Positions 1 to 64,000 of a stretch of 64,000 nt of DNA are shown here, piece after piece. The notes beneath the pieces were generated by a model. It was not told where the DNA came from. It ran no database searches and saw nothing but the letters and a program-made list of their open reading frames with translations. Position 1 is the first letter of the stretch; each line of letters opens with the position of its first letter. Position numbers and translations under genes: made by a program. This DNA comes from Gemmatimonas groenlandica. GTDB lineage: Bacteria > Gemmatimonadota > Gemmatimonadetes > Gemmatimonadales > Gemmatimonadaceae. The stretch is taken from positions 62,001-126,000 of the forward strand of contig NZ_CP053085.1 in NCBI RefSeq assembly GCF_013004105.1, written 5' to 3'.

Positions 1-224
1 CTTCGAACATTGCTGCAAGTGTCGCGCGGTCGCTTGCTCCCGCCGGCGAGCTAGGTCGCTGAGGCGCGTGCTGGTGTCTCGGGTATCTGGCTGGGCGACT
101 GCGATCTACATCCTTGGAGGTAGCCGTTGATCATCAGGACGGGTCATGCGATTGGCGCCGTCCTGCGCGATGATTCACCGTCCGTCACACCACGCGTCCA
201 CGTGAACCCGAGCGCAAGACTGCC

Positions 225-758
225 ATGCTACTGCTCTCATCGCCTGTTCCCAACGTGGGAGCGTCCGCCCCGGACTTCGAGCTGCGGATGACACCGCAGC
301 GTAGTCTACGACTATCGAGTCTCCGCGGTCGTCCAGTGGTGTTGGTGTTCTACCCAGCGGACTGGAGCCCGGTGTGCGGAGACCAGCTCACTCTGCTGAA
401 CGAAGTACTTCCGGAATTCGAGCAACTCGGGACCGTACTGCTCGGCGTCTCCGTCGATGGTGCATGGTGCCACGGAGCGTATGCGGGTGAGCGTCGCATC
501 CGATTTCCACTGCTGGCTGACTTTGAGCCGAAGGGTGAAGTCGCGCGAGCATACGGAGTGTTTCGCGCAGAGGACGGCACCAGTGAGCGCGCGCTGTTCG
601 TGATCGACGCTGCGGGTGAGGTTCGCTGGCGTCATGTCGCCCCGGTCAACGAAAATCCTGGCGCCGACGGAATTCTCACCGCGCTCGAGCAGATCGTGGC
701 GCGGATCCCGCTGATGCCAGCCGAGACCGATCGGCACGTGCGGGAGGCGATCGTATGA
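225..758 (+). CDS. Peroxiredoxin (AhpC/TSA, AhpE-like)
   Basis: Thiol peroxidase expected to reduce hydrogen or organic peroxides in the cytoplasm. The thioredoxin-fold core has the peroxidatic block YPADWSPVCGDQ with the catalytic Cys at residue 51; the usual TPVC is SPVC here. A second Cys at residue 82 (WCHGAYA) could be a resolving thiol. The segment FPLLADFEPKGEVARAYGV is the signature of the AhpE-like branch. No signal peptide is visible. At 177 residues it is slightly longer than typical (about 150-160). The stop overlaps the start of the next gene by 4 nt (ATGA), so the two are probably translated together as a redox pair. No strong ribosome binding site precedes the ATG at 225, so the exact start is less certain than the family. 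Confidence 0.88.
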   Translation: MLLLSSPVPNVGASAPDFELRMTPQRSLRLSSLRGRPVVLVFYPADWSPVCGDQLTLLNEVLPEFEQLGTVLLGVSVDGAWCHGAYAGERRIRFPLLADFEPKGEVARAYGVFRAEDGTSERALFVIDAAGEVRWRHVAPVNENPGADGILTALEQIVARIPLMPAETDRHVREAIV

Positions 759-1330
759 GCCTCACACCGCTCGTCACTTCACGTGACCATCAGCTCGGAG
801 TGGCCGACGCGCTCGTCACGCTCGTCGAGTATGGCGACTACGAATGTCCGCACTGCGCGCGGGCACACCCTGTCGTCAAGGAGATGCAGCGTCGTTTCGG
901 AGAGCACTTGCGGGTCGTGTTCCGGAACTTCCCGTTGGCGCAGGTCCACCCCTTCGCACTGCACGCGGCGGAAGCGGCGGAGTGTGTGGCGGTCCACGGT
1001 GGCGAGGATGCATTTTGGCGAATGCACGACGCACTGTTCGAGCACCAGCAGGATTCCCCAACCTCCCTCGCCGACGAGCGTCTCGCGGCGTATGCCGAGG
1101 CGGTTGGGGTCGATGGTGCACTTGTTGTCCGAGACCTCGCGAACCAAGCACACCTGGATCGTGTACGTGAGGACTTCAGGGGCGGAGTGCGGAGCGGCGT
1201 GAACGGAACACCGTCGTTCTTCGTGAACGGAGAGCGTTACGACGGCGACTGGACCGATGCAGAGCACTTCGCATCCGTGCTCGGACGTGCAGCCAAAGAG
1301 CGTGGGCGATCGATGACCGGCATGCGCTGA
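755..1330 (+). CDS. DsbA-family thioredoxin-fold oxidoreductase
   Basis: Thiol-disulfide oxidoreductase of the DsbA/Thioredoxin_4 type (as in Na+/H+ antiporter-associated DsbA proteins). The active site CPHC is at residues 31-34 after VEYGDYE, and a cis-proline motif NGTPSFFVNG lies near residue 150. The helical insertion between them contains the PLAQVHPFALHAAEAAECV stretch typical of the family. No signal peptide is seen, so a cytoplasmic role is likely. It starts inside the stop codon of the peroxiredoxin, consistent with a two-gene operon in which this protein may act as a reductase or partner for the peroxiredoxin; that pairing is inference. Confidence 0.88.
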   Translation: MSLTPLVTSRDHQLGVADALVTLVEYGDYECPHCARAHPVVKEMQRRFGEHLRVVFRNFPLAQVHPFALHAAEAAECVAVHGGEDAFWRMHDALFEHQQDSPTSLADERLAAYAEAVGVDGALVVRDLANQAHLDRVREDFRGGVRSGVNGTPSFFVNGERYDGDWTDAEHFASVLGRAAKERGRSMTGMR

Positions 1331-1427
1331 ATGAACCGACGGCGTAGAATCAGGCGTACGCCGGCGTGAACGTGCATTACCAAGTGGCGCGCGTTCGTGC
1401 GGGTCACAGGCCCTTGCAGGAGGCGAA

Positions 1428-4400
1428 ATGAGCGGTCCACCCGCGAGGCGCGCGGCATTGCTGCTGTGCCTGAGCCTCGTGCCAGCACGGGCGCATGCGC
1501 AAGTCGACAGCGAGCGTCGCATGCCACTGTCGACGCCGGGTTTCTGGCATGCCCATCATACCGTCTGGCGGCTCGGTCCTGACGTCCCCGTCAGCGATCT
1601 GGCGCGCTTTGCCCGAACGTCGGATGGGTATCTCTGGATTTCAGCAGACACCGCTCTCGTCCGCTTCGACGGGGTACGCTTCGCCATGCTCAACGGGCAG
1701 CACGTGCCTGCATTGCGGAACAGTGAGCGTGGGGACGGGGCGTTCGTTCCGAAGTTCGTGGATCGTGCCGGTCGTCTCTGGATCATGCGCCCGGACGGCG
1801 GTGTCGTCACCTACGCCGACGGCGTCTTTCGCGAAGTGCTGACGTCGCCCCCACCCATCCGATATCGCCTGCTGTTCCAGGATGGTGCCGGGACGATATG
1901 GGTTCGTCGGGACTCCGCCCGTCGCCAGGAGATGATGCAGTGGGATGGCCGCCGATTAGTCGCTGGTCGTTGGCCTGTCGGGGTCCCGGACACCGGGATC
2001 TTCAACGTCATCGCAGATACCGGCAGCGGCATGTGGGTGGGTACGCGTCGCCAAGGACTGTGGCACGTCACGCCTGCCGGCATCCGCGAATATCCCCCGC
2101 CTACGCTCACACCGCAAAGTCCGCCGTCGAGCAATCTCTTTCCGTACTTGCAGACCCGCGATGGCACCGTGTGGGTGCAAGCGTCCGCAGGACAATCCGG
2201 CCTGTATTTGCTGCGAGACGGTCTATGGTCTCCGGGGGGCGTCAAGAACGGAGGGCCGCCCGTCGGAATATCGGATGTCGTCGCGCTGCCTGCGGATGAG
2301 CGCCTGACCCAGGGCGACGTGTACGTCGGCACGCGCGGCCGCGGCGTGCTGCGATGGCGTGGAGGTCGATGGGAAACCAGGGCGGGGACGGGAGGAGACC
2401 CCGCTGGATCGGTGGCGCACGACCTTCACGTGGATCCAGATGGCACGCTGTGGGCCTCGACCGACCTCGGTATCGAGCGGTTCCGACGTTCGGCCTTCGT
2501 GACGCTTGGGCCGCGCGACGGGCTGCCGTTGGATGTGCCGTACGAGATCGGTGCGGACGCGTCAGGCGCGATCTGGGTGAGTAGTAGGGACGACGATCTT
2601 TTCCGACTCTCGGGCGGCGCGGTGTCCAATCTACCCGGGCCGATGAAGGCCCAACGTATTTCGCTGCCGCGCGGCATGCAGCTGCAGCTGCTGCGCATCG
2701 GCCGTGATGCGGCCTACGTCGCACCGGCCGACGGCGGACTTATACGCGGCAACCCGCAGCGCGTACGCACATACGGTGTATCCGATGGCATGCCGGCGAT
2801 TCGCCTTTGGAGCGCCGCCGAGGATGCCACTGGCGCCGTCTGGGTAGGCGTCAACGGCAAGGGCGGAGGGCGTCTCGACGGGACGGGTTATCACGCCGTT
2901 TCGGCACCGGATGGGAAGCCGCTGGTGTCTGCCCGATTTCTGGCCGGCGAAGGAGGTCGCTTCGTGGCGATGGCCGACCCTGAACGACCGACCGCGTTCT
3001 CCGCGCGTGCCGATGGAAGCCTGCAACCGCTGGACGCACTCACGCCGCTTCAGCGGCCCCTGGACACATTCGCGGTTGAGGGGGTCGATTCGCTGTGGGG
3101 TGTCGTCCGCACAGCCCCCCCGGCTCTGATCAGGGTCGCGGCCGGCCACGCGACGGAAGTACCGCTGGGTACATTGCCGGCCGGTTTGAGTGGGCACGAC
3201 GCCGAGATGCTGGTCTCCGGTGGTGCGTTGTGGTTCGGCAGCGGAACGGGCGTGGGTCGTTTTCCCTTGGCGGCACTGCATGCCGCCGCCGATCACCATG
3301 GCTCGGCGCCACGCCCGCAAATGTTCGGGGTGCCAGACGGTCTCGTGGCCCCGCAGCTGCCGCCGTACGGGCGAATGCTCATGGCGCGTGCGCCCGACGG
3401 ACGTATTTGGGTGAGCACACCGGCGGGACTCGCCGTGGTCGATCCACGGCACGTGCCCACGAACAGCGCGCCACCGCCTGTTCACGTCGAGGAAGTCGAG
3501 ATCGACGGTCGCGTCGTCCCCCGCGGCGATTTGCTCAGACTCGCGGCGAATCCGCACCGACTCACGATCCATTTCACGGCGGCGACCCTGCGCATGCCCG
3601 AGCGTGTTCGCGTGCAATATCGTCTCGACGGCGCGGACAGCGGATGGGTAGAGGGCAGTCTGCCGCGTGAGGCGACTTACACGCAACTGCGCCCCAATCA
3701 CTACCGGTTTCGCGTCCGTGCATGGAACGAGGATGGCGTGCCCAGCGCGAAGGAGGCGACACTCGAGATGCGGGTGTTGCCCGCGTGGTATCAGACGTGG
3801 TGGGCGGCGGCGTTGTGGGCGACCGGCATTGCGGGCGCAGGTGCGTGGGCAGCGGTATCGGTTGGGCGCGTACGGCGCCGGCGCGCCGAGATGACGTCAC
3901 AGGCGGTCATCGCCGAGCGCGTGCGCGTGGCGCGCGAACTGCACGACACGTTGCTGAGCGACATGGCTGGTATTGCCATGCGCCTCGACGCGGTCACGGC
4001 GCAGGCCGTCACGTCACCGCAGCTCGCCACTGCCGTCCTCCCGGAGCTTCGCGATCAGGCGCACCGCACACTCGACGAAACACGGGAAGCGGTGACGGCG
4101 ATGCGCGTGACGGCCGGCGACGTAGTCCCGTTGTGGTCGTATCTGGCGAACGTAGCCCAGCGCCTATTTGCCGACGTAGCGGTGCGCGTCGAGGCGCGAC
4201 ACACCGGTACACCAGTACGATACGCGCCCGAGGTGGAGACCGAGATCATTCGTATCGCATCCGAAGCGTTGAACAACGCGCGGAACCATTCCGGATGTCG
4301 TAACCTGACGTTGAGCTGCGCGTATTCGCGCAATGGCCTCGTCGTTACTGTACACGACAACGGAGCTGGGTTCGACGCGCGCGATGACCGCGATGACGGA

Positions 4401-4523
4401 GATAGAAGACGACACTGGGGCTTGGTGGGTATGCGCGAGCGCGCATTAGCGATTGGCGCCACGCTCAGCATCGCAAGCTCACCGGGTGCGGGGACGACGA
4501 TTCGGCTTCATGTCCGTGCGTAA
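1428..4523 (+). CDS. Propeller/Y_Y_Y sensor histidine kinase (paralogue 1)
   Basis: Membrane-bound two-component sensor kinase of 1031 residues. Order: signal peptide ending near residue 24 (ARAHAQ), periplasmic two-component regulator propeller repeats (about 45-660, recurring SDGYLW, WVGT and RFDGVRF), a Y_Y_Y domain (about 705-783, VQYRLDG and YRFRVRAWNEDG), one membrane segment (about 789-812), then a HisKA_3 dimerisation domain with phospho-acceptor His839 in RELHDTLL, and an HATPase domain with N box SEALNNARNHS, D box DNGAGFD and GMRERA. The start ATG follows GGAGG about 7 nt upstream. No response regulator is adjacent. The gene is a close paralogue of the kinase starting at 25337. Ligand unknown. 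Confidence 0.9.
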   Translation: MSGPPARRAALLLCLSLVPARAHAQVDSERRMPLSTPGFWHAHHTVWRLGPDVPVSDLARFARTSDGYLWISADTALVRFDGVRFAMLNGQHVPALRNSERGDGAFVPKFVDRAGRLWIMRPDGGVVTYADGVFREVLTSPPPIRYRLLFQDGAGTIWVRRDSARRQEMMQWDGRRLVAGRWPVGVPDTGIFNVIADTGSGMWVGTRRQGLWHVTPAGIREYPPPTLTPQSPPSSNLFPYLQTRDGTVWVQASAGQSGLYLLRDGLWSPGGVKNGGPPVGISDVVALPADERLTQGDVYVGTRGRGVLRWRGGRWETRAGTGGDPAGSVAHDLHVDPDGTLWASTDLGIERFRRSAFVTLGPRDGLPLDVPYEIGADASGAIWVSSRDDDLFRLSGGAVSNLPGPMKAQRISLPRGMQLQLLRIGRDAAYVAPADGGLIRGNPQRVRTYGVSDGMPAIRLWSAAEDATGAVWVGVNGKGGGRLDGTGYHAVSAPDGKPLVSARFLAGEGGRFVAMADPERPTAFSARADGSLQPLDALTPLQRPLDTFAVEGVDSLWGVVRTAPPALIRVAAGHATEVPLGTLPAGLSGHDAEMLVSGGALWFGSGTGVGRFPLAALHAAADHHGSAPRPQMFGVPDGLVAPQLPPYGRMLMARAPDGRIWVSTPAGLAVVDPRHVPTNSAPPPVHVEEVEIDGRVVPRGDLLRLAANPHRLTIHFTAATLRMPERVRVQYRLDGADSGWVEGSLPREATYTQLRPNHYRFRVRAWNEDGVPSAKEATLEMRVLPAWYQTWWAAALWATGIAGAGAWAAVSVGRVRRRRAEMTSQAVIAERVRVARELHDTLLSDMAGIAMRLDAVTAQAVTSPQLATAVLPELRDQAHRTLDETREAVTAMRVTAGDVVPLWSYLANVAQRLFADVAVRVEARHTGTPVRYAPEVETEIIRIASEALNNARNHSGCRNLTLSCAYSRNGLVVTVHDNGAGFDARDDRDDGDRRRHWGLVGMRERALAIGATLSIASSPGAGTTIRLHVRA

Positions 4524-4675
4524 CGCCCCGCGCTGAGCGGCCGAGCCGCGGAGAGCGCACGAAGCTATGGCCGAAGAGGTATTGCCTGTGCGAATTGGAA
4601 TCGGCAACTATCTGCGCACGGCGCTTTGTCAGACTACATGCGTGATGCAAGGAATCCCTGGAAGGAGTGGCCCAC

Positions 4676-5317
4676 ATGGTGTTGCATGTCGCCGGTATCT
4701 GGCGTTATCCGGTGAAGACGTTGGCTGGCGAGTCGCTGCACACCACCCACGTGAGCTCTGACGGTATTCCCGGCGACCGTGTGATCCAGGTCTATGGGCC
4801 GGAGGGCGTGAGGACCGCGCGACGTCAGTACAAGCTCCTCGGTCTGCACGGGTCACTCGATGCCGACGGTCGGCCACGCATTGACGGCAACCCGTGGAAC
4901 AGCGCGGCGGCGCTTGCGGCGGTGCAAGAGGTCGCAGGAAGTGATGCGGAACTGGTAGAGTATCACGGCATCGACCGCTTCGACATCTTGCCACTCCTCG
5001 TCGCTACTGACGGAGCCGTCGCCGCATTCGGGCGTGACGTGCGTCGACTGCGCCCCAACATCCTGATCGGTGGCGTCACGGGGTTGGCGGAGCGGACCTG
5101 GGAAGGCGCCGAACTGCAGATCGGCGACGTGATCATCGAGCTCGACTCCCTCCGCGCGCGCTGCCCGATCACCACGGTCGACCCCGATACGATCACGCGC
5201 GATCCCGAGGTACTGCGGGATATCGGGCGGCGATTCGGGGGGCGTATTGCCCTCAATGCGCGAGTCTTGCGGCCCGGCAACATACGCGTTGGTGATCGCG
5301 TGACCCTGGAATTGTGA
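4676..5317 (+). CDS. MOSC domain protein
   Basis: MOSC-type protein (molybdenum cofactor sulfurase C-terminal fold) of 213 residues. An N-terminal MOSC_N-like barrel begins GIWRYPVKTLAGESL and the C-terminal part carries LRPNILIGG and the conserved Cys motif RARCPITTVDPDT, where the Cys normally handles sulfur or binds molybdopterin cofactor. This resembles YcbX/mARC-like proteins, which reduce N-hydroxylated compounds, but a [2Fe-2S] domain is absent. The ATG at 4676 is preferred over the in-frame GTG at 4667 because AAGGAG at 4662-4667 lies 8 nt before the ATG but overlaps the GTG. It stands alone between a kinase and an NTF2-like gene. Confidence 0.82.
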   Translation: MVLHVAGIWRYPVKTLAGESLHTTHVSSDGIPGDRVIQVYGPEGVRTARRQYKLLGLHGSLDADGRPRIDGNPWNSAAALAAVQEVAGSDAELVEYHGIDRFDILPLLVATDGAVAAFGRDVRRLRPNILIGGVTGLAERTWEGAELQIGDVIIELDSLRARCPITTVDPDTITRDPEVLRDIGRRFGGRIALNARVLRPGNIRVGDRVTLEL

Positions 5318-5407
5318 ACCGCGCCGTGACGCTACGACGTTTGAGGTTTGAACACCAACGCAGCGTCTCATTCAGACCGGCATCCAATCACAGATAGGAG
5401 ATTCAAC

Positions 5408-5821
5408 GTGACTGACACGACCAGCAGCATCGGTGCACTCGCCGAACAGTTCCTGCAGTGTGTAGGAAATCGTGACGCCGAAGGCGCGGGCGCGCTCTTC
5501 GCCGATCGTGTCGACTGGTATGTTGGCGGCAATCCCGCGCTTGCCTGGACCGGCAGGCGCTCACGCGGCTCGGATGTCACCGCGTTTCTGAACACCATGT
5601 GGCCTCACTTCAGGGCTGGTGCAAGTACGGCGACGCTCGAGCAGTCGATCATCAACGGCGACGACGCTGTGATCTTCGCGTCTTTTGTCCACACCGCCGA
5701 TAATACCGGACGTCGGTTCGAGACGCCGGTGGCGATTCACCTGCGGGCAAGTGCCGGTCGCCTGGTGCTCATGCATCTTTACGAAGACACTTGGGCGGTG
5801 TCTCACGCCTTTTTCGACTAA
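5408..5821 (+). CDS. SnoaL/NTF2-like protein
   Basis: Small cytoplasmic protein of 137 residues with the cone-shaped SnoaL/NTF2 fold: an N-terminal helix (LAEQFLQCVGNRDAEGAGALFADRVDWYV) followed by beta strands with RGSDVTAFL and the end motif HLYEDTWAV. Such proteins are often isomerases, cyclases or ligand binders; the substrate cannot be deduced. GTG at 5408 is chosen as start because TAGGAG sits 7 nt upstream, whereas the earlier in-frame TTG at 5348 has no such site. The next gene downstream is on the opposite strand. Confidence 0.78.
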   Translation: MTDTTSSIGALAEQFLQCVGNRDAEGAGALFADRVDWYVGGNPALAWTGRRSRGSDVTAFLNTMWPHFRAGASTATLEQSIINGDDAVIFASFVHTADNTGRRFETPVAIHLRASAGRLVLMHLYEDTWAVSHAFFD

Positions 5822-5897
5822 GTTCGGTCAGCCCGTGACGCTGAGCGCCGGTGACAAGATTGCCTACAGGGAGATGTCGAGGTGGCCGGAGAGTGCG

Positions 5898-6416
5898 TTA
5901 TCGAAGTTCTGGATGCGCAGTGCTGTCGTGCTTCTCGGCAGTCGGCAGGAACACCGTCGGCGGCGCGGAAACGGGAACGGTGAACGACACCGTTTTGCTG
6001 GTGATGACGCGATGCGTCGGATCGGCGAGTTCGAACAGCACCCGGTGCGGGCCGGGTAGCAGGCCGACGAGGATGACCGTCTCACCGCTCGCATCTACGA
6101 AATGCCACGGCAGGTCATCGACGGTGATGTGCACGTGCGCGACGCGCGGCGAAACGTCGAGCGCACCGGCGCCGAACACCGGCACGATGCGCGCGTGTTC
6201 CGCACGGTACTGGATGAATACCAGCCCACGCTTGAGTTGCGCGGAGAGCGGCGGATCAACGATCAGCTTCGGCGCCGGTTCGTTGGTGATCGCGACGAGC
6301 GGGGACGGGCCCTTGATGTCACGGGCGCTTGCCGCCTGCGCCGAAGACAGACTCGGGGTGGCGCCTATTGAAACAGTCATGGCCATGGCGGTGAGAAGGC
6401 GAAGAGGTCGGTGCAT
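5898..6416 (-). CDS. Secreted DUF6130-like protein
   Basis: Exported protein of 172 residues. Residues 1-28 form a signal peptide (MHRPLRLL then AMAMTVSIGAT, cleavage near SSAQA). The mature part has VHITVDDLPWHFVDASGE followed by LLPGPHRVLFELADPTH, a pattern I associate with DUF6130-type periplasmic proteins; biochemical role unknown. It is the last gene of a minus-strand cluster, 44 nt after an alpha/beta hydrolase, and probably shares its transcript. The ATG at 6416 is chosen because it puts the signal peptide at the N terminus; the Shine-Dalgarno is weak. Family assignment is from memory of the motif and is only moderately sure. Confidence 0.62.
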   Translation of the reverse strand: MHRPLRLLTAMAMTVSIGATPSLSSAQAASARDIKGPSPLVAITNEPAPKLIVDPPLSAQLKRGLVFIQYRAEHARIVPVFGAGALDVSPRVAHVHITVDDLPWHFVDASGETVILVGLLPGPHRVLFELADPTHRVITSKTVSFTVPVSAPPTVFLPTAEKHDSTAHPELR

Positions 6417-6460
6417 GATGCGTCCAGAAAAAGTGAGGGTGGTTGGCGTCCCAATGGCCA

Positions 6461-7486
6461 TCAGCGATACACGGACGCGATGTCCCACACGGCTGCGGCG
6501 AAGTCGTCCGGGGCTTCTTCCGGCAGGTTGTGGCCGACGCCGCGCACGACGCGGTGCCATCGCCGACCGGTGAAGTGCTTCGCCTGCGCGGAGCCGTCGG
6601 TCGCCGGCACGACCCCGTCAGCGTCGCCATCCATGGTGATCGTCGGTACGGAAATCTGCGGAAGCGACGTGAGCTGCTTCTCGAGACTTGCGTACGCCGA
6701 ATAGCCGTCAGCCAGTCCAAGACGGTGACGGTATGAGTGGATCACAACATCCACGTAGTCCGGATTTTCGAACGCCGCGGCATGCCTGTCGAGTGTCTTG
6801 TCGCTGAACACCCAGGTGGGTGAATTGCGGCGCCACAGTGTTTCCGCGAGTGCTCGGCGATTCGCCTGAAGTCCGGCCCGTCCGCGCGGAGTCGTGAAGT
6901 AGAACTGGTACCACAGACTCGATTCGACCGTCGGCGACAGTGGAGCCGCTGCTCCGGCGATATCCTGAATGAGATAGCCATTCACGGAAACAAGCCCCGT
7001 CACTCGACGCGGGAATAGCGCTGCCGCGACACACGCCGCGCGACCACCCCAATCAAAACCGGCGAGGACAGCGCGATCGATGCGCAACGCGTCCAGCAGC
7101 TCTGTCACATCAGCCCCGATGGCCGCCTGCTGCCCGGAGCGTGGTATGCTCGCTGCGAGGAACCGCGTCTCACCGTGGCCCCGCAGCTCCGGTACGATCA
7201 CTCGACAGCCGCGCTCCGCCAACCGCGCCGCGACCACCTGAAAGCTCGCGGTGGAGTAGGGAAACCCGTGCAGCAAAATGACAGGAATGCCGTCGGGCGG
7301 GCCGGACTCCTCAAAGGCGACATCGAGCACGGTAGTCCTGACGCGTTGCAGAGTCGGTGCGGCGTCGCGTGTACTGCGCTCGACGGAGGCGAATGACTCC
7401 GACGAGTGTGCAGATTCCGCCGCGACGACTCCCGCGACAGCTGTCACGATGAACTGACGACGGTCGCATGCAATTTCTGGTGACAC
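6461..7486 (-). CDS. Exported alpha/beta hydrolase, epoxide hydrolase-like
   Basis: Alpha/beta hydrolase of 341 residues with an N-terminal export signal (DRRQFIVTAVAGVVAA, twin-arginine-like). The fold shows oxyanion-loop HGFPYS (about 73-78), RGHG (102-105), nucleophile elbow GFDWGG with Asp145 as the likely nucleophile, and catalytic His319 in GVGHNLPEE. An Asp nucleophile in DWGG is typical of epoxide hydrolases and haloalkane or haloacetate dehalogenases rather than serine esterases. GTG start at 7486 is preceded by GGGGAGA at suitable distance. It lies 15 nt downstream of another hydrolase (7502-8326) and 44 nt upstream of a secreted protein, so the four genes look like one operon. Substrate unknown. 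Confidence 0.83.
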   Translation of the reverse strand: MSPEIACDRRQFIVTAVAGVVAAESAHSSESFASVERSTRDAAPTLQRVRTTVLDVAFEESGPPDGIPVILLHGFPYSTASFQVVAARLAERGCRVIVPELRGHGETRFLAASIPRSGQQAAIGADVTELLDALRIDRAVLAGFDWGGRAACVAAALFPRRVTGLVSVNGYLIQDIAGAAAPLSPTVESSLWYQFYFTTPRGRAGLQANRRALAETLWRRNSPTWVFSDKTLDRHAAAFENPDYVDVVIHSYRHRLGLADGYSAYASLEKQLTSLPQISVPTITMDGDADGVVPATDGSAQAKHFTGRRWHRVVRGVGHNLPEEAPDDFAAAVWDIASVYR

Positions 7487-7501
7487 GACTTCTCCCCGGT
7501 A

Positions 7502-8326
7502 TCAACGGCTCAGGTTCGCCGCGACCGTGCGTCGACTCGCGTTAGCAGCCGCGTCCAGAATCACATCGGCCACTCGCTGTGGCTGCGACAACATCGGCAC
7601 GTGGCCGGACTTGAGCTTCGTCGTCTTGGCCTGCATGCGCCGCGCCGCGTCGCGCTGGTGCTGCGGCGGGACCATGCGATCATCCGGGATGATGACCCAC
7701 GACGGCTTCGTCCTCCACGCGGCGGCGGTCACCTTCTCGTTGAGAAATCCCGAGTACCAGTCGCCCTGCGTTTCGTACACGAGTTCGCGCTCCGCCATCG
7801 GGATGTCCGGAACGAAGTCCTCGATGACACCCTGATGCGTGATTGTAAGATATCCTGAAGCATCCTTGGGTTGCTGCGCCCCGCCCGGCGTGGGCGGGTA
7901 TCCGCTGATCGCATCGAGGGCAGACTGTCCGGCGTCGGGGATGATCGCGGAGATGTATACCAGACCCACCACCTTGGGGTCGGCACCAGCCTGCGTGATG
8001 ACGACGCCAGCAGACGAGTGCCCGACGAGAATCACGGGCCCATCCTGCCGCGCGATGGCACGCCGCGTCGCGGCCACGTCGTTGGCGAGAGACGTCAAAG
8101 GGTTCTGCACGGCCGTGACCCGAAGCCCGCGTGCACGCAGCAACGGAATCACCTTGGCGTAGCTCGAGCCATCGGCGTAGGCGCCGTGAACGAGGATGAT
8201 GTTCCGGATGGCGGAGGTTCCAGTTTTCGCGCGTGTGGCCTGAGGCACCTGCGCCTGCGCGCCTGCCAGAGCAAGACAAGCGCAGGCGAACTGGGCGACG
8301 AGCGGGTGGAGTAGTCGGGTACGCAT
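7502..8326 (-). CDS. Exported alpha/beta hydrolase (serine type)
   Basis: Alpha/beta hydrolase of 274 residues with a signal peptide (about 1-26, ending AGAQAQ). Motifs: LVHGAYADGSSYAKVIPLL (46-63), nucleophile elbow GHSSAG with Ser104, and catalytic His242 in SGHVPML. It belongs to the family of small hydrolases related to plant hydroxynitrile lyases and methylesterases (VHGA-W/Y, GHS-x-GG, GHVP). The start ATG at 8326 has GAGGAAC about 7 nt before it. It is the second gene of the hydrolase operon, 20 nt after the HSL-type gene. Its sequence closely resembles the C-terminal half of the double hydrolase at 15064-16776, so the two are paralogous. Confidence 0.84.
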   Translation of the reverse strand: MRTRLLHPLVAQFACACLALAGAQAQVPQATRAKTGTSAIRNIILVHGAYADGSSYAKVIPLLRARGLRVTAVQNPLTSLANDVAATRRAIARQDGPVILVGHSSAGVVITQAGADPKVVGLVYISAIIPDAGQSALDAISGYPPTPGGAQQPKDASGYLTITHQGVIEDFVPDIPMAERELVYETQGDWYSGFLNEKVTAAAWRTKPSWVIIPDDRMVPPQHQRDAARRMQAKTTKLKSGHVPMLSQPQRVADVILDAAANASRRTVAANLSR

Positions 8327-8346
8327 GGTCAGTTCCTCGCGGGAAG

Positions 8347-9366
8347 TCAGGTATGTGGATAGAGCGCGTCGCGCAGCGTCGCGACGACCAGGCGGACGAC
8401 GCTGCGCGTCGCCGGCGTGTCTGCGAGCGGATTGAGCATGGCGAAGTCGTGCACCGTCTGGTTGTAGCGCACCGAGGTCACCCGCACGCCGGCCGCGCCG
8501 AGCTTCGACGCATATGCCTCACCCTCATCCTGGAGGATGTCGTCGTCGGTGACGATCAGCGCCTCCGGCAAACCGCGCAGCTGGTCCACCGTCGCACGCA
8601 GCGGATAGGCGTGGTGATCCTCGGTCCCGTCCATGTCCATCAGGTCGAACATCCACCGCATGGTCTTCGCAATGAGCCAGGGACCCTCGCCGAACTTCTG
8701 GTACGAGCTGTCATACGACAGGTAGTCCAGCAGCGGATACAGCAGCACCTGCTGCGAGATCGTCGGACCGCCCCGCTCCTTGGCGAGTAGCGTGATCACG
8801 GCGGACATGTTGCCGCCCACGCTATCACCGGCCACCGCCAGCCGCGACGCGTCAAGCTTCAACTCCTGCGCGTGCTCCACGGCGTACACCATCGCCGCGT
8901 ATGCCTGCTCATTCTGCGTCGGATACTTCGCTGCCGGAGAATTGATGTAGTCCACGAACACGACCGCCGCCTGTACCCCTTCGGCCAGCTCGCGCACGAG
9001 GCGGTCATGCGAAACCGTGTCGCCCAGCACCCAGCCTCCACCGTGGAAGTACATGAGAACGGGCAGCGTCGTCGTTACGCCCGCGGGGCGCACGATGCGT
9101 ACGCGCGTCGATCCGGTGGGACCGACCGGCCATTCCATGTCGGTGATATCCGCTGGACGCAGTGGAATGGGCTGTGATTGCAGATCGGTGAGCGCCTGAT
9201 GCGCGGCTTGCGGACTCAGCGTGTAAAGCGGCGGCACTCCTACGAGGCCATCGATGAATCGCTGCGTCGCAGGCTCGAGACGACTCGGTGCTTCGGGGAT
9301 GTCGGACTTGCGCGGTGCGGCGATGCTGCCTTTGGTCGGGGCGCGCGGTGCGTCGAGCTCATTCAT
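8347..9366 (-). CDS. HSL-family alpha/beta hydrolase (esterase)
   Basis: Esterase/lipase of the hormone-sensitive-lipase group, 339 residues. The HGGGW oxyanion motif is at 108-112, the nucleophile elbow GDSVGG has Ser182, an acid residue is in TDDDILQDEG, and the catalytic His is in QTVHDFAM near 302. No signal peptide, so probably cytoplasmic. ATG 9366 is preferred because AGGAGGAGC lies directly upstream; a longer in-frame start at 9480 has no such support. It is the first gene of a minus-strand operon with two exported hydrolases, suggesting import or periplasmic pre-processing followed by intracellular ester cleavage; that order is inference. Confidence 0.87.
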   Translation of the reverse strand: MNELDAPRAPTKGSIAAPRKSDIPEAPSRLEPATQRFIDGLVGVPPLYTLSPQAAHQALTDLQSQPIPLRPADITDMEWPVGPTGSTRVRIVRPAGVTTTLPVLMYFHGGGWVLGDTVSHDRLVRELAEGVQAAVVFVDYINSPAAKYPTQNEQAYAAMVYAVEHAQELKLDASRLAVAGDSVGGNMSAVITLLAKERGGPTISQQVLLYPLLDYLSYDSSYQKFGEGPWLIAKTMRWMFDLMDMDGTEDHHAYPLRATVDQLRGLPEALIVTDDDILQDEGEAYASKLGAAGVRVTSVRYNQTVHDFAMLNPLADTPATRSVVRLVVATLRDALYPHT

Positions 9367-9760
9367 CGGGCTCCTCCTGAAGCGGAAGGCGGGCCATTGC
9401 CCGCCGCGATACGTCGCCACACCTCGTGCGCGGCGACCAGGCAACGATCGTCCGTGCGCGCCAGCCTCGCCTTCCCCCATTGAGGCAGTCCTTGCCTACA
9501 CTCCGGGTGGTGCCGTGCCGTAGGCCGATGGAGGTACGCACGCCGCGTGTAGTGCGGCGCGCGCGCGACGGCGTACCTCCTAAGTGCTATCGCGCATCGA
9601 CGCACGGTGTCGCGACTCCGGGCTACCACATTCGGGCGACCGAAAGAGTAGCCTCGCGGCAGACGCCTCATTCCTTCGCCGAAGGCAGGATACCGGTGCG
9701 GGTCGCATCGGACACTCAATGACGACGAACACCGCATCACTTCAACCGGAGAACTCCACA
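9367..9760. other. Intergenic, divergent promoters expected
   Basis: 394 bases between the divergently transcribed HSL hydrolase and an outer-membrane protein gene. No coding region is supported. A 10-bp perfect inverted repeat (GGAGGTACGC at 9530-9539 and GCGTACCTCC at 9571-9580) surrounds a GC-rich loop that is itself partly self-complementary. Both promoters must lie here but no convincing -35/-10 pair was recognised. Confidence 0.5.
9530..9580. repeat. Inverted repeat, possible hairpin or operator
   Basis: Arms GGAGGTACGC (9530-9539) and GCGTACCTCC (9571-9580) are exact reverse complements separated by 31 nt. There is no T run, so it does not look like a terminator; position between divergent genes would suit an operator or an RNA structure in the leader of the rightward gene. 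Confidence 0.4.
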
Positions 9761-10396
9761 ATGTCGACTCATTCAACACTCCTCGTCCAGATGCCCGTGT
9801 TTGCCCGCGTGCAGCGCGTACGATGGATCTCGCTGCTCCTTGCGGCCACCTACGCCTCGGCCGCACACGCGCAGCAGTCGTCATCCGCGGCGTCACATGG
9901 CGATTTCGCGGTCCGCCCGATCATCGGCGCATATCTCCCGACCGGTGATCAGCGTGACGTTGTCAGCGACGCATTCCACCTCGGGATTCAGGGGTCGTAC
10001 GACATTGTCCCGAAGTTGACGGTCGTTGGGACGTTCGCCTGGTCGGCGAGCGAGGCGGAAGGCCTGACGAGCGCACCGAAGATCGATCTCTTTCACTACG
10101 ACGCCGGTCTGGAAGGACGCACAGGCGGCGTGTCGACGAGCAGCGGATGGAGCGTCGCGCCCTTTGCCGGGGTCGGTCTCGGTGCGCGGACGTACCGGGT
10201 CCGGTCCGGAAGCGAGGGCAATGAGAGCAAGTTCGCCGGGTATGGTGCGATTGGCGCCGAGGCCAGCATACGGCGTGTGGGCGTGCGGATCGAGGCGCGC
10301 GACTACTTGTCGGAGGCGGGCCCGACGCGCGCACTCGTCGGCTCTGGTACGCGGAATGATATCACCGTCACTGCGGGACTGGCGATGCGCTTTTGA
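9761..10396 (+). CDS. Small outer-membrane beta-barrel protein
   Basis: Predicted outer-membrane protein of 211 residues. Residues 1-38 contain a basic stretch then a hydrophobic core ending ASAAHAQ, a clear signal peptide. The mature part alternates polar and hydrophobic residues in short strands rich in Gly and aromatic residues (IIGAYLPTGDQ, FAGVGLGARTYRV, GAIGAEASIR) and ends in LAMRF, with the terminal Phe typical of barrels assembled by BamA. Size suggests an eight-stranded barrel like OmpX/OmpW. ATG 9761 is chosen because CGGAGA lies about 8 nt upstream; an in-frame ATG at 9719 is also possible. Function unknown. Confidence 0.72.
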   Translation: MSTHSTLLVQMPVFARVQRVRWISLLLAATYASAAHAQQSSSAASHGDFAVRPIIGAYLPTGDQRDVVSDAFHLGIQGSYDIVPKLTVVGTFAWSASEAEGLTSAPKIDLFHYDAGLEGRTGGVSTSSGWSVAPFAGVGLGARTYRVRSGSEGNESKFAGYGAIGAEASIRRVGVRIEARDYLSEAGPTRALVGSGTRNDITVTAGLAMRF

Positions 10397-10565
10397 GCGG
10401 ATAGTCGATCTCGTCGGTGAGCCCCGCGAGCACGCGCCATGTACCCATCGCTGCGACTCTGCTCGCGGGCCAATCCCTCGTTCGACTGCGCTGATCCGGT
10501 CAATGGAGACACTCGTCCATTCGACGGCTTTAGCGCGTAGCTCTCCTCCTCATGCTGAGCGTTCG

Positions 10566-11133
10566 ATGCAACACATCTTTCCAACCATCGCACAAGTGCC
10601 GCTCTTGTTGCTCGCGGCGTGTCGTTCCGATGGCGATCCCATGCCGGAGCCGCCACCGGCCACCGTTGTCGTGACGACCGTGACCCCGCAGACCACCGAA
10701 GAGCTTTTGGACTTCGTCGGACAGGTGGAGGCATCGCGCACCGTCCACGTGCGCGCCCAGGCCTCGGGCGTCACCACCGCACGGCCGTTTCGTGAAGGTA
10801 CTCAGTGCGCGCCGGTGACGTGCTCTACCGCATTGACGCGACGAAGCACGACGCCGACCTGCGCGGTGCCCGTGCCCGCGTGGCCGAGGCAGATTCGCGG
10901 GTGCAGAACCCACCGTCAACGCCGCGCGGCTCCGCGAGAGTGAGCTGAGGCGGCTGCCCGGCGTGGGCAATGCGTCGTTTTTCGGGTCGCTCGATTTCTC
11001 GATGCTGCTCAGCCCATCCCCGGAGCGCACTGCGCGGCTGGGCATTACCGTCGATGATGTGGCAGCCGCGGTGCAGAAGCAGAACGCCACGAAGCTCGGT
11101 GGGCGGCTCGGCCACGATCGACGCGTGGCGTGA
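10566..11133 (+). pseudogene. Decayed RND efflux locus: adaptor N-terminus joined to permease fragment
   Basis: The first 80 codons encode the start of an RND periplasmic adaptor lipoprotein: lipobox LLAAC, then VVVTTVTPQTTEELLDFVGQ and VHVRAQASGVTT. After GTQ (about 10805) one base is missing; the next frame continues with VRAGDVLYRIDATKHDADL, the expected biotinyl-lipoyl-like segment. From about 10911 a third frame reads LRRLPGVGNASFFGSLDFSM then LGITVDDVAAAVQKQNA, which matches the PN2 region of AcrB-type permeases (LPGVGD, GLTVSDVVNAIQEQN), and stops at about 11133. So the adaptor C terminus and the permease N terminus were lost in a deletion and the rest is frameshifted. Non-functional remnant. 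Confidence 0.75.
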
Positions 11134-11424
11134 CGCTCCATCGGTCGCGGAGTTGATCGAGCGCGGCGATACTGTATCATCGACCACCGACGCGCCAATA
11201 GTGCGGAATGGATTGGATACACGGTTCATTCCGCCGGGTCAATCTCAGCGCACGTCGCGCCCAAGTGGAAGATGGCAATCGTGACATGGAGCGCGTTGCT
11301 TACGGCAATCTCGGTATCAATGCTGACGTGGGTCGTCATGCCGCGTCTCACTCGCCTGCTCGCAAGATGGCTCTACACTGGTGTCCATGCTCCTGCAGGT
11401 CGCGCTGCAACATCTTCACGCTAG
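11119..11424 (+). pseudogene. Remnant of an antibiotic-biosynthesis-monooxygenase-like membrane protein
   Basis: One frame reads APIVRNGLDTRFIPPGQ (ending about 11235). A second frame, from about 11254, reads VAPKWKMAIVTW, then a hydrophobic stretch, WVVMPRLTRLLARWLY, and stops at 11422-11424. Together these resemble the C-terminal half of ABM-domain proteins that end in membrane segments (GLETWF, PPKWKMA, PRLTRLL). The hydrophobic region is shorter than usual, suggesting an internal deletion besides the frameshift. It directly follows the RND remnant. Confidence 0.55.
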
Positions 11425-11454
11425 CGGGCAGCGGCCTGTCGTCGATCGCGAAAC

Positions 11455-11490
11455 AAACCGCCGGCCGCGAATATTCGGGGCCGGCGGTTT
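11455..11490 (-). terminator. Strong hairpin 3' of the hydrolase gene
   Basis: A perfect 12-bp stem, AAACCGCCGGCC (11455-11466) with GGCCGGCGGTTT (11479-11490), encloses a 12-nt loop holding the small palindrome GAATATTC. Read on the minus strand, the stem runs into TTTGTTT, so it most likely terminates the hydrolase operon ending at 11533. It could also act in the other direction for the decayed genes. Confidence 0.6.
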
Positions 11491-11532
11491 GCAATGCTCC
11501 TCATTACGTGTCGAACGCCAGTCCGCATCGCA

Positions 11533-12420
11533 TCAGACGAATCGTCGGACAAACTGTAGCGCGGTCTCCGCGACCTCACGCCAGCCATGGTCAATCGTTA
11601 ACGAATGCCCACGGCCCGGCATCTCCGTGATCTCGGTGATACCGGTGTTGCGTTCCTGAAGGTGAAACGAGGCGTTCGCGATCGACCACGGCACCGTGTT
11701 GTCGTTCTCGCCCGAGATCACGAGGAGCGGCCCACGGTCGGGATGCTCCGTGTCCACCTTCACCTCGGTCCACGGATTGAGGTTTGCCGCCGCCGCTTGA
11801 AACAAGGGTGCGCCCGGCGCGGGCACGGCGAATCGCGCGTACAATTCCTGCGCTTCATCTTCGTTCAACGCGTTGGCGAAACTGAAGCGAAATTGCTCGA
11901 AGCTGAGCGGCACGGCCCGATGTCGATTGGCAAGGTTCCCAAGCACGGGCCATGCAGCTTTGAGTGCGGAGATCGGGAGCGGCAGCACGCCACGAAATGG
12001 CGCAGGATCGATGGCGACGGTGGCTGAGGCCAGACCGCGGCCGGCAAGCATCTGCGCCAGCAGTCCGCCGAACGAATGTCCGACGATGACAGGCTTTCGC
12101 GTCAGGCCGCGCACGAGCGTGTCGAGGTGTTCACTCACCTGACCGACCGTCTTGTCGGCGAACACCTCCGGGTGCGCATTTGCCTCTGCCACGGTCTCTG
12201 GATCATCCGGCCATCCCGGCGTAACGGCGATGTACCCCGCGTTTTCGAAGAATCTCGCCCACCGCTCCCAACTGCTCGGCAAGAGCCACAGGCCGTGCAC
12301 GAAGACCACTGGCTGCAGCCCGCTCGCATTCGCGCGCGCGACCTGCTCGGATTCGTGCATGGTGATCGTTTCGTGTGGAGCATTCTCGCTCGTGGATGAT
12401 GGGCTGCTCAAGGCGGTCAT
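11533..12420 (-). CDS. Alpha/beta hydrolase
   Basis: Hydrolase of 295 residues without a signal peptide. Motifs: VFVHGLWLLPSSWERW (39-54), PGWPDDPET, nucleophile elbow GHSFGG with Ser116, acid residue in SGENDNTVP, and catalytic His272 in PGRGHSLTID. The WLLPSSW and PGRGHSL motifs occur in a group of uncharacterised cytoplasmic alpha/beta hydrolases of soil bacteria. It is the last of four closely spaced minus-strand genes (57 nt after the metallo-hydrolase) and is followed by a strong hairpin at 11455-11490. The start could also be the ATG at residue 21, since neither has a strong ribosome binding site. Substrate unknown. Confidence 0.83.
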   Translation of the reverse strand: MTALSSPSSTSENAPHETITMHESEQVARANASGLQPVVFVHGLWLLPSSWERWARFFENAGYIAVTPGWPDDPETVAEANAHPEVFADKTVGQVSEHLDTLVRGLTRKPVIVGHSFGGLLAQMLAGRGLASATVAIDPAPFRGVLPLPISALKAAWPVLGNLANRHRAVPLSFEQFRFSFANALNEDEAQELYARFAVPAPGAPLFQAAAANLNPWTEVKVDTEHPDRGPLLVISGENDNTVPWSIANASFHLQERNTGITEITEMPGRGHSLTIDHGWREVAETALQFVRRFV

Positions 12421-12477
12421 GGTCGGTATGCTCGGGTTGAATGGAAGGTGGGTGTGGACATCGTGCGCTCTGCTGCG

Positions 12478-13563
12478 TCAATCGATCCTGAGACTCTGCT
12501 CCATGGCATAGCACTGATCCCAGATGTACACATCAAACGCCGCGAGCCGACGCTTCCATTTGGGCGTCAACGCGTTCACGCAGCTCGCTGCGACCCGATC
12601 GATGTAGGTGTCATACACGGCCCAGGGATTGCCAAGATCGAGCGGATTGACTTCGGCACCGACTTTCACCGTCTGCAATGCTTTGAGTGCGGCCGCCTTG
12701 AGATCCGCCATGAACTCCGCCTGCACCACGACATCTTCTCTGCTGCCCACCCGTGCGACGTGCCCTCCGACGAATTTCGCAAAGTCGTAGGACTTGACGG
12801 CTTCGACCGCGTCGAAATACGCCGGCACGTCTTCGGCGAGGCCGAATCGTCGCCACATCATCCATCCTGGATACACGACGTCGACGTGCATGAGCGCCTT
12901 CTGGGCTGGCGCGTAAATGAACAGGTTGCCCGGTTGGTGTGCGGCGCGCCGGCTTTGAAGCTCGAGCACCTGGCTCCCGACCTTGAGCTGGTAGCCGTCG
13001 GTGAACGTGACCGTCGGCAACGGCCGATTACGATCGTTTGAACGCGCGAGCAGACGCTTCGTCTCCGCGTGCGCCACGATGATCGGACGGCCGCCCAGCA
13101 TCGCGGCACCTCCGATGTGATCGGCGTGCGCGTGGCTGTAGACGAGGTGGGTGATGGGCTTGCCCGTCACCTCCGCGATGGCGGTCTTGATGTGCGCCGC
13201 ATACGACGGTGGCGCATCGACTACCACCACTCCCGACTCGTATACAAGAAACATGGACTGATATGCGTTGTCAGTGACCATGTAGAGCCCCGCGCCAAGT
13301 CGTTCCGTGCGATACCCTTTACCCGCGGGGATTGCCGGACCCTTCGCAGCGTCAGGCACGTCGAGGTACTTGGCGATGCGTGCACCGATAGGCGGAACTT
13401 CTGGCATGTTGCTGAAGCTCGCGCCAGTGCCCGCAAGGTCATGTGGTGCGCGCGCGGCCTGTTGAGCGAGCGAGGCTTGGGCGACAACCAGCGAAGCGAG
13501 TGCGGCGCTTAAGACTGCTGCGGTGTGTGGCAAGTGTGATCGCGAAGATCGTTGCATGTTCAT
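12478..13563 (-). CDS. Exported MBL-fold metallo-hydrolase
   Basis: Metallo-beta-lactamase-fold hydrolase of 361 residues, exported by a signal peptide (about 1-34, ending SLAQQ). The zinc motif HAHADH lies at 144-149, followed by a downstream Asp in MHVDVVYPG and a His in VGGHVARVG, completing a binuclear metal site. The family includes lactonases, glyoxalase II-like and beta-lactamase B3-like enzymes; the substrate cannot be told. Three close starts (13566, 13563, 13557) follow AGGAG at 13568-13572; 13563 gives a 4-nt and 13557 a 10-nt spacing, so the exact start is undecided. It lies in an operon with a porin and two hydrolase genes. Confidence 0.83.
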   Translation of the reverse strand: MNMQRSSRSHLPHTAAVLSAALASLVVAQASLAQQAARAPHDLAGTGASFSNMPEVPPIGARIAKYLDVPDAAKGPAIPAGKGYRTERLGAGLYMVTDNAYQSMFLVYESGVVVVDAPPSYAAHIKTAIAEVTGKPITHLVYSHAHADHIGGAAMLGGRPIIVAHAETKRLLARSNDRNRPLPTVTFTDGYQLKVGSQVLELQSRRAAHQPGNLFIYAPAQKALMHVDVVYPGWMMWRRFGLAEDVPAYFDAVEAVKSYDFAKFVGGHVARVGSREDVVVQAEFMADLKAAALKALQTVKVGAEVNPLDLGNPWAVYDTYIDRVAASCVNALTPKWKRRLAAFDVYIWDQCYAMEQSLRID

Positions 13564-13619
13564 CATTCTCCTGATTGGGACGGCATCGTCACCGTCGTGA
13601 GTGCGCGAGCTTGCAAGGG

Positions 13620-15059
13620 TTAAAAACGGTATGTTGCGGTCACCGTGGCGTATTCGGTGTCCTTCTTCCAGCCACTTGCGCGCAGGTAGGGTCCAGGCAT
13701 GAAGCGCGTAACGCACGCGCCGAGGCTGGTCTGCGTGCTGAGGACATAGTCGAGGTGAATGCCGGGCCGGTGGCCGATGAAACGCTCACTGCGATTGCCT
13801 GGAACGCCGATCGGTATCCCGGCAATGTTGTACACGCCGTCGCGGGTACTCTCACGCCACGAGATGAACCAGTCTCCAAACAGCAGTGCTTTGCTCGTGA
13901 GCGTGGCTTCGAGCTTCGGATGCAACGACATGAAGTTCACTGCACCCAGCGGGCTTCCGAGTGCCATGTGCCCGCCCGTTGCATACAGCGGGTGGTACGT
14001 GCCGCGTGTCGCGGCGCTCGGTCCGCGATCACCGCTCGACGCGTCGAAGCCGAGCGACAGTCGCGGCTTGGCCGGCATGGACGACCAGCGCCAGCCAGTG
14101 ACGCCTGACGCGGACCACGCGCGGATTGCATCGTCTGCCAAATGGCCGAATTGCAGCATTGGCTCGAGCTCAACGTCCATGACACCCGCGCCGGCTGAGC
14201 GCCGAACGAAGACACGCGCGCCGAGCGTGTGACGCGTCTCGCGTCCCGCCACGAGATGCGTTGCGGCGCGGTCGCGATGATGGCCGACGTAGTACAGATC
14301 CATCGCGCCGCCCAGAGTCGAGCGCAAGCTGCGCGTTGCGTATGCGCCCCAGAGCGACTTAGAGCGATCGGTGGCGTCGTCGAACACTCCGGTTCGCGTC
14401 GTGACGGGGCGGCCGCCAAACACGTCGACCTGCCACGGCTTCGTACCACCCGCATGCAGCATGACGCGGGCAAGGTCGAACGTCTGCCGCACATTCGGGA
14501 AGTCGCGCAACCCGATGAGTCGCTGGCTTCCGTACACGAGTTCCTGTCGACCGACGCGCAGGGAAACCGATCGGTCGGACGGCGAAGCCCTGGACAGCTC
14601 GGCGAATGCTTGCTGAATGTCCAAGGTGTCCGTGTCCGGTACCCGGGCTCCCACGGACCGACCGCCAACCAGTCCGCTCTTGAGCTGCGCAAATAGCCGT
14701 GCCGTGAACCTCGCAGAGTCCGCGACGGTGCGCAGGTCCGCATGCACCATGTACCGCTGAATCAGCGAGTGATCGAGTCCGAGGCTCGTCCGCCCGAAGT
14801 CTTCGCTGCGGTACCGCTCTTCGATCAGTCGTACATCTGCACCCAGCGACAGGTACGCATGCCCACCCAACGCGTGCACCTTCGCGCCATCGAGTCGCCC
14901 GGTACGATTCGACGAATCACGCAGCGTTCCCCAGTCTTCGTCCGCGCGCGATGCACGATACGCAGGCCTGGACGCTGTCGTCGGGTGGATGCCCGCGGAT
15001 GCTTGTGCGGACATCGCGACCGGCACCGTGACGAGCAGCGCCACAATCCGCACGGACAT
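13620..15059 (-). CDS. Alginate-export-type outer-membrane porin
   Basis: Outer-membrane beta-barrel of 479 residues with signal peptide (about 1-19, ending MSAQA). The central region SLRVGRQELVYGSQRLIGLRDF, followed by TFDLARV and VDVFGGRPV, is characteristic of the alginate_exp (AlgE-like) porin family. Those proteins pass anionic sugars or small organic molecules; here the neighbours are hydrolases, so the channel probably brings in (or exports) the substrate they act on. It starts 4 nt after the stop of the double hydrolase, so co-transcription is very likely. The C terminus TATYRF ends in Phe as expected for a barrel. Confidence 0.8.
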   Translation of the reverse strand: MSVRIVALLVTVPVAMSAQASAGIHPTTASRPAYRASRADEDWGTLRDSSNRTGRLDGAKVHALGGHAYLSLGADVRLIEERYRSEDFGRTSLGLDHSLIQRYMVHADLRTVADSARFTARLFAQLKSGLVGGRSVGARVPDTDTLDIQQAFAELSRASPSDRSVSLRVGRQELVYGSQRLIGLRDFPNVRQTFDLARVMLHAGGTKPWQVDVFGGRPVTTRTGVFDDATDRSKSLWGAYATRSLRSTLGGAMDLYYVGHHRDRAATHLVAGRETRHTLGARVFVRRSAGAGVMDVELEPMLQFGHLADDAIRAWSASGVTGWRWSSMPAKPRLSLGFDASSGDRGPSAATRGTYHPLYATGGHMALGSPLGAVNFMSLHPKLEATLTSKALLFGDWFISWRESTRDGVYNIAGIPIGVPGNRSERFIGHRPGIHLDYVLSTQTSLGACVTRFMPGPYLRASGWKKDTEYATVTATYRF

Positions 15060-15063
15060 CTCG

Positions 15064-16776
15064 CTACTTCCCCGCGCGCGATGAACTGCGCTCGGCGCCT
15101 GCTGCCTGAAGGATGATCCGCGCGACCGCTTCAGGATGCGAGAGGAACGGCACGTGGCTCGACTTGATCTCGGTGGTCTGCGCCCCGATGCGCTTCGCGT
15201 AAAACCGCTGATGCGCGGCGGAAATGGCTTGATCGTTTTCGGTGACCAGATACCAGCTCGGGATGGACTTCCACGCTGCTACGGCCACAGGGGCGCCGAA
15301 CGCTGCACCGTTGATGGGCTTCTGCGTCGCGGCCATCACGCGCGTATCGGCGAGGGGGACGTCGGCAGCGAACACCGATCGAAACTGGGCGCGATCGAGA
15401 TAGAGGTATCCGGCGGCATCCGGTCTAAGCGCGCCACCCAGCGCGGATGGATATTTGTCATTCAACGCGGCAATTGGCTCGCCGGCATCCGGAGCGAACG
15501 CCGCGATGTACACGAGTGACTTGACGGCGCCATTGCCTGCGGCTGCTCCGGTGATCACGGCGCCGCCATACGAGTGTCCGACCACCACCACGGGACCCTT
15601 CTGTCCATCGACCACGCGTTTCGTCGTGGCAATGTCCGCTTCCAGTGAGGCGAGTGAATTCTGTACCGCAATCACGGAGTATCCCGCCTGCTCGAGCATT
15701 GGAATAACCTTGCGCCAGCTGGATGCGTCGGCGAATGCGCCGTGCACCAGGACGATCGACGGCTTGATCGAATCGGTCGACTCCGCCGGCGCCGATTCTG
15801 GGCCGCTGTCCTTCGACGTCGCGTCGGAAGACGCTCCTACGCGCGGTGCGGCGTCACCGATGAACTTTCGCACGATTGCGATTGTCGCAGTCGGATTTTC
15901 CTCCATGATCCAGTGTCCGGAGCCCGGAACAATTGCTTCGGTGACGTCGGTTGCAACGAAGCGCATCACTGTAGCCATGACGGCTCCGAACGACTTCTCG
16001 CCACCGACTGCCAGCACCGGCATCGTGAGCTTTCCGCGCTGGAGGAATGCCTTGTTGTCGATCGCATCCTGATCGAATGCCCTGAACTGCTCGAAACCGG
16101 CATGCATTGCGCCCGGCTGTGCATAGAGCGCCGCATAGTGTGCACGAGACGTCTCGGTGAAGCGCGCGGGCACGGCCGAGAACTCGTTCCAGAAGCGATC
16201 GAGGTAGATGCGTTCGCGGCCCGCAACCAAGCGCTCCGCGTCGGGACCCCAGAAGGAGAAGTGCCAGAGCTGGTGACTGCGAATAAGGTCATCCCACGGC
16301 CCCACACCAGGAAGCGGGGCGTCGATCAGGGCGAAGCGGCGGACGCGCGCCGGTTGCTGCGCGGCAAAGGCGTAGCCCACCATGTTACCGATGTCGTGCG
16401 TGACGAGGTCGACCTGCGTGATGTGCAGTGCGTCGAGCATCCCAGCGATGTCCGTGCCTTGCGTCTTCTTGTCGTACCCGCTTGCCGGGCGCGCCGAATG
16501 TCCCATGCCGCGCAGGTCGGGCACGATGACGGTGTGGTTTGTGACGAGTTCCGCGGCGAGCGGAGACCACATGTCTCCTGTTTCCCCGTAGCCGTGCAAC
16601 AGCAGGACGGCCGGCCCCGAGCCGCCGACGCGTACATGCAGCATGGTGCTATTTGTGGCGATCCGTTCGACGCGGAATGCCGGTGGAAACGCTGGTGGCT
16701 GCGCGGCGGATGGAGTGCTCGCGAGCGCCAGGAGCGACCCGAAGGTCAGCGCGGTGGTGAGATGGCGTATTGTCAT
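15064..16776 (-). CDS. Exported tandem alpha/beta hydrolase (two catalytic domains)
   Basis: A 570-residue protein with a signal peptide (1-25, ending PSAAQ) and two complete alpha/beta hydrolase domains. Domain 1 (about 33-310) has HGYGETGDMW, DLRGMGHS and elbow THDIGN with Asp128 as likely nucleophile and His288 in GSGHWI, as in epoxide hydrolases or dehalogenases. After a Ser/Ala-rich linker (about 311-338), domain 2 (339-570) has VHGAFADASSW and elbow GHSYGG with Ser402, with a His in SSHVPFL. Domain 2 is clearly related to the separate gene at 7502-8326. The protein heads an operon with a porin, an MBL-fold enzyme and another hydrolase. A fusion of two sequential steps is plausible. Confidence 0.85.
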   Translation of the reverse strand: MTIRHLTTALTFGSLLALASTPSAAQPPAFPPAFRVERIATNSTMLHVRVGGSGPAVLLLHGYGETGDMWSPLAAELVTNHTVIVPDLRGMGHSARPASGYDKKTQGTDIAGMLDALHITQVDLVTHDIGNMVGYAFAAQQPARVRRFALIDAPLPGVGPWDDLIRSHQLWHFSFWGPDAERLVAGRERIYLDRFWNEFSAVPARFTETSRAHYAALYAQPGAMHAGFEQFRAFDQDAIDNKAFLQRGKLTMPVLAVGGEKSFGAVMATVMRFVATDVTEAIVPGSGHWIMEENPTATIAIVRKFIGDAAPRVGASSDATSKDSGPESAPAESTDSIKPSIVLVHGAFADASSWRKVIPMLEQAGYSVIAVQNSLASLEADIATTKRVVDGQKGPVVVVGHSYGGAVITGAAAGNGAVKSLVYIAAFAPDAGEPIAALNDKYPSALGGALRPDAAGYLYLDRAQFRSVFAADVPLADTRVMAATQKPINGAAFGAPVAVAAWKSIPSWYLVTENDQAISAAHQRFYAKRIGAQTTEIKSSHVPFLSHPEAVARIILQAAGAERSSSRAGK

Positions 16777-17207
16777 GGCGCTACAGTACAGAAGTCATTG
16801 GCGCGGCGAATCGGTCGTGCGGTTCGACTTCCGCTACCCCGAACGGCTAACTGCCAGATTGCCCATTCTTTGCTGCCGTGCGGTACGGACGGTAGGCACA
16901 CTATGCGCCGTTGTGCGACTCTGCTCCCGACGACCGGCTCGGCCAGAGCATCCGCGCGATCAGTGAGCTCCACCATCTCAGCCGGTATGAAATCGAAGCG
17001 CGTCCAATTGCTCGAGTGCCTGAATGTTCGAAGAACGGCCATGGCCCGAACTGCGGGCGATCGCTAGGAGGGGTCTCTCGTGCAGTCGCGCTCGACCGTG
17101 TATAGGGCCATCGGTCGAGGATACTCCTGGCGTCTCCGACGATCAGGTCCGATGAGTAGCCCAAAGGAGGATTGCCAAACGCCTGCCCGCGCGAGAGCAT
17201 AACTAGC
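16777..17207. other. Intergenic, no gene seen
   Basis: 431 bases between the double hydrolase (minus) and the response regulator (plus). No coding region is convincing. A strong Shine-Dalgarno-like AAAGGAGG at 17163-17170 is not followed by a start codon at proper distance (TTG at 17172 is too close), so it may belong to a lost or alternative start. Promoters for both flanking genes must lie here. Confidence 0.45.
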
Positions 17208-17876
17208 ATGACACTCCCCGCCTCGGGCGCCCGCAGACATGACGGCGTCGACAGCGTTATCCGTGTGATGACGGTCGACGACCATCCGATTTACCGCGAT
17301 GGATTAGCCGCGCTTCTTTCCGTGTACCCTGACCTGCACCTGGTCGCCGAAGCAGAGGACGGCGCGAAAGGGGTCGAACTTTATAGGCAGCATAAGCCCG
17401 ACGTGACGCTCATGGACATGAGCATGCCTATCATGCAGGGTGTCGAGGCGATTCGCGCGATCCGTTCGGAGTTTGTGGACGCACGCATCATCGCACTGAG
17501 TACTTACGAGGGCGACAGCGATATCCATCGGGCGCTCGAAGCTGGCGCCAGCGGCTATCTGCTGAAGGGTGCGCTCCGGTCAGAGGTGGCTGACGCAATT
17601 CGTCTTGTGCATCGCGGGGTTCGCGTTGTTCCAAGCATCGTTGCGCAACGACTTGCCGAGTTCACGCCGCGCATTGAACTGACAGAGCGTGAGCGTGAGG
17701 TACTGGCGTTGATGGCCAAGGGCATGCGAAACAAGGAGATTGCGACTATAATCGGTCGCACCGAGGCCACCGTGAAGGCGCACGTCATTCACATTCTTGA
17801 CAAGCTTGGCGCCGATGATCGCACCGCGGCGGTTACGCTCGCGCTGAAACGGGGCATTATTCACCTAGGTGAGTAG
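17208..17876 (+). CDS. NarL/LuxR-type response regulator
   Basis: DNA-binding response regulator of 222 residues. The receiver domain (about 17-135) has acidic pair Asp24-Asp25 (VDDHPIYRDGL), phospho-acceptor Asp70 (VTLMDMSMP), Thr/Ser switch (IIALST) and Lys120 (GYLLKGA). The LuxR HTH (about 158-220) reads LTEREREVLALMAKGMRNKEIA and VKAHVIHILDKLG. It is the only response regulator in the window and is convergent with the sensor kinase at 17949-21023, its most likely partner; HisKA_3 kinases normally pair with NarL-type regulators. It could also serve the two paralogous kinases at 1428 and 25337. ATG 17208 is chosen; an ATG at 17268 would remove part of the first strand. Confidence 0.92.
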   Translation: MTLPASGARRHDGVDSVIRVMTVDDHPIYRDGLAALLSVYPDLHLVAEAEDGAKGVELYRQHKPDVTLMDMSMPIMQGVEAIRAIRSEFVDARIIALSTYEGDSDIHRALEAGASGYLLKGALRSEVADAIRLVHRGVRVVPSIVAQRLAEFTPRIELTEREREVLALMAKGMRNKEIATIIGRTEATVKAHVIHILDKLGADDRTAAVTLALKRGIIHLGE

Positions 17877-17948
17877 GGTTCGGCGTGCTCGAGCGCCGCA
17901 TGCTCGGCACTAGGCGCCGAGTAGCTGTAATACTCCGCTTGGCGAGCG

Positions 17949-20900
17949 TTAAATGCGTCGCGCCTCGGATCCGGTGAGCGGACCTCTGGCATAGCGCACC
18001 TGAAGCGAGACGGCCGTGCCGGCTTCCGGTCGACTGCGCAGCGAGAGTTGCCCACCCATCCTGCTCGCGCGCTCACGCATACCGAGCACGCCCCAGTGCC
18101 CCGATGGTTGTTGCAACGCGCCCAGGTCTCCGCCGATTCCATTATCACGTATGGTCACGTGCAAACCCCGCCATTGGTAGTCGAATTCCATGACCACCTC
18201 GGAGGCCGCTGCGTGCTTCCGGACATTTGTGAGTGCCTCTTCAACGATACGGAGCGATTCCGCATGCGTAACCGGAGAGAGTCGACGCGTTCGGCCGCGT
18301 AGGACCACACGGAACTCCGTCCCGCTATTCGCCAGGATTCGTTCCGCAGCACCATTGCATGCCTTGACAAAGTCTTCCTGTACAACTGAAGGATGGCGAA
18401 TGTCAAAGACGCTGTCGCGGGCCTGCGCGAGGGTCTGGTCGATTAAAGACAGGATGCGATCGAGCAGCGGCTGCTGAGCGCCGGACAGTGCCAATCGTGT
18501 CGACGCAGCTTGCAACTGCAATGCAATGCCACTGAACCCCTGAAGCAGCGAGTCGTGAATCTCACGTGCCATGCGTGAGCGCTCCTCGCGGATTGCGACG
18601 GAGCGCGTATAGAGCACCGAGCGGTGAGCCCCGAATAACGCGATGGCGAGCGCAACGCCTGCCGCGACGAGGAACCATGGTCGCCGATAAAGCGGCGCGA
18701 GCACCTCGAAGTCCGCAACTGCTTCCGCGGTGCTCCATCCGCCGTTGCTCGCGCGTCCAGTCACACGAAATCGATAGTTCCCCGCCGCAAGACGGGTATA
18801 TGACGCAACGCGCTGCGCGCCTGCATCAACCCACGTCGTATCGTATCCATCGAGGCGGAAGCGAAAAAGCACGCCCGGTCCATTCGAGAGGTCTACCCCA
18901 GTATATCGCAGCTCAAGTCGGCGCGCGGCCGGATCGAGCGTGAACGCTCCTGACGGCACTGTAGAGCCGTCCACGAGAATCTGTTCGATGTGCATGAGTG
19001 GCAGCCCGCGCGTTTGGCCATCTCCCGCCACACGCATGGGGTCGACGCGGACGATACCGTGCCCGGTCGCGAACCAGATCGTGCCGGCAGCGTCCTTGAA
19101 GGACGCCGGGTGAGGCCATGCCGTCGGATCTCCGCCGGCGAGGCCCTCGCGCAGAGGATAGCTAATGGCGCTACCCAGTGTGGTCGTCCGGCCGTCGGCG
19201 GCGGCAACGAGTTCGCTCAGGCGGATACGCGTCAAGCCACCCAGCTGCCCGAGCCAAACGTTCCCGACCGAATCCAGCTCCGCGGCTCCGATCCAGTTCT
19301 CAGGCAGTCCGTGAGCGGTAGTGAGCAGCGCGGGCCGCCCACCACTCACTCGCGTGAGTCCGTCTGCGGAGCCTGCCCAGAGGGTGCCAACAGGAGCCTC
19401 GAACAGCACGACCGTCCGCCGAGCGCCGTTCGCGGGGATCGCCACTTCGCTGAACCCGACCTCGTCGACCTTGCCTCGCACGATCCCGCTCTGCGTTGCC
19501 ACCCACAGCGTTCCGGCGACGTCACGCACGATTCGATGGATAGCGTCGTCCAAGAGCCCGTCGCTAACGGTGACCGGACGCACTTGCCCGTTGCGCCACC
19601 TGTACAGGCCATGCCAAGTGCCGATCCACAACGTGCCGTCCGGGTCCTCGAGTATATCGGTGACGGGGGGGAGGCCCGCCATGATCGGAGGACCTACATT
19701 CGTGCGGTCTCTCTCGAAGCGCGTGACGGAGCCACCGAGATGGCCTGCCCACACGCTGCCGTCGCGTGCCCGAGCGAGTGCAGTGACCCGATCGGATCTA
19801 CGTACGGATTCCGCTTGTGCGAAGCGTGCCGCGTTGGCGTCAACGGTGCCACGAAAAAGGCCCCCGGTCGGCGGTGCAAGCCACGTGCGGCCGGTACCGT
19901 CGAGTAGGATGCCGCCTGGGAGCTCGGTCGGGAGACCGGATCGTGCTGTAATGATGCTGAATGGGATTGGCCGAAGGCGATTGAGACCATCACGCGTGGC
20001 GACCCAAACATTGTGGTCGTGATCGATCATAATGTCGATCACTCGATCGTCGGATAGGCCCTCCTCGCGTGACACGTGTTCGAAGGAGCGACCGTCGAAC
20101 CGATACAGTCCCGCGCCTTCCGTGCCGACCCACAGCGAGCCGTCCGCACCGACAGCGAAGCACGATACCGCTCCCATCGCTGGTTGTCGCGGTAAGGGAA
20201 AGCGCCGAATGTGTCCTTGGCGCCACTGCACGACCTCGGTTGCGGTACCGAACCACACAGAGCTGTCACGTGTCGCCACTATGCGCGTGACTTCGTCAAT
20301 GCCCAGGTCGCTCAGAAAGGTTACAGCAGACATGGAGTCACCGCGTAGCCGGTGCACACCCTGCCGACCCGCGGCAATCCATATGTCACCGACCGCATCG
20401 ACGGTCATGCTGCTGCCGAGCGATCGGGCTGCCACACCGGGCACAGCGCGGAGTCCGTTGTCCAGATCCACGTGGAACAGACGCCCAAGTCGCGTGATGG
20501 CCCAGACACGACCCGATGAATCCATCACAGCCGCGTTCACCAAGTCGGTCGCGAACGACGGATCCGTCGCACGTGACGGGAGCATGCCGCCCCGGTACGC
20601 CATCAATCCGATGTCGGTTCCGACCCAGAGAACGTGCTCTGCGTCCTCAAGGAGCGGATAGGTCTGAAGCCGAGGACGACCACGAAGCGCTGGCGTGTTC
20701 GCACCATCGATCACGGTGAATCTGGCCCCGTCGAATCGCGTGAGCCCCGCCTGCGACGAGAGCCAGAGATAGCCGTCGCTCGTCTGCACCAGATTCGATG
20801 TAAACGCGAGGCGAACGCCGTCTTGCGCCCGCCAGACGTCTAACTGGTACTTTCCGAGTACCGGCGTCAGTCCCTGACCCGCAACTGGACTCGAGGAAAG

Positions 20901-21023
20901 GGTCAGCGACATCGCGAGGAGCGAGCGTAGTCCACGCCTCGCACCTCCGACATTGCCGATCAAGATAGCCGCATTGTGCCACCGATCCGAATTCACTTGC
21001 GGATATTGCCGCGCTATGATCAA
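17949..21023 (-). CDS. Propeller/Y_Y_Y sensor histidine kinase (divergent member)
   Basis: Membrane sensor kinase of 1024 residues: signal peptide ending near SSSPVAGQG, propeller repeats (about 55-680, many LWVGT and W-x-G-T motifs), Y_Y_Y domain (about 690-765, FRFRLDGYDTTW and YRFRVTG), membrane segment (about 772-795), HisKA_3 with phospho-acceptor His823 in REIHDSLLQGFSGIALQLQ, and HATPase with EALTNVRKHA and GHWGVLGMRERA. Its DHp motif follows the classic IHDSLLQGF form and differs from the ELHDTLL form of the two other kinases in the window. It is convergent with the response regulator at 17208, about 70 nt apart at their 3' ends, which suggests a functional pair. Signal unknown. Confidence 0.9.
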   Translation of the reverse strand: MIIARQYPQVNSDRWHNAAILIGNVGGARRGLRSLLAMSLTLSSSPVAGQGLTPVLGKYQLDVWRAQDGVRLAFTSNLVQTSDGYLWLSSQAGLTRFDGARFTVIDGANTPALRGRPRLQTYPLLEDAEHVLWVGTDIGLMAYRGGMLPSRATDPSFATDLVNAAVMDSSGRVWAITRLGRLFHVDLDNGLRAVPGVAARSLGSSMTVDAVGDIWIAAGRQGVHRLRGDSMSAVTFLSDLGIDEVTRIVATRDSSVWFGTATEVVQWRQGHIRRFPLPRQPAMGAVSCFAVGADGSLWVGTEGAGLYRFDGRSFEHVSREEGLSDDRVIDIMIDHDHNVWVATRDGLNRLRPIPFSIITARSGLPTELPGGILLDGTGRTWLAPPTGGLFRGTVDANAARFAQAESVRRSDRVTALARARDGSVWAGHLGGSVTRFERDRTNVGPPIMAGLPPVTDILEDPDGTLWIGTWHGLYRWRNGQVRPVTVSDGLLDDAIHRIVRDVAGTLWVATQSGIVRGKVDEVGFSEVAIPANGARRTVVLFEAPVGTLWAGSADGLTRVSGGRPALLTTAHGLPENWIGAAELDSVGNVWLGQLGGLTRIRLSELVAAADGRTTTLGSAISYPLREGLAGGDPTAWPHPASFKDAAGTIWFATGHGIVRVDPMRVAGDGQTRGLPLMHIEQILVDGSTVPSGAFTLDPAARRLELRYTGVDLSNGPGVLFRFRLDGYDTTWVDAGAQRVASYTRLAAGNYRFRVTGRASNGGWSTAEAVADFEVLAPLYRRPWFLVAAGVALAIALFGAHRSVLYTRSVAIREERSRMAREIHDSLLQGFSGIALQLQAASTRLALSGAQQPLLDRILSLIDQTLAQARDSVFDIRHPSVVQEDFVKACNGAAERILANSGTEFRVVLRGRTRRLSPVTHAESLRIVEEALTNVRKHAAASEVVMEFDYQWRGLHVTIRDNGIGGDLGALQQPSGHWGVLGMRERASRMGGQLSLRSRPEAGTAVSLQVRYARGPLTGSEARRI

Positions 21024-21895
21024 GAGCGCAAGCGCGCCATTCTTACGTGTGTGGTCGGACGCCAGATCATGAGTCCGAATCGACAGCAGTCCCGAGCCCG
21101 CGAGCTGGTCGAGTGATTCGCTCCGACCCGCCAGACGGAAGGCGCCTAGATAGGCCGGAAACGAAAGAACGCCGAGGGAACGGAGCTGTCACCGTCGCTT
21201 GCTCCAGACGAGTTCGGTTCGCTTTGCTCTTCAAAAAGAGCACAGATTCAACAGCTCATGAGATATTGCGAACGACTTTGGCCGAATTGCGAGAGATTGA
21301 CCGGTCGAATTCTGAGAGAGCATCCAACCGGGCAGGCGCGATGGGCTCTTGAGCCGCGGCAGTCGCCGCTCGCCGTTCGCCTGACTTCGGGGGCAACTGG
21401 TGTCACCGTCGGGTTGAGGCCGATGCTACGTGCCCCGCGTGTCGAAGGAGCGCGATCGCGGGAAATCCTCGGCATTCCCGGTGAGGAGTCGGGAGTGCTC
21501 GGCCGCACGACGGCGACCTCCTCGCGCACGAATTTGTGCGGCTGCAGTTGAATACTACCCCGACCGACGATGGCTGCCCCCGCGATTCCGAGGGAGTGCG
21601 ACGCGACGATGTTCGCCCGATAGGCTTCACCACCGATTGTGGGGGAGCGGGTTGGACGCCACGGCATGTGCGCGTGTACCCGACAGTGGTACGCGATGAT
21701 ATACCGTTTTGGTGACGCCAGGCCAGCGGAAAACGCTTACGGTCAAAAGACGTTTTCGAGCGAGGCGAGCGCCGGGCAGCCTATTCGCGCACGACGCGGG
21801 CACAAGCCGGTCGGGACGCGATGAATGCCCCTTGCTGACTGGCTACACGTCGAAGCGTATCAACTACCCCCATGCTCGCCGAGGGAGGCGACACA
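21024..21895. other. Long intergenic region without supported gene
   Basis: 872 bases between the divergent kinase (minus) and the DUF305 gene (plus). Open frames exist on both strands but none shows a recognisable domain, and no ribosome binding site supports them. A small hairpin (TGCTCTT at 21225-21231 with AAGAGCA at 21236-21242) is present without a T run. The region may hold regulatory sites or an unrecognised decayed gene. Confidence 0.4.
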
Positions 21896-23833
21896 ATGCA
21901 GATATTCACCGCCGGGCGCGCGTGCTGCTGCGCCATCGCACTGTACGCGCTCGTCCCTAACGCGAATGTCGGTGGGCAATCCCTCGACGCTGGGCTACGC
22001 ACCGTACCAATAGACTCCCCGACCAAAGAACGCCGCTGCATAGCGGCCGGGCCGCGCGTGTCTGACTCGCATGCGGCTAGAGCGATCACTCGGAAAGCGT
22101 TTGTAACGTCGCTGCAGCCGTGCATGGCCAGCATGCACAGCGGAATGCACACCGCACTGATGCGCGTCTCGAATAGCGAGGACAGTACGTTCGTCGAAGC
22201 GATGATCGCACACCATCGGGGCGCGATCGACATGGCGCGGCAGCTCCTCGTGTACAGTCGGGATTCCGCCCTCCGCGTGTTCGCGCTGGGCATCGTGGCC
22301 GAGCAGCAGGTCGAGGTCACGCAGCTCGAACACTGGTCGGCGGCGGGTGCTCGGGCGGCGCGCTCTTCGGCAGCGCTCGACAGGCGAGTCACCACCGAGC
22401 TGCCGATTCGCGCATCGTCCAGCGCCGCGCATCGCGCAGATTATCAACGCGACCGTGTGTACACCGCTGATCAGGTCTCGAACACCGTATCAGTGATCGA
22501 CCCGTCGACGAACCGACTGCTCGGGCAGCTGCGCTTGGGAAGCGAACGCCTATCGCCACTGCCCGCCGCCGGCTTCATGCTGAGTGCGCTGTACGGCGGT
22601 GAAATCAATGTGCACGGCCTTGGATTCTCGCCGGATCACCGATGGCTCTCGGTGGTGTCGACGGCTACCAATGCCGTGACCATTGTCGAGACAACGACGA
22701 ACCGCGTGAAGGGCACCGTCTATGTCGGTCGGAATCCGCACGAGGGATTCTTCAGCCCCGACGGGCGCGAATTGTGGGTGAGCGTACGAGGAGCGAACTA
22801 CGTGTCGGTCATCGACCCGGTCCGGATGCGTGAGGTACGCCGCGTCGTAACGGCGAAGGGGCCGAGCATGATCGTATTCCGACCCGACGGCCGAGTTGCG
22901 TTCGTGAACCACTCTTTCACGCCGGAGCTGGACGTTATAGACGTCCCGTCCGGGCGCGTGCTCGCGCGAGTGCCCGTGGTCAGTCCGTTTTCCCCGGACC
23001 TTGTGATTACGCAGGATGGTGCGCAAGTCTGGATGACGCACAAGGACGTCGGCAAGGTGACCGTGGTGAATGCGCGCACGTACGTCGTCGAGGGCGTGAT
23101 CGAGACGGGTCCGATCACGAATCATGTCACGATGGCGGGGCCAGGCGGTGGTACGCGCGTCGGTGGCGCGAGCGCTGGTGACTATGCCTACGTCACCGTG
23201 TGTACGGAGAACGTGGTCAAGGTGTACCGTCGCGACCGTACGCTGGTCACGTCGATTCCGGTCGGCGCGTGTCCGCACGGCATCTGGGCCTCCGGCGACG
23301 GGTCGCGCGTTTATGTCGGGCTTCAGCAGGGTGACGGTGTCGTCGTGATCGATACGCGGACGAATTCGGTCGTTGCGCAGATACCGATGGGGCAGTCGCC
23401 TCAGGCGCTCGTGTACGTCCCTGACGCCGTGCCGACTGGGGACGGTACGCAAAACCTCACTCAACCAGCAGTCGCACGACGGCCGGTCGAGATTTCACTC
23501 TCGGCGCCCGACGGACGTGCATCGTCATGGGGCCGTGTCTATATGCGCTCGCTGGGTCCGATCGATGGCATCGACGTGAGCGTTCGCGGATTGTCTCCGG
23601 CAACGACCTACACGTTGTATCTCATGGATGAGGACAGTGCCTACGTCTCTTCGAGCCTTCCACTCGCGACCGTCGTGACCGATGCCAACGGTGGCGCTGC
23701 GCTCGTGGAGGCGGTCACCGCGGCGCCGCTGCCGGAAATCTCCGAGACGTCGGGGCGACGACTGGTGCTCGTCGAAGGGGTCGCACCCAATGGACCTACC
23801 GCGTTGACTTCACGCGTGCCTCGTGGGCGCTGA
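21896..23833 (+). CDS. DUF305 domain fused to YVTN-type beta-propeller
   Basis: Exported protein of 645 residues. After an N-terminal signal (about 1-27) comes a DUF305 domain (about 60-155) with metal-ligand motifs MHSGMH (80-85) and EAMIAHHRGAIDMA (101-114); DUF305 proteins are ferritin-like helical bundles often found with copper or other metals. Residues about 165-520 are a YVTN/YncE-like propeller (DQVSNTVSVIDPSTN, RDRTLVTSIPVGACPHGIW, IDTRTNSVVAQIPMGQSPQ). The C terminus (about 530-645) is an Ig-like or barrel module. ATG 21896 is preferred to 21872 because GGGAGG lies about 8 nt upstream. A periplasmic metal-handling or sensing role is inference. Confidence 0.8.
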   Translation: MQIFTAGRACCCAIALYALVPNANVGGQSLDAGLRTVPIDSPTKERRCIAAGPRVSDSHAARAITRKAFVTSLQPCMASMHSGMHTALMRVSNSEDSTFVEAMIAHHRGAIDMARQLLVYSRDSALRVFALGIVAEQQVEVTQLEHWSAAGARAARSSAALDRRVTTELPIRASSSAAHRADYQRDRVYTADQVSNTVSVIDPSTNRLLGQLRLGSERLSPLPAAGFMLSALYGGEINVHGLGFSPDHRWLSVVSTATNAVTIVETTTNRVKGTVYVGRNPHEGFFSPDGRELWVSVRGANYVSVIDPVRMREVRRVVTAKGPSMIVFRPDGRVAFVNHSFTPELDVIDVPSGRVLARVPVVSPFSPDLVITQDGAQVWMTHKDVGKVTVVNARTYVVEGVIETGPITNHVTMAGPGGGTRVGGASAGDYAYVTVCTENVVKVYRRDRTLVTSIPVGACPHGIWASGDGSRVYVGLQQGDGVVVIDTRTNSVVAQIPMGQSPQALVYVPDAVPTGDGTQNLTQPAVARRPVEISLSAPDGRASSWGRVYMRSLGPIDGIDVSVRGLSPATTYTLYLMDEDSAYVSSSLPLATVVTDANGGAALVEAVTAAPLPEISETSGRRLVLVEGVAPNGPTALTSRVPRGR

Positions 23834-23932
23834 ACGACGGTAGCACACCATTCGTGCGGCAACGGTGCCGCGTGTGCAAAGCTCAAGACGGCAGGGGCGA
23901 GGAAACGAAAGCGGTGCGTTGCTCGCGTTGCG

Positions 23933-24307
23933 CTATGCCACCGCGTGAAGGCACAGCTCGTGAATGATCTGCAAGCCCGCAGCTTGCGAATCGGGTAGCG
24001 CGTATCGGTCCTGAAGCTCGGCTGGATCGACGTAGCTCAGCCACACGTTGGCGTCAGCATCGGTCCACGCGAGCGCACGCAAGGGCAGCTCGAGTCCGGC
24101 CAGCGGGGCCGCCGCGAGTACCGGCGTGCCACCGCGCGGGTGACCGAATACCAGTTGCGCCATAGGGGAGAGCGTGAGGCCGGCTGCGGTAGCGTCGTGC
24201 GAGAACTCGATGCGCGCGAACACAACCAGCTCGCGGGCCACCACGAGTGCGGAAAGCCGGTCCAGCAAATCGGGAACCGCGTACGGGCTCGGCAATGTCA
24301 CGATCAC
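23933..24307 (-). CDS. DUF302-domain protein
   Basis: Protein of 124 residues with the DUF302 pattern: LVVFARIEFSHDATAAGL, FGHPRGGTPVLAAAPLAGLELPLRALAW and VWLSYVDPAEL. DUF302 proteins are small soluble proteins of unknown function that often sit with stress or metal genes. GTG 24307 is preferred as start because GAGGA lies 6 nt upstream and it places the first strand (VTLPSPYAVPDLL) at the N terminus as in the family; an upstream in-frame ATG at 24394 would add an unrelated tail and overlap the preceding gene. It follows the stress-type gene at 24378 by about 70 nt. Confidence 0.8.
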   Translation of the reverse strand: MIVTLPSPYAVPDLLDRLSALVVARELVVFARIEFSHDATAAGLTLSPMAQLVFGHPRGGTPVLAAAPLAGLELPLRALAWTDADANVWLSYVDPAELQDRYALPDSQAAGLQIIHELCLHAVA

Positions 24308-24377
24308 TGAAGTCCTCGAATTGTCAGGAAGGAGTTGGAAGATGCGGCCTAAACGGCGCGATGCACCGCGGCATGAC

Positions 24378-24968
24378 TCAGCTTCCCGGATCATTCAGCC
24401 GCGCGGCGGCGTGCATATCCAGCCGTTCAGCGCCGGTTTCCGCCAGGCTTGTGCGCGCGCGACGCACATCCGCACCGGGTCCGTGGGCGACGAGCAGGTG
24501 TCGATCGGCGTGTACCGCCGTCTCATACCGCATCGCCGAATGCTTCGGGATGCCGATTCCATGGAGCGCAACGCCAAGTGCAGTGAGACCGCCAGTGAAC
24601 GCCGGTCCCGCCGCGCCGTTCGCGAGCGCGCCGACGAGCGGCCCGAGGACGATGATGTGGCATAGGAGAGGCACGAACAGCAGTGCGGAGTCGAAGAGGA
24701 TGCCGTTGAGCGTCCCCCAAGACGCCCCCTGCTTTCCTCCAAACGTGACGTGATCTCCGGTGTTGTAGTAGCCGAGCACCTGCTCGTCGGTGTGGTCGCC
24801 ACGGCCGACCATCGAGAGACGTCGCATGTCAAACCCGTCTCGTGCAAGCGTCCGCACCGCACGCTCAGCGCTGCCTTGCGTTCCGTAGATTGCAACAACA
24901 GCATCGTGTGCAGCGATGCTGAATGCGGGTGTACTGGTTCCGCTTGCGGCCGCCGCCGTCTCCTGCAT
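24378..24968 (-). CDS. General-stress-type membrane protein (YflT/DUF1269-like)
   Basis: Protein of 196 residues. The N-terminal part (about 24-75) has an alpha/beta pattern VVAIYGTQGSAERAVRTLARDGFDMRRLSMVGRG in the style of heat-induced general-stress YflT-like proteins. Residues about 80-145 hold one or two hydrophobic helices (GILFDSALLFVPLLCHIIVLGPLVGAL) with GGLTALGVALHGIGIP, and the C-terminal ADRHLLVAHG returns to a soluble strand. Role unknown; relatives are usually stress-induced. The ATG follows GGGGAGG by 4 nt. It probably forms a two-gene unit with the DUF302 gene downstream. Confidence 0.75.
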   Translation of the reverse strand: MQETAAAASGTSTPAFSIAAHDAVVAIYGTQGSAERAVRTLARDGFDMRRLSMVGRGDHTDEQVLGYYNTGDHVTFGGKQGASWGTLNGILFDSALLFVPLLCHIIVLGPLVGALANGAAGPAFTGGLTALGVALHGIGIPKHSAMRYETAVHADRHLLVAHGPGADVRRARTSLAETGAERLDMHAAARLNDPGS

Positions 24969-25336
24969 GTGCCTCCCCGCTGCATTGCGTAGACCGTTAT
25001 GCGATCGCGATAGCGCCGTCGTGCCCCGTGCCCTGGGACGGAATCATGCGTTCGGGCGCATCGATATCGCGTCCGCTGAAGGGGCAGTCATTGCGTATGT
25101 CGTTCGGATGATTGCGCAGGCGAAGCCGATCTCGATGCCAGACGACATTCGCATGCGGCAGATGGCCAAGGCAAGCAGTCTCCGGTTGCCGCGGTAGCCC
25201 TGTAACGAATGTTCGGCTCTCGTTGTGTTGACGGTACGAAGTGCATCAACGCGGCGAATGGTTCACTCCGCTACTGGCGGCGCGGTCGGGAAGCGGAGTC
25301 TTGCACGATATCACCCAAACGTCGCACTCTTTAGCG
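24969..25336. other. Intergenic, divergent promoters
   Basis: 368 bases between the stress-type gene (minus) and sensor kinase (plus). No gene, repeat or clear promoter was recognised. The kinase might begin as far upstream as 25241 in this region. Confidence 0.4.
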
Positions 25337-28300
25337 ATGCGCAATCGTGTCGGTTGTCTGTGCGCTCGTGCGCTCCGGCGGGTGTTGGTGGTGGCAACGT
25401 GCGCCGCCGGCGCGCTCTCGCTACCACGGACCGCAGATGCGCAGGCGCCTCCGCTACGCCGCTACCATCATACGGTCTGGCCTTTTGGTGAAGCGCCGCT
25501 CAGCGCGACACCGTCGATCAGGCGTTCGCCCGATGGCTACCTCTGGGGGAGCGCACACAATGGGCTGGTGCGATTCGATGGTGTGCGTTTCATGGTGATC
25601 GACGGGACGCGCGAGCCGGCGCTACGCCTCACGGGGCGCGCTGGTCGCTCATTCACGCCCCGGCACGTCGATCGCGAACATCGCCTGTGGATCGTGCGGC
25701 CCGACGGCGGACTCGTCACCTATCGCAACGGTGTGTTTCGTGTTGCTTTCGATCCGGTTGTCGGCCACGCCCGTTACACCGACGTCTACGAGGACGGCGC
25801 CGGTGGAATTTGGGTCGAAGCGGATTCGGCCGGCCGTCAGTGGATCCGGCGCCTGCAAGGTGAGCACCTTGTGCCTGGAAGTTGGCCCGCAGGCGTGCCC
25901 GACTCCGGCGTGACCGTCACGCGGCCGGATACCGCTGACGGCCTGTGGGTCGGCACACGCACACAGGGGATCTGGCACATCACGCCGCGCGGGATCCGGC
26001 ACTTCGACCCGCCGCCGGCATCGTCGGGACTTGCAAAACCAGAACGCTCGGTCTACCCGGAGCTTCAGGCCGCCGATGGCACGCTGTGGGTTTCCGCGGC
26101 CGCAGGCCGTGGTGGGCTGCAGCACCTGCGGGCGGGCGTGTGGACGCCAGTGCATCTCGACGACGATCCGCGCGCGCTGTCCATCGGCATGGTGACGCAG
26201 TCCCCCGACGGCACCGTGTACATCGCGAGTCGCTCGGCCGGCGTCCTCGTCTGGCGTGATGGCCACCTCGAGCGCCGGCCGCCGGGGGATGGTGCAGCCG
26301 GCATGGTAGTGCAGGATATCGTCGCCGACGCCGATGGAACGATCTGGGCCACAACGGACCTCGGGCTCGAACGATTCCGTCGTGCCGCGTTCATGACGCT
26401 CGGTCGGCGCGACGGTGTGCCTTTCGATGCGCCGTACGAAATGGCCGGCGACGCGACTGGCAGCATCTGGGTCCGCGATCGTTCCGACAACGTCTACCGT
26501 CTCCATGAGTCTGGAGCGCGCGCGGCGCCGGATTCACTGACGGGTCAGCGGATGCCGTTGCCGCCTGCTTTGCGATTCCAGCTACTCGCAGCGTCGCGAG
26601 GTAGCGTCTGGCTTGGGCTGACGGGAGGAGGCCTCGCGAGGGTGGACGGGAGCGGAACCACCCGTGTTTTTCGTGGTACCGATCTTCCCCCAAAGCGCAT
26701 CTGGGCCGGCGTCGAGGATGCCGACGGAGCGCTCTGGTTGAGTACCGCCCCGCGCGGCTTGGGCGTGCTGCGCAACGGACGGTACGCTCCCGTTCTGCTG
26801 CCCGGTCTCGGCGACAATGCGAAGGCGATCTTCGTCGCGGCAGATTCCCAACGCCGCGTGATTGCCGCCGATGAGCAGATGCCCGTCGCCTATGCTGTCT
26901 CGTCGTCGCGCGCACCGATGCGTCTCGATTCGCTTACGCCGCTCAGAAAGCCACTCGAAGCGGTGGCTATCGAGGCAAGTGACACGCTCTGGGGCGTCGT
27001 GTTGCCGAAGGGAGGCGGACCGGATGCGCCACCGACGCTGGTCCGGCTGGCAGGCGGCAGGGCGGTGGAGGTCCCGCTCCCTGGTCCGGTGCCCGGTCTC
27101 ACCGGCTTCAACGTGATACTCTCGGTAGCGCACGACGCACTGTGGTTTGCCAGTGGTGGCGGCGTCGGGCGCTTTCCGCTCCCGGCGCTGCACGCGGCAG
27201 CCAACCGCGGGCTCGTCGCGCCAGCACCGCAGACGTTCGGGCCGCCGGATGGCCTCGTGTCACCACATCTCACGCTGTACGGTGTCGCGCGTATGTTCCG
27301 CGCGACGGACGGGCGGCTCTGGCTTGCCACACCTGGCGGGCTTTCCGTGGTCGACCCAGCGGCCGTGCCGGTCAACGACACGCCACCGCCCGTGCATGTG
27401 GAGGAGGTCGTCGTCGGCGCACATGAACTGGCGGCGAGCGAGTTGTGGCGCATCGCACCCAACCCCGACCGCATCGAGATCCACTACACGGCAGCAAGCC
27501 CGCGCATGCCCGAACGAGTGCGCGTGCAGTACCGCCTAGACGGCGTGGACCGAGACTGGGTAGATGGTAGCGTGCCACGCACGGCGACGTATACACAGCT
27601 TCGGCCCGGCGCGTACCGTTTCCGCGTGCGTGCGTGGAATGAGGATGGCGTGCCGAGCACAGGAGAGGCTGTGCTCGCTTTCACCGTGCTGCCCGCCTGG
27701 TACCAGACGCGCTGGGCGCTTGCACTCGCCGTACTCGCCGCGGGTGCTGTCGGCGCGGCGGGCATGGGTGCTGTAGCCCGAACGCGGCGGCGCCGCGCGG
27801 AGGCGGAGTTGCGCGGCAGGCTCGCCGAGCGCGTTCGCCTGGCGCGCGAGCTGCACGATACGCTGCTCAGTGGCATGACGGGCATCTCGATGCGTCTCGA
27901 CGCCGCGGCCATCCGAGCCAGCGGTCCGCTCGGCCTGGACGCCTCCGTGCTCGGGGAGATGCGGACTTTGGCGCGGAACACGCTGGTCGAAGCCCGCGAT
28001 GCCGTGACGGCGATGCGGAACTCTGCAGACGATCTGGTGCCACTCTGGGACCAACTCGCCGACGCCGCGCGGCGCACGTTTGCCGACACCGAGGTCGACG
28101 TGCGCCTTGAGCGCGAAGGCACGACGCGCGCCTATCCGCGCGACGTCGAGGCGGAGGTCGTACGAATCGCGACCGAGGCGCTGGTCAACGCGCGCAAGCA
28201 CTCGGCGTGCCGCAGCGTGAAGGTGCGGTGGGTGGATGACCGTCGCGGCCTGCGTGTCAGCGTGACGGATGACGGCTCTGGGTTCGACCAGCGAGACGCT

Positions 28301-28429
28301 TCGCTCAACGGGCATTGGGGGCTGCAAGGAATGCGCGAGCGGGCGGCGGCGGTCGGTGCAACCCTCACGATCGACAGCCATGTAGGGCGCGGCACCGATG
28401 TCGTCGTTTCAATTCGGGCGCCGGGATAA
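25337..28429 (+). CDS. Propeller/Y_Y_Y sensor histidine kinase (paralogue 2)
   Basis: Sensor kinase of 1030 residues counted from ATG 25337. Signal peptide (1-36, ending RTADAQ), propeller repeats (about 45-660), Y_Y_Y domain (about 705-785, VQYRLDGVDRDWVDG and YRFRVRAWNEDG), membrane segment (about 790-812), HisKA_3 with His840 in RELHDTLLSGMTG, HATPase with EALVNARKHS and DDGSGFD. The order and many motifs match the kinase at 1428-4523 closely (VHVEEV, MPERVRVQYRLDG, VLPAWYQT), so the two are paralogues. Start 25337 puts the signal peptide at the N terminus; an in-frame start at 25241 would add 32 residues. No regulator gene is adjacent. Confidence 0.9.
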   Translation: MRNRVGCLCARALRRVLVVATCAAGALSLPRTADAQAPPLRRYHHTVWPFGEAPLSATPSIRRSPDGYLWGSAHNGLVRFDGVRFMVIDGTREPALRLTGRAGRSFTPRHVDREHRLWIVRPDGGLVTYRNGVFRVAFDPVVGHARYTDVYEDGAGGIWVEADSAGRQWIRRLQGEHLVPGSWPAGVPDSGVTVTRPDTADGLWVGTRTQGIWHITPRGIRHFDPPPASSGLAKPERSVYPELQAADGTLWVSAAAGRGGLQHLRAGVWTPVHLDDDPRALSIGMVTQSPDGTVYIASRSAGVLVWRDGHLERRPPGDGAAGMVVQDIVADADGTIWATTDLGLERFRRAAFMTLGRRDGVPFDAPYEMAGDATGSIWVRDRSDNVYRLHESGARAAPDSLTGQRMPLPPALRFQLLAASRGSVWLGLTGGGLARVDGSGTTRVFRGTDLPPKRIWAGVEDADGALWLSTAPRGLGVLRNGRYAPVLLPGLGDNAKAIFVAADSQRRVIAADEQMPVAYAVSSSRAPMRLDSLTPLRKPLEAVAIEASDTLWGVVLPKGGGPDAPPTLVRLAGGRAVEVPLPGPVPGLTGFNVILSVAHDALWFASGGGVGRFPLPALHAAANRGLVAPAPQTFGPPDGLVSPHLTLYGVARMFRATDGRLWLATPGGLSVVDPAAVPVNDTPPPVHVEEVVVGAHELAASELWRIAPNPDRIEIHYTAASPRMPERVRVQYRLDGVDRDWVDGSVPRTATYTQLRPGAYRFRVRAWNEDGVPSTGEAVLAFTVLPAWYQTRWALALAVLAAGAVGAAGMGAVARTRRRRAEAELRGRLAERVRLARELHDTLLSGMTGISMRLDAAAIRASGPLGLDASVLGEMRTLARNTLVEARDAVTAMRNSADDLVPLWDQLADAARRTFADTEVDVRLEREGTTRAYPRDVEAEVVRIATEALVNARKHSACRSVKVRWVDDRRGLRVSVTDDGSGFDQRDASLNGHWGLQGMRERAAAVGATLTIDSHVGRGTDVVVSIRAPG

Positions 28430-28662
28430 GGAACGCCGTGTGTGTCGTCACCGTGTGTGTCGCCACCGTGGGGCTGGCGAGGTCGCGGCGGGCGCCGCGT
28501 CGCTCTGTCCGCTGAAAATCGCGAAGGCTCCACCAAAATGGATGGCAAAAGATCACCCGTCCGAGGGATGCGCCCCCGACGCCGTCCAAACACCCTTTCA
28601 CCGCAGAAAGAAGTGCACGGGGGGAAGCGCGTTAGTCAACGACTGCACGGACGGGGAATACG
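28430..28662. other. Intergenic with short tandem repeat
   Basis: Between the kinase and the dioxygenase fusion, around 28437-28470, a GTGTGTGTCG-CACC unit is present twice in tandem with one substitution. Nothing else was recognised; the Shine-Dalgarno of the next gene (GGGGA at about 28653) lies at its end. Confidence 0.35.
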
Positions 28663-30318
28663 ATGAACAAAGTTCTGGGAATCCATCACGTGACTGCCAT
28701 CGCAAGCGATCCGCAGCGTAACGTGGATTTTTACGCAGGCCTCCTGGGTCTTAGGCTGGTGAAGCGCACCGTCAACTTCGACGATCCGGAAACGTATCAT
28801 CTGTACTACGGAGACGACGTCGGCTCGCCAGGTAGCATCATGACCTTCTTTCCGTGGCCCGGCGCGCGGCGGGGTCGGGTGGGTTCCGGGCAGGTTGCCA
28901 TGGTTGCGTTCTCGGTGCTGCCATCGGCGATCGACTTTTGGTTGGATCGACTCACCCGTCATGGTATCGAACACTCGGGGGCGTGGGCACGGTTCGACGG
29001 CGGTGAGGCGGAACTCGTGATCTCCTTCGAAGATCATGATGGAACGATGCTCGAGATTGTCGGGCACTTTGGCGCCGCCAATCGACGGGGACGCCTCGGG
29101 GCCCCGGGGATTCCTCCCGAGGAAGCACTTCGGGGTTTCCATGGCGTGACGTTGTGGGTGAGCGCGCACGAAGGGACTGGTGCGACGCTCGTTGAAACGC
29201 TCGGGCTCACGATGATCCGCGACGATGGCGAGACGCGGCGTTACCTCACCGCCGGCGAAGCGGGGCAATTTGTAACCGTGCACGCGCGAAGCGGAGGTCG
29301 AGCCGGAATGTCAGGCGCCGGCACCGTTCACCACGTCGCGTGGGCGGTAGAGAGTGACTCCGTGGAGCTGGAAGTGAGGGAGCGAGTGGAACGGGCCGGA
29401 CTATCGCCCACTTCGGTCATCGATCGCACCTACTTTCGCTCGGTGTACTTTCGCGAGCAGTCGGGCATCCTCTTCGAGCTGGCGACCAACCAGCCAGGAT
29501 TTCTCGTGGACGAACCGATGGACACGTTGGGAGAGCAGTTGATGCTTCCGCCGCGGTATGAAAGCGCACGCGAGGCGATCGAGTCGGTATTGCCGCCGCT
29601 CCATCTCGCCCCCCCTCAAGGGACTGCGGCACTCGATGCCGCCGCTGCCGGCGGACCCGAGGACGTCAGTGCCGATGCGCTCGGCTTCGCACACCGATAT
29701 CTGCCGCCCACCGCCGGCGCCGAGTCGGTTGGAGCAACTACGCTGTTGCTGCTGCACGGTACGGGAGGGGATGAGGAGGACCTCATCCCTCTCGGGCGCG
29801 AACTTCTGCCGGGCGCCGGGCTGCTCAGCCCCAGAGGTCAAGTGCTCGAGAACGGTGCTCCACGCTTTTTCCGACGACTCGCGGAGGGCGTTTTCGATCA
29901 GGAAGATCTTGCTAAAAGGACCGACGATCTCGCGGTGTTCATCCGTCAAGCGATTGTGAACTACCGACTCGAGAAAGATGGCGTGATCGCGGTTGGATTT
30001 TCCAACGGAGCAAACATCGCGGCAAGTCTGCTGCTAAAGCATCCAGGACTACTCCGCGCGGCGGTGTTGTTGAGTCCAATGATTCCATTTCGGCCGGACA
30101 AGGACGTGGACCTCAGTCGAACGCCAGTGTTCATCGGTGCCAGCCGGGCCGATCATATCGTGCCACCGGACCAAACGACCGCACTGGCGAGCATGCTCAG
30201 GGACTACGGCGCGGAAGTCATGTTGCACTGGGGGAGTGGTGGTCATGCGATTACGCAGACGGAGATAAAGGCCGCGGGCGAGTGGCTTGTGGGCCAAGTG
30301 ACGCCCAGTGGGGTGTAA
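28663..30318 (+). CDS. Ring-cleaving dioxygenase (MhqO/MhqE-like) fused to carboxylesterase (MhqD-like)
   Basis: Fusion of 551 residues. Residues 1-300 form a two-module VOC (glyoxalase) dioxygenase: first metal His9 in GIHHVTAI, second His224 in VHHVAWAV, and Glu272 in GILFELATN, as in hydroquinone-type ring-cleavage or MhqO-like enzymes. Residues about 355-551 form a phospholipase/carboxylesterase: LLHGTGGDEEDL, elbow GFSNGA with Ser447, Asp497 in RADHIVP and His528 in GGHAIT. In Bacillus, mhqO/mhqE and mhqD are separate genes induced by quinones. The fusion suggests the two act on the same molecule: an aromatic ring is opened and an ester or lactone product hydrolysed. Cytoplasmic. No MarR repressor is adjacent. 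Confidence 0.87.
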   Translation: MNKVLGIHHVTAIASDPQRNVDFYAGLLGLRLVKRTVNFDDPETYHLYYGDDVGSPGSIMTFFPWPGARRGRVGSGQVAMVAFSVLPSAIDFWLDRLTRHGIEHSGAWARFDGGEAELVISFEDHDGTMLEIVGHFGAANRRGRLGAPGIPPEEALRGFHGVTLWVSAHEGTGATLVETLGLTMIRDDGETRRYLTAGEAGQFVTVHARSGGRAGMSGAGTVHHVAWAVESDSVELEVRERVERAGLSPTSVIDRTYFRSVYFREQSGILFELATNQPGFLVDEPMDTLGEQLMLPPRYESAREAIESVLPPLHLAPPQGTAALDAAAAGGPEDVSADALGFAHRYLPPTAGAESVGATTLLLLHGTGGDEEDLIPLGRELLPGAGLLSPRGQVLENGAPRFFRRLAEGVFDQEDLAKRTDDLAVFIRQAIVNYRLEKDGVIAVGFSNGANIAASLLLKHPGLLRAAVLLSPMIPFRPDKDVDLSRTPVFIGASRADHIVPPDQTTALASMLRDYGAEVMLHWGSGGHAITQTEIKAAGEWLVGQVTPSGV

Positions 30319-30510
30319 CCCCCGTAAAGGCGGCAGAGAACTCTATCGGCGGCCGCTGTGGCGCGGCAGACGCTAACGAAAGTGCTTGACGCTCCCCCAT
30401 TCGTGGTATTCGAGGACTCGTAGAAAGACGGACGCGCACGCCGAGCGGAATCGCCAACATACGAGGCACTCTTCGAGCGGTCCGCGCATTCCGACCACAC
30501 AGAGGAACGT

Positions 30511-31083
30511 ATGGCGAGCCTTGGTATCCTGAGCACTTGGGAGTCGGCGCCAGTTGGCCAAATGCGGGATGATTTTGGTGGATTCCGACAGAGCGGAGTT
30601 CCGCCGGTGGGTGGCTCTGTAGGGAGCCCTCAGGTCATCGGCCTGCTCAGCGAACGCCTACGCGACTGTATCGCATTGCAGTGGAACTGCAGTCAGGCGC
30701 GCTCTGTCATCATATCCCAGGCTTCCAATGGTTTGCGCGAATTGTCGGAGGAGGTGCACGGCGCCGTGCTCGCCTATGCGGACTTGATCGCAGAACGAGT
30801 CGAGGAGCTCGGGGGTGTTGTTGACGGCACGATCTGTGGTGTCGAGGCGCGCATCACTCCCTTTCGCTCGTCTGCCGCCGATCGGGGCGCCTCGGCGTTC
30901 TCGAGACTGATGTCTGACGTGCTCTGGGAGTTCGATCGGTCGACGCGGAGGAGTATCGTGACCCTGAATATGCTGGGTGATACCGTCTGCGTCGATTTGA
31001 TGCTGGAGGTCGCCAGCGGAATTGATCAGTGGAAATCGCGCATAGCCGCGCACCATTCCTCGGGGAGTGCGGGAGTGGCGTGA
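30511..31083 (+). CDS. Dps-like ferritin protein with altered ferroxidase site
   Basis: Four-helix Dps-like protein of 190 residues. It aligns without gaps over the ferroxidase region to the true Dps at 33520-34110 (CIALQ...VLAYADLIAERVEELGGVVDGT versus CIDLQ...VLDYGDLIAERIVQLGGVADGT). Of the five ligands, the first His becomes Arg64, the second His becomes Arg76 and the first Asp becomes Glu80; only Asp91 and Glu95 remain. Iron oxidation is therefore doubtful; it may mix with the normal Dps, bind DNA, or serve as a structural subunit. The ORF is intact, and the ATG follows AGAGGAACGT, arguing that it is expressed. It stands alone on the plus strand. Confidence 0.75.
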   Translation: MASLGILSTWESAPVGQMRDDFGGFRQSGVPPVGGSVGSPQVIGLLSERLRDCIALQWNCSQARSVIISQASNGLRELSEEVHGAVLAYADLIAERVEELGGVVDGTICGVEARITPFRSSAADRGASAFSRLMSDVLWEFDRSTRRSIVTLNMLGDTVCVDLMLEVASGIDQWKSRIAAHHSSGSAGVA

Positions 31084-31546
31084 CCATGGCTCGGTCAGAC
31101 GGGCGCGTCGTCAGCAGATGGAGCTATACGACGTCGTGCAAACCACGCCTTCTGCCGCCGCAGCGACGCTCAATGCGAACTGGCACTTCAGTTCGCGCGA
31201 TTATCTCCCGCCGCGATACCTCACTGGCCGACAATCCTACTACCCCACACGGGTGAGCGAAGAAGTACCTGAATGATGGACGCGCGGCAAAGTGCGACTG
31301 CCGATCGTACATGCACGGCCGCATAGCCTCGCAGCAGCGTCGCGCGGAAGTATGCGTCATTCACCCAGGAGGAACCTATGCCGGCACAGAATAGTCGTGA
31401 CCGCAACTGTGGACGCGCTGTCGGAGCGTCGGCGTGGCGAATCCCGCTTGCCGACAGAGCGATCGCACGAGGGACCGTTCAGCCGGCGCCGACGTGCAGG
31501 GCGCATCACACTCGTGCACCACGTTCAGCACACGGAGGAACGCCCA
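31084..31546. other. Gene-poor stretch with possible nitroreductase remnant
   Basis: No intact gene. At 31118 a frame begins MELYDVVQTT, resembling the start of nitroreductase-family proteins (MELYDVMRTT), but the following residues do not continue the family and the frame stops by about 31276. This may be a short decayed fragment; the match is only about ten residues, so it is weak. The rest shows nothing recognisable. Confidence 0.3.
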
Positions 31547-31853
31547 GTGAATGATATGGCATCATGCGCGGTTTCTCGACGAGACTTTCTCGTGAGGGTG
31601 GGCGCGGTTGGTGGCGCCGCATGGCTGGCCCTGCGGAGCCTGCTCGCGGCGGAGCGAATGCTCGGCGAGGCGTTGGCGCTGTCAGACGGACCTGGTCAAA
31701 TCATCCGCAATGCCGCGGCGACTGATCCAATCCAAGTGCAGGCCCTTACGCGAGACTATCGCGGCAAAGCCGACGATGATGTTCGACGGGGCGTACGGCA
31801 AAGAGATCATAGGGCCGAACTTCTTCACGCGTCTCGTATACAAGGGCGTGTAG
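31547..31853 (+). pseudogene. Frameshifted remnant of a twin-arginine-signal protein
   Basis: A GTG at 31547, preceded by GGAGGAA, starts a frame with a twin-arginine signal: SRRDFLVRVGAVGGAAWLAL. The frame continues to about DYRG (31770), after which sense seems to pass to another frame reading KPTMMFDGAYGKEIIG and PNFFTRLVYKGV before a stop at 31851-31853. One extra base near 31773 would explain it. Only about 100 codons remain, so the original gene was both frameshifted and internally deleted. The signal-peptide style (VSRRDFLVRVGAVGGA) resembles exported flavin oxidoreductases, but the family is not proven. Confidence 0.5.
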
Positions 31854-31907
31854 TACGATCGCACCATCCGCGTGCGCTCGCAGCAACCCATACAAGAGGA
31901 TCTCACA

Positions 31908-32957
31908 GTGCCACTCATTCACGCGTCCCCACGGTCGCTCCGATTGGCTGTGCAGTCAGTTCTCATGCTTATCGCCACCGAGCCCTCGTTCCCCCTCGTG
32001 CAGTCGCTTCGGGCGCAGGCCGCTTCCGTTGCGAATAGCCGAACGTCTGCGGCCGCAGTCGTCAGGTATAAGACGGTCAGCATCGACGGGCTCGAAATCT
32101 TCTACCGTGAGGCTGGCCCGCCGACGGCCCCGGTGATTCTGCTTCTCCACGGTTTTCCGACGTCGTCTCAGATGTTTCGCAATCTCATACCGGCCCTGGC
32201 CGACAAGTATCGCGTGATCGCGCCCGACTACCCGGGCTACGGGCAGTCAAGTATGCCCAGCCATGAGAAATTTCGGTACACGTTCGCTAACCTCACCGAC
32301 ATCACGGACAAGTTTACGCAGCGGCTCGGCCTATCGCACTACGTGCTGTACGTCATGGACTACGGTGGTCCTGTAGGCTTTCGCCTGGCGTTGGCTCATC
32401 CCGATCGCGTCGACGCGTTTGTCGTTCAGAACGGGAATGCCTACGAGGAGGGGCTTCGTGACTTTTGGATTCCTTTCAAAGCATACTGGAGAGACTCAAC
32501 AGCCGAGCACCGCAGTGCTCTCCGGAGTCTCCTGGCCAGTGACGCTACGAAATGGCAGTATCTCACTGGTGTCCGCGATACAGCTCGGATCAGTCCTGAC
32601 AACTGGACCATCGATCAACGCCTCTTGGATCGGCCGGGCAATGACGAGATCCAGCTCGACCTCTTCTACGACTACGGCTCGAACGTTCCGCTGTATCCGC
32701 AGTTCCAGTCGTACTTTCGACACTATCAGCCGCCAATGTTGATCGTGTGGGGAAAAGACGATCCGATCTTCCCGTGGCAGGGTGCGATGCCGTATCAAAG
32801 GGATGTAGAGAACCTTGAGCTCCATCTTCTCAACACGGGACACTTCGCACTTGAGGAGAAGGGCGACGAAATTGCGGCGCGCATCCGCGCATTCCTGCCG
32901 AAGTATCTCAAAGGGAAGGCTGGCGCCAGTCGAGTGAGTAGCTCTACGGCACGATAG
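31908..32957 (+). CDS. Alpha/beta hydrolase, epoxide hydrolase/dehalogenase-like
   Basis: Hydrolase of 349 residues (from GTG 31908). A hydrophobic N-terminal stretch (about 10-38) may be an export signal ending SLRAQA. Core motifs: [20 protein letters not shown] (78-97), [10 protein letters not shown] (107-115), elbow [10 protein letters not shown] with Asp151 as likely nucleophile, acid residue in WGKDDPIFP, and His312 in NTGHFALEE. An Asp nucleophile with HGFPTSS is typical of epoxide hydrolases and haloalkane dehalogenases. GTG 31908 is chosen because GAGGA lies 7 nt upstream; the in-frame GTG at 31872 has no such site. It follows the twin-arginine remnant and may once have shared its operon. 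Confidence 0.84.
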
Positions 32958-33062
32958 TGGCGATGGCATAGGGAGGTCCTTGCCGTTCGCGATCGATGAC
33001 CCGCACGTTCACGTACGATGAGCAAGCGCTTCGCGTAGATCAACTTCAACTGGGAGTGCGGT

Positions 33063-33416
33063 ATGTCGACCCATCGTTTCAGCGACACAGCCGGCGACGA
33101 CGAAGAAGCGTCTCTTCGTCATCGAGTCGAAGTCGAGATCGCAGATCGATTGCGTAGCAGAGGTGTGCGTCTGGTCGGCGGCGAGTCAGCCGCGGCCCTC
33201 GCCGACCTGCTCGAAGCCGTAGAGCAGTTCGAGACAGTCGTTGAGGCGAGGGGCGGCGACCTTATGGTTGACGAGTCCATCGACGGTCGCCCTCCCATTG
33301 CCCCGGACAATCCAGCGTTCGTGTTGCCGGCGCGAGAGGTACACGAGTCTGCGGAAGCATACACGCGGCGAGTGCTCGAGCATGCAAGAGAGCTCCGGCG
33401 ACACATCAAGCATTGA
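33063..33416 (+). CDS. Small acidic hypothetical protein
   Basis: Protein of 117 residues not recognised. It is charged and helical in appearance: an N-terminal helix EASLRHRVEVEIADRLRSRGVRLVGGES, a second helix AAALADLLEAVEQFETVVEARGG, a Pro-rich link IDGRPPIAPDNPAF and a C-terminal helix EAYTRRVLEHARELRRHIKH. No Cys, signal peptide or membrane segment. The ATG follows GGGAG at good distance. It lies just upstream (convergent) of dps. Coding is supported by the ribosome binding site and codon use only. Confidence 0.55.
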   Translation: MSTHRFSDTAGDDEEASLRHRVEVEIADRLRSRGVRLVGGESAAALADLLEAVEQFETVVEARGGDLMVDESIDGRPPIAPDNPAFVLPAREVHESAEAYTRRVLEHARELRRHIKH

Positions 33417-33519
33417 TCGCTCAAACGACGATTCGCGGCGCAGCTACTGCCGACGTCAAGCAATTGTCCAGGTTCTCGCCGCGCCAGTCATGATAATTGA
33501 GCGGCGAGCTTCGACGACA

Positions 33520-34110
33520 TCAGCGCGCCGCGTGTCCCCCTTCGTGCTGCTCGTGTGCCTCCACGAACCACAGCCAGCGGTCCACCCCGCGGGCCACTTC
33601 CGTAAGCACGTCCGCGCTTACGGCGTCTTCCAGCGCGTTCATTTCTTCGATGCCGATGCGAGCAGTCCGGCCGAACTGCGACAGTGAATCCGAGAGCGCT
33701 GCCACGTGTTGATGGCCGGCGGACAACGCGCCAGGATAGTCGATGAGCTCGGAGCGTTGAGCGACCTGTTTGACCGTGCCATCGGCGACCCCGCCCAACT
33801 GGACAATGCGTTCTGCGATCAGGTCGCCATAATCGAGGACCGACGCGTGAATGCGGTCGAACAGTTCGTGCAAGCTGAGAAACTTGTGCCCCTTCACGTT
33901 CCAGTGTGCGTGCTTGCAATGACTTTGAAGATCGATGCATGCGGCTAGGCGCTGACCAAGAAGGCTTACCACCTCGGATCGCGTAGACGCTGGGATGTCG
34001 AGCTTCGTGCTGAACGGGAGTAGGTCACGCTCCGACTGACCGTCGCTCGATACCATCGAGGTCTCAACGACACCACGAACGCCAGCCGCTGACACGGTTT
34101 TCTGAGACAT
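33520..34110 (-). CDS. dps: Dps, DNA-protecting ferritin
   Basis: Mini-ferritin of 196 residues that oxidises and stores iron with peroxide and usually coats DNA during stress. The complete inter-subunit ferroxidase site is present with the spacing of E. coli Dps: His69 (AHWNVKG), His81 and Asp85 (LHELFD), Asp96 and Glu100 (GDLIAER). VQLGGVADGT is also typical. The N-terminal 40 residues are flexible and partly basic, as in Dps proteins that bind DNA. ATG 34110 is preferred because AGGTG lies upstream and the family begins here; an in-frame start at 34218 adds an unlikely tail. A Dps-like paralogue lacking half of the ligands lies at 30511-31083. Confidence 0.93.
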   Translation of the reverse strand: MSQKTVSAAGVRGVVETSMVSSDGQSERDLLPFSTKLDIPASTRSEVVSLLGQRLAACIDLQSHCKHAHWNVKGHKFLSLHELFDRIHASVLDYGDLIAERIVQLGGVADGTVKQVAQRSELIDYPGALSAGHQHVAALSDSLSQFGRTARIGIEEMNALEDAVSADVLTEVARGVDRWLWFVEAHEQHEGGHAAR

Positions 34111-34330
34111 GGATTCACCTGATGTAGTGAGGGGACGGACGTACGACGACACTTTTGGCGACGCCTGCTGACTATTTCGTGAAAGCTGTGAGTGCCGCGA
34201 CGCCGGCGCATCCTCCATTCGGTGAGTATTGCACTACCTCGATCGGGTGCAGGTTGCATCCCGCGACGGTAGCGTCGCGGGCCATCAACCGCATGCTCTT
34301 CGGCGGGCACGCGGTGGCCGCGTGGGACGC

Positions 34331-37300
34331 CTACCGGTAGTTGTGCCCCTTTACATGCTGCTCGCCGCCACCGAGCTCCAGCGCCTTGAACTGTTTGGCG
34401 CGCACATTCACCACATGCTGTTCTACCTGCAGCGTGCCGCGAATGAGCAGCATCGGTGAGCGGGAAATGAGCAGCGCATGTTCTTCGAAGCGATCGGGGG
34501 TGATCACGATATTGATCATCCCCGTTTCGTCTTCGAGCGTGAGAAAGACGAATCCCTTGGCGGTGCCCGGGCGCTGACGACAGATCACCAGGCCGGCCAC
34601 GGCCACGCGCTGTCCATCCTTGCCCTGTTCGTGCGCTTCACGGGCCGACAGCACGCCGTTGGGTGCCAGAATGGGGCGCACATGCTTCATGGGATGCCCG
34701 GCCAACGACAGCCCGGTCATGCGGTAGTCGGCTTCTGTGAGTTCGATGGGTGTATAGGCCGGCAATTGCGTGGGCACGGGCTGCGCCTCAAAAGGCGCCA
34801 GCGGCAACTCGGGACCACGGGTGGAGGCCATCACTTCCCAGAGCGCTACGCGCCGTCGCCGTTCGGCCGGTTCGTGCGCGAACATGCTGTCGAAGGCACC
34901 GGCTTCGGCCAGTCGTCGCCACGAGGTCTTGTCGAGCGACACCCGACGCACAGCGTCTTCGACACTGGTGAACGGACCGTGCACCAACGCCGCTTCGAGC
35001 GCGCGACGGGCCTTGGCGCCGAGTCCACGTACGAGTCGCACCCCCAGGCGCACGGCTACCACATCGCGCATGGGTTGCGGGTCGATCTGACGACCCCAGC
35101 GCACCACGCCATCGTTGGGCACGAGCACGCGTCCGTCGGCCATTTCGAGGGCGTGATCCCACGTACTGCGCGTGAGATCGACCGGTCGCACTTCCACACC
35201 GTGTCGCTTGGCGTCTTCGATGAGGGTGCCCGGCGCGTAGAAACCCATCGGTTGCGCGTTCAGAATGGCCGCGGTGTACTCCGGCGCGTAGTAGTGCCGG
35301 AGCCAGGCGGTGGCGTACACGATGAGCGCAAAACTGGCCGCATGACTTTCGGGGAAACCGTAGTCGGCGAAGGCGTTGATCTGGTTGTAAATGCGACGGC
35401 CGGTTTCTTCCGGGATGCCGTTCTTCGCCATGCCGGCGATCAGTTCTTCGCAGATCTGCGCCATGCGTTCACGCGAGCGCTTGTGCCCCATGGCGCGCCG
35501 CAGTTGATCGGCTTGCGTGGGCGTGAATCCTGCGGCAACGATCGCCACCTGCATGCCCTGCTCCTGAAACAGTGGCACGCCCAGCGTGCGCTTGAGCACC
35601 TTCTCGAGCATGGGATGCGGATAGGTGACCGGCTCGAGTCCGGCGCGCCGTCGCAGATACGGATGTACCATCTCGCCCTGAATGGGCCCCGGCCGGATGA
35701 GCGCGACCTCGACCACGAGATCGTAGAAGCAGCGCGGTTTCAACCGCGGCAGCGTGTTCATCTGCGCGCGACTCTCGATCTGGAAGAGCCCCACGGTATC
35801 GGCGCGACACATCACGTCGTACACCGCCTGATCGCTCATGTCGAGCTGCCCGAGATCGATCGTGGTGCCGCGCGTGTGCCGGATGTACAACAGACAATCC
35901 TGCACCACGGTGAGCATGCCGAGCCCCAGCAAGTCGATCTTGACCAAGCCGACGGGATCGAGATCGTCCTTCTCCCACTGAATCACCGTACGCCCTGGCA
36001 TGGAGGCGGGCTCGATGGGCACGATGGAGCCCAGTGGCTCTTCGGTGAGAATGAACCCGCCCACGTGAATGGAGCGGTGACGTGGCAGCTGGTGCAGGCC
36101 GGCCACGACGTCAGCCAAGCGACGCACCCGTTCGTCGTTGGGGTCGAGACCGGCGCGCTCGAGTACCTCGCGGCCACTGGCGGTGTCGCGCGTGGCGGTG
36201 GTACGGTTACGGCGTTCTTCGTGACTCTCCGTTTCACTCGGGCGGCTGTTGTCACTGCCCTTGGCCAGCGGACCGAGTTGCGCGCGGGCGTCGGCCGCGA
36301 TCTTCCGCTCGGCCTGCATATCGATGACCTGTGCCCACGTGCCGTCGCGGTCGGTGGGGCCCTTGGGGGCGCGCTGGGCGGAACTTTTCGTTTGTGACTT
36401 CGTTTGCGTCGACGCCACTTTGCGTGACGCCTCACGCACCACGCGGGCCTTGGTGGTGGCTTCGGTGCCGCCGATCATCTGTTGACCCAGGCGGTCGGCG
36501 TCGGTGGTGCCTGGTGCGGCAGGTGGTACGGCAGCCTCGCCTTCGGGTGACGGTGTATCGACCCGCAATGCATCAGCCGTGCTCCGCGCACTGAACCGAT
36601 CACTGAGCGACGCCAGCATGTCGCCCTGCTGCACCGAGAAGCCCAGCACGCGCGCCGCGTCGCGCACGGCGCTGCGTCCCCGCCAGGTGATCTGCTCGCA
36701 CACCATAGCCGCGTGTTCGCGGCCGTAGCGATTGTACACATACTGCAGCACGCGCTCGCGATCGCGGTGCGCGAAGTCGATGTCGATATCGGGCGGCTCC
36801 TTGCGTCCTTCGCTCAAGAACCGCTCGAACAACAGCTCCATGCGAATGGGATCGACCGCCGTGATGCCTAGGCAGTAGCACACGGCCGAATTGGCGGCGG
36901 AGCCACGGCCCTGGCAGAGAATCCCTTCACGTCGCGCGAAGCGGACGATGTCCCACACGGTGAGAAAGAATCCGGCGAGATCGAGCTTGCCGATCATCGC
37001 CAGTTCGTGCGCGAGTTGGGTGTCGTGCTTAGGCGTGCGCGACGTGTTCCAGCGTTCGTAAGCGCCCTGTTCCACCAAGCGCGTGAGATACTCCTGCGCG
37101 CTGATACCGGGTGGCAGGGGAAACGCCGGCATGGATGGCTTGAGCTGTTCCAGCCGGAACGCGCACCGTTCGGCGATGGCCAGCGTGGCCTTGACGCCTT
37201 CCTCCGCGCCACGCCATCGCTGATAAATGAGTGACGGCTTCTTGAGCGCCCACTCGGCGTTGGGACGCAGGCGCGTGCCCATGGTGTCGAGCGTGCGTTC

Positions 37301-37969
37301 GTGTCGCAGCGTGTTCAGCACATCGTGCACGATGCGCTGTTCCGGGGTGGCGTAGTGCACATCGTTGGTGACCACCCACGGCACACCGAGCTTGGCGGCG
37401 AGTGGACGCAACTGCTGCACAAGCGCGCGCTCTTCCGGCAGACGATGATCCCAACATTCCACCGCGAGATGCTCGCCGAACACGTCGCGCAACTCACCGG
37501 CCGCGGTATAGGCGTCGTCGGTACGGCCCTCGGCCAGCAATTGCGGTACCCAGCCGCGCGGGCAGCCGGTGAGGGCCATGACGCCCTCTACATGGCGCGT
37601 CACGAGCGCCCACGGCACACTGGGGGTGCCGCGATCGCTGTCCATGCGGGCCCGCGTGACCAGCGACGCGATGTTGCGGTAGCCGTCGCGCGTTTCGGCG
37701 AGCAGCACCATGTGGGTGCGTCGTTCGGCGCCCGGGTTGCCGATGTCGGGCATGCGCACGGTGAGCTCGACGCCCAGGATGCCGCCGATGCCGAGCGTTT
37801 CGCAGGCGGTGCCGAAGCGGACTACCCCCCCCATCTCATCGTGGTCGGTGATGGCGAGGGCGGGGTACCCCAGTTCGGCGGCACGCTCGGCCAGTGACTC
37901 GGGGAGCGAGGCCCCGTCGAGCAGGGAAAGTGCCGAGTGGCAATGGAGTTCGACGTACTGGTTCGGCAT
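34331..37969 (-). CDS. dnaE2: Error-prone DNA polymerase III alpha subunit DnaE2
   Basis: Translesion replicative-type polymerase that acts with ImuA and ImuB in damage-induced mutagenesis. 1212 residues. PHP domain at the N terminus (YVELHCHSALSLLDGAS, TDHDEMGG), catalytic aspartates in PPDIDIDF (Asp394, Asp396) and KIDLLGLGML, and a C-terminal OB domain. A long low-complexity insertion (about 462-600; rich in S, T, A, R, E) interrupts the normal sequence between LASLSDRF and LERAGLDPND; the family is usually 1030-1100 residues. ATG 37969 fits the family start; upstream, a direct repeat shared with imuA and a radical SAM gene begins 6 nt before it, leaving no room for a Shine-Dalgarno. Divergent from the photoactive yellow protein gene. 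Confidence 0.95.
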   Translation of the reverse strand: MPNQYVELHCHSALSLLDGASLPESLAERAAELGYPALAITDHDEMGGVVRFGTACETLGIGGILGVELTVRMPDIGNPGAERRTHMVLLAETRDGYRNIASLVTRARMDSDRGTPSVPWALVTRHVEGVMALTGCPRGWVPQLLAEGRTDDAYTAAGELRDVFGEHLAVECWDHRLPEERALVQQLRPLAAKLGVPWVVTNDVHYATPEQRIVHDVLNTLRHERTLDTMGTRLRPNAEWALKKPSLIYQRWRGAEEGVKATLAIAERCAFRLEQLKPSMPAFPLPPGISAQEYLTRLVEQGAYERWNTSRTPKHDTQLAHELAMIGKLDLAGFFLTVWDIVRFARREGILCQGRGSAANSAVCYCLGITAVDPIRMELLFERFLSEGRKEPPDIDIDFAHRDRERVLQYVYNRYGREHAAMVCEQITWRGRSAVRDAARVLGFSVQQGDMLASLSDRFSARSTADALRVDTPSPEGEAAVPPAAPGTTDADRLGQQMIGGTEATTKARVVREASRKVASTQTKSQTKSSAQRAPKGPTDRDGTWAQVIDMQAERKIAADARAQLGPLAKGSDNSRPSETESHEERRNRTTATRDTASGREVLERAGLDPNDERVRRLADVVAGLHQLPRHRSIHVGGFILTEEPLGSIVPIEPASMPGRTVIQWEKDDLDPVGLVKIDLLGLGMLTVVQDCLLYIRHTRGTTIDLGQLDMSDQAVYDVMCRADTVGLFQIESRAQMNTLPRLKPRCFYDLVVEVALIRPGPIQGEMVHPYLRRRAGLEPVTYPHPMLEKVLKRTLGVPLFQEQGMQVAIVAAGFTPTQADQLRRAMGHKRSRERMAQICEELIAGMAKNGIPEETGRRIYNQINAFADYGFPESHAASFALIVYATAWLRHYYAPEYTAAILNAQPMGFYAPGTLIEDAKRHGVEVRPVDLTRSTWDHALEMADGRVLVPNDGVVRWGRQIDPQPMRDVVAVRLGVRLVRGLGAKARRALEAALVHGPFTSVEDAVRRVSLDKTSWRRLAEAGAFDSMFAHEPAERRRRVALWEVMASTRGPELPLAPFEAQPVPTQLPAYTPIELTEADYRMTGLSLAGHPMKHVRPILAPNGVLSAREAHEQGKDGQRVAVAGLVICRQRPGTAKGFVFLTLEDETGMINIVITPDRFEEHALLISRSPMLLIRGTLQVEQHVVNVRAKQFKALELGGGEQHVKGHNYR

Positions 37970-37974
37970 GGGAT

Positions 37975-37992
37975 ACCGAATATACACCGAAA
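37975..37992 (-). promoter_or_regulatory. Direct-repeat box upstream of dnaE2
   Basis: On the minus strand this reads TTTCGGT-GTATA-TTCGGT, two TTCGGT units 11 nt apart, ending 5 nt before the dnaE2 ATG. The same box with different N5 spacer precedes imuA (50808-50825) and the radical SAM gene (51974-51991). It is a likely operator of a common DNA-damage regulator, by analogy with LexA control of imuAB-dnaE2 cassettes; the spacer TATATT could also be a -10 element of a leaderless promoter. Confidence 0.75.
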
Positions 37993-38057
37993 CAGGGGAT
38001 TCCGGCGAGGACCGGAAAGCGGGCACTTCCGCCGCCGTCCTGCCGTTAGATCACGAC

Positions 38058-38477
38058 ATGCCTCAGTCCAATCGCCCCTCCCAGCGTCCCGAGCATACGG
38101 TGAACAACGTGCTCGAGAATGCCGATACGATGTCCAACGAGGAGTTGGACAAGCTGCCGTACGGCATGATTCAGCTGGACGCGACCGGGCGGATCCTGAA
38201 CTACAACGCCGTGGAGTCGAAACTGGCGTCGCTGCGCAAGGAAGACGCGATCGGCAAGCAGTTTTTCACCGAGATCGCGCCGTGCACGAAGGTGCAGGAG
38301 TTCTACGGGCGCTTCAAGGAAGGCGTGATCCGTGAATCACTCGATACGAGCTTCCGTTTTCACTTTGCGTTCAAGCAGAACCCACGTGACGTGACCGTGC
38401 GGTTGCTGTACTCGCGACGGACGCGCACGGTGTGGGTGCTGATCTCGGATCATGAGGGGAAGCCGCTGGAGGGGTGA
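38058..38477 (+). CDS. pyp: Photoactive yellow protein homologue
   Basis: PAS-domain blue-light receptor homologue of 139 residues. Aligned without gaps to the Halorhodospira protein over the chromophore pocket: LPYGMIQLDATGRILNYN, IGKQFFTEIAPCTK, EFYGRFKEGV. Chromophore Cys (Cys69 in the reference) is Cys76; hydrogen-bond partners Tyr42 and Glu46 are Tyr49 and Glu53. Thr50 and Arg52 positions become Ala and Leu, so the photocycle may differ. The C terminus TVWVLISDHEG matches the last strand. No enzyme for making p-coumaric acid (tyrosine ammonia lyase, coumarate ligase) is nearby. It is transcribed divergently from dnaE2 across 88 nt and overlaps the 3' end of the calcium ATPase gene by 28 nt. 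An alternative start is ATG 38130. Confidence 0.87.
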   Translation: MPQSNRPSQRPEHTVNNVLENADTMSNEELDKLPYGMIQLDATGRILNYNAVESKLASLRKEDAIGKQFFTEIAPCTKVQEFYGRFKEGVIRESLDTSFRFHFAFKQNPRDVTVRLLYSRRTRTVWVLISDHEGKPLEG

Positions 38478-41116
38478 TGGCGGCGCAGCCACCACTTCTC
38501 GCCCTCCACGGCGAACAGCACGACCGACGACACCGCCACACACACCGCGAGCTCCCGCCACGACAGCGGCACCGTGTGGAAGATGCGATTCATGGCCGGC
38601 ACGTAGAGCGTGGCCATCTGCAGCCCGAATGCCGCCACGACGGCATAGAACAGCGCCGGATTGCCGCGTACGCCCAGCGTCCAGATCGAGATCCGCTCGG
38701 AGCGAATCGCCATCAGGTGGAACAGCTGCGAGAGCGTGAGCACGGTGAACGTCATCGTCTGCCAATGACTGTTGCCGTCGCGAATGGTGAGCGCCTGCGT
38801 GCCCAACGCCAGCGCGGCCATGAGCAGCCCCACGCGCAGCGCATGTTGCCACAGGCCACCCGCCAGTAAGCTCTCCTGAGGGGAGCGCGGTGGACGTTGC
38901 ATGCTGTCCGGCTCCGCGGGCTCGGCGGCCAGCGTGATGCCGGGTAGGCCATCGGTGACGAGATTCATCCAGAGGATGTGAATCGGCAGCAACGGCAGCG
39001 GCAGGCCCAGGAACGGCGCGAGAAAGAGCGTCCATATCTCGCCCGCGTTCGTGGACAACACAAAGCGCACGAAGCGCCGGATGTTGTCGTAGATGCGACG
39101 CCCTTCGTGCACCGCCTTCACGATGGTGGCGAAGTTGTCGTCGAGCAGCACCATGTGCGCGGCCTCGCGCGCCACGTCGGTGCCGCCGCGCCCCATCGCG
39201 ATACCGATGTTGGCGCGCTTGAGCGCCGGTGCGTCGTTCACCCCGTCGCCGGTCATCGCGACATACTGACCACGCGACTGCAGCGCTTTCACGATGCGCA
39301 GTTTGTCTTCGGGCGCCACGCGGGCGAACACGCGCACGTCGGTCACGCGTTGCGCGAGGTCTTCGTCGGAGAGCCCGGGGATGTCTTGCCCCGTGAGGAC
39401 CACATCGTCAGCACGAGCGATGCCCAATCGCGTGGCGATCGCGAGGGCAGTAGCGGGGTGATCACCGGTAATCATGACCACGTGAATGCCGGCCGCCTGA
39501 CAGGTTTCCACGGCCGCTTTCGCTTCGGCACGCGGCGGGTCGATGAGCCCGATCAGCGCCAGCAGCGTGAGCTCCTGCTCGGCGTGTTCGGCCGAATCCG
39601 GCTGCTCGGATAGCGTGCGCGTGGCGATCGCCAGCACGCGCAGCCCGGACACCGCCATCGATTCGGCCTGCTCCAGCACACGCGCCGCGTCGATCGGCAC
39701 GATCGCATCGGCGCTCCGCATGGAGGTACAGCCGGCGATCACGCGTTCGGGCGCGCCTTTCGTGCACACGATGACGCGGCTCTCATGTCGATGTATCGTC
39801 GTCATGCGCGCCCGTTCCGACGAGAACGGCACTTCGCCCACGCGCGGCCAGTGCGCGTCGAGCGCGCTCTTGTTCACGCCAACGTCGGCGCCGGCGCGCA
39901 CGAGGGCCGTTTCGGTGGGATCGCCCACCAGCGCGCCCTCTGCACCGACGGTGACGTCGGTGCACAACGTCATGACTTCGGACAGCGGAGTGAGATCGTG
40001 CGCCGGCGGCTGTGACAACGTCCACGCCGTGCCGTCGCCGAGCACGACGCTATCCACGTGCATGCGGTTCTCGGTGAGCGTGCCGGTCTTGTCGGTGCAG
40101 ATGTACGTCACCGAGCCAAGCGTCTCCACGGCGGGCAGGCGACGAATCAAGGCCTGCTGCTTCACCATGCGCCGTGCGCCGAGGGCGAGCGAGATCGCGA
40201 CGACGGCGGGAAGCGCTTCGGGAATAGCCGCCACGGCAAGGCTGAGCGCCGTCATGAACATCAGCAGCACCGGCTCGCCGCGCAGGAGACCGGCCGCGAA
40301 GATGATGGTGCAGAGCGCCACCACGGCGATGGCGAGCTTGCGCCCGAGCACGGACAGGCGCTGCTGCAGGGGCGACGGCGATTCGGGCTCGTCGCGCAGC
40401 AGGGCGGCAATGCGCCCGAGCTCGGTGCACATGCCGGTGGCGACCACGATGCCGCTGCCGCGTCCGGCGACGACCGTCGTGCCCTTGAAGCTCATGCACG
40501 TCTGATCGCCCACGGCACTGGCGTTTGCCGGACACGCGGCGGGATCCTTGCGGCTGGGCACGGACTCGCCGGTGAGCGCTGCCTCCTCGATGCTGAGATG
40601 CACTGCGTCGAGCAGACGCATATCGGCCGGCACGATGTTGCCCGCTGCAAGCAGTACGATGTCGCCCGGCACGAGCGCGGTCGATGGCACCGACACTTCC
40701 GTGCCGTCGCGCCGCACCTGCGTGAGCGGCTGGGCGAGCGCGCCGAGTGCGGCCATGGCGCGGTCGGCGCGATACTCCTGCGCGAATCCGAGCACCGCGT
40801 TCAGGATCACGATCGCGATGATGGCAATCATGTCCTCCGGCTCGCCGACAATGCCGGCAATGAGCGCGGCCACCAGCAACACCACCACCATGGTGTCGGC
40901 GAACTGGGCCAGGAGCATGCGCAGCAGGCCACGACTGCGTGCATGCTGCAGCACGTTCTCGCCGTACTCGATCGTGCGCGCCTGCACGACCTCGGCGCTC
41001 AACCCTCGCTCAGCCGAGCTCTCCAGCGTGGCCAGTGTCTGCTCGGCCGACGAAGCATGCCACAGCGTGGTCGCCGCGGGCGAATCGGTAATTGAGGAAT
41101 CGGTGGAGCGGGTCAA
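38450..41116 (-). CDS. P-type calcium-transporting ATPase (SERCA/PMR1-like)
   Basis: Ion-pumping P2A-type ATPase of 888 residues with about ten membrane segments. Actuator motif TGES at 182-185, phosphorylation site Asp342 in CTDKTGTLTEN, and hinge motif GDGVNDAPALK. Calcium-site residues are present: VAAIPEALP in segment 4 (Glu300), STNAGE in segment 5, and NLVTDGLP in segment 6 (equivalents of SERCA N768, E771, N796, T799, D800), so both classic sites appear nearly complete. It probably exports Ca2+ (or Mn2+) across the inner membrane. Transcribed alone, downstream of a palindromic repeat at 41182-41301; its 3' end overlaps the photoactive yellow protein gene on the other strand. Confidence 0.92.
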   Translation of the reverse strand: MTRSTDSSITDSPAATTLWHASSAEQTLATLESSAERGLSAEVVQARTIEYGENVLQHARSRGLLRMLLAQFADTMVVVLLVAALIAGIVGEPEDMIAIIAIVILNAVLGFAQEYRADRAMAALGALAQPLTQVRRDGTEVSVPSTALVPGDIVLLAAGNIVPADMRLLDAVHLSIEEAALTGESVPSRKDPAACPANASAVGDQTCMSFKGTTVVAGRGSGIVVATGMCTELGRIAALLRDEPESPSPLQQRLSVLGRKLAIAVVALCTIIFAAGLLRGEPVLLMFMTALSLAVAAIPEALPAVVAISLALGARRMVKQQALIRRLPAVETLGSVTYICTDKTGTLTENRMHVDSVVLGDGTAWTLSQPPAHDLTPLSEVMTLCTDVTVGAEGALVGDPTETALVRAGADVGVNKSALDAHWPRVGEVPFSSERARMTTIHRHESRVIVCTKGAPERVIAGCTSMRSADAIVPIDAARVLEQAESMAVSGLRVLAIATRTLSEQPDSAEHAEQELTLLALIGLIDPPRAEAKAAVETCQAAGIHVVMITGDHPATALAIATRLGIARADDVVLTGQDIPGLSDEDLAQRVTDVRVFARVAPEDKLRIVKALQSRGQYVAMTGDGVNDAPALKRANIGIAMGRGGTDVAREAAHMVLLDDNFATIVKAVHEGRRIYDNIRRFVRFVLSTNAGEIWTLFLAPFLGLPLPLLPIHILWMNLVTDGLPGITLAAEPAEPDSMQRPPRSPQESLLAGGLWQHALRVGLLMAALALGTQALTIRDGNSHWQTMTFTVLTLSQLFHLMAIRSERISIWTLGVRGNPALFYAVVAAFGLQMATLYVPAMNRIFHTVPLSWRELAVCVAVSSVVLFAVEGEKWWLRRHHPSSGFPS

Positions 41117-41181
41117 TGCGAAGGGGGCACGGGATAGCGGGCGACTTTCGCTGTCGCGTAGTGCGCGTTCCGTGCCATGTG

Positions 41182-41301
41182 AACGGCCAAATGCTTAGGA
41201 GGCAGGAGGGAGGGTGTCAGGAAGGAGGAAGCAGTGAACTACGCCGTGCTGCTTCCTCCCCCCCGATACCCTCCTCCCTGCCTCCTAAGCCGTTGGCCGT
41301 T
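41182..41301. repeat. Long palindromic repeat, copy A
   Basis: Two arms of about 53 nt (41182-41234 and 41249-41301), inverted and highly similar, separated by 14 nt. The core of each arm is CTTAGGAGGCAGG then GGAGGGTGTCAGG or its complement, with GGCCAA at the outer end. It lies 20 nt after the susD stop and upstream of the ATPase. Related copies at 47703-47826 and (one arm only) inside imuB. Likely forms a very stable RNA hairpin that ends or protects the susCD transcript. Confidence 0.85.
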
Positions 41302-41320
41302 TCAACCCATCACCCCGCGC

Positions 41321-42709
41321 TTATCCCCCGAGCACGTTCACGCACCCCTTGGGCGGAGCGGCCAAGCGCTGGTTGCATTCGTCTACCGGGATCGGGACCA
41401 GCGGGAATACGCGGTGCGTGGTCAGCTGCTTCTTGAGCTCGCCGAGGCGGCCGTAGCGGCGTGCGTCGACCCAACGATGACCGTACTCGAAGAACAACGA
41501 GTAGCGGCGATCGTACAGCAGCTCGGTGACCAGATCGCCGGCGAAGTCGGACGCCAGCGCCGGCAATCCACCGGCATTGGTGCGCACGAAATTCAGGTCG
41601 GCGATCGCGGCGGCGCGGTTGCCGAGTCCGATGTTGGCCTCGGCGCGAAGCAGGATGAGCTCTTCGTTCCGGATGATCGGGATCGACGTGACGTTGGTGG
41701 GATACACGATCGGGCGTACGTTCGAGCTGATGCCCTGCGTGGCCAGATTGACCGTGCCGACCACGGCCTTGGATGTGGCCCGCAGATCTCGCGAACCATC
41801 CGTGCGCAAGCGCGCGTCGGTGAGGAACTCCGGAACCGCCACGATGGCCCTCGGCGCCGGATCGAACAGCGGGTTCGTCGCGTCGCCCGACGCCGTGCTG
41901 TACACGTGGTATACGCCGGTCGCGAAACCAGCAGTCGTGCCGGCTGCGGTGCTGATGAACGATTCATTCAGCGCCGTGAGCGCGTCTGCCCAACGACCAC
42001 GATACACCTCGAGGCGCGCTTTGAGGCCACGGTTCACGCGCAGGAAATTCGCTGGCGTGCTGAAGCCGGTGAAGCCGGTGGTCAGTGTGAACGGAAACGC
42101 GGTGCCCGCTGCGGCGAGATCGGTTTTCGCGTCGTCGAACAGCGCGGCAGTCTTCGTATACGCTTCGTCACGGGTGATGAAGACACCCTGCACGGTAGGA
42201 TCCTTGGGCACATCGAACACGAGGCCGAAGGTGTCGCGCACGCGCAGCTGGTTCATGTACTCGAGCGCCATGAACGTCTTCACGAATCCCTTCACCCCGC
42301 TCTTCTGCGCGGCGGTGTAGTCGGGCACCGCATCGACGACATCGAGAATCGTGTAGGCGGTGCGGAGATTGCGATACGAGTTCGACCAACCGGCGTCGGT
42401 GCCGAAACCACCCGGCTCCAGCGGTCCGATCAGCAGGGCGAGCACGTTGCGTGGCTCGGCGCCATCGAGATTCATGATCTCGCGGCCGAAGATGCCGAGC
42501 GTGCTGGCCCAGGTGCCGGCGCCGGCACGCGAGCCGGACAGCACACCGGCCACGGTGGTGTTCACCGTTGCGGCGTTCGGCGAACCTTCCAGCTGCGACG
42601 TGTTCGGGCTGTTGTAATTCGCGATGTCAGCCGAATTGCACGCGACGACACTGGCACAGGCGGCAGCGAACAACAGGGTGCGCGCCTGGCGATGACGGAA
42701 TGTGGTCAT
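41321..42709 (-). CDS. SusD/RagB-family outer-membrane lipoprotein
   Basis: Surface nutrient-binding lipoprotein of 462 residues. Signal with lipobox SVVAC (lipidated Cys24), followed by NSADIANYNSPNTSQLEG. The helical TPR-like core is typical of SusD/RagB: SNSYRNLRTAYTILDVVD, ALEYMNQLRVRDTFGLVFD, IIRNEELILLRAEANIGLGNRAAAIADLNFVR, and the C-terminal LLYDRRYSLFFEYGHRWVDARRYGRL. It partners the SusC porin encoded 2 nt upstream and acts as its lid. With a CocE-type hydrolase in front of the pair, the substrate may be a peptide or ester rather than a glycan; that is inference. The ATG at 42709 directly follows the susC stop. Confidence 0.9.
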   Translation of the reverse strand: MTTFRHRQARTLLFAAACASVVACNSADIANYNSPNTSQLEGSPNAATVNTTVAGVLSGSRAGAGTWASTLGIFGREIMNLDGAEPRNVLALLIGPLEPGGFGTDAGWSNSYRNLRTAYTILDVVDAVPDYTAAQKSGVKGFVKTFMALEYMNQLRVRDTFGLVFDVPKDPTVQGVFITRDEAYTKTAALFDDAKTDLAAAGTAFPFTLTTGFTGFSTPANFLRVNRGLKARLEVYRGRWADALTALNESFISTAAGTTAGFATGVYHVYSTASGDATNPLFDPAPRAIVAVPEFLTDARLRTDGSRDLRATSKAVVGTVNLATQGISSNVRPIVYPTNVTSIPIIRNEELILLRAEANIGLGNRAAAIADLNFVRTNAGGLPALASDFAGDLVTELLYDRRYSLFFEYGHRWVDARRYGRLGELKKQLTTHRVFPLVPIPVDECNQRLAAPPKGCVNVLGG

Positions 42710-42711
42710 GG

Positions 42712-45681
42712 TCAGAAGTCCAGGCTGAAGTTGAGCCAGTAGCTACGGCTGGCAGGATACGCCGCGAGTTCGCGGTTCCGCTGAATGGCATCGGGCACAC
42801 CGCCGGCGCCGAAGTTCTGCGCTTCCGGATCGCCACCGCGGAACTTCGTCCACCAGTACAGATTGCGTCCGCTCAGCGAGAGTTTCGCCCCGCTGGCACC
42901 GGCCCACGTCTTGGCGACCCACTTCTGCGGGATGTCCCAGGTAAGCGTGACTTCGCGCAGCTTCACGTACGACGCGTCCTGATAGAAAATGCGCGTGACC
43001 TGCAGGTACGTGGTGCGGCGCACTTCACCGATCTTGCGGCCGGCGGCGTCGAGCTCTTCGTAGTCGCGCGAGTTCTGTCCGAGGTCGTAGTGACGCCACG
43101 TGCCGTTGGCGAGCATGCCGCCCTTCTGCTGATCGAGCAGCGCGTACAGCGACAGACTCTTGAAGCGTACTTCGTTGCTGAGGCCCGCGCTCCACAGCGG
43201 ATTGCCATCGCCCATCAGCACCGGCACCACCACACGTCCGCCGGCCTGCGGCAGCGTGTCGTTGCCGAACAGCTGCGTGGCCGACTTGCCCTGCTCGATG
43301 CGCACGGCACCGGTCTGCAGCGTGCCAAGCAGGAACGCCGGCACGGGAAGGCTCGTGACCTTGGAGCGGCTCGTGCCCCAGTTCAGGCGCGCATTCCAGC
43401 CCCACGTGGGCGTCTGCACCGGGAATGCATTGATCGAGACTTCTGCACCCGTCACCTGCATCTCGGCGCCGTTCGACGTTTCGCTGCTGAAGCCCGTGGT
43501 GGGGGCCAACGTGCGCGTGATGAGCAGATCGGAGATGTTGCGACGGAATCCGGTCACGGCGAACGTGCCGCGGTTACGGAACACGTTCAGGTCGAGACCT
43601 GCTTCGATTTCACGCTGACGCTCGGGGCGCAGGTCCGAAGACGCGCGCACACTGCCGACGCGGAAGGCACCGAGTCCGCCCACGCTCGACAGGTCGAGGT
43701 TCGTGAACTTCTGGCCATACAGCGGCTGGTTACCCGTTTCGCCGTACGCCAGGCGGATCTTGGCCTCGTCGACCAATCCCGGAGCGAGGTCGGTGAAGCG
43801 GTACGACGTGGCGGCCTTCGGGAAGAGGAAGAACTTCTTCACATCGCCGTTGTTGCTGCTGCGGTCGGCGCGGGCACCGGCCGTGAAGAGCAGCTTCTCA
43901 CGCCACAGCATTTCCGTCTGCGCGAAGACACCGAAGTCTTCCACGCGCAGGCGCGATTCGTCGACGTCGCGCACCGTACCCGACGTGACGACTTCGAGAC
44001 CGCCCAACAGGTTCTGTGCCGACGCACGCGTCTGGTTCAAGTCACGCTCTTCGAACTGCGTGCCCAGCTGCGACGTGATCTTGAGCGACGACTGCGGCGT
44101 CCATCCGTGCACGAGATTCAGGTTGATGTTGCGCTGGATGTTCGTGGTTTTCGAGTTGGCCGAGGTGCCGGGCAATCCGTCGACCGGCTCGTACTGCAGC
44201 GTGGGCGGCGAGAAGATCAGATTCGACTGATTCAGCAGGTCGACACCACCGTACGCGATGAACTGCAGGGTATTCTTGTCGCTGGCGAGCAGGTCGGCGG
44301 TGAGGCGCGACGTCGTGATGTTGCGCCACACGTTCTCACCGTTCTTGAACTGGTCGATCGTCTGCAGCGGATTGGACGGGTAGAACTGGTTCACCGGCCA
44401 GGTGCCGTCGGCGTTGCGCCGCAGGTCGAGGAAGCTCGGGATCTTGGTGAGCGAGTAGGCGATCGAGTTACCGGCGTTGTCGTTGCCGAACAGGCCGCGG
44501 TCGTTCGCGTTGTTCAGGATCTCGTTGCCGACCTGCAGATTGAGCCGCTTGGAGATACGCTGATCCAGATTGATGCGCGCGCTCGTCTTGCGGGCGAAGG
44601 TGTTCTCGACGATGCCGTCTTCGTTGCGACGGCTGATCGACAGGAAGTACTTGGTGTCCTCGCTACCGCCACTGACGTTGAGCGACACGTCCGAGTTCAT
44701 GGGGCGGTTGCCGTACGCCAGCGACTCGTAGTCGAGCACGCGGTTGGCGTCGTAGAACGGCGTGATGCCGGCGCCGAACACGGTCACGGCGTCGGCCAGC
44801 GTGTTGAACTTGCGCGAGCCGTTGCGATACGCGAGATCCGACGTGCCGCCGCCCAAACGCAGCGAGAACTTCGGCTTGCCGGCCCGCCCACGCTTGGTGG
44901 TGATGATGATGACACCGCCCGACGCCTTCGATCCGTAGATGGCGGCGGCCGCCGACCCCTTGAGGATGTCGACGTTCTCGATGTCATTCGGATTGAGGTC
45001 GGCGATGCGGTTGACCGGATTCTCCTGGTTGCCCACGGAGATGCCGGTGCCCGCGGCGCGCGTGACCTTGTTGGTGCCTGAGCCGATGGACACGTCGGAG
45101 ACGATGACACCGTCGATGACGTACAGCGGCTGGGCGGAACCGAGAATGGAGGAGATACCGCGGATGCGAATGCGATTACCGCCGCCGGGCGCACCGGTGG
45201 ACTGCGAAATCTGCGCACCGGCGATCTTGCCTTGGAACGCATTCTCGATGGACTGTGACGACACCTTGTTCACGTCGGCACCACTCACAGTGGCCACGTC
45301 GTTGGCGAGGTTGCGGCGCGAGATACCGGTGGCCTGACCCGTCACGACGACCTGATCGAGATTGAGCACGTCCTTCTTGAGTACGATCTCGAGGGTGCTC
45401 TGCGATGCGCCGACGGTGATGCGGGTCATCGGGTAGCCGAGGCGCCGCACCATGAGAATGACCTCGCGGGCGGGGACGTTCACGAGGGTGAACGATCCGT
45501 CGTCACGCGAGAGCGCACCGATCGCGGTGCCGGTGACCTGCAGCTGCGCCGCGGTGATCGGCGCTCGCGATCCTTCTTCGAGCACCTTGCCGCTGATCGT
45601 GCGCGTCTGCGCAGCGAGCGGGGCGGCGAAGAGCGCGAGGGCTGCGGCGAGCAGGCCTCCGCGCGCGAATACTCCGGTCAT
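42712..45681 (-). CDS. SusC/RagA-family TonB-dependent receptor
   Basis: Outer-membrane TonB-dependent transporter of 989 residues. Signal peptide (1-24, ending APLAAQ), N-terminal carboxypeptidase-D-like domain (about 27-105, ISGKVLEEGSRAPITAAQLQV), TonB-box-like LDQVVVTG (about 113-120), plug with SuSC signature (SIENAFQGKIAGAQIS, NRIRIRGISS, YVIDGVIVSD, IYGSKASGGVIIITTKRG), then a 22-strand barrel ending in WLNFSLDF. ATG 45681 is preferred because GGAGGAAG lies 8-9 nt upstream; the in-frame ATG at 45696 overlaps that site. Second gene of the CocE-SusC-SusD operon, 28 nt after the hydrolase. Confidence 0.93.
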   Translation of the reverse strand: MTGVFARGGLLAAALALFAAPLAAQTRTISGKVLEEGSRAPITAAQLQVTGTAIGALSRDDGSFTLVNVPAREVILMVRRLGYPMTRITVGASQSTLEIVLKKDVLNLDQVVVTGQATGISRRNLANDVATVSGADVNKVSSQSIENAFQGKIAGAQISQSTGAPGGGNRIRIRGISSILGSAQPLYVIDGVIVSDVSIGSGTNKVTRAAGTGISVGNQENPVNRIADLNPNDIENVDILKGSAAAAIYGSKASGGVIIITTKRGRAGKPKFSLRLGGGTSDLAYRNGSRKFNTLADAVTVFGAGITPFYDANRVLDYESLAYGNRPMNSDVSLNVSGGSEDTKYFLSISRRNEDGIVENTFARKTSARINLDQRISKRLNLQVGNEILNNANDRGLFGNDNAGNSIAYSLTKIPSFLDLRRNADGTWPVNQFYPSNPLQTIDQFKNGENVWRNITTSRLTADLLASDKNTLQFIAYGGVDLLNQSNLIFSPPTLQYEPVDGLPGTSANSKTTNIQRNINLNLVHGWTPQSSLKITSQLGTQFEERDLNQTRASAQNLLGGLEVVTSGTVRDVDESRLRVEDFGVFAQTEMLWREKLLFTAGARADRSSNNGDVKKFFLFPKAATSYRFTDLAPGLVDEAKIRLAYGETGNQPLYGQKFTNLDLSSVGGLGAFRVGSVRASSDLRPERQREIEAGLDLNVFRNRGTFAVTGFRRNISDLLITRTLAPTTGFSSETSNGAEMQVTGAEVSINAFPVQTPTWGWNARLNWGTSRSKVTSLPVPAFLLGTLQTGAVRIEQGKSATQLFGNDTLPQAGGRVVVPVLMGDGNPLWSAGLSNEVRFKSLSLYALLDQQKGGMLANGTWRHYDLGQNSRDYEELDAAGRKIGEVRRTTYLQVTRIFYQDASYVKLREVTLTWDIPQKWVAKTWAGASGAKLSLSGRNLYWWTKFRGGDPEAQNFGAGGVPDAIQRNRELAAYPASRSYWLNFSLDF

Positions 45682-45709
45682 CAGGACTTCCTCCATCGGG
45701 GGGTGACGA

Positions 45710-47638
45710 TCATTGCGGCAGGATGTTGAGCGTGAGTTGTGACGGACGGGCGGCCGAACGGAAGACGGTCATCGTGGCGGACTGGAAGTCACTGTCTTTC
45801 GCCTTGTAGATGTTGGGCACGAAGCGCTGCGGATTGCGATCGACGGCGGGATACCACGTGCTCTGCACGTGCACGACGATGCGATGGCCCTTCTTGAACG
45901 TGTGGAACACGTCGTCGAGGGGGACGCGCACGCTGTCCGCCACGTTCATCGCAAGCGGTACGTTTTTGTCGAAGCCTTTGCGCCAACGCGCGCGCGCCAC
46001 GCCGGGGCGCACCAAGCGTTCGTACGCATCGAGGCGCGGGCCGCCCTCGTATTCGGGGGCCGCATCGTTCGGGTATTGGTCGATGAGCTTCACGATGAAG
46101 TCGGCGTCGGTGCCGGTGCTGGCCACATGCAGCAGCGCCGACACCGGGCCCGCGACGGTGACATCACTCGTGAGCACGTCGGAGCGATAGGTGAGCACAT
46201 CGGGGCGACGCGACGCGAAGCGCTGATCTTCGGTGGGATACTGCGCGTTGAAGCCGAAGGTGACGCCCATCGTGTACGGCACCGGCTTCGCGGGATCGCT
46301 GACGTAGCGATCGGCGAACGTGGCGGGCGTTGCACTGCGCGCTTGAGTATTTCCCGGGGCCTCGAAGGCCACGCGTCCGTTCTCGCGCAGATAGAGCGCC
46401 CGCGAGGTGGCGGCTTTGGGCGGCCACGCGTCGAAGCGTCGCCACTGATTGGTGCCGGCTTCGAACACGAGCGCGCCGCCGAACGACTGGCCTTTGCAGT
46501 CATCCTTGAGCAGGCAGCGAAATGCTGGCGCGCCGACGGAGTCGCGAAAGAACTTGCCGGTTGGGCTGCCGTTGGTGAAAGCGCCGAAGGTCGGGAAGTC
46601 GGCGCGATTCCAGCCGCCGTGCGACCACGGTCCCACCACGAACATCTGCTTCGTACTCTTGCTGTTCTCCTGCAGACTGCGATTGAGCCGCAGCATGCCG
46701 TACGGATCTTCGACGTCGTACCATCCGCCCACGAGCAGCACCGCCGGCGTGATGTTCTTGGCGTGCTTCCAGATCGCGCGCGCCTGCCAGAAGGCGTCGT
46801 AGTCGGGGTGCACGGTGATGGAATCCCAGAAGGCGATGCGATTCTGCATCGGGCCGGGGCCGTAGTTGGAAAACGCGCCCACGTTGAGATGCCACCCGTA
46901 ACCGTCGGTGGTGCCGGCGTTGGGGCCGGCCGGATAGCTGGTGATGAGCCCCGTGCGCGGTTGATCGAAGTTCTTCATGAAGTTGTACGTCTGCGACAAC
47001 TTGAAGAGGCCGTTCATGTGGCGATCGTCGCCGAGCCACCAGTCGATCATCGGCGCCGACGGATAGGCGAGTTTGTGCGCGGGGTGCGCGTCGATCATAC
47101 CCGCGGCCACAAAGAAGCCGGGGGCGGAGTTGCCCCACGTGCCGACGCGTCCGTTGTGGTGCGCCACGTTCTTCAGGATCCACTCGATGGTGTCGTACGT
47201 GTCGGTGGATTCGTCGACATCACCGGGCTTGCGATTCGGGCCTTTGTTCGGCGTCATGAACGCGTGATAGCCTTCGCTCATGTAGCGGCCGCGCACATCC
47301 TGATTCACGAAGATCCAGCCTTCGGCATCGAGACCGGGGAATGGCCCCAGCTGCGCGGGGTAGGCGGTCTCGCCATACGGCGCGACGCCGTAGGGGGTGC
47401 GCATGAGCAGTATGGGGACACGCGTGGTCGTGTCGCGCGGCGTGTAGATCGCCGTGTGCAGCTTGGCGCCATCGCGCATCGGGATCACGACTTCGCGTTT
47501 CACGTACTGCTCCCGCACGCGGGCAACCGCGGCGGGGTTCGGCGCGGCACGTGCATCCTGCGCCACGGCGCGGGAGGTCATCATGGTGGTCGCGCTCGCG
47601 AGGAGTGCGGCCATCACGAACACACGAGAGGCAATCAT
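45710..47638 (-). CDS. CocE/NonD-family exported hydrolase (X-Pro dipeptidyl-peptidase-like)
   Basis: Alpha/beta hydrolase of peptidase family S15, 642 residues, with signal peptide (1-27, ending SRAVAQ). REVVIPMRDGAKLHTAIYTP (49-67) opens the catalytic domain; VNQDVRGRYMSEG (111-123) is the family RG-RG block; elbow GTWGNSAPGF places the nucleophile at Ser171. The C-terminal jelly-roll has VRVPLDDVFHTFKKGHRIVVHVQSTWYP. Such enzymes cleave X-Pro dipeptides, beta-lactam acyl groups or cocaine-type esters. The gene heads the operon with SusC and SusD, so its periplasmic product probably acts on what that pair imports. A palindromic repeat lies upstream, between it and imuB. Confidence 0.9.
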   Translation of the reverse strand: MIASRVFVMAALLASATTMMTSRAVAQDARAAPNPAAVARVREQYVKREVVIPMRDGAKLHTAIYTPRDTTTRVPILLMRTPYGVAPYGETAYPAQLGPFPGLDAEGWIFVNQDVRGRYMSEGYHAFMTPNKGPNRKPGDVDESTDTYDTIEWILKNVAHHNGRVGTWGNSAPGFFVAAGMIDAHPAHKLAYPSAPMIDWWLGDDRHMNGLFKLSQTYNFMKNFDQPRTGLITSYPAGPNAGTTDGYGWHLNVGAFSNYGPGPMQNRIAFWDSITVHPDYDAFWQARAIWKHAKNITPAVLLVGGWYDVEDPYGMLRLNRSLQENSKSTKQMFVVGPWSHGGWNRADFPTFGAFTNGSPTGKFFRDSVGAPAFRCLLKDDCKGQSFGGALVFEAGTNQWRRFDAWPPKAATSRALYLRENGRVAFEAPGNTQARSATPATFADRYVSDPAKPVPYTMGVTFGFNAQYPTEDQRFASRRPDVLTYRSDVLTSDVTVAGPVSALLHVASTGTDADFIVKLIDQYPNDAAPEYEGGPRLDAYERLVRPGVARARWRKGFDKNVPLAMNVADSVRVPLDDVFHTFKKGHRIVVHVQSTWYPAVDRNPQRFVPNIYKAKDSDFQSATMTVFRSAARPSQLTLNILPQ

Positions 47639-47702
47639 GGGCTTTCCTGTGGGAAGGGCGAATGGGCGAAGGTACGGTCGACGGAGTGGCGTCGCCAGCG
47701 CT

Positions 47703-47826
47703 CAACTGCCAACTGCTTAGGCAGCAGGGAGGAGGGTGTCAGGGTGGAGGAAGCAGGGGCCAGCGCCGTTGCTGCTTCCTCCACCCTGACATTCTCCTCC
47801 CTGCCTCCTAAGCTTTTGGCCGTTCG
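47703..47826. repeat. Long palindromic repeat, copy B
   Basis: Left arm about 47703-47756, right arm about 47772-47826, inverted and nearly identical over GGAGGAGGGTGTCAGGGT and GGAGGAAGCAG. The right arm ends about 11 nt after the imuB stop. Same family as copy A; orientation and position (3' end of an operon, before the next one) are also the same. Confidence 0.85.
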
Positions 47827-47836
47827 TCGTTTGCCG

Positions 47837-50014
47837 TTAGTCGTACCACCCCTGCAGGTACCAGTGCACGCCGCCGTCGTGGTACAGCAGTAATTCGCCT
47901 TCATCATCGACCACGCACCGCCAGTAATCGCGGGCGTACGTATCGGCACGCCACCAATCGCCACTCAAGCGCTCGGGGCCGTCGGCGCTCGCGATCGACA
48001 GACGTCGTCCGCGCCACCACACGGCGTCGGGTAGGCCGTGTGGTGCTTCTACGTCCACCGGTTCCGGTGCGTCGAGTAACCGGAGCACGGCGTCGGTATT
48101 CGAGGTCGGCGACGCAGCTGGTGATGTTGGTGTGGGGATCGGTGCCGCGCCGAGGGCCATGGCGTCGGCGCTGATCCAGCGACCGGTGTCTTCGGGGCGA
48201 TGACTGTCGCCGGCTTCGGGGTGCACGACCACGGTGCCGGTGTTGTCGGGATCGAGCACGGCGCGCAGTCGCGCGAACACCGCTTCGGCATTCATCGCGG
48301 CGTCGCGCCACGACGGGATCAACAAGTCGCCTTGGTCGGCGGCGAGAGGCGCGGTGGCGGGAATGCTGACGGTGACGCCGATGATCGGCGCGGGGATGCT
48401 CCACCGCTCCAGCAAGCTGCGGCATTGATCGAACAGCGGCTCGAGTCGGGCGAGCGGACGCGCCGGACGCACTTCGCGCGTGATGGAGCGTTGGGGGATG
48501 CCAAGGAGGGAGGCGGCCGAATGCTCTGAAACTGCCAACGGCTTAGGAGGCAGGGAGGAGGGTGTCAGGGGGGAGGGGGCAGGGGGGAACGGCGCGCGCT
48601 GTGCTGATGCCCTTCGTCCTGATTTCTCCGCGGGCGTATCGTCCGACGTCTCCGGCACGTGGATATGCCCGCGCATCTCGCTGCCGATGTCGTCGATGGG
48701 ATACTGACGGCCGGCGTCGAGCACGAGCGTGATCGCGACGGAGGCGGCGGCGCGGCCGTCTTCCACACACTCGCGCAATAGGCGTTGCAACTGCGCGCGC
48801 AACACGAACAACACGGGCTCGGTGCTTTCCACGGCAGCGGGCAACTCCACACTCGCACTGCGCGCCGCTTCCACGCGCACGAGTCCCGGTCGACGGGGGT
48901 CGTCGCCGTGGGCGAGTCGCCACGCGCCGAGACCGGCGGGGCCCCATCGCTTTTCAATATCGCCGGCGTCGAGTGACGCCAGCGCACCGACTGTCCGCAG
49001 GCCGAGTGACTGCAACGCGTCGCGCAGATCATCCTCCATCGGCACCAGCCCCAACGGCGCCGGCGCGAGATACTCGGCGCATTGTCCCGCGGGAATGATC
49101 GTGATGCCGTCGGGCAGCGTGAGCGGATCGCGTTCACGCACACCTTGCGGGTCCCGTTCGCGTACGGCACGACTGCGCGCCCGCGGAGCCCACGTGGCCG
49201 CGCGTGCGGCGACGCAGGAATCGGCGATGGCCACGCGGGCATCGGGGTGCCACTGCTGCGCGATGGTGAGCAGCGTGCGCGCGAGCTGCGCTTCGCCACC
49301 AACGGCATCGAAGCCGTTGGCACCGACCCACCACATGCCGGGGGCACCGGCGACCGGCGTGACCTGCGGACTGGCGGCCAGCAGGGCGGTGCTCGCCGCC
49401 AACACGGCGTCGCGAATGGCGTGATCGTCCCAGGCGCGCACATCGAGATCGGCACAGCAGGCGCGCGCTTCGGGGAGGAGCATGCCGGCGCGGACGCCGG
49501 CGCGGCCGGCGGCGAGGGAGACGGCGCGGAGCTTGGTGTCGATGACGAGGGCGCGGGGGGCGTTGTCCCAGTGCTGTGGGCTTGGGGCTGGGGGCCGTGG
49601 GCCGTGGGCCGTGGGCGGTGGGCTAGTGACGGGAGAGGTCGCGCCGGGGGCGGCGGCCGTAGCCGGGGTCGGCGGCGCGGCGGCGGCCGCGATAGCGCGT
49701 CCAGTCGCGGGTATGCTGGTCGGTTTCGCGGTCGCTGCGCTCCCGCGGCGGGAACGGGCGGTCGCTGCTGATGGTGATGGCACCGTCGGTAAACCCAGCG
49801 GCAAGGCGAGCTGGGTGTCCGGGAAGGTCAACTCCGTACAGGTCGCTGGCGGACACGCCGAGCCCGCCCCAGGTGACGGGGTGTTCGGCATGCTGCTGCT
49901 CGGCGTCGCTGCTGTTGCCGCGGGCGGTCCAGGGACGACGCGTGCTTCGCGCCACCCCGCGCCGATCGGGAATCTCGGAATCCGTACACACGCGACGCGC
50001 CACGACGACTGCAC
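47837..50014 (-). CDS. imuB: ImuB, catalytically atypical Y-family polymerase of the mutasome
   Basis: DinB-like mutasome hub of 725 residues; in known systems it binds the beta clamp and recruits DnaE2. N-terminal VACVRIPRFPIGA (8-20) is the family start, but it is cut from the next conserved block (ALVIDTK, AGVRAGMLLPEARA, about 155-190) by an Ala/Pro-rich insertion (about 21-148). ASPQVTPVAGAPGMWWVGANGFD and VAIADSCVAARAATW follow. Residues about 476-496 (PPAPSPLTPSSLPPKPLAVS) are encoded by half of a palindromic repeat. The C terminus GGVHWYLQGWYD is typical. The acidic catalytic residues of active Y polymerases are not evident, as in known ImuB. Its first 392 nt overlap the open imuA frame. 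Confidence 0.92.
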   Translation of the reverse strand: MQSSWRVACVRIPRFPIGAGWREARVVPGPPAATAATPSSSMPNTPSPGAGSACPPATCTELTFPDTQLALPLGLPTVPSPSAATARSRRGSAATAKPTSIPATGRAIAAAAAPPTPATAAAPGATSPVTSPPPTAHGPRPPAPSPQHWDNAPRALVIDTKLRAVSLAAGRAGVRAGMLLPEARACCADLDVRAWDDHAIRDAVLAASTALLAASPQVTPVAGAPGMWWVGANGFDAVGGEAQLARTLLTIAQQWHPDARVAIADSCVAARAATWAPRARSRAVRERDPQGVRERDPLTLPDGITIIPAGQCAEYLAPAPLGLVPMEDDLRDALQSLGLRTVGALASLDAGDIEKRWGPAGLGAWRLAHGDDPRRPGLVRVEAARSASVELPAAVESTEPVLFVLRAQLQRLLRECVEDGRAAASVAITLVLDAGRQYPIDDIGSEMRGHIHVPETSDDTPAEKSGRRASAQRAPFPPAPSPLTPSSLPPKPLAVSEHSAASLLGIPQRSITREVRPARPLARLEPLFDQCRSLLERWSIPAPIIGVTVSIPATAPLAADQGDLLIPSWRDAAMNAEAVFARLRAVLDPDNTGTVVVHPEAGDSHRPEDTGRWISADAMALGAAPIPTPTSPAASPTSNTDAVLRLLDAPEPVDVEAPHGLPDAVWWRGRRLSIASADGPERLSGDWWRADTYARDYWRCVVDDEGELLLYHDGGVHWYLQGWYD
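48529..48588. repeat. Half palindromic repeat inside imuB (copy C)
   Basis: A single arm, AACGGCTTAGGAGGCAGGGA followed by GGAGGGTGTCAGG, very similar to one arm of copies A and B, lies inside the imuB reading frame and keeps it open. It encodes about 20 Pro/Ser/Leu-rich residues. The opposite arm is absent. Confidence 0.85.
49592..49619. repeat. GGGCCGT tandem repeat in imuB insertion
   Basis: Three exact 7-bp units GGGCCGT plus a fourth with one change lie in the stretch encoding the end of the Ala/Pro-rich insertion of ImuB. A 7-bp unit changes the frame when copies are gained or lost, so this site is prone to on/off slippage in principle. Confidence 0.65.
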
Positions 50015-50807
50015 TGCTCACCTCGATGGACGGACTGCGACCCTGACTATTCCCCCCTTTCTCCACCGTCACCACAAACCGTCGCGAGGCATCGGCGACG
50101 CTGACCGGCGGTGCGGCAACCGGTTCTGGTGATGGCGTTGGTCGTCGTCGGCTCGACAGGGGGCGCATCGAGGTCACGCGCATGGACGGTGGCATACTCG
50201 GCGCGCACACCGGCATCGCGGCGATCCGCAGGCGCACGGTGCCGGCCAGTCGACTGGGGCGCACGTCACGCCCACCGTCGTGATGCTCGAGCACCACGCA
50301 CGCGGCATCGCGTTCCCGCGCCAGCTGCGCCAGGCGCACGCCATGCACGCGCGACAACGGCGGGGCGCCGTCGATGACCACCAGCGCGAACACGCCGCTG
50401 CGCAACAGCAGATCGGCCGTCCATGCACAGCGTTTGCGGTCGGGCGGACGGATCACCACGAAGCGCGCCCCCATCGCGGTCCACGGGGCCGGGGCAAGCG
50501 TGCGGGTGGCGTCGATCCAGGCCACCCACGCGCCGGTGTGCAGCACCTGAGTCACGAGCCGTCGTAGCAGCGCCGTTTTGCCGATCGCCAACGGGCCGCT
50601 GATTTCGGTGACACGCCCCCGCGGGATGCCGCCACCCAGCGCCCGGTCCAACCGCGCCAACCCGGTGCTCCACGGACCGCTGGCCTGCCGGCCAGTCGCA
50701 ACCACCGCCCGCAGCTGATCGCGCAGGAGGGTGAGGTCGGGCCCGGCCGGGGTGATTTCCGGTTCGGCGAGCGTGGTGTCGAGGGCGGGTGCAGGCAAGG
50801 CAGTCAT
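49623..50807 (-). CDS. imuA: ImuA, RecA-like mutasome accessory protein
   Basis: RecA/SulA-related protein of the translesion mutasome. From ATG 50807: LARLDRALGGGIPRGRVTEISG, Walker-A-like GPLAIGKT at 71-78, WIDATRTLAP, LVVIDGAPPL (Walker B region), CVVLEHHDGG, and RRFVVTVEKGG near 250. Known ImuA proteins end about there; the remaining 130 or so codons overlap imuB in another frame and have weaker third-position GC, so the true protein may end earlier by biology or simply run on because no stop occurs. The ATG touches the last base of a direct-repeat box (50808-50825), so there is no Shine-Dalgarno and the mRNA may be leaderless. Confidence 0.87.
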   Translation of the reverse strand: MTALPAPALDTTLAEPEITPAGPDLTLLRDQLRAVVATGRQASGPWSTGLARLDRALGGGIPRGRVTEISGPLAIGKTALLRRLVTQVLHTGAWVAWIDATRTLAPAPWTAMGARFVVIRPPDRKRCAWTADLLLRSGVFALVVIDGAPPLSRVHGVRLAQLARERDAACVVLEHHDGGRDVRPSRLAGTVRLRIAAMPVCAPSMPPSMRVTSMRPLSSRRRPTPSPEPVAAPPVSVADASRRFVVTVEKGGNSQGRSPSIEVSSAVVVARRVCTDSEIPDRRGVARSTRRPWTARGNSSDAEQQHAEHPVTWGGLGVSASDLYGVDLPGHPARLAAGFTDGAITISSDRPFPPRERSDRETDQHTRDWTRYRGRRRAADPGYGRRPRRDLSRH

Positions 50808-50825
50808 ACCGAATAAATACCGAAA
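50808..50825 (-). promoter_or_regulatory. Direct-repeat box at imuA start
   Basis: Minus strand reads TTTCGGT-ATTTA-TTCGGT immediately followed by the imuA ATG. Same 11-nt period as the boxes at dnaE2 and the radical SAM gene. Confidence 0.75.
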
Positions 50826-50898
50826 GCAAAAGGCGACGGAAAGAGCGGATTCTGGAAAACACGATGAGAAAAGGCTCAGAAACGGGAGTCCGAAAACG

Positions 50899-51963
50899 CT
50901 ACAGCAGCACCAGCTGGAGCTCGGGGGCCAGCGGGGCGGGCAGGGCAACTTCCTCGTCGGCGCTGCCCTCGTCGTCCCGTCGATACTCCCGTGTGGTCAG
51001 GCCGTACTTCCGGCACAGCCGTTCAATGACCTGCTGCAGCCCAGCCCGGTAGTTCTCGGCGGCGTACACGCTGTGGCGGTATGTGGCCTCGTACTTGGCC
51101 GAGAGTTCCGGAAAGTTCTCGCGGATCACGGGCAGATACCGTTTTCGCGAGGCCGACCGAAGCCGCAGGGCACAGGCCCCCAGGCTCCTAGCACCAGCCG
51201 CTGCCACCTGCTGCACCAGCGCCTCCAGCATGGCTGGCGCATCGGTGATCCCCGGCAGCACCGGCATGCAGTTCACACTCACCGCCAGCCCGGCGTCGGC
51301 CAGCCGTCGTACTCCCCGCAGCCGTGCGTCGGGCGTGGGCGCCCGGGGCTCCAAGCGGCGCGCCAGTTCGCGATCGACGGTAATGAGCGAGACGTGCACC
51401 TGCACCGTGTGTCGTTCGGCCAGCCGCTGCAGCACATCGACGTCGCGGGTGACCAGCGGACTCTTGGTGATGATCACGATGGTGAAGTCTCGCGCGCTCA
51501 GCAACGACTCCAGAATCTCCCGCGTGACGCGGAAGCGCCGCTCGGCCGGTTGGTACGGATCGGTGGCCGAGCCGATCACCACCGAATCGCCCGGACGGGG
51601 CGAACGCGACGACCGCAACGCCTCGCGGATACGTGCGCCAGCGTGCTCCTTCACCAGCACCCGTCGCTCGAAAGCCAGCCAGGGCGGCATGGCGTTGGCG
51701 ACCTCCCGGCCCACCTCGCCGGCTCGCTCGAGCGTCCAGCGATGGGTGTCACGGGCGTAGCAGTAGGCGCAGCCGAAGGCGCACCCCACGTACGGATTGA
51801 TCGACCAGAAGCCCATGCCGGTGGCGGCCGGCGGATTGAAGATCCCGCGCGACGGAGCCGCGTGATATTGCAGGTCGGCCTGGGCCGAGAGCAGCCGGAG
51901 TGGATCGGGCCGCAGCGGGTCGGGCGCAAACGCCGGTGCAACGGGAGGGTCGGCGGGGCGCAT
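50899..51963 (-). CDS. Radical SAM protein (Rv2578c/SplB-like)
   Basis: Radical S-adenosylmethionine enzyme of 354 residues of the PA0069/Rv2578c family, distantly related to spore photoproduct lyase. The [4Fe-4S] ligands are Cys61, Cys65 and Cys68 in the motif CAFGCAYCYARDTHRW (CX3CX2C); SINPYVG precedes it. Downstream VVIGSATDPYQPAERRFRVTR and FTIVIITKSPLVTRDVDVL are typical. Function of this family is unproven, though it is often placed near DNA-repair genes; here it precedes imuA by 91 nt and carries the same direct-repeat box, supporting a role in the damage response. ATG 51963 agrees with the family; an in-frame start at 52047 would read through the box. Confidence 0.87.
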   Translation of the reverse strand: MRPADPPVAPAFAPDPLRPDPLRLLSAQADLQYHAAPSRGIFNPPAATGMGFWSINPYVGCAFGCAYCYARDTHRWTLERAGEVGREVANAMPPWLAFERRVLVKEHAGARIREALRSSRSPRPGDSVVIGSATDPYQPAERRFRVTREILESLLSARDFTIVIITKSPLVTRDVDVLQRLAERHTVQVHVSLITVDRELARRLEPRAPTPDARLRGVRRLADAGLAVSVNCMPVLPGITDAPAMLEALVQQVAAAGARSLGACALRLRSASRKRYLPVIRENFPELSAKYEATYRHSVYAAENYRAGLQQVIERLCRKYGLTTREYRRDDEGSADEEVALPAPLAPELQLVLL

Positions 51964-51973
51964 ACTGGACCCT

Positions 51974-51991
51974 ACCGAAGAAAAACCGAAA
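51974..51991 (-). promoter_or_regulatory. Direct-repeat box upstream of the radical SAM gene
   Basis: Minus strand reads TTTCGGT-TTTTC-TTCGGT, ending 10 nt before the ATG. Third member of the box set. Confidence 0.75.
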
Positions 51992-52083
51992 GCGCAAGAC
52001 GGGGCAGAATGTGTGACCTGTGACCACGGGATTCCACGCTCAGGCATTGTCCGCCGTCCCGGCGCACCCTACTCTAGAGACAC

Positions 52084-52368
52084 ATGCCCGCTCTGTCCGA
52101 CATCGAAATTCAGCGCAGCCTCGGCGCGCTGCCCGGCTGGTCGCGCAAAGGCGACACGCTCGTGAAGAGCTATCACTTCGCGACGTTTCCCGCAGGCGTG
52201 GCCTTCATTGCGCAGGTGGCCGACATCGCCGAAGCGATGCAGCATCACCCCGACATCGATATCCGCTACACCAAGGTGCACTTCTCGCTCAGCACGCACG
52301 ACGCGGGCGGGATCACCCCGAAGGATTTCGATCTCGCCCGCGCGATCGAGGAGCTGGCGGCGGCGTAA
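52084..52368 (+). CDS. phhB: 4a-hydroxytetrahydrobiopterin dehydratase (pterin carbinolamine dehydratase)
   Basis: Small enzyme of 94 residues that dehydrates 4a-hydroxytetrahydropterin to recycle the cofactor of aromatic amino acid hydroxylases. Family motif is intact: MQHHPDIDIRYTKVHFSLSTHDAGGITPKD, with catalytic His54 and His55-Pro56 and a later His72. GWSRKGDTLVKSYHFATFPAGVAFI is the normal first half. Length is standard. No phenylalanine hydroxylase gene is in the window. It is alone on the plus strand between the radical SAM gene and the DUF4097 operon. Confidence 0.93.
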   Translation: MPALSDIEIQRSLGALPGWSRKGDTLVKSYHFATFPAGVAFIAQVADIAEAMQHHPDIDIRYTKVHFSLSTHDAGGITPKDFDLARAIEELAAA

Positions 52369-52396
52369 GGCCGTCGCCTCTCGTTGATCTGCCGCC

Positions 52397-53251
52397 CTAA
52401 TTGATCTTCCGCAGCGTCACGCTGCCGTTCACCGTGCTGGCTCGCAGCCGCGTAGACCCGTTGCCCACCGTACCGCGCAAGCGTCGCGGTGAGAGCGTAC
52501 CGGAAATCGTGATCGGAAAATCCGTCGACACGCGACCGTTCACCGTAGACAGCTCGAGCTGCGCGCCGAAGTTGGATGGCAACTCGATCGTGATCGCGCC
52601 GTTCACCGTTTCGTAGTCGAGATCGTCGGCTCGGCCGAGTGAACCCATCGACACGTTGATACTGCCGTTCACCGTCTTGGCGCGCACCGGGCCGCCGGCG
52701 CTGCGCGCGGTGATGCTGCCGTTGACCGTATGCGCGTCCACTTCGTTGTTCACGCCGGTCACTTCGACACCGCCGTTCACCGTCGACAGATCGACCCGCA
52801 CGCCGTCGGGTACACGCACGGTGAAGCGCACCGAGACGTCATTGCGGTCGTTCCACTTGGTACGGCGATCGGTATGAATGCCGCTCTCATCGCAGCGCGA
52901 GCCTTCACTGAACAGCGCGCAGACGAGTACGTCGTCGCCGATCTTCTTCTGCTCGATACGCACATCCTCGGGATTGCCGCGACGCCAGCGCTTCTCGGCG
53001 CTCACTTCGACGCGGCCGTTGGTGCTGCGCTCCACTTGGATGCCGCCGTTGATGTTCTTGATCATCACGCGCCTCCCCGACGGGATCGTGCCCGACCAGG
53101 TGAACGCATCGTCGCGCTGCGAGTCGCGGTCCCGGTCGCGATCCTGCGACATGGCGGGTGCGGCGAGCGTCGCGGTGAGTAGCATCGCGGCGGCCGTAGA
53201 ACACAGCGCCGAGCGGAACGACGAACGGAACGACGAGCGGAACGACAGCAT
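52397..53251 (-). CDS. Secreted DUF4097 beta-helix-like protein (VNG repeats)
   Basis: Exported protein of 284 residues. The signal peptide contains a Ser/Phe/Arg repeat (SFRSSFRSSFRSA) and ends PAMSQ; then a short Asp/Arg-rich stretch. The body shows at least six repeats of the form STVNGSVTL or KTVNGSINV, the DUF4097 putative adhesin pattern that folds into stacked beta strands. ATG 53251 follows AGGAG by 6 nt; a longer in-frame start at 53308 overlaps the upstream gene's end. Last gene of the ECF sigma operon, 53 nt after a second DUF4097 gene. Probably an envelope or surface protein under the sigma factor's control. Confidence 0.85.
   Translation of the reverse strand: MLSFRSSFRSSFRSALCSTAAAMLLTATLAAPAMSQDRDRDRDSQRDDAFTWSGTIPSGRRVMIKNINGGIQVERSTNGRVEVSAEKRWRRGNPEDVRIEQKKIGDDVLVCALFSEGSRCDESGIHTDRRTKWNDRNDVSVRFTVRVPDGVRVDLSTVNGGVEVTGVNNEVDAHTVNGSITARSAGGPVRAKTVNGSINVSMGSLGRADDLDYETVNGAITIELPSNFGAQLELSTVNGRVSTDFPITISGTLSPRRLRGTVGNGSTRLRASTVNGSVTLRKIN
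53211..53246. repeat. 12-bp tandem repeat in signal peptide region
   Basis: Three copies of GAGCGGAACGAC (one with a single change) encode the repeated Ser-Phe-Arg-Ser unit at the N terminus of the DUF4097 protein. The unit is a multiple of three, so copy changes would alter length only. Confidence 0.8.
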
Positions 53252-53304
53252 GGAAAACTCCTGATACAAGAGAGATGCACGCACGTCTGCAATCATGGGT
53301 GCGA

Positions 53305-54267
53305 TCATGAACGGTTGCCTCGCACGACGCGGACGTCGCCATTGAACGTGGAGATGGTGAAGCGGGTGGAACCGCCACCGCCGATCTCGTAGCGACGCAC
53401 CGCGCGCTCACTGCGTGACGACGTGAGACTGTTGGGCATGAGCGTCAGCGACCCGGAGGCGGTCAGGTCGCCGTTGAAGGTGGAGACGTCCATGCTGCCA
53501 CGGGCAGTCTCGGGGAGACGCAGGGTCACGTCGCCCGAGTGCGTGGTGAGCTGCAGCCGCGCGTCGTCGGTCGTGTTGCCATCGAAGGTGATGTCACCGC
53601 TGATGCTTTCCACCTCGACCCGCGCCGCACGTTCCATACCCAGCATGACATCGCCACTGGTGGTGTGCACATTCGCTTCGTCGCGCACGCCGCGCAGTGT
53701 GATGTCGCCACTCATGGTCGTCACGCGCGCCGGCCCCGAGCGGCCACCCAGCCGGACATCGCCGGAGAGCGTTTCCAGCGTGAGTCGTCCGCTGATGTCG
53801 TCGAGACCGACATCGCCACTGGTCGTGCGAATCTCCACGTCGCCGTCGATGCCCGACACGTCGACATCCGCCGACGCGGTGGAGATGACCAACCGCACAT
53901 TGCGCGGCAGGTCGAGTTCGAGCGTCGCGTCGTTACGGCGACTGGCGGAGCGGCTGCTGGAGCGATCGGAGCGACTCGAGCGCATGTCATCCGACGCTTC
54001 CAGCGTGACTCCCACGCCCGTGGTGCGCAGCTGATAGTCGCCACTGCGCCCGCGGATCGCACCGGTGCTCGCCGACCCACCACGCACCACCAAGCGTCCG
54101 GTGCGCACGGTGATATCGACCACGGCGTTGCGCGCCAGGGCGAAGCTGGAGTCGACCTGCGCCTGGAGCGGCGATGTGCCTCCGGCGAGCGGTAGCAACA
54201 ACAGCGCGCCGAGCGGAATGAGCAAGCGGGAGCGCATCGGGAACGTGGGCACGAGAGAGGACCGCAT
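53305..54267 (-). CDS. Secreted DUF4097-type beta-repeat protein
   Basis: Exported protein of 320 residues; signal peptide about 11-37 (MRSRLLIPLGALLLLPLAGG, ending PLQAQ). Repeats read SGDVRLGG, TTSGDVGLDD, TMSGDITL, HTTSGDVML, ESISGDITF, STFNGDLTA and STFNGDVRV, i.e. the SGD/FNG variant of DUF4097 stacked strands. The ATG overlaps the anti-sigma stop by one base (TGATG), so translation is coupled. Related to, but clearly different from, the gene at 52397-53251. Probably envelope-located; function unknown. Confidence 0.85.
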   Translation of the reverse strand: MRSSLVPTFPMRSRLLIPLGALLLLPLAGGTSPLQAQVDSSFALARNAVVDITVRTGRLVVRGGSASTGAIRGRSGDYQLRTTGVGVTLEASDDMRSSRSDRSSSRSASRRNDATLELDLPRNVRLVISTASADVDVSGIDGDVEIRTTSGDVGLDDISGRLTLETLSGDVRLGGRSGPARVTTMSGDITLRGVRDEANVHTTSGDVMLGMERAARVEVESISGDITFDGNTTDDARLQLTTHSGDVTLRLPETARGSMDVSTFNGDLTASGSLTLMPNSLTSSRSERAVRRYEIGGGGSTRFTISTFNGDVRVVRGNRS

Positions 54268-55115
54268 CACAGCAGCGCCACGCGCCGGAGCAGCGCGAGC
54301 TTGGTTTCCAAGGCGCGATCGAGCTGCGTGGACAGCAACGCGCTGCGCGGATCCCGCGCCAGCGCCTTCCGGCTGTCGCCGATGGCCCGATCGATGATAT
54401 CCAGATTGCGCCGCAACTCACGCACCGTCGCGGTGTCGAGTTCCACGACGCGATCATCGACGATACGACGCAGCGCCGAGATCTCCCGTTCATACACCAC
54501 ATCAGCGTCGGTGTCGTCGCGCGTGTCGCGAGCCGCGTTGCGTGACGCGAGTCGCGTGGTCGATCCGGATGCACGCGCCGGTGCGCTCGACGTCGTGGAC
54601 GGCGATACCGCGACGAGTTCAACGGCCGCTCCGGGCAGCCCGAGATCGTTGAGGCTATCGGGCTTCGCGGCCACGGGGCTCGGCACGCCGATCGAGGACG
54701 CGGTCGGCGAAGCCGTCTGCGCCTCGCTGCGCACCGCGATGCGCCACGTAATGCCAGACGTCACCGCCACCAACATCGTGGCGGCGATCGCGAAGGTGCG
54801 CACCGAGACCGTGCGGGCGATTCGCGTGCGGGTGGCGGCGGCCGAGATCGGGATCACGGCGGTGTCGAGACGCGCTTCGATGCCGCTCCAGAGATCGCGT
54901 GAGGGCGAGATGCCGGGAAGCGCCTGCGATTCCGCCACGATCGTCTCGAGCTCACGTACGAGTGCGGCGCACTCGGCACACCCCGACTGGTGGGCCGTCA
55001 TCCACGCCCGCTCGGCTTGGTCGAGATCGCGCTCTAGATACCCGCCGCACTGCGCTTCGAAGCGCGTGCAGTCGACGGAGGCGCCGGTCGGGGGAACGAT
55101 ATCTGTGTGCTCCAT
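54267..55115 (-). CDS. Zinc-finger anti-sigma factor
   Basis: Membrane-bound anti-sigma factor of 282 residues. The N-terminal zf-HC2 domain has His42-X3-Cys46-X2-Cys49 (AHQSGCAEC), with GGYLERDLDQAE just before it. A single membrane segment lies at about 105-128 (VRTFAIAATMLVAVTSGITWRI). The periplasmic part ends in a helical stretch, SALRRIVDDRVVELDTATVRELRRNLDIIDRAIGDSRKAL, resembling a coiled coil. It begins 8 nt after the ECF sigma gene and should bind and hold that sigma factor until an envelope signal releases it. Confidence 0.87.
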   Translation of the reverse strand: MEHTDIVPPTGASVDCTRFEAQCGGYLERDLDQAERAWMTAHQSGCAECAALVRELETIVAESQALPGISPSRDLWSGIEARLDTAVIPISAAATRTRIARTVSVRTFAIAATMLVAVTSGITWRIAVRSEAQTASPTASSIGVPSPVAAKPDSLNDLGLPGAAVELVAVSPSTTSSAPARASGSTTRLASRNAARDTRDDTDADVVYEREISALRRIVDDRVVELDTATVRELRRNLDIIDRAIGDSRKALARDPRSALLSTQLDRALETKLALLRRVALL

Positions 55116-55123
55116 ATGCTCGG

Positions 55124-55768
55124 TTACCGATTCAGGGCGGCACGCAACAACATGCGCGCACGGTGCAACTGGGCCTTGCTGCCGCCCGGCGTGATGCCGA
55201 GCTGCTCGCCGATCTCTTCGTGCGTAAAACCTTCCACGTCATGCAACACGAACACCCGTCGCGCACCCGCCGGCAGTCCGGCGATCGCCGCATCGAGATC
55301 CAGGCGCTCGCCGACGAACACCGCACGGGACGGCGCCTCGTCGAGGGCATCGTCGTCGGCAGTTCGGGCGCCGTGAATGCTGGCCCGCTTGCGACGCGAC
55401 AGCACCACGTTCACCGCGACCCGATGCAGCCACGTGCTGAATGCCGACTCGCCGCGGAAGCCCGGCAGCTTCTGCCACACCCGCACGAACACGTCCTGCG
55501 TGACTTCCTCGGCGAGTTGCTGGTCGGCCAGCATGCGCGTGCAGATCGCGTACACCCGGTCGACATGCGCCCGATAGAGCCGCTCGAACGCGCGCCGGTC
55601 GCCCGTGGCCGCGGCCGCGACGTCGGTCTCGAGCCCCGTATCGAGCCCCGAACCCGCCGAGACGACGATACCCGCTTCGGTCACAGCAGCGACCGCGCCC
55701 GGCGATGAGGCCGGGACGGCGGGCTGCAGCGAGGCGAACACAGGGGTAGTCACACGCAGGGCGAGCAA
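55124..55768 (-). CDS. ECF RNA polymerase sigma factor
   Basis: Extracytoplasmic-function sigma factor of 214 residues. Region 2 reads DRRAFERLYRAHVDRVYAICTRMLADQQLAEEVTQDVFVRVWQKL and STWLHRVAVNVVLSRRK; region 4 reads LPAGARRVFVLHDVEGFTHEEIGEQLGITPGGSKAQLHRARMLLR. The first 50 residues are not conserved. The start is a TTG at 55768 with GGAG 5 nt upstream; GTG at 55753 is an alternative. The operon sigma, anti-sigma, DUF4097, DUF4097 suggests control of an envelope-stress set. A possible self-regulated promoter is noted at 55798-55822. Confidence 0.92.
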   Translation of the reverse strand: MLALRVTTPVFASLQPAVPASSPGAVAAVTEAGIVVSAGSGLDTGLETDVAAAATGDRRAFERLYRAHVDRVYAICTRMLADQQLAEEVTQDVFVRVWQKLPGFRGESAFSTWLHRVAVNVVLSRRKRASIHGARTADDDALDEAPSRAVFVGERLDLDAAIAGLPAGARRVFVLHDVEGFTHEEIGEQLGITPGGSKAQLHRARMLLRAALNR

Positions 55769-55797
55769 TGGGGCTCCGGTAGCAGGTCACCCCATTG

Positions 55798-55822
55798 GAT
55801 GACCCATGAGGCCGGAGGGTTT
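55798..55822 (-). promoter_or_regulatory. Possible ECF-type promoter of the sigma operon
   Basis: On the minus strand AAACCC (55822-55817) is followed 13 nt later by GTC (55803-55801), which fits the loose ECF pattern AAC ... GTC, about 30 nt before the TTG start. Weak match; included because ECF factors commonly drive their own operon. Confidence 0.3.
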
Positions 55823-55845
55823 GAAGCGATCGCTCAGATTGTACG

Positions 55846-56496
55846 TCAGATCGCGAGCGACGCGACGATGGCGGGCAATTCTATGATACTGTTCATCCAA
55901 TAGTCCGGTGCCGCGACCGCCAGTTCCGCCCGACTGAAGGGCCCCCATAGGGCAGCCGCCGTCCGAACCCCGGCGGCCCGCCCGGCGTGCATGTCGTGCG
56001 GTGAGTCGCCCACGAACAGCGCGCCTGCCGCCGGCAGCGACAGTCGGTCGAGGGCCAACAGGACGGGGTCGGGCAGCGGCTTGTGGCGCTCGGTCTCCTC
56101 GAACGTGACGATCGCATCGAAGGCGCCGGCCAGCCCCACGTGCTCGAGGGAGCGAGCGGTCATGCCACGTCCCTTACTGGTCACGAGGGCGGTGCCGTGC
56201 CCCTGGGCCCGAGCCCAGGCGATCGTGTCAAGCACGCCGGGATAGGCGGTGGTGAGCCGGGGCAGATGAATGCCTTGATAGTCACGATAGCGCACCACCA
56301 GCGATTCCACCTCGGCCCCGTCGTCGCACCATTCGGCCAGCTGCGTGCGCAGCGGCGTCCCGATGCCGGCCACCCACTGTTCAGTGGTCGGCGCGCGCTC
56401 GCGTCCTTCGAACGCAAAGCGCATGGACTCGAGAAGCAACCCGATGGAGTCGATCAGGGTGCCGTCGAGGTCGAACAGGAGCGCGTGTCGAGACAT
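55846..56496 (-). CDS. HAD-family phosphatase (phosphoglycolate phosphatase-like)
   Basis: Haloacid-dehalogenase-type phosphatase of 216 residues. Motif I LLFDLDGTLIDS (Asp9 nucleophile, Asp11), motif II ALVTSKGR, motif III Lys in ERHKPLPDP and motif IV FVGDSPHDMHAGRAAGV are all intact, with a helical cap between (about 20-85). The closest known types are phosphoglycolate phosphatase and PpaX pyrophosphatase. ATG 56496 is right at the family start; its first 43 nt overlap the end of the helicase gene, suggesting it is the third gene of that transcript. A housekeeping metabolite phosphatase is likeliest. Confidence 0.88.
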   Translation of the reverse strand: MSRHALLFDLDGTLIDSIGLLLESMRFAFEGRERAPTTEQWVAGIGTPLRTQLAEWCDDGAEVESLVVRYRDYQGIHLPRLTTAYPGVLDTIAWARAQGHGTALVTSKGRGMTARSLEHVGLAGAFDAIVTFEETERHKPLPDPVLLALDRLSLPAAGALFVGDSPHDMHAGRAAGVRTAAALWGPFSRAELAVAAPDYWMNSIIELPAIVASLAI

Positions 56497-58907
56497 GCCG
56501 AAGTGTAATCGGGCCTGTAATCCGGACCGATCAGCAGCAGGGCCCGGACGCGCGCCACTGACTCCTGCGCGCGCTCCGGCGCTCCGGGCTGGTCTCGTGC
56601 GAAGTTTGCCAGCGTGGGCTCGCCCTCCCACGCCGTCAACCACGCTCTTGGCGCCCACCGCGGCGTGGCTTCCGCCTGCGCACACCACCGTGCCATCGCC
56701 TCCTCCGCGCCAGATCCACGCGCCGTCCCCACGACCCGTTCGGCAGCCGCAATCGCTCCCCGAAGCGCCGTGCGCTCGATCGGGCCGCAGCGCTGCACCA
56801 CTTGAGCCAGGTGTCTGGCGGCGCGCTGGGCGAGCGGCGCCAGTGCCTGGTCGCCAGGGCCGACGTCGTCGCGCGCGGCCGCACGCGCGCACCACCGGCG
56901 AATGTCCCGGAACGCCCGACGAACCGCTCGCTCCAGCCCCGCGCTCGATACAACGGCGGCGCTGCGCGCATCATCGGCGATCGTCGCGACGCGTAACAGC
57001 GCACGCACGCGCGCGCTGACGACGCGTCGACGCGCGGTGGCGCGGCGCGCAAACGAGCAGAGCAGTCGTGACTGCCCCTGATACTCTACCAGCGCGATCC
57101 ACGCAGTCTCCTGGTCGGACCGGAGGGTGCCGATCACCGTCATACGCGCCGACTCCGTGACCGCGTCGGCATCGGTCCACCGCTGCAGTCGCGCGTGCAA
57201 CCGCGAGGCCGCATCGGCCGCGCTTTCACGTGCGCCGTCTCGCCAGTCATTGCGTAACCCGTTGACCGCGTCGCCCCCGGCAAAACGCCGGGACAGCGCG
57301 GCTTTGGTGGCGAGTCGGCGCTGTAGGCGCAGTGCGCGGTCACCATCCGGATGTGGCGCGAAGCTGTAGACGTGCACGGCGCCGTGCGGTGAACCGATGC
57401 GCGCGCAGCGTCCCACGCGTTGCTCGCGCAACGCGTCGGTCCACGGCAGATCGAGATGCACGACTACGCCAGCGTCCTGCAGGTTCACGCCTTCGGCCAA
57501 TAGGTCGGTGGCGAGCAGCAGTCGGATGGCGTGGTGCGGCGGCGGTGGCGGACGTTCTTGCGCGAGCGGCGCAAAGCGCGCGAGGGCCTCGCTGCGGCTG
57601 ATGCGGCCACTGGCAATGCGGGCGTGCTTGCTGGAGAGCAATCCGACGCCGGCGATGTCCGATAGCGCGCGGTGGAGCGCGCCGACCGTCTGGGTGAACT
57701 GCGAGAAGGCGATGATCGGCGTACCGGGGTGTGCCTGCAGTAGCGCACGCAGCGCATCGGCCCGCGCCCCGTCGGCGCGCGCGGTCTGCTCATGGTGTTC
57801 GGCGAGCGTTGCGAGCGCCTCGAGATGCACCTCGACCCGTTCAATCAACGGCGCGCTCTCCACTTCCTGCTGCGCCATCAGCTCAGGGAAGGCGAGCTGC
57901 ACTTCGTGATCGCCCACCAACCAACTGCGCAACTCGACCTGCGTGGGATGCCGACCGGCGCGCAATGCCTGGAGTAACGCGTCGCCGCGCAGGCGCCGCT
58001 GGCGCAAGGCGTGCGCGAGCGCCGCGTCGCTGGAGCACCACGCACGCAGCAAGCCCAAGCGGATGAGTGCGCCGGCGACGGCACCATCATGCGCCGGCAG
58101 TGGAGCGGGGAGGGCGAGAATATGGGTGAGCGTGGCGCGGTCGTGCGGCATGGGCAGCGGTGCGTGCTGCAGCACCGGCGGTCGGCTGGCGGCCGGTGTC
58201 TCGTTCGCCGTTGGCGGACGCGTACGCGTTCCCGAGCTCGTGCTCGTGTTGGTGTCCGTATTGGTGTTCGTATTCGATCGGCGAATCACTACCTGGCCGA
58301 GCATCGTATCCGACAGGAGATCGGCGCGCGATCCCAGAAAGAGCGCCAGCAGATTCCGCAGCTCGGCCGCTCGGTTGTGCAATGGCGTTGCGGAGAGCAG
58401 CAGGGTGTCACAACCGGACACGAAGCGAGCGATGGCGGCATAGCGCGCGGTCCGGCGGGTGCGCAGATAGTGCGCTTCGTCGATGATGACGAGCGTGCGC
58501 TGCCCCGCGCGCTCCCGCACGACGCCCGTCGGCACATCGCCCGCCAAGGCGGCGCTGGGAGCGATATCCTTTCGTGAGAATCCGTGTACGGAATGCAGGC
58601 GGATATGCGACAGTTGCGCGTGCGTGATGGCTGTTCGCCACATGGGCTGTAGCGCTGCCGGTGCGATGACGTGCACCTGTGCGTATGTCCGGGCGACGGC
58701 GAGTGCGGTGTACGTCTTACCAAGTCCCACATCGTCAGCCAGCAGCGCGCCGTGATGCACGCGGATGGCACGATGAATGCGAGCGACGGCATCAGACTGG
58801 TGGGGTAGCAGCGTGATGTCGCCCAGCTCCGCCGGCGGCAGAGGAGGAATGAGCGCGCCAGCAAGTCGGGCCTGCACGTGGCGTGCGCTGTGGAGGGACC
58901 ACGTCAT
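56454..58907 (-). CDS. SNF2-like DEAH-box helicase
   Basis: Superfamily 2 helicase/translocase of 817 residues. Motif I LLADDVGLGKTYTAL (Walker A about 57-65), motif II DEAH at 143-146 (LVIIDEAHYLRT), motif III SATPLHN, then the second RecA domain with PIIAFSQFTQTV, LLLATDLLAEGVNLQDAGVVVHLDLPW and motif VI REQRVGRCARIG. The domain order is that of SNF2/HepA-type DNA translocases. A Thr/Asn-rich linker (SNTNTNTDTNTS) encoded by 12-bp repeats separates the lobes. The C-terminal 300 residues are helical, Arg/Ala-rich and unrecognised; no nuclease motif seen. Its ATG overlaps the methyltransferase stop (ATGA), so the two are made together. Confidence 0.87.
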   Translation of the reverse strand: MTWSLHSARHVQARLAGALIPPLPPAELGDITLLPHQSDAVARIHRAIRVHHGALLADDVGLGKTYTALAVARTYAQVHVIAPAALQPMWRTAITHAQLSHIRLHSVHGFSRKDIAPSAALAGDVPTGVVRERAGQRTLVIIDEAHYLRTRRTARYAAIARFVSGCDTLLLSATPLHNRAAELRNLLALFLGSRADLLSDTMLGQVVIRRSNTNTNTDTNTSTSSGTRTRPPTANETPAASRPPVLQHAPLPMPHDRATLTHILALPAPLPAHDGAVAGALIRLGLLRAWCSSDAALAHALRQRRLRGDALLQALRAGRHPTQVELRSWLVGDHEVQLAFPELMAQQEVESAPLIERVEVHLEALATLAEHHEQTARADGARADALRALLQAHPGTPIIAFSQFTQTVGALHRALSDIAGVGLLSSKHARIASGRISRSEALARFAPLAQERPPPPPHHAIRLLLATDLLAEGVNLQDAGVVVHLDLPWTDALREQRVGRCARIGSPHGAVHVYSFAPHPDGDRALRLQRRLATKAALSRRFAGGDAVNGLRNDWRDGARESAADAASRLHARLQRWTDADAVTESARMTVIGTLRSDQETAWIALVEYQGQSRLLCSFARRATARRRVVSARVRALLRVATIADDARSAAVVSSAGLERAVRRAFRDIRRWCARAAARDDVGPGDQALAPLAQRAARHLAQVVQRCGPIERTALRGAIAAAERVVGTARGSGAEEAMARWCAQAEATPRWAPRAWLTAWEGEPTLANFARDQPGAPERAQESVARVRALLLIGPDYRPDYTSACLDTRSCSTSTAP
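58239..58274. repeat. 12-bp tandem repeat in helicase gene
   Basis: Three units (GGTGTTCGTATT, GGTGTCCGTATT and a more diverged copy) encode the Asn-Thr-rich linker between the helicase lobes. Copy-number change would keep the frame. Confidence 0.7.
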
Positions 58908-61900
58908 GGCGTGTACCACTCGAGCAATGGGGTGAGTTGACGCAATGGCACGTCGTAGGCATCAGCGACCGCGACGTCGTGTTCTCGTGTGGTCACGAGC
59001 TCCTGTCGGGAGAGACGTTGACCGATGGGAGCCAGCAGGGTGCGGGCCCGGAGCCAATCGTGCGGGACCGGCAGCGCCGCCACAGTCCAGCCCAGGAACC
59101 GACGAAAGCCGCCGCGGGCCGGTTCAGCGAGGACATCGAGCCACGCGGCCGCAATGGTGGAGTTGAGCAAGGCATCGAGCGCGTAGGCATCGTCGAGCGA
59201 AGTGGTGCGGACCACGTAGCAGCTGTTGAGCGGTACCGTGGGATCGCCGGCATCGAGCACGCGCGTACGCAGTCGTTTGCCGATATCGGCCCAGACCACG
59301 CGCGGCGTATCGGCGCGGGCGGCTTCGGTGCGAAAGAGTGTCCACCACGGCATGCGGGCGCGGGCGTCGCGTCGACTCTCGAGACGGGGACGCCAGTGCG
59401 CGAGCCATCGGGTGGTCGCCGGTGGCAACGTGCGCAGCGGGAGTCCATCGCTGCCGTGCGTCCACAGAATGCGCAGTTCGTCGACCGAGTGCGTCGGACG
59501 GCCCACGGAGGGTCGCGTCGTGATGCCTTCACCGCGCAGCGCGGGACGCAGTAGTCGGCGTTCTATGACGGCCGACCGTGACACCGAGGTCTTGCCAGGG
59601 GCGGGATTGTCGGAGGCGACGACCGTGGCCGAATCGTCGTCGTGCTCCTGCGCGTGTACGAGAAACGCCGCATTGCAGCCGCACTTCACGCCCAGCAGGG
59701 GGCGTCCGATAGGTGAGTCGCCAAGGGCCGGGCCGGCCGTTCGGAGCCGTTCGAAGGCGGCGTGCGCGGATGGCGGGAGCAGGATCCACGGCGCGGCGGG
59801 ATCGCCGTCGAGGGCGAGGCGTGATGTCGGAATCGGAAAGTGACGCTCGCCGCGAGCGGCACTGACGGAAACCTCGATGTCGCGTGTCGCGGCGCGTGTG
59901 AGGTCATTGCGGGCGCTGTCGGCGCGCTGGTGTTTGCAGGCGACGAGCAGCGATGGATACGTTGCGGCGTCGAACAGCGCGGGGGCGTCGCTCCAGTCGC
60001 GGATCGTGCGCACGGTCGCGACCTGTGTGATTGCGCGGCGAATGCCGCCGCCCGAAAGGGTGCGCCAGAGCTTTGCCGGCACGAGCAGCGCGAGCGTGCC
60101 GCCGGGCGCGAGCAGTTCGAGGCTACGCTCGATGAACGCAACGGAGAGATCGGGTTGCGAGGCGAAGCCGACGCCGGCACCGGCGCGGGCGGCACCGGCG
60201 TGCCAGGTAGCGGCCCGCATGCTGCGGAACTCGCGGCGCAGCTGTTCGCGATCGCGTGGGGCGAGGGCGTGCGGTCGGACCCAGGGTGGATTTCCGACGA
60301 GGACATCGAAGCCACCGGCGGCCGCGACGTCGGCGAAGTAGGTGAGAAAGCGAAACGGCAGCGCGCCGCCATCGGCGAGCTTGGCGCGGGCCGATGAGAG
60401 CTCGCGGCACTGTGCGCGCAAAGCATCGAGTTTGGTGTGGTCGGCGCGCGTGGGACTGCGGCGCTGTCCGAAGAGATCGCGCGCGCGGAGTGTGCTGAGG
60501 AGCGCCGCGCGTTCGGTGCGGAGCCCATCGCGTTGCGTAGAGAGGGCGGCCATCGCGCGCTGCCGTTCTTCCCGCTGGAGGGCAAGCGCGATGGACTGCT
60601 TCCGTGGGCCGCTGGCGCGCGTGTAGCGCTCCCGCAGCACGGTCAGCGCGCGGGCGCTTGGCGGAGCGAAGCGGAAGTTGCCGCCAGCGAGCGAGTCGCC
60701 CACGCGGATGTGATGGTCCAGATTGGGCAACGGCGGCACGCGCGTGATGTCGGATTCCGCGCATTCGATGACCACCGACAGCCAGAGCCGAAGTTCGCAC
60801 AGCCAGACGGCGACCGGATTCCGATCCACGCCGAACATGCAGTGCGTGAGGATCTGTCGTCGGATGCGATGCGCGTCGGTTGCCGAGGCTGCGCCCGTGG
60901 CGAGTTGGGTGCGTCGATGCAGGGTGCTGAGGCGTTCGAGCGTGTGCACCAGAAAGGCGCCTGATCCGCAGGCCGGGTCGAGAATACGCAGGTGGTGCAG
61001 GGCATCACTGGTCGCCGATGAGAGGAGGAGCGGCGCGGTCGTATCGTCGAGCGCATCGGCGGGGAGATCCGGGAGTGCCGAATACAGGGCGTCGCGGACG
61101 ACCTGATCGACGAGGGCGGGAGGGGTATAGAACGAGCCGGACCGTCGGCGTTCGTCGGTGGCCATGAGCGATTCGAACGCGCGCCCCAGCATTTCGGGGT
61201 CGACCGCCGCTTCCGACCAACTCGCGGAGTCTTCGTGCGCCGTGAAGCGATGCCGGTCGAGCACCGTTCCCACGAGATGCGCGATGGCGTCGTCGCTGAA
61301 GCGCAGCGTGCGGTGACGCTTCTCGAGCGGCGTCGGGGCGAACAGGCCGCCATTCAGAAACGGCACAGCGCCGAACCGACGCGCGGCGGGGGCACGATCG
61401 CGACGTGGGGTGTTGAGCGTGCCGAAGAACAACGGGCGCAGCAGTCGCTGATGTAGCTGACCGCCGACCTCGAGCTGGGCGGTGGTGTGGTGCAGCAGAA
61501 AGTCGAGTCGATGGTCGAGCCAGCCCTTGGCTTCCAGAAACGCGAGGAAGAGGCAGCGGCTGGTGCAGAGCAGGGCGAGCTCGCGCCGTTCGGCCGGGAG
61601 CGCGGTCTGCGCCGCCGGACCGGTCACATCGGTGGCGAGTGTGGTTACCGCGCGCTCCAGAATGCCGTAGAAGCGATTCGAAAGCGCTTCACGTCGCAGG
61701 ATATCGGTGAAGCGCGCATGGCGCAGCAGCGCATCCTGCTCCGTCACGGCGGCGAGCGTGCGCAGCGTGTCCGCGTCGGAGTCGACCACATGCGTGCGAT
61801 CGATCCGGAGCGCGGCCACCCGCGGACCGCCGCTGTGCGCGCACACCGTGGCAATACACAGGGTGCGCTGGCGCGCGTCGAGGGTGATGAAGCACCACTG

Positions 61901-62197
61901 TCGCGTGGGCGCCTGCTGTAGCATCGTGGCCGCGAGCCGCTTCGTGAGTTCGCGCGGATCGCTGGCACCGGCGAGGTCGGTAGGATGCGCCAGCTCGGCG
62001 CAGAGCAATCGCAGCGTGCCCACACCGCGCACCAGATCGGCGCTGGTCGTGAGCGTCTCGATGCCGAAGCGCTCGCGCCCGTCGGCGGCGAGCCTGGTGG
62101 GGGGCGCGGTGAAGCCCAGAGCCTGGGCGATCGGACGCAGCGACTCGCGAGAGTCGGCCTGCGCAAGCAGTTGGGCGGCGGCGCGGAGTGTGAGCAC
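58904..62197 (-). CDS. Eco57I/PglX-like N6-adenine DNA methyltransferase
   Basis: Large DNA methyltransferase of 1097 residues. SAM-binding motif I ILDPACGSGAF (407-415) and catalytic motif IV VGNPPWV (NPPW 636-639) mark a gamma-class adenine-N6 enzyme. SFYTPPALVDQVV (about 355-368) and FGVDRNPVAVWLCELRLWL are typical of Eco57I/PglX-type enzymes. Between the motifs is a probable coiled coil (about 515-610). The C-terminal part (ALLNSTIAAAWL, FRRFLGWTVAALPVP) resembles a TaqI-like target-recognition region. The first 350 residues contain no clear nuclease motif. Coupled to the helicase by a 4-nt overlap. Possible roles: defence (DISARM- or BREX-like core) or an orphan modification unit. Confidence 0.88.
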   Translation of the reverse strand: MLTLRAAAQLLAQADSRESLRPIAQALGFTAPPTRLAADGRERFGIETLTTSADLVRGVGTLRLLCAELAHPTDLAGASDPRELTKRLAATMLQQAPTRQWCFITLDARQRTLCIATVCAHSGGPRVAALRIDRTHVVDSDADTLRTLAAVTEQDALLRHARFTDILRREALSNRFYGILERAVTTLATDVTGPAAQTALPAERRELALLCTSRCLFLAFLEAKGWLDHRLDFLLHHTTAQLEVGGQLHQRLLRPLFFGTLNTPRRDRAPAARRFGAVPFLNGGLFAPTPLEKRHRTLRFSDDAIAHLVGTVLDRHRFTAHEDSASWSEAAVDPEMLGRAFESLMATDERRRSGSFYTPPALVDQVVRDALYSALPDLPADALDDTTAPLLLSSATSDALHHLRILDPACGSGAFLVHTLERLSTLHRRTQLATGAASATDAHRIRRQILTHCMFGVDRNPVAVWLCELRLWLSVVIECAESDITRVPPLPNLDHHIRVGDSLAGGNFRFAPPSARALTVLRERYTRASGPRKQSIALALQREERQRAMAALSTQRDGLRTERAALLSTLRARDLFGQRRSPTRADHTKLDALRAQCRELSSARAKLADGGALPFRFLTYFADVAAAGGFDVLVGNPPWVRPHALAPRDREQLRREFRSMRAATWHAGAARAGAGVGFASQPDLSVAFIERSLELLAPGGTLALLVPAKLWRTLSGGGIRRAITQVATVRTIRDWSDAPALFDAATYPSLLVACKHQRADSARNDLTRAATRDIEVSVSAARGERHFPIPTSRLALDGDPAAPWILLPPSAHAAFERLRTAGPALGDSPIGRPLLGVKCGCNAAFLVHAQEHDDDSATVVASDNPAPGKTSVSRSAVIERRLLRPALRGEGITTRPSVGRPTHSVDELRILWTHGSDGLPLRTLPPATTRWLAHWRPRLESRRDARARMPWWTLFRTEAARADTPRVVWADIGKRLRTRVLDAGDPTVPLNSCYVVRTTSLDDAYALDALLNSTIAAAWLDVLAEPARGGFRRFLGWTVAALPVPHDWLRARTLLAPIGQRLSRQELVTTREHDVAVADAYDVPLRQLTPLLEWYTP

Positions 62198-62370
62198 GCC
62201 GCCACAGTGGGAGCAGTCCCGCGAACGTGTGTCACCCGAAGTGCGCAGGCGGTGCTTTCACAGCGCACGGCGGTATGGACTATCTTACAATGGGCCTCTG
62301 CCGCGCTCCCGGCCTGCCGTACAGCCTAGAGTTTGTCGCGGCGCTCTTCCTCCTCATCGCACGTTCTCCC

Positions 62371-63216
62371 ATGCCCGTTTGCTGGCTCAACGGATCCTTC
62401 GTCGCCGAACAGGACGCGCAGGTGTCCATCTTCGATCGCGGTCTGCTGTTCGGCGACGGCGTGTACGAAGTCGCGGCCGTGTTGAATGGCACACTGCTCG
62501 ATGCCGACCGGCACCTCGTTCGGCTGGGCCGCTCGCTGGCCGCGATCGGCATCCCGAATACGCAGCCGGCCGCGGCGTGGCTGGGCGTGATGCAGCAGCT
62601 CGCCACCGACAACGGGGTCCGCGAAGGATTGGTTTATCTGCAGGTCACGCGCGGCGTGGCCGAGCGGGATTTTCCGTTCCCGGCGCACGTGACGCCAACC
62701 ATGTTCGCGTACGCGCGACCGAAGCTGCTACGCGCCGATCCGAATGCGTCGGGCGTGCGTCTGCTCACGGTGCCGGACATGCGCTGGAACCGGTGTGACA
62801 TCAAGAGCACCAGTATGCTGGCGCAAGTGCTCGCCAAGCAGGCCGCGCGCGCCGGTGGGGCCTTCGAAGCGATGATGCACGAAGACGGACTTGTGACCGA
62901 AGGCGGCTCGAGTAACCTGTGGATCGTGAACGACGGCGTCGTGCAGACGCGTCCGCTCTCGAGCGATATTCTCGCCGGCATCACGCGCGATGTCGTGCTC
63001 GAACTCGCCCACGCCGCGGGCGTGCCGGTGCGCGAGCGGGCATTCACCGTGGCGCAGGCGAAGGCGGCCGACGAGTGCTTCATGAGTAGCGCCACGAGCT
63101 TCATTCTGCCGGTCACGACGATCGACCACGATGCCGTGCGCGCCGGCGCTCCTGGCGCCATCACGCAGCGGTTGCGCGCGGCCTACCTCGAACGCGCCGA
63201 CCGGCTCACGCAGTAG
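62371..63216 (+). CDS. dat: D-amino-acid aminotransferase (fold-type IV)
   Basis: PLP-dependent aminotransferase class IV of 281 residues. The PLP lysine is Lys145 in WNRCDIKSTSMLAQVLAKQ, the same number as in the Bacillus D-amino-acid aminotransferase, and the flanks VYLQVTRGVAERDFPFP, TEGGSSNLWIV, GITRDVV and FMSSATSFILPV also match that enzyme better than branched-chain aminotransferases. It interconverts D-alanine and D-glutamate for cell-wall synthesis. Start ATG 62371 agrees with the family (VCWLNGSFV); the in-frame ATG at 62227 would add an unrelated hydrophobic tail. Divergent from the methyltransferase gene. Confidence 0.9.
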   Translation: MPVCWLNGSFVAEQDAQVSIFDRGLLFGDGVYEVAAVLNGTLLDADRHLVRLGRSLAAIGIPNTQPAAAWLGVMQQLATDNGVREGLVYLQVTRGVAERDFPFPAHVTPTMFAYARPKLLRADPNASGVRLLTVPDMRWNRCDIKSTSMLAQVLAKQAARAGGAFEAMMHEDGLVTEGGSSNLWIVNDGVVQTRPLSSDILAGITRDVVLELAHAAGVPVRERAFTVAQAKAADECFMSSATSFILPVTTIDHDAVRAGAPGAITQRLRAAYLERADRLTQ

Positions 63217-63244
63217 CGCGCGACCGCACCAGTGCGCGACCGCT

Positions 63245-64000
63245 TTACTGCGACACGTAGCCGCGGTCTTTCCAGCGCACGTTGTTGCCGCGCGCGATCG
63301 CGCTCACGCAGATCGCCAGCACGATGGCCCCGCCCAGCGGCGCGAGCAGCGCGCGGCGCATCGGGTCCCCGTTGATCCGGTTCGCGGCGGCGAATGACGT
63401 GAGCACCGCCGCGCTGCTCGCGCCGCTCCAGAGCAGCAGGGCAGTGCTCGCGGTGCCGCCCGTGGCCATCGCGAGCACACACCACGTGAGCGTCACGAAC
63501 GGCATCAGCACACCCAGTGGAAACGACAGCAGGAAGAGCGGGTAGAGCCGCTGCCCCACCGCACCCCACCACATCGCGTGTCGGCCACCCGCGTACATGT
63601 TCTTGCCCCAGCCCTTCATGAGACTGGCCAGGCCATCGTACATGCGCGTGCTCAGCTGACGAATGCCAAGCGCCAGCGACACCCGATCGCCACGCGCTTG
63701 AATCGCCTGCGCCATCATCACGTCTTCGGCCACGAATCCACGTACTGGCTCGTGGCCGCCGATCGCGTCATACACGCGTCGCGACAGCATGAAGCACTGC
63801 CCGTTGGCGACGACATCGCGCCGATCGGTCGCCCGCTCCATGGCTTCCGCCCCACCGTACCGCGTGAGAATGAGCGTGAACACCGACGGCTGCACCGCGC
63901 GCTCCCACACGGTGCCCATCTCCTGGTGTCCCGCTACCGATAGCAATTCGGCGTCGCGGCGCTCGCGCATGCGCACCATGCGTCCCACCAGCTCGGGAGC
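63245..64000 (-). CDS. Glycosyltransferase family 2, membrane-bound (5' end missing)
   Basis: The C-terminal 250 or so residues of a GT-A glycosyltransferase; the start lies beyond the right edge of the window. NGQCFMLSRRVYDAIGGH and RGFVAEDVMMAQAIQARGDRV are the acceptor-side motifs with ED as catalytic region, followed by LMKGWGKNMY and four hydrophobic segments (PLFLLSFPLGVLMPFVTL, WCVLAMATGG, ALLLWSGASSAAVL, APLGGAIVLAICVSAI). The layout resembles HpnB-type hopanoid or carotenoid glycosyltransferases that sit in the inner membrane. The exact acceptor is unknown. Confidence 0.8.
   Translation of the reverse strand, partial: APELVGRMVRMRERRDAELLSVAGHQEMGTVWERAVQPSVFTLILTRYGGAEAMERATDRRDVVANGQCFMLSRRVYDAIGGHEPVRGFVAEDVMMAQAIQARGDRVSLALGIRQLSTRMYDGLASLMKGWGKNMYAGGRHAMWWGAVGQRLYPLFLLSFPLGVLMPFVTLTWCVLAMATGGTASTALLLWSGASSAAVLTSFAAANRINGDPMRRALLAPLGGAIVLAICVSAIARGNNVRWKDRGYVSQ

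Follow-up and report, generated by a model that had tools for sequence, protein, structure and literature searches.

The direct repeat TTCGG-N6-TTCGG is very probably the LexA (SOS) operator of Gemmatimonas groenlandica and of its phylum, Gemmatimonadota, as judged by comparison of sequences across genomes. Two copies of this core precede the only full-length lexA gene in the genome, and conserved boxes are found at lexA, recA, imuA and dnaE2; the proposal of an SOS-type operator in the original prediction, made from three boxes in a single stretch of DNA, is therefore upheld.

These three boxes match TTTCGGT-N5-TTCGGT and lie on the minus strand of the window, by which we mean the whole 64,000-nt stretch of DNA analysed here. 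They are the predicted LexA operators before dnaE2 (37975-37992, TTTCGGTGTATATTCGGT), imuA (50808-50825, TTTCGGTATTTATTCGGT) and a radical SAM gene (51974-51991, TTTCGGTTTTTCTTCGGT). When the window was read again, all three were present as originally described, with unit starts 11 nt apart in each, and with 5, 0 and 10 nt, respectively, between the box and the ATG codons at 37969, 50807 and 51963. No other copy had been noticed in the window, and there are indeed 0 further exact matches across it; the sole site with one mismatch, at 32271 on the plus strand, is within an open reading frame. The number of exact copies expected from base composition is 0.0007 for the window and 0.06 for the 5.18-Mb genome, and the probability of at least three in the window is approximately 7e-11, so the finding is real and far above chance. 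A genome-wide scan for scattered copies, which had been proposed as a check, returned three exact matches, all of them those of the window before dnaE2, imuA and the radical SAM gene.

The core TTCGG-N6-TTCGG is common to five boxes, the three in the window and the two at lexA, and comparison with relatives suggests that the outer T's of the longer pattern belong partly to the flanking promoter. There are 17 core matches in the genome. The 12 beyond the five boxes are mostly intragenic and only modestly exceed the 5 matches of a reversed control pattern, and we therefore rejected the idea that they represent a larger regulon in this genome. Relaxed matches in G. groenlandica likewise occur at about the level expected by chance, except for a site at recA and a possible one at uvrB. 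The latter, a reversed one-mismatch box (ATCGGCTTTTCTTCGG; G000:C1:1109394-1109412, L411) just 5' of a uvrB-like gene, may itself be due to chance.

The lexA gene (G000:C1:1295824-1296429) lies 1.2 Mb from the boxes of the window and encodes a protein of 202 aa that matches PF01726 and PF00717 above the Pfam cut-offs and retains the motifs of a canonical LexA: VAAG, with the Ala-Gly cleavage site, and the Ser/Lys motifs GDSM and TVKR. Its promoter reads TTGCAC-TTCGGCCTGTGTTCGG-T-TAGCGT, and a second box, TTCGGCCTGCATTCGG, follows 36 nt further on; the gene is thus preceded by two tandem TTCGG direct repeats, each with a period of 11, as an autoregulation site would be. Box 1 is situated between a conserved TTG hexamer and a TA...T hexamer spaced by 17 nt. 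The predicted promoter of the radical SAM gene (51969-51997, minus strand) has the same layout, with a -35 of TTGCGC at 51992-51997, a -10 of TAGGGT at 51969-51974 and the operator as the 17-nt spacer between them. At both genes, with the promoter assigned from sequence, box 1 occupies the -35/-10 spacer, which would explain repression.

This placement could also be read as showing that the box is a mere part of the core promoter, recognized by a sigma factor and shared by genes with the same promoter type, since it falls exactly in the TTG/TA spacer at both lexA and the radical SAM gene. Box 2 of lexA largely refutes this: its half-sites are invariant, yet no conserved -35 or -10 surrounds them, so it represents an operator separated from a promoter. 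A promoter element would also fit poorly with an exact motif that occurs only three times in the genome, or with the species scan described below, in which the pattern falls before lexA; we consider it the least credible of the alternatives and give it almost no weight. As a LexA operator, the box would hold a LexA dimer on two tandem half-sites, one helical turn apart, within the -35/-10 spacer, where the bound repressor would keep RNA polymerase off the promoter. Upon DNA damage, activated RecA would promote self-cleavage of LexA, and lexA, recA, the radical SAM gene, imuA-imuB and dnaE2 would be switched on. Symmetric dimers do not usually bind direct repeats, and this counts against the LexA-operator reading.

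Conservation across the phylum, the other check that had been suggested, supports that reading. LexA is present in 119 of 121 phylum genomes, and TTCGG-N6-TTCGG occurs in the 250 nt upstream of lexA in 67/67 genomes from the main part of Gemmatimonadota, representing eight of the nine families drawn. A spacer of 6 dominates between the TTCGG units, others being rare except for the gap between the two boxes, and when repeated 5-mers before lexA are counted without bias, TTCGG at period 11 ranks first. A palindromic reading was tried and rejected, as inverted and everted TTCGG at spacers of 0-15 were absent or found as single cases in these 67 genomes. In the ninth and most distant family, an outgroup (f9), the box takes the form TTCGC-N6-TTCGC before lexA in 5/5 genomes, between TTGACT and TATAAT or similar hexamers.

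These data bear on whether the box is simply the alphaproteobacterial LexA box, GTTC-N7-GTTC (of Caulobacter, for example), acquired by descent or transfer. Both are direct repeats of period 11 with a TTC core (PMC9578287, PMC8565304). However, the leading G is not conserved in Gemmatimonadota, whereas the two G's after TTC are common to all sites; the sites for this comparison were gathered by TTCGG, although unbiased counting also gives TTCGG first. The half-site is thus TTCGG, with no fixed G ahead of it and with TTCGC as its counterpart in the outgroup family, and GTTC does not recur in both half-sites here, in line with the earlier statement that the two sequences differ. The presence of the box throughout the phylum and its TTCGC form in the outgroup point to a long vertical history rather than recent transfer, making an alphaproteobacterial origin very unlikely. 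The Gram-positive box of Bacillus, CGAAC-N4-GTTCG, shares a TTCG core but is a palindrome with a 4-nt spacer, whereas the Gemmatimonadota box is not inverted; TTCGG..CCGAA at spacers of 0-15 was found before lexA in at most 1/67 genomes.

A set of 84,980 species genomes was scanned with the lexA promoter-operator pattern, CTTGCNC-TTCGG-N6-TTCGG-N-TANNNT. Among the matches listed (119 stretches, 120 sites checked), 114 sites lie directly before lexA. No gene was assigned to the remaining 6, five of which are close to one end or the other of the sequence retrieved; the last one (L318) is apparently on the same contig as another locus (L262) where the box precedes a TIGR03916 radical SAM-like gene. 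Nearly all records among these matches are Gemmatimonadota. In a separate search of the 121 phylum genomes, a pattern comprising the -35 plus the box matched in 96, versus nine single matches for the reversed control; a minority of its sites precede unrelated or unclear frames. In four species of families f5 and f7 (L246, L258, L259, L260), CTTG plus the box stands before a flavin amine oxidase gene, possibly an unexpected SOS target.

A Candidatus Falkowbacteria (Patescibacteria) record has TTGCGC-TTCGG-N6-TTCGG-G-TATAAT (L308, 491-520) before its own LexA gene, the product of which is 43% identical and has Glu at the residue-45 position; the TTCGG operator may thus extend beyond Gemmatimonadota. 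Records labelled Kuenenia (L306) and Gammaproteobacteria (L328) contain boxed, Gemmatimonadota-like lexA genes (87% and 59% identity, respectively) and are probably mis-binned contigs.

The change of half-site is accompanied by a change in LexA itself. The sequence of helix 3 is ATVHEHL or a near match in every TTCGG lineage and ATVHKHL in the five TTCGC ones, such that residue 45 is Glu with TTCGG in 134/134 cases and Lys with TTCGC in 5/5, most of the 134 having come from a box-dependent scan (without that selection, there are approximately 41 Glu/GG and 5 Lys/GC). That residue 45 varies together with the last base of the half-site ties LexA itself to the box, although the co-variation amounts essentially to one evolutionary split. 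The equivalent residue of E. coli LexA, Glu45, contacts DNA (PMC3091678). On the partner strand Glu would favour C and Lys would favour G, which would fit the change between TTCGG and TTCGC.

We considered whether a regulator other than LexA, such as a diverged second LexA paralogue or a PafBC-like factor, binds the box. About 20 genomes of other genera do encode a second LexA (30-44% identity), and LexA-independent damage responses exist in other organisms (PMC12288472). The hypothesis of a second LexA was nevertheless discarded for G. groenlandica, the genome of which has no such gene: a LexA search found a single LexA in this species and in each of its six sampled congeners. Moreover, the box is doubled before lexA itself, its last base changes with residue 45 of LexA, and the paralogues with a readable helix carry different helix-3 sequences. 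A different regulator is thus exceedingly unlikely. Ten of the paralogues (L201, L203-L207, L209, L211-L213) are diverged, at about 30-35% identity, with a helix 3 like STKTVSDLL where it could be read, and within about 10 kb of the second-LexA loci that were fetched we found no similarity to imuA, imuB or dnaE2. A further second LexA (L202, G090:C262) has the helix 3 SSSTVHAHL and a palindromic box of the Gram-positive type, CGAACACATGTTCG, upstream; it is on a short contig, possibly a mis-binned one.

The genes that carry the box are those expected of a damage response with LexA as its repressor: sites precede recA as well as the error-prone polymerase genes (imuA, dnaE2 and Pol IV-type genes). 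The recA box is a constant variant, TTCGTANTTTNTTCGG, found in 27/30 genomes, that of G. groenlandica among them, and dnaE2 or imuA is boxed in most congeners. In the window, dnaE2 (34331-37969, minus strand) encodes an error-prone DNA polymerase III alpha subunit (NCBIfam PRK05672, 1235 bits versus a cut-off of 939), and the gene is directly preceded by its own box in four congeners (G039, G055, G078 and G068). The RecA-like/ImuA gene imuA (49998-50807, minus strand; PF00154, with NCBIfam NF033429 below cut-off) has a provisional 3' end and overlaps imuB (47837-50014, minus strand), a relative of Y-family polymerases with sub-threshold DNA polymerase IV matches that is contiguous with imuA in relatives; given the overlap of their frames, the two are probably cotranscribed. 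Many relatives also have a boxed imuA, as does the congener G111 (L067). Because the ATG at 50807 is inside the predicted -10, TATGAC (50803-50808, minus strand, read from sequence), imuA may more probably start at the in-frame TTG at 50798; in G111 the two elements do not overlap. The -35/-10 assignments at imuA and dnaE2 are weak.

The cassette is contiguous in some relatives, and in one of these (G019) the radical SAM gene, imuA, imuB and dnaE2 follow one another with one box in front, whereas in the window about 10 kb of other sequence interrupts it and a separate box precedes each transcription unit. The intervening region (38450-47638), between imuB and dnaE2, holds genes for a calcium P-type ATPase, an outer-membrane-receptor-like protein with a lipoprotein-like partner, and an S15 peptidase. 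Among the matches of the -35-plus-box pattern at places other than lexA and the radical SAM gene, many precede imuA and dnaE2, one a DNA polymerase IV gene, two DinB-family genes and one an SbcD-like exonuclease gene; in four genomes of order-level relatives the box also precedes another radical SAM gene, of the UDG-linked TIGR03916 type. SplB (COG1533) and UDG-linked COG4277 genes belong to the SOS networks of Bacteroidetes (PMC8565304), and by our reading TIGR03916 would be the same UDG-linked system as that of the COG4277 genes. In both groups, SOS control extends to radical SAM or UDG-linked repair genes, but Bacteroidetes have a non-canonical LexA and binding motifs other than the Gemmatimonadota box.

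The radical SAM gene of the window (50899-51963, minus strand; 354 aa, PF04055) had been assigned to the same regulon, and wider sampling agrees: it is boxed in 29/30 relatives, on the same strand in 26 and on the opposite strand in 3. The TTG/TA layout of its promoter recurs in relatives, and its transcript may be leaderless, since 5 nt separate the -10 from the start codon. The box might be there merely by virtue of proximity to imuA, with the gene itself no functional member of the SOS response, since the gene is directly 5' of imuA here and in several relatives. Yet the radical SAM gene retains its box in genomes that lack an adjacent imuA and yielded no dnaE2 of the window type, which makes the gene a regulon member in its own right, and SplB-type radical SAM genes are reported to be SOS-regulated in several species of other groups (PMC8565304, PMC7739468). 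We therefore regard an effect of proximity as highly unlikely. In more distant families an exact box was found in only 1/9 of the upstream stretches fetched, so the gene is firm as a target only for the two nearest families. Three congeners (G039, G055, G078; L229, L230, L233) have no radical SAM match but keep the promoter stretch, box-TAGGGTCCA, which now stands before imuA in at least two of them.

The best NCBIfam models for this radical SAM protein, those of the Rv2578c and PA0069 families, match below cut-off, and the spore photoproduct lyase (SPL) model is absent from its matches, so that it has no assignment at the level of an equivalog. When its AlphaFold model (pLDDT 85.6) was compared with the PDB using Foldseek, the six best matches were all spore photoproduct lyases (TM about 0.55, 14-16% identity), and the cysteines of its CX3CX2C cluster motif, C61/C65/C68, are invariant. 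A PDB sequence search with the protein found no relative; the similarity comes from the fold comparison. The modelled fold is consistent with an SPL-like protein that may act in DNA repair.

Direct-repeat LexA operators are already known from Alphaproteobacteria and Balneolaeota. The Balneolaeota operator, the direct repeat TTACACATATTTTWTACATA (PMC7739468), controls a network in which recA, translesion polymerases and a radical SAM protein are likewise found, the last also being present in Gram-positive SOS networks (PMC7739468); its half-site, however, is unrelated to TTCGG, and independent origins have been proposed for such operators (PMC7739468). In the open-access literature, a scope that leaves out most subscription papers, we found no report of a LexA motif for Gemmatimonas, Gemmatimonadetes or Gemmatimonadota, and the TTCGG sequence reported for no phylum. 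The box differs from both the alphaproteobacterial and the Gram-positive motif, yet on comparative grounds we are highly confident that it works as a LexA operator.

Sequence comparison alone thereby defines the SOS operator of an entire phylum, most of which is uncultured; one more phylum joins the direct-repeat LexA systems, and the box can be used at once for predicting regulons in metagenomes. The results further suggest that a radical SAM enzyme resembling SPL is central to the damage response of these bacteria and is linked with the ImuA-ImuB-DnaE2 mutasome. We tentatively propose a broader scenario, one we hold to be somewhat less than an even chance, in which a separately evolved direct-repeat LexA was ancestral to the phylum, a single helix-3 position, occupied by Glu45 or Lys45, determines the final base of each half-site (TTCGG or TTCGC), and the SPL-like radical SAM gene belongs to the core of the regulon. 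If true, this would provide a natural specificity switch for studying the recognition of tandem sites by a symmetric LexA dimer. The Glu/Lys difference at residue 45 lends itself to testing that recognition directly.
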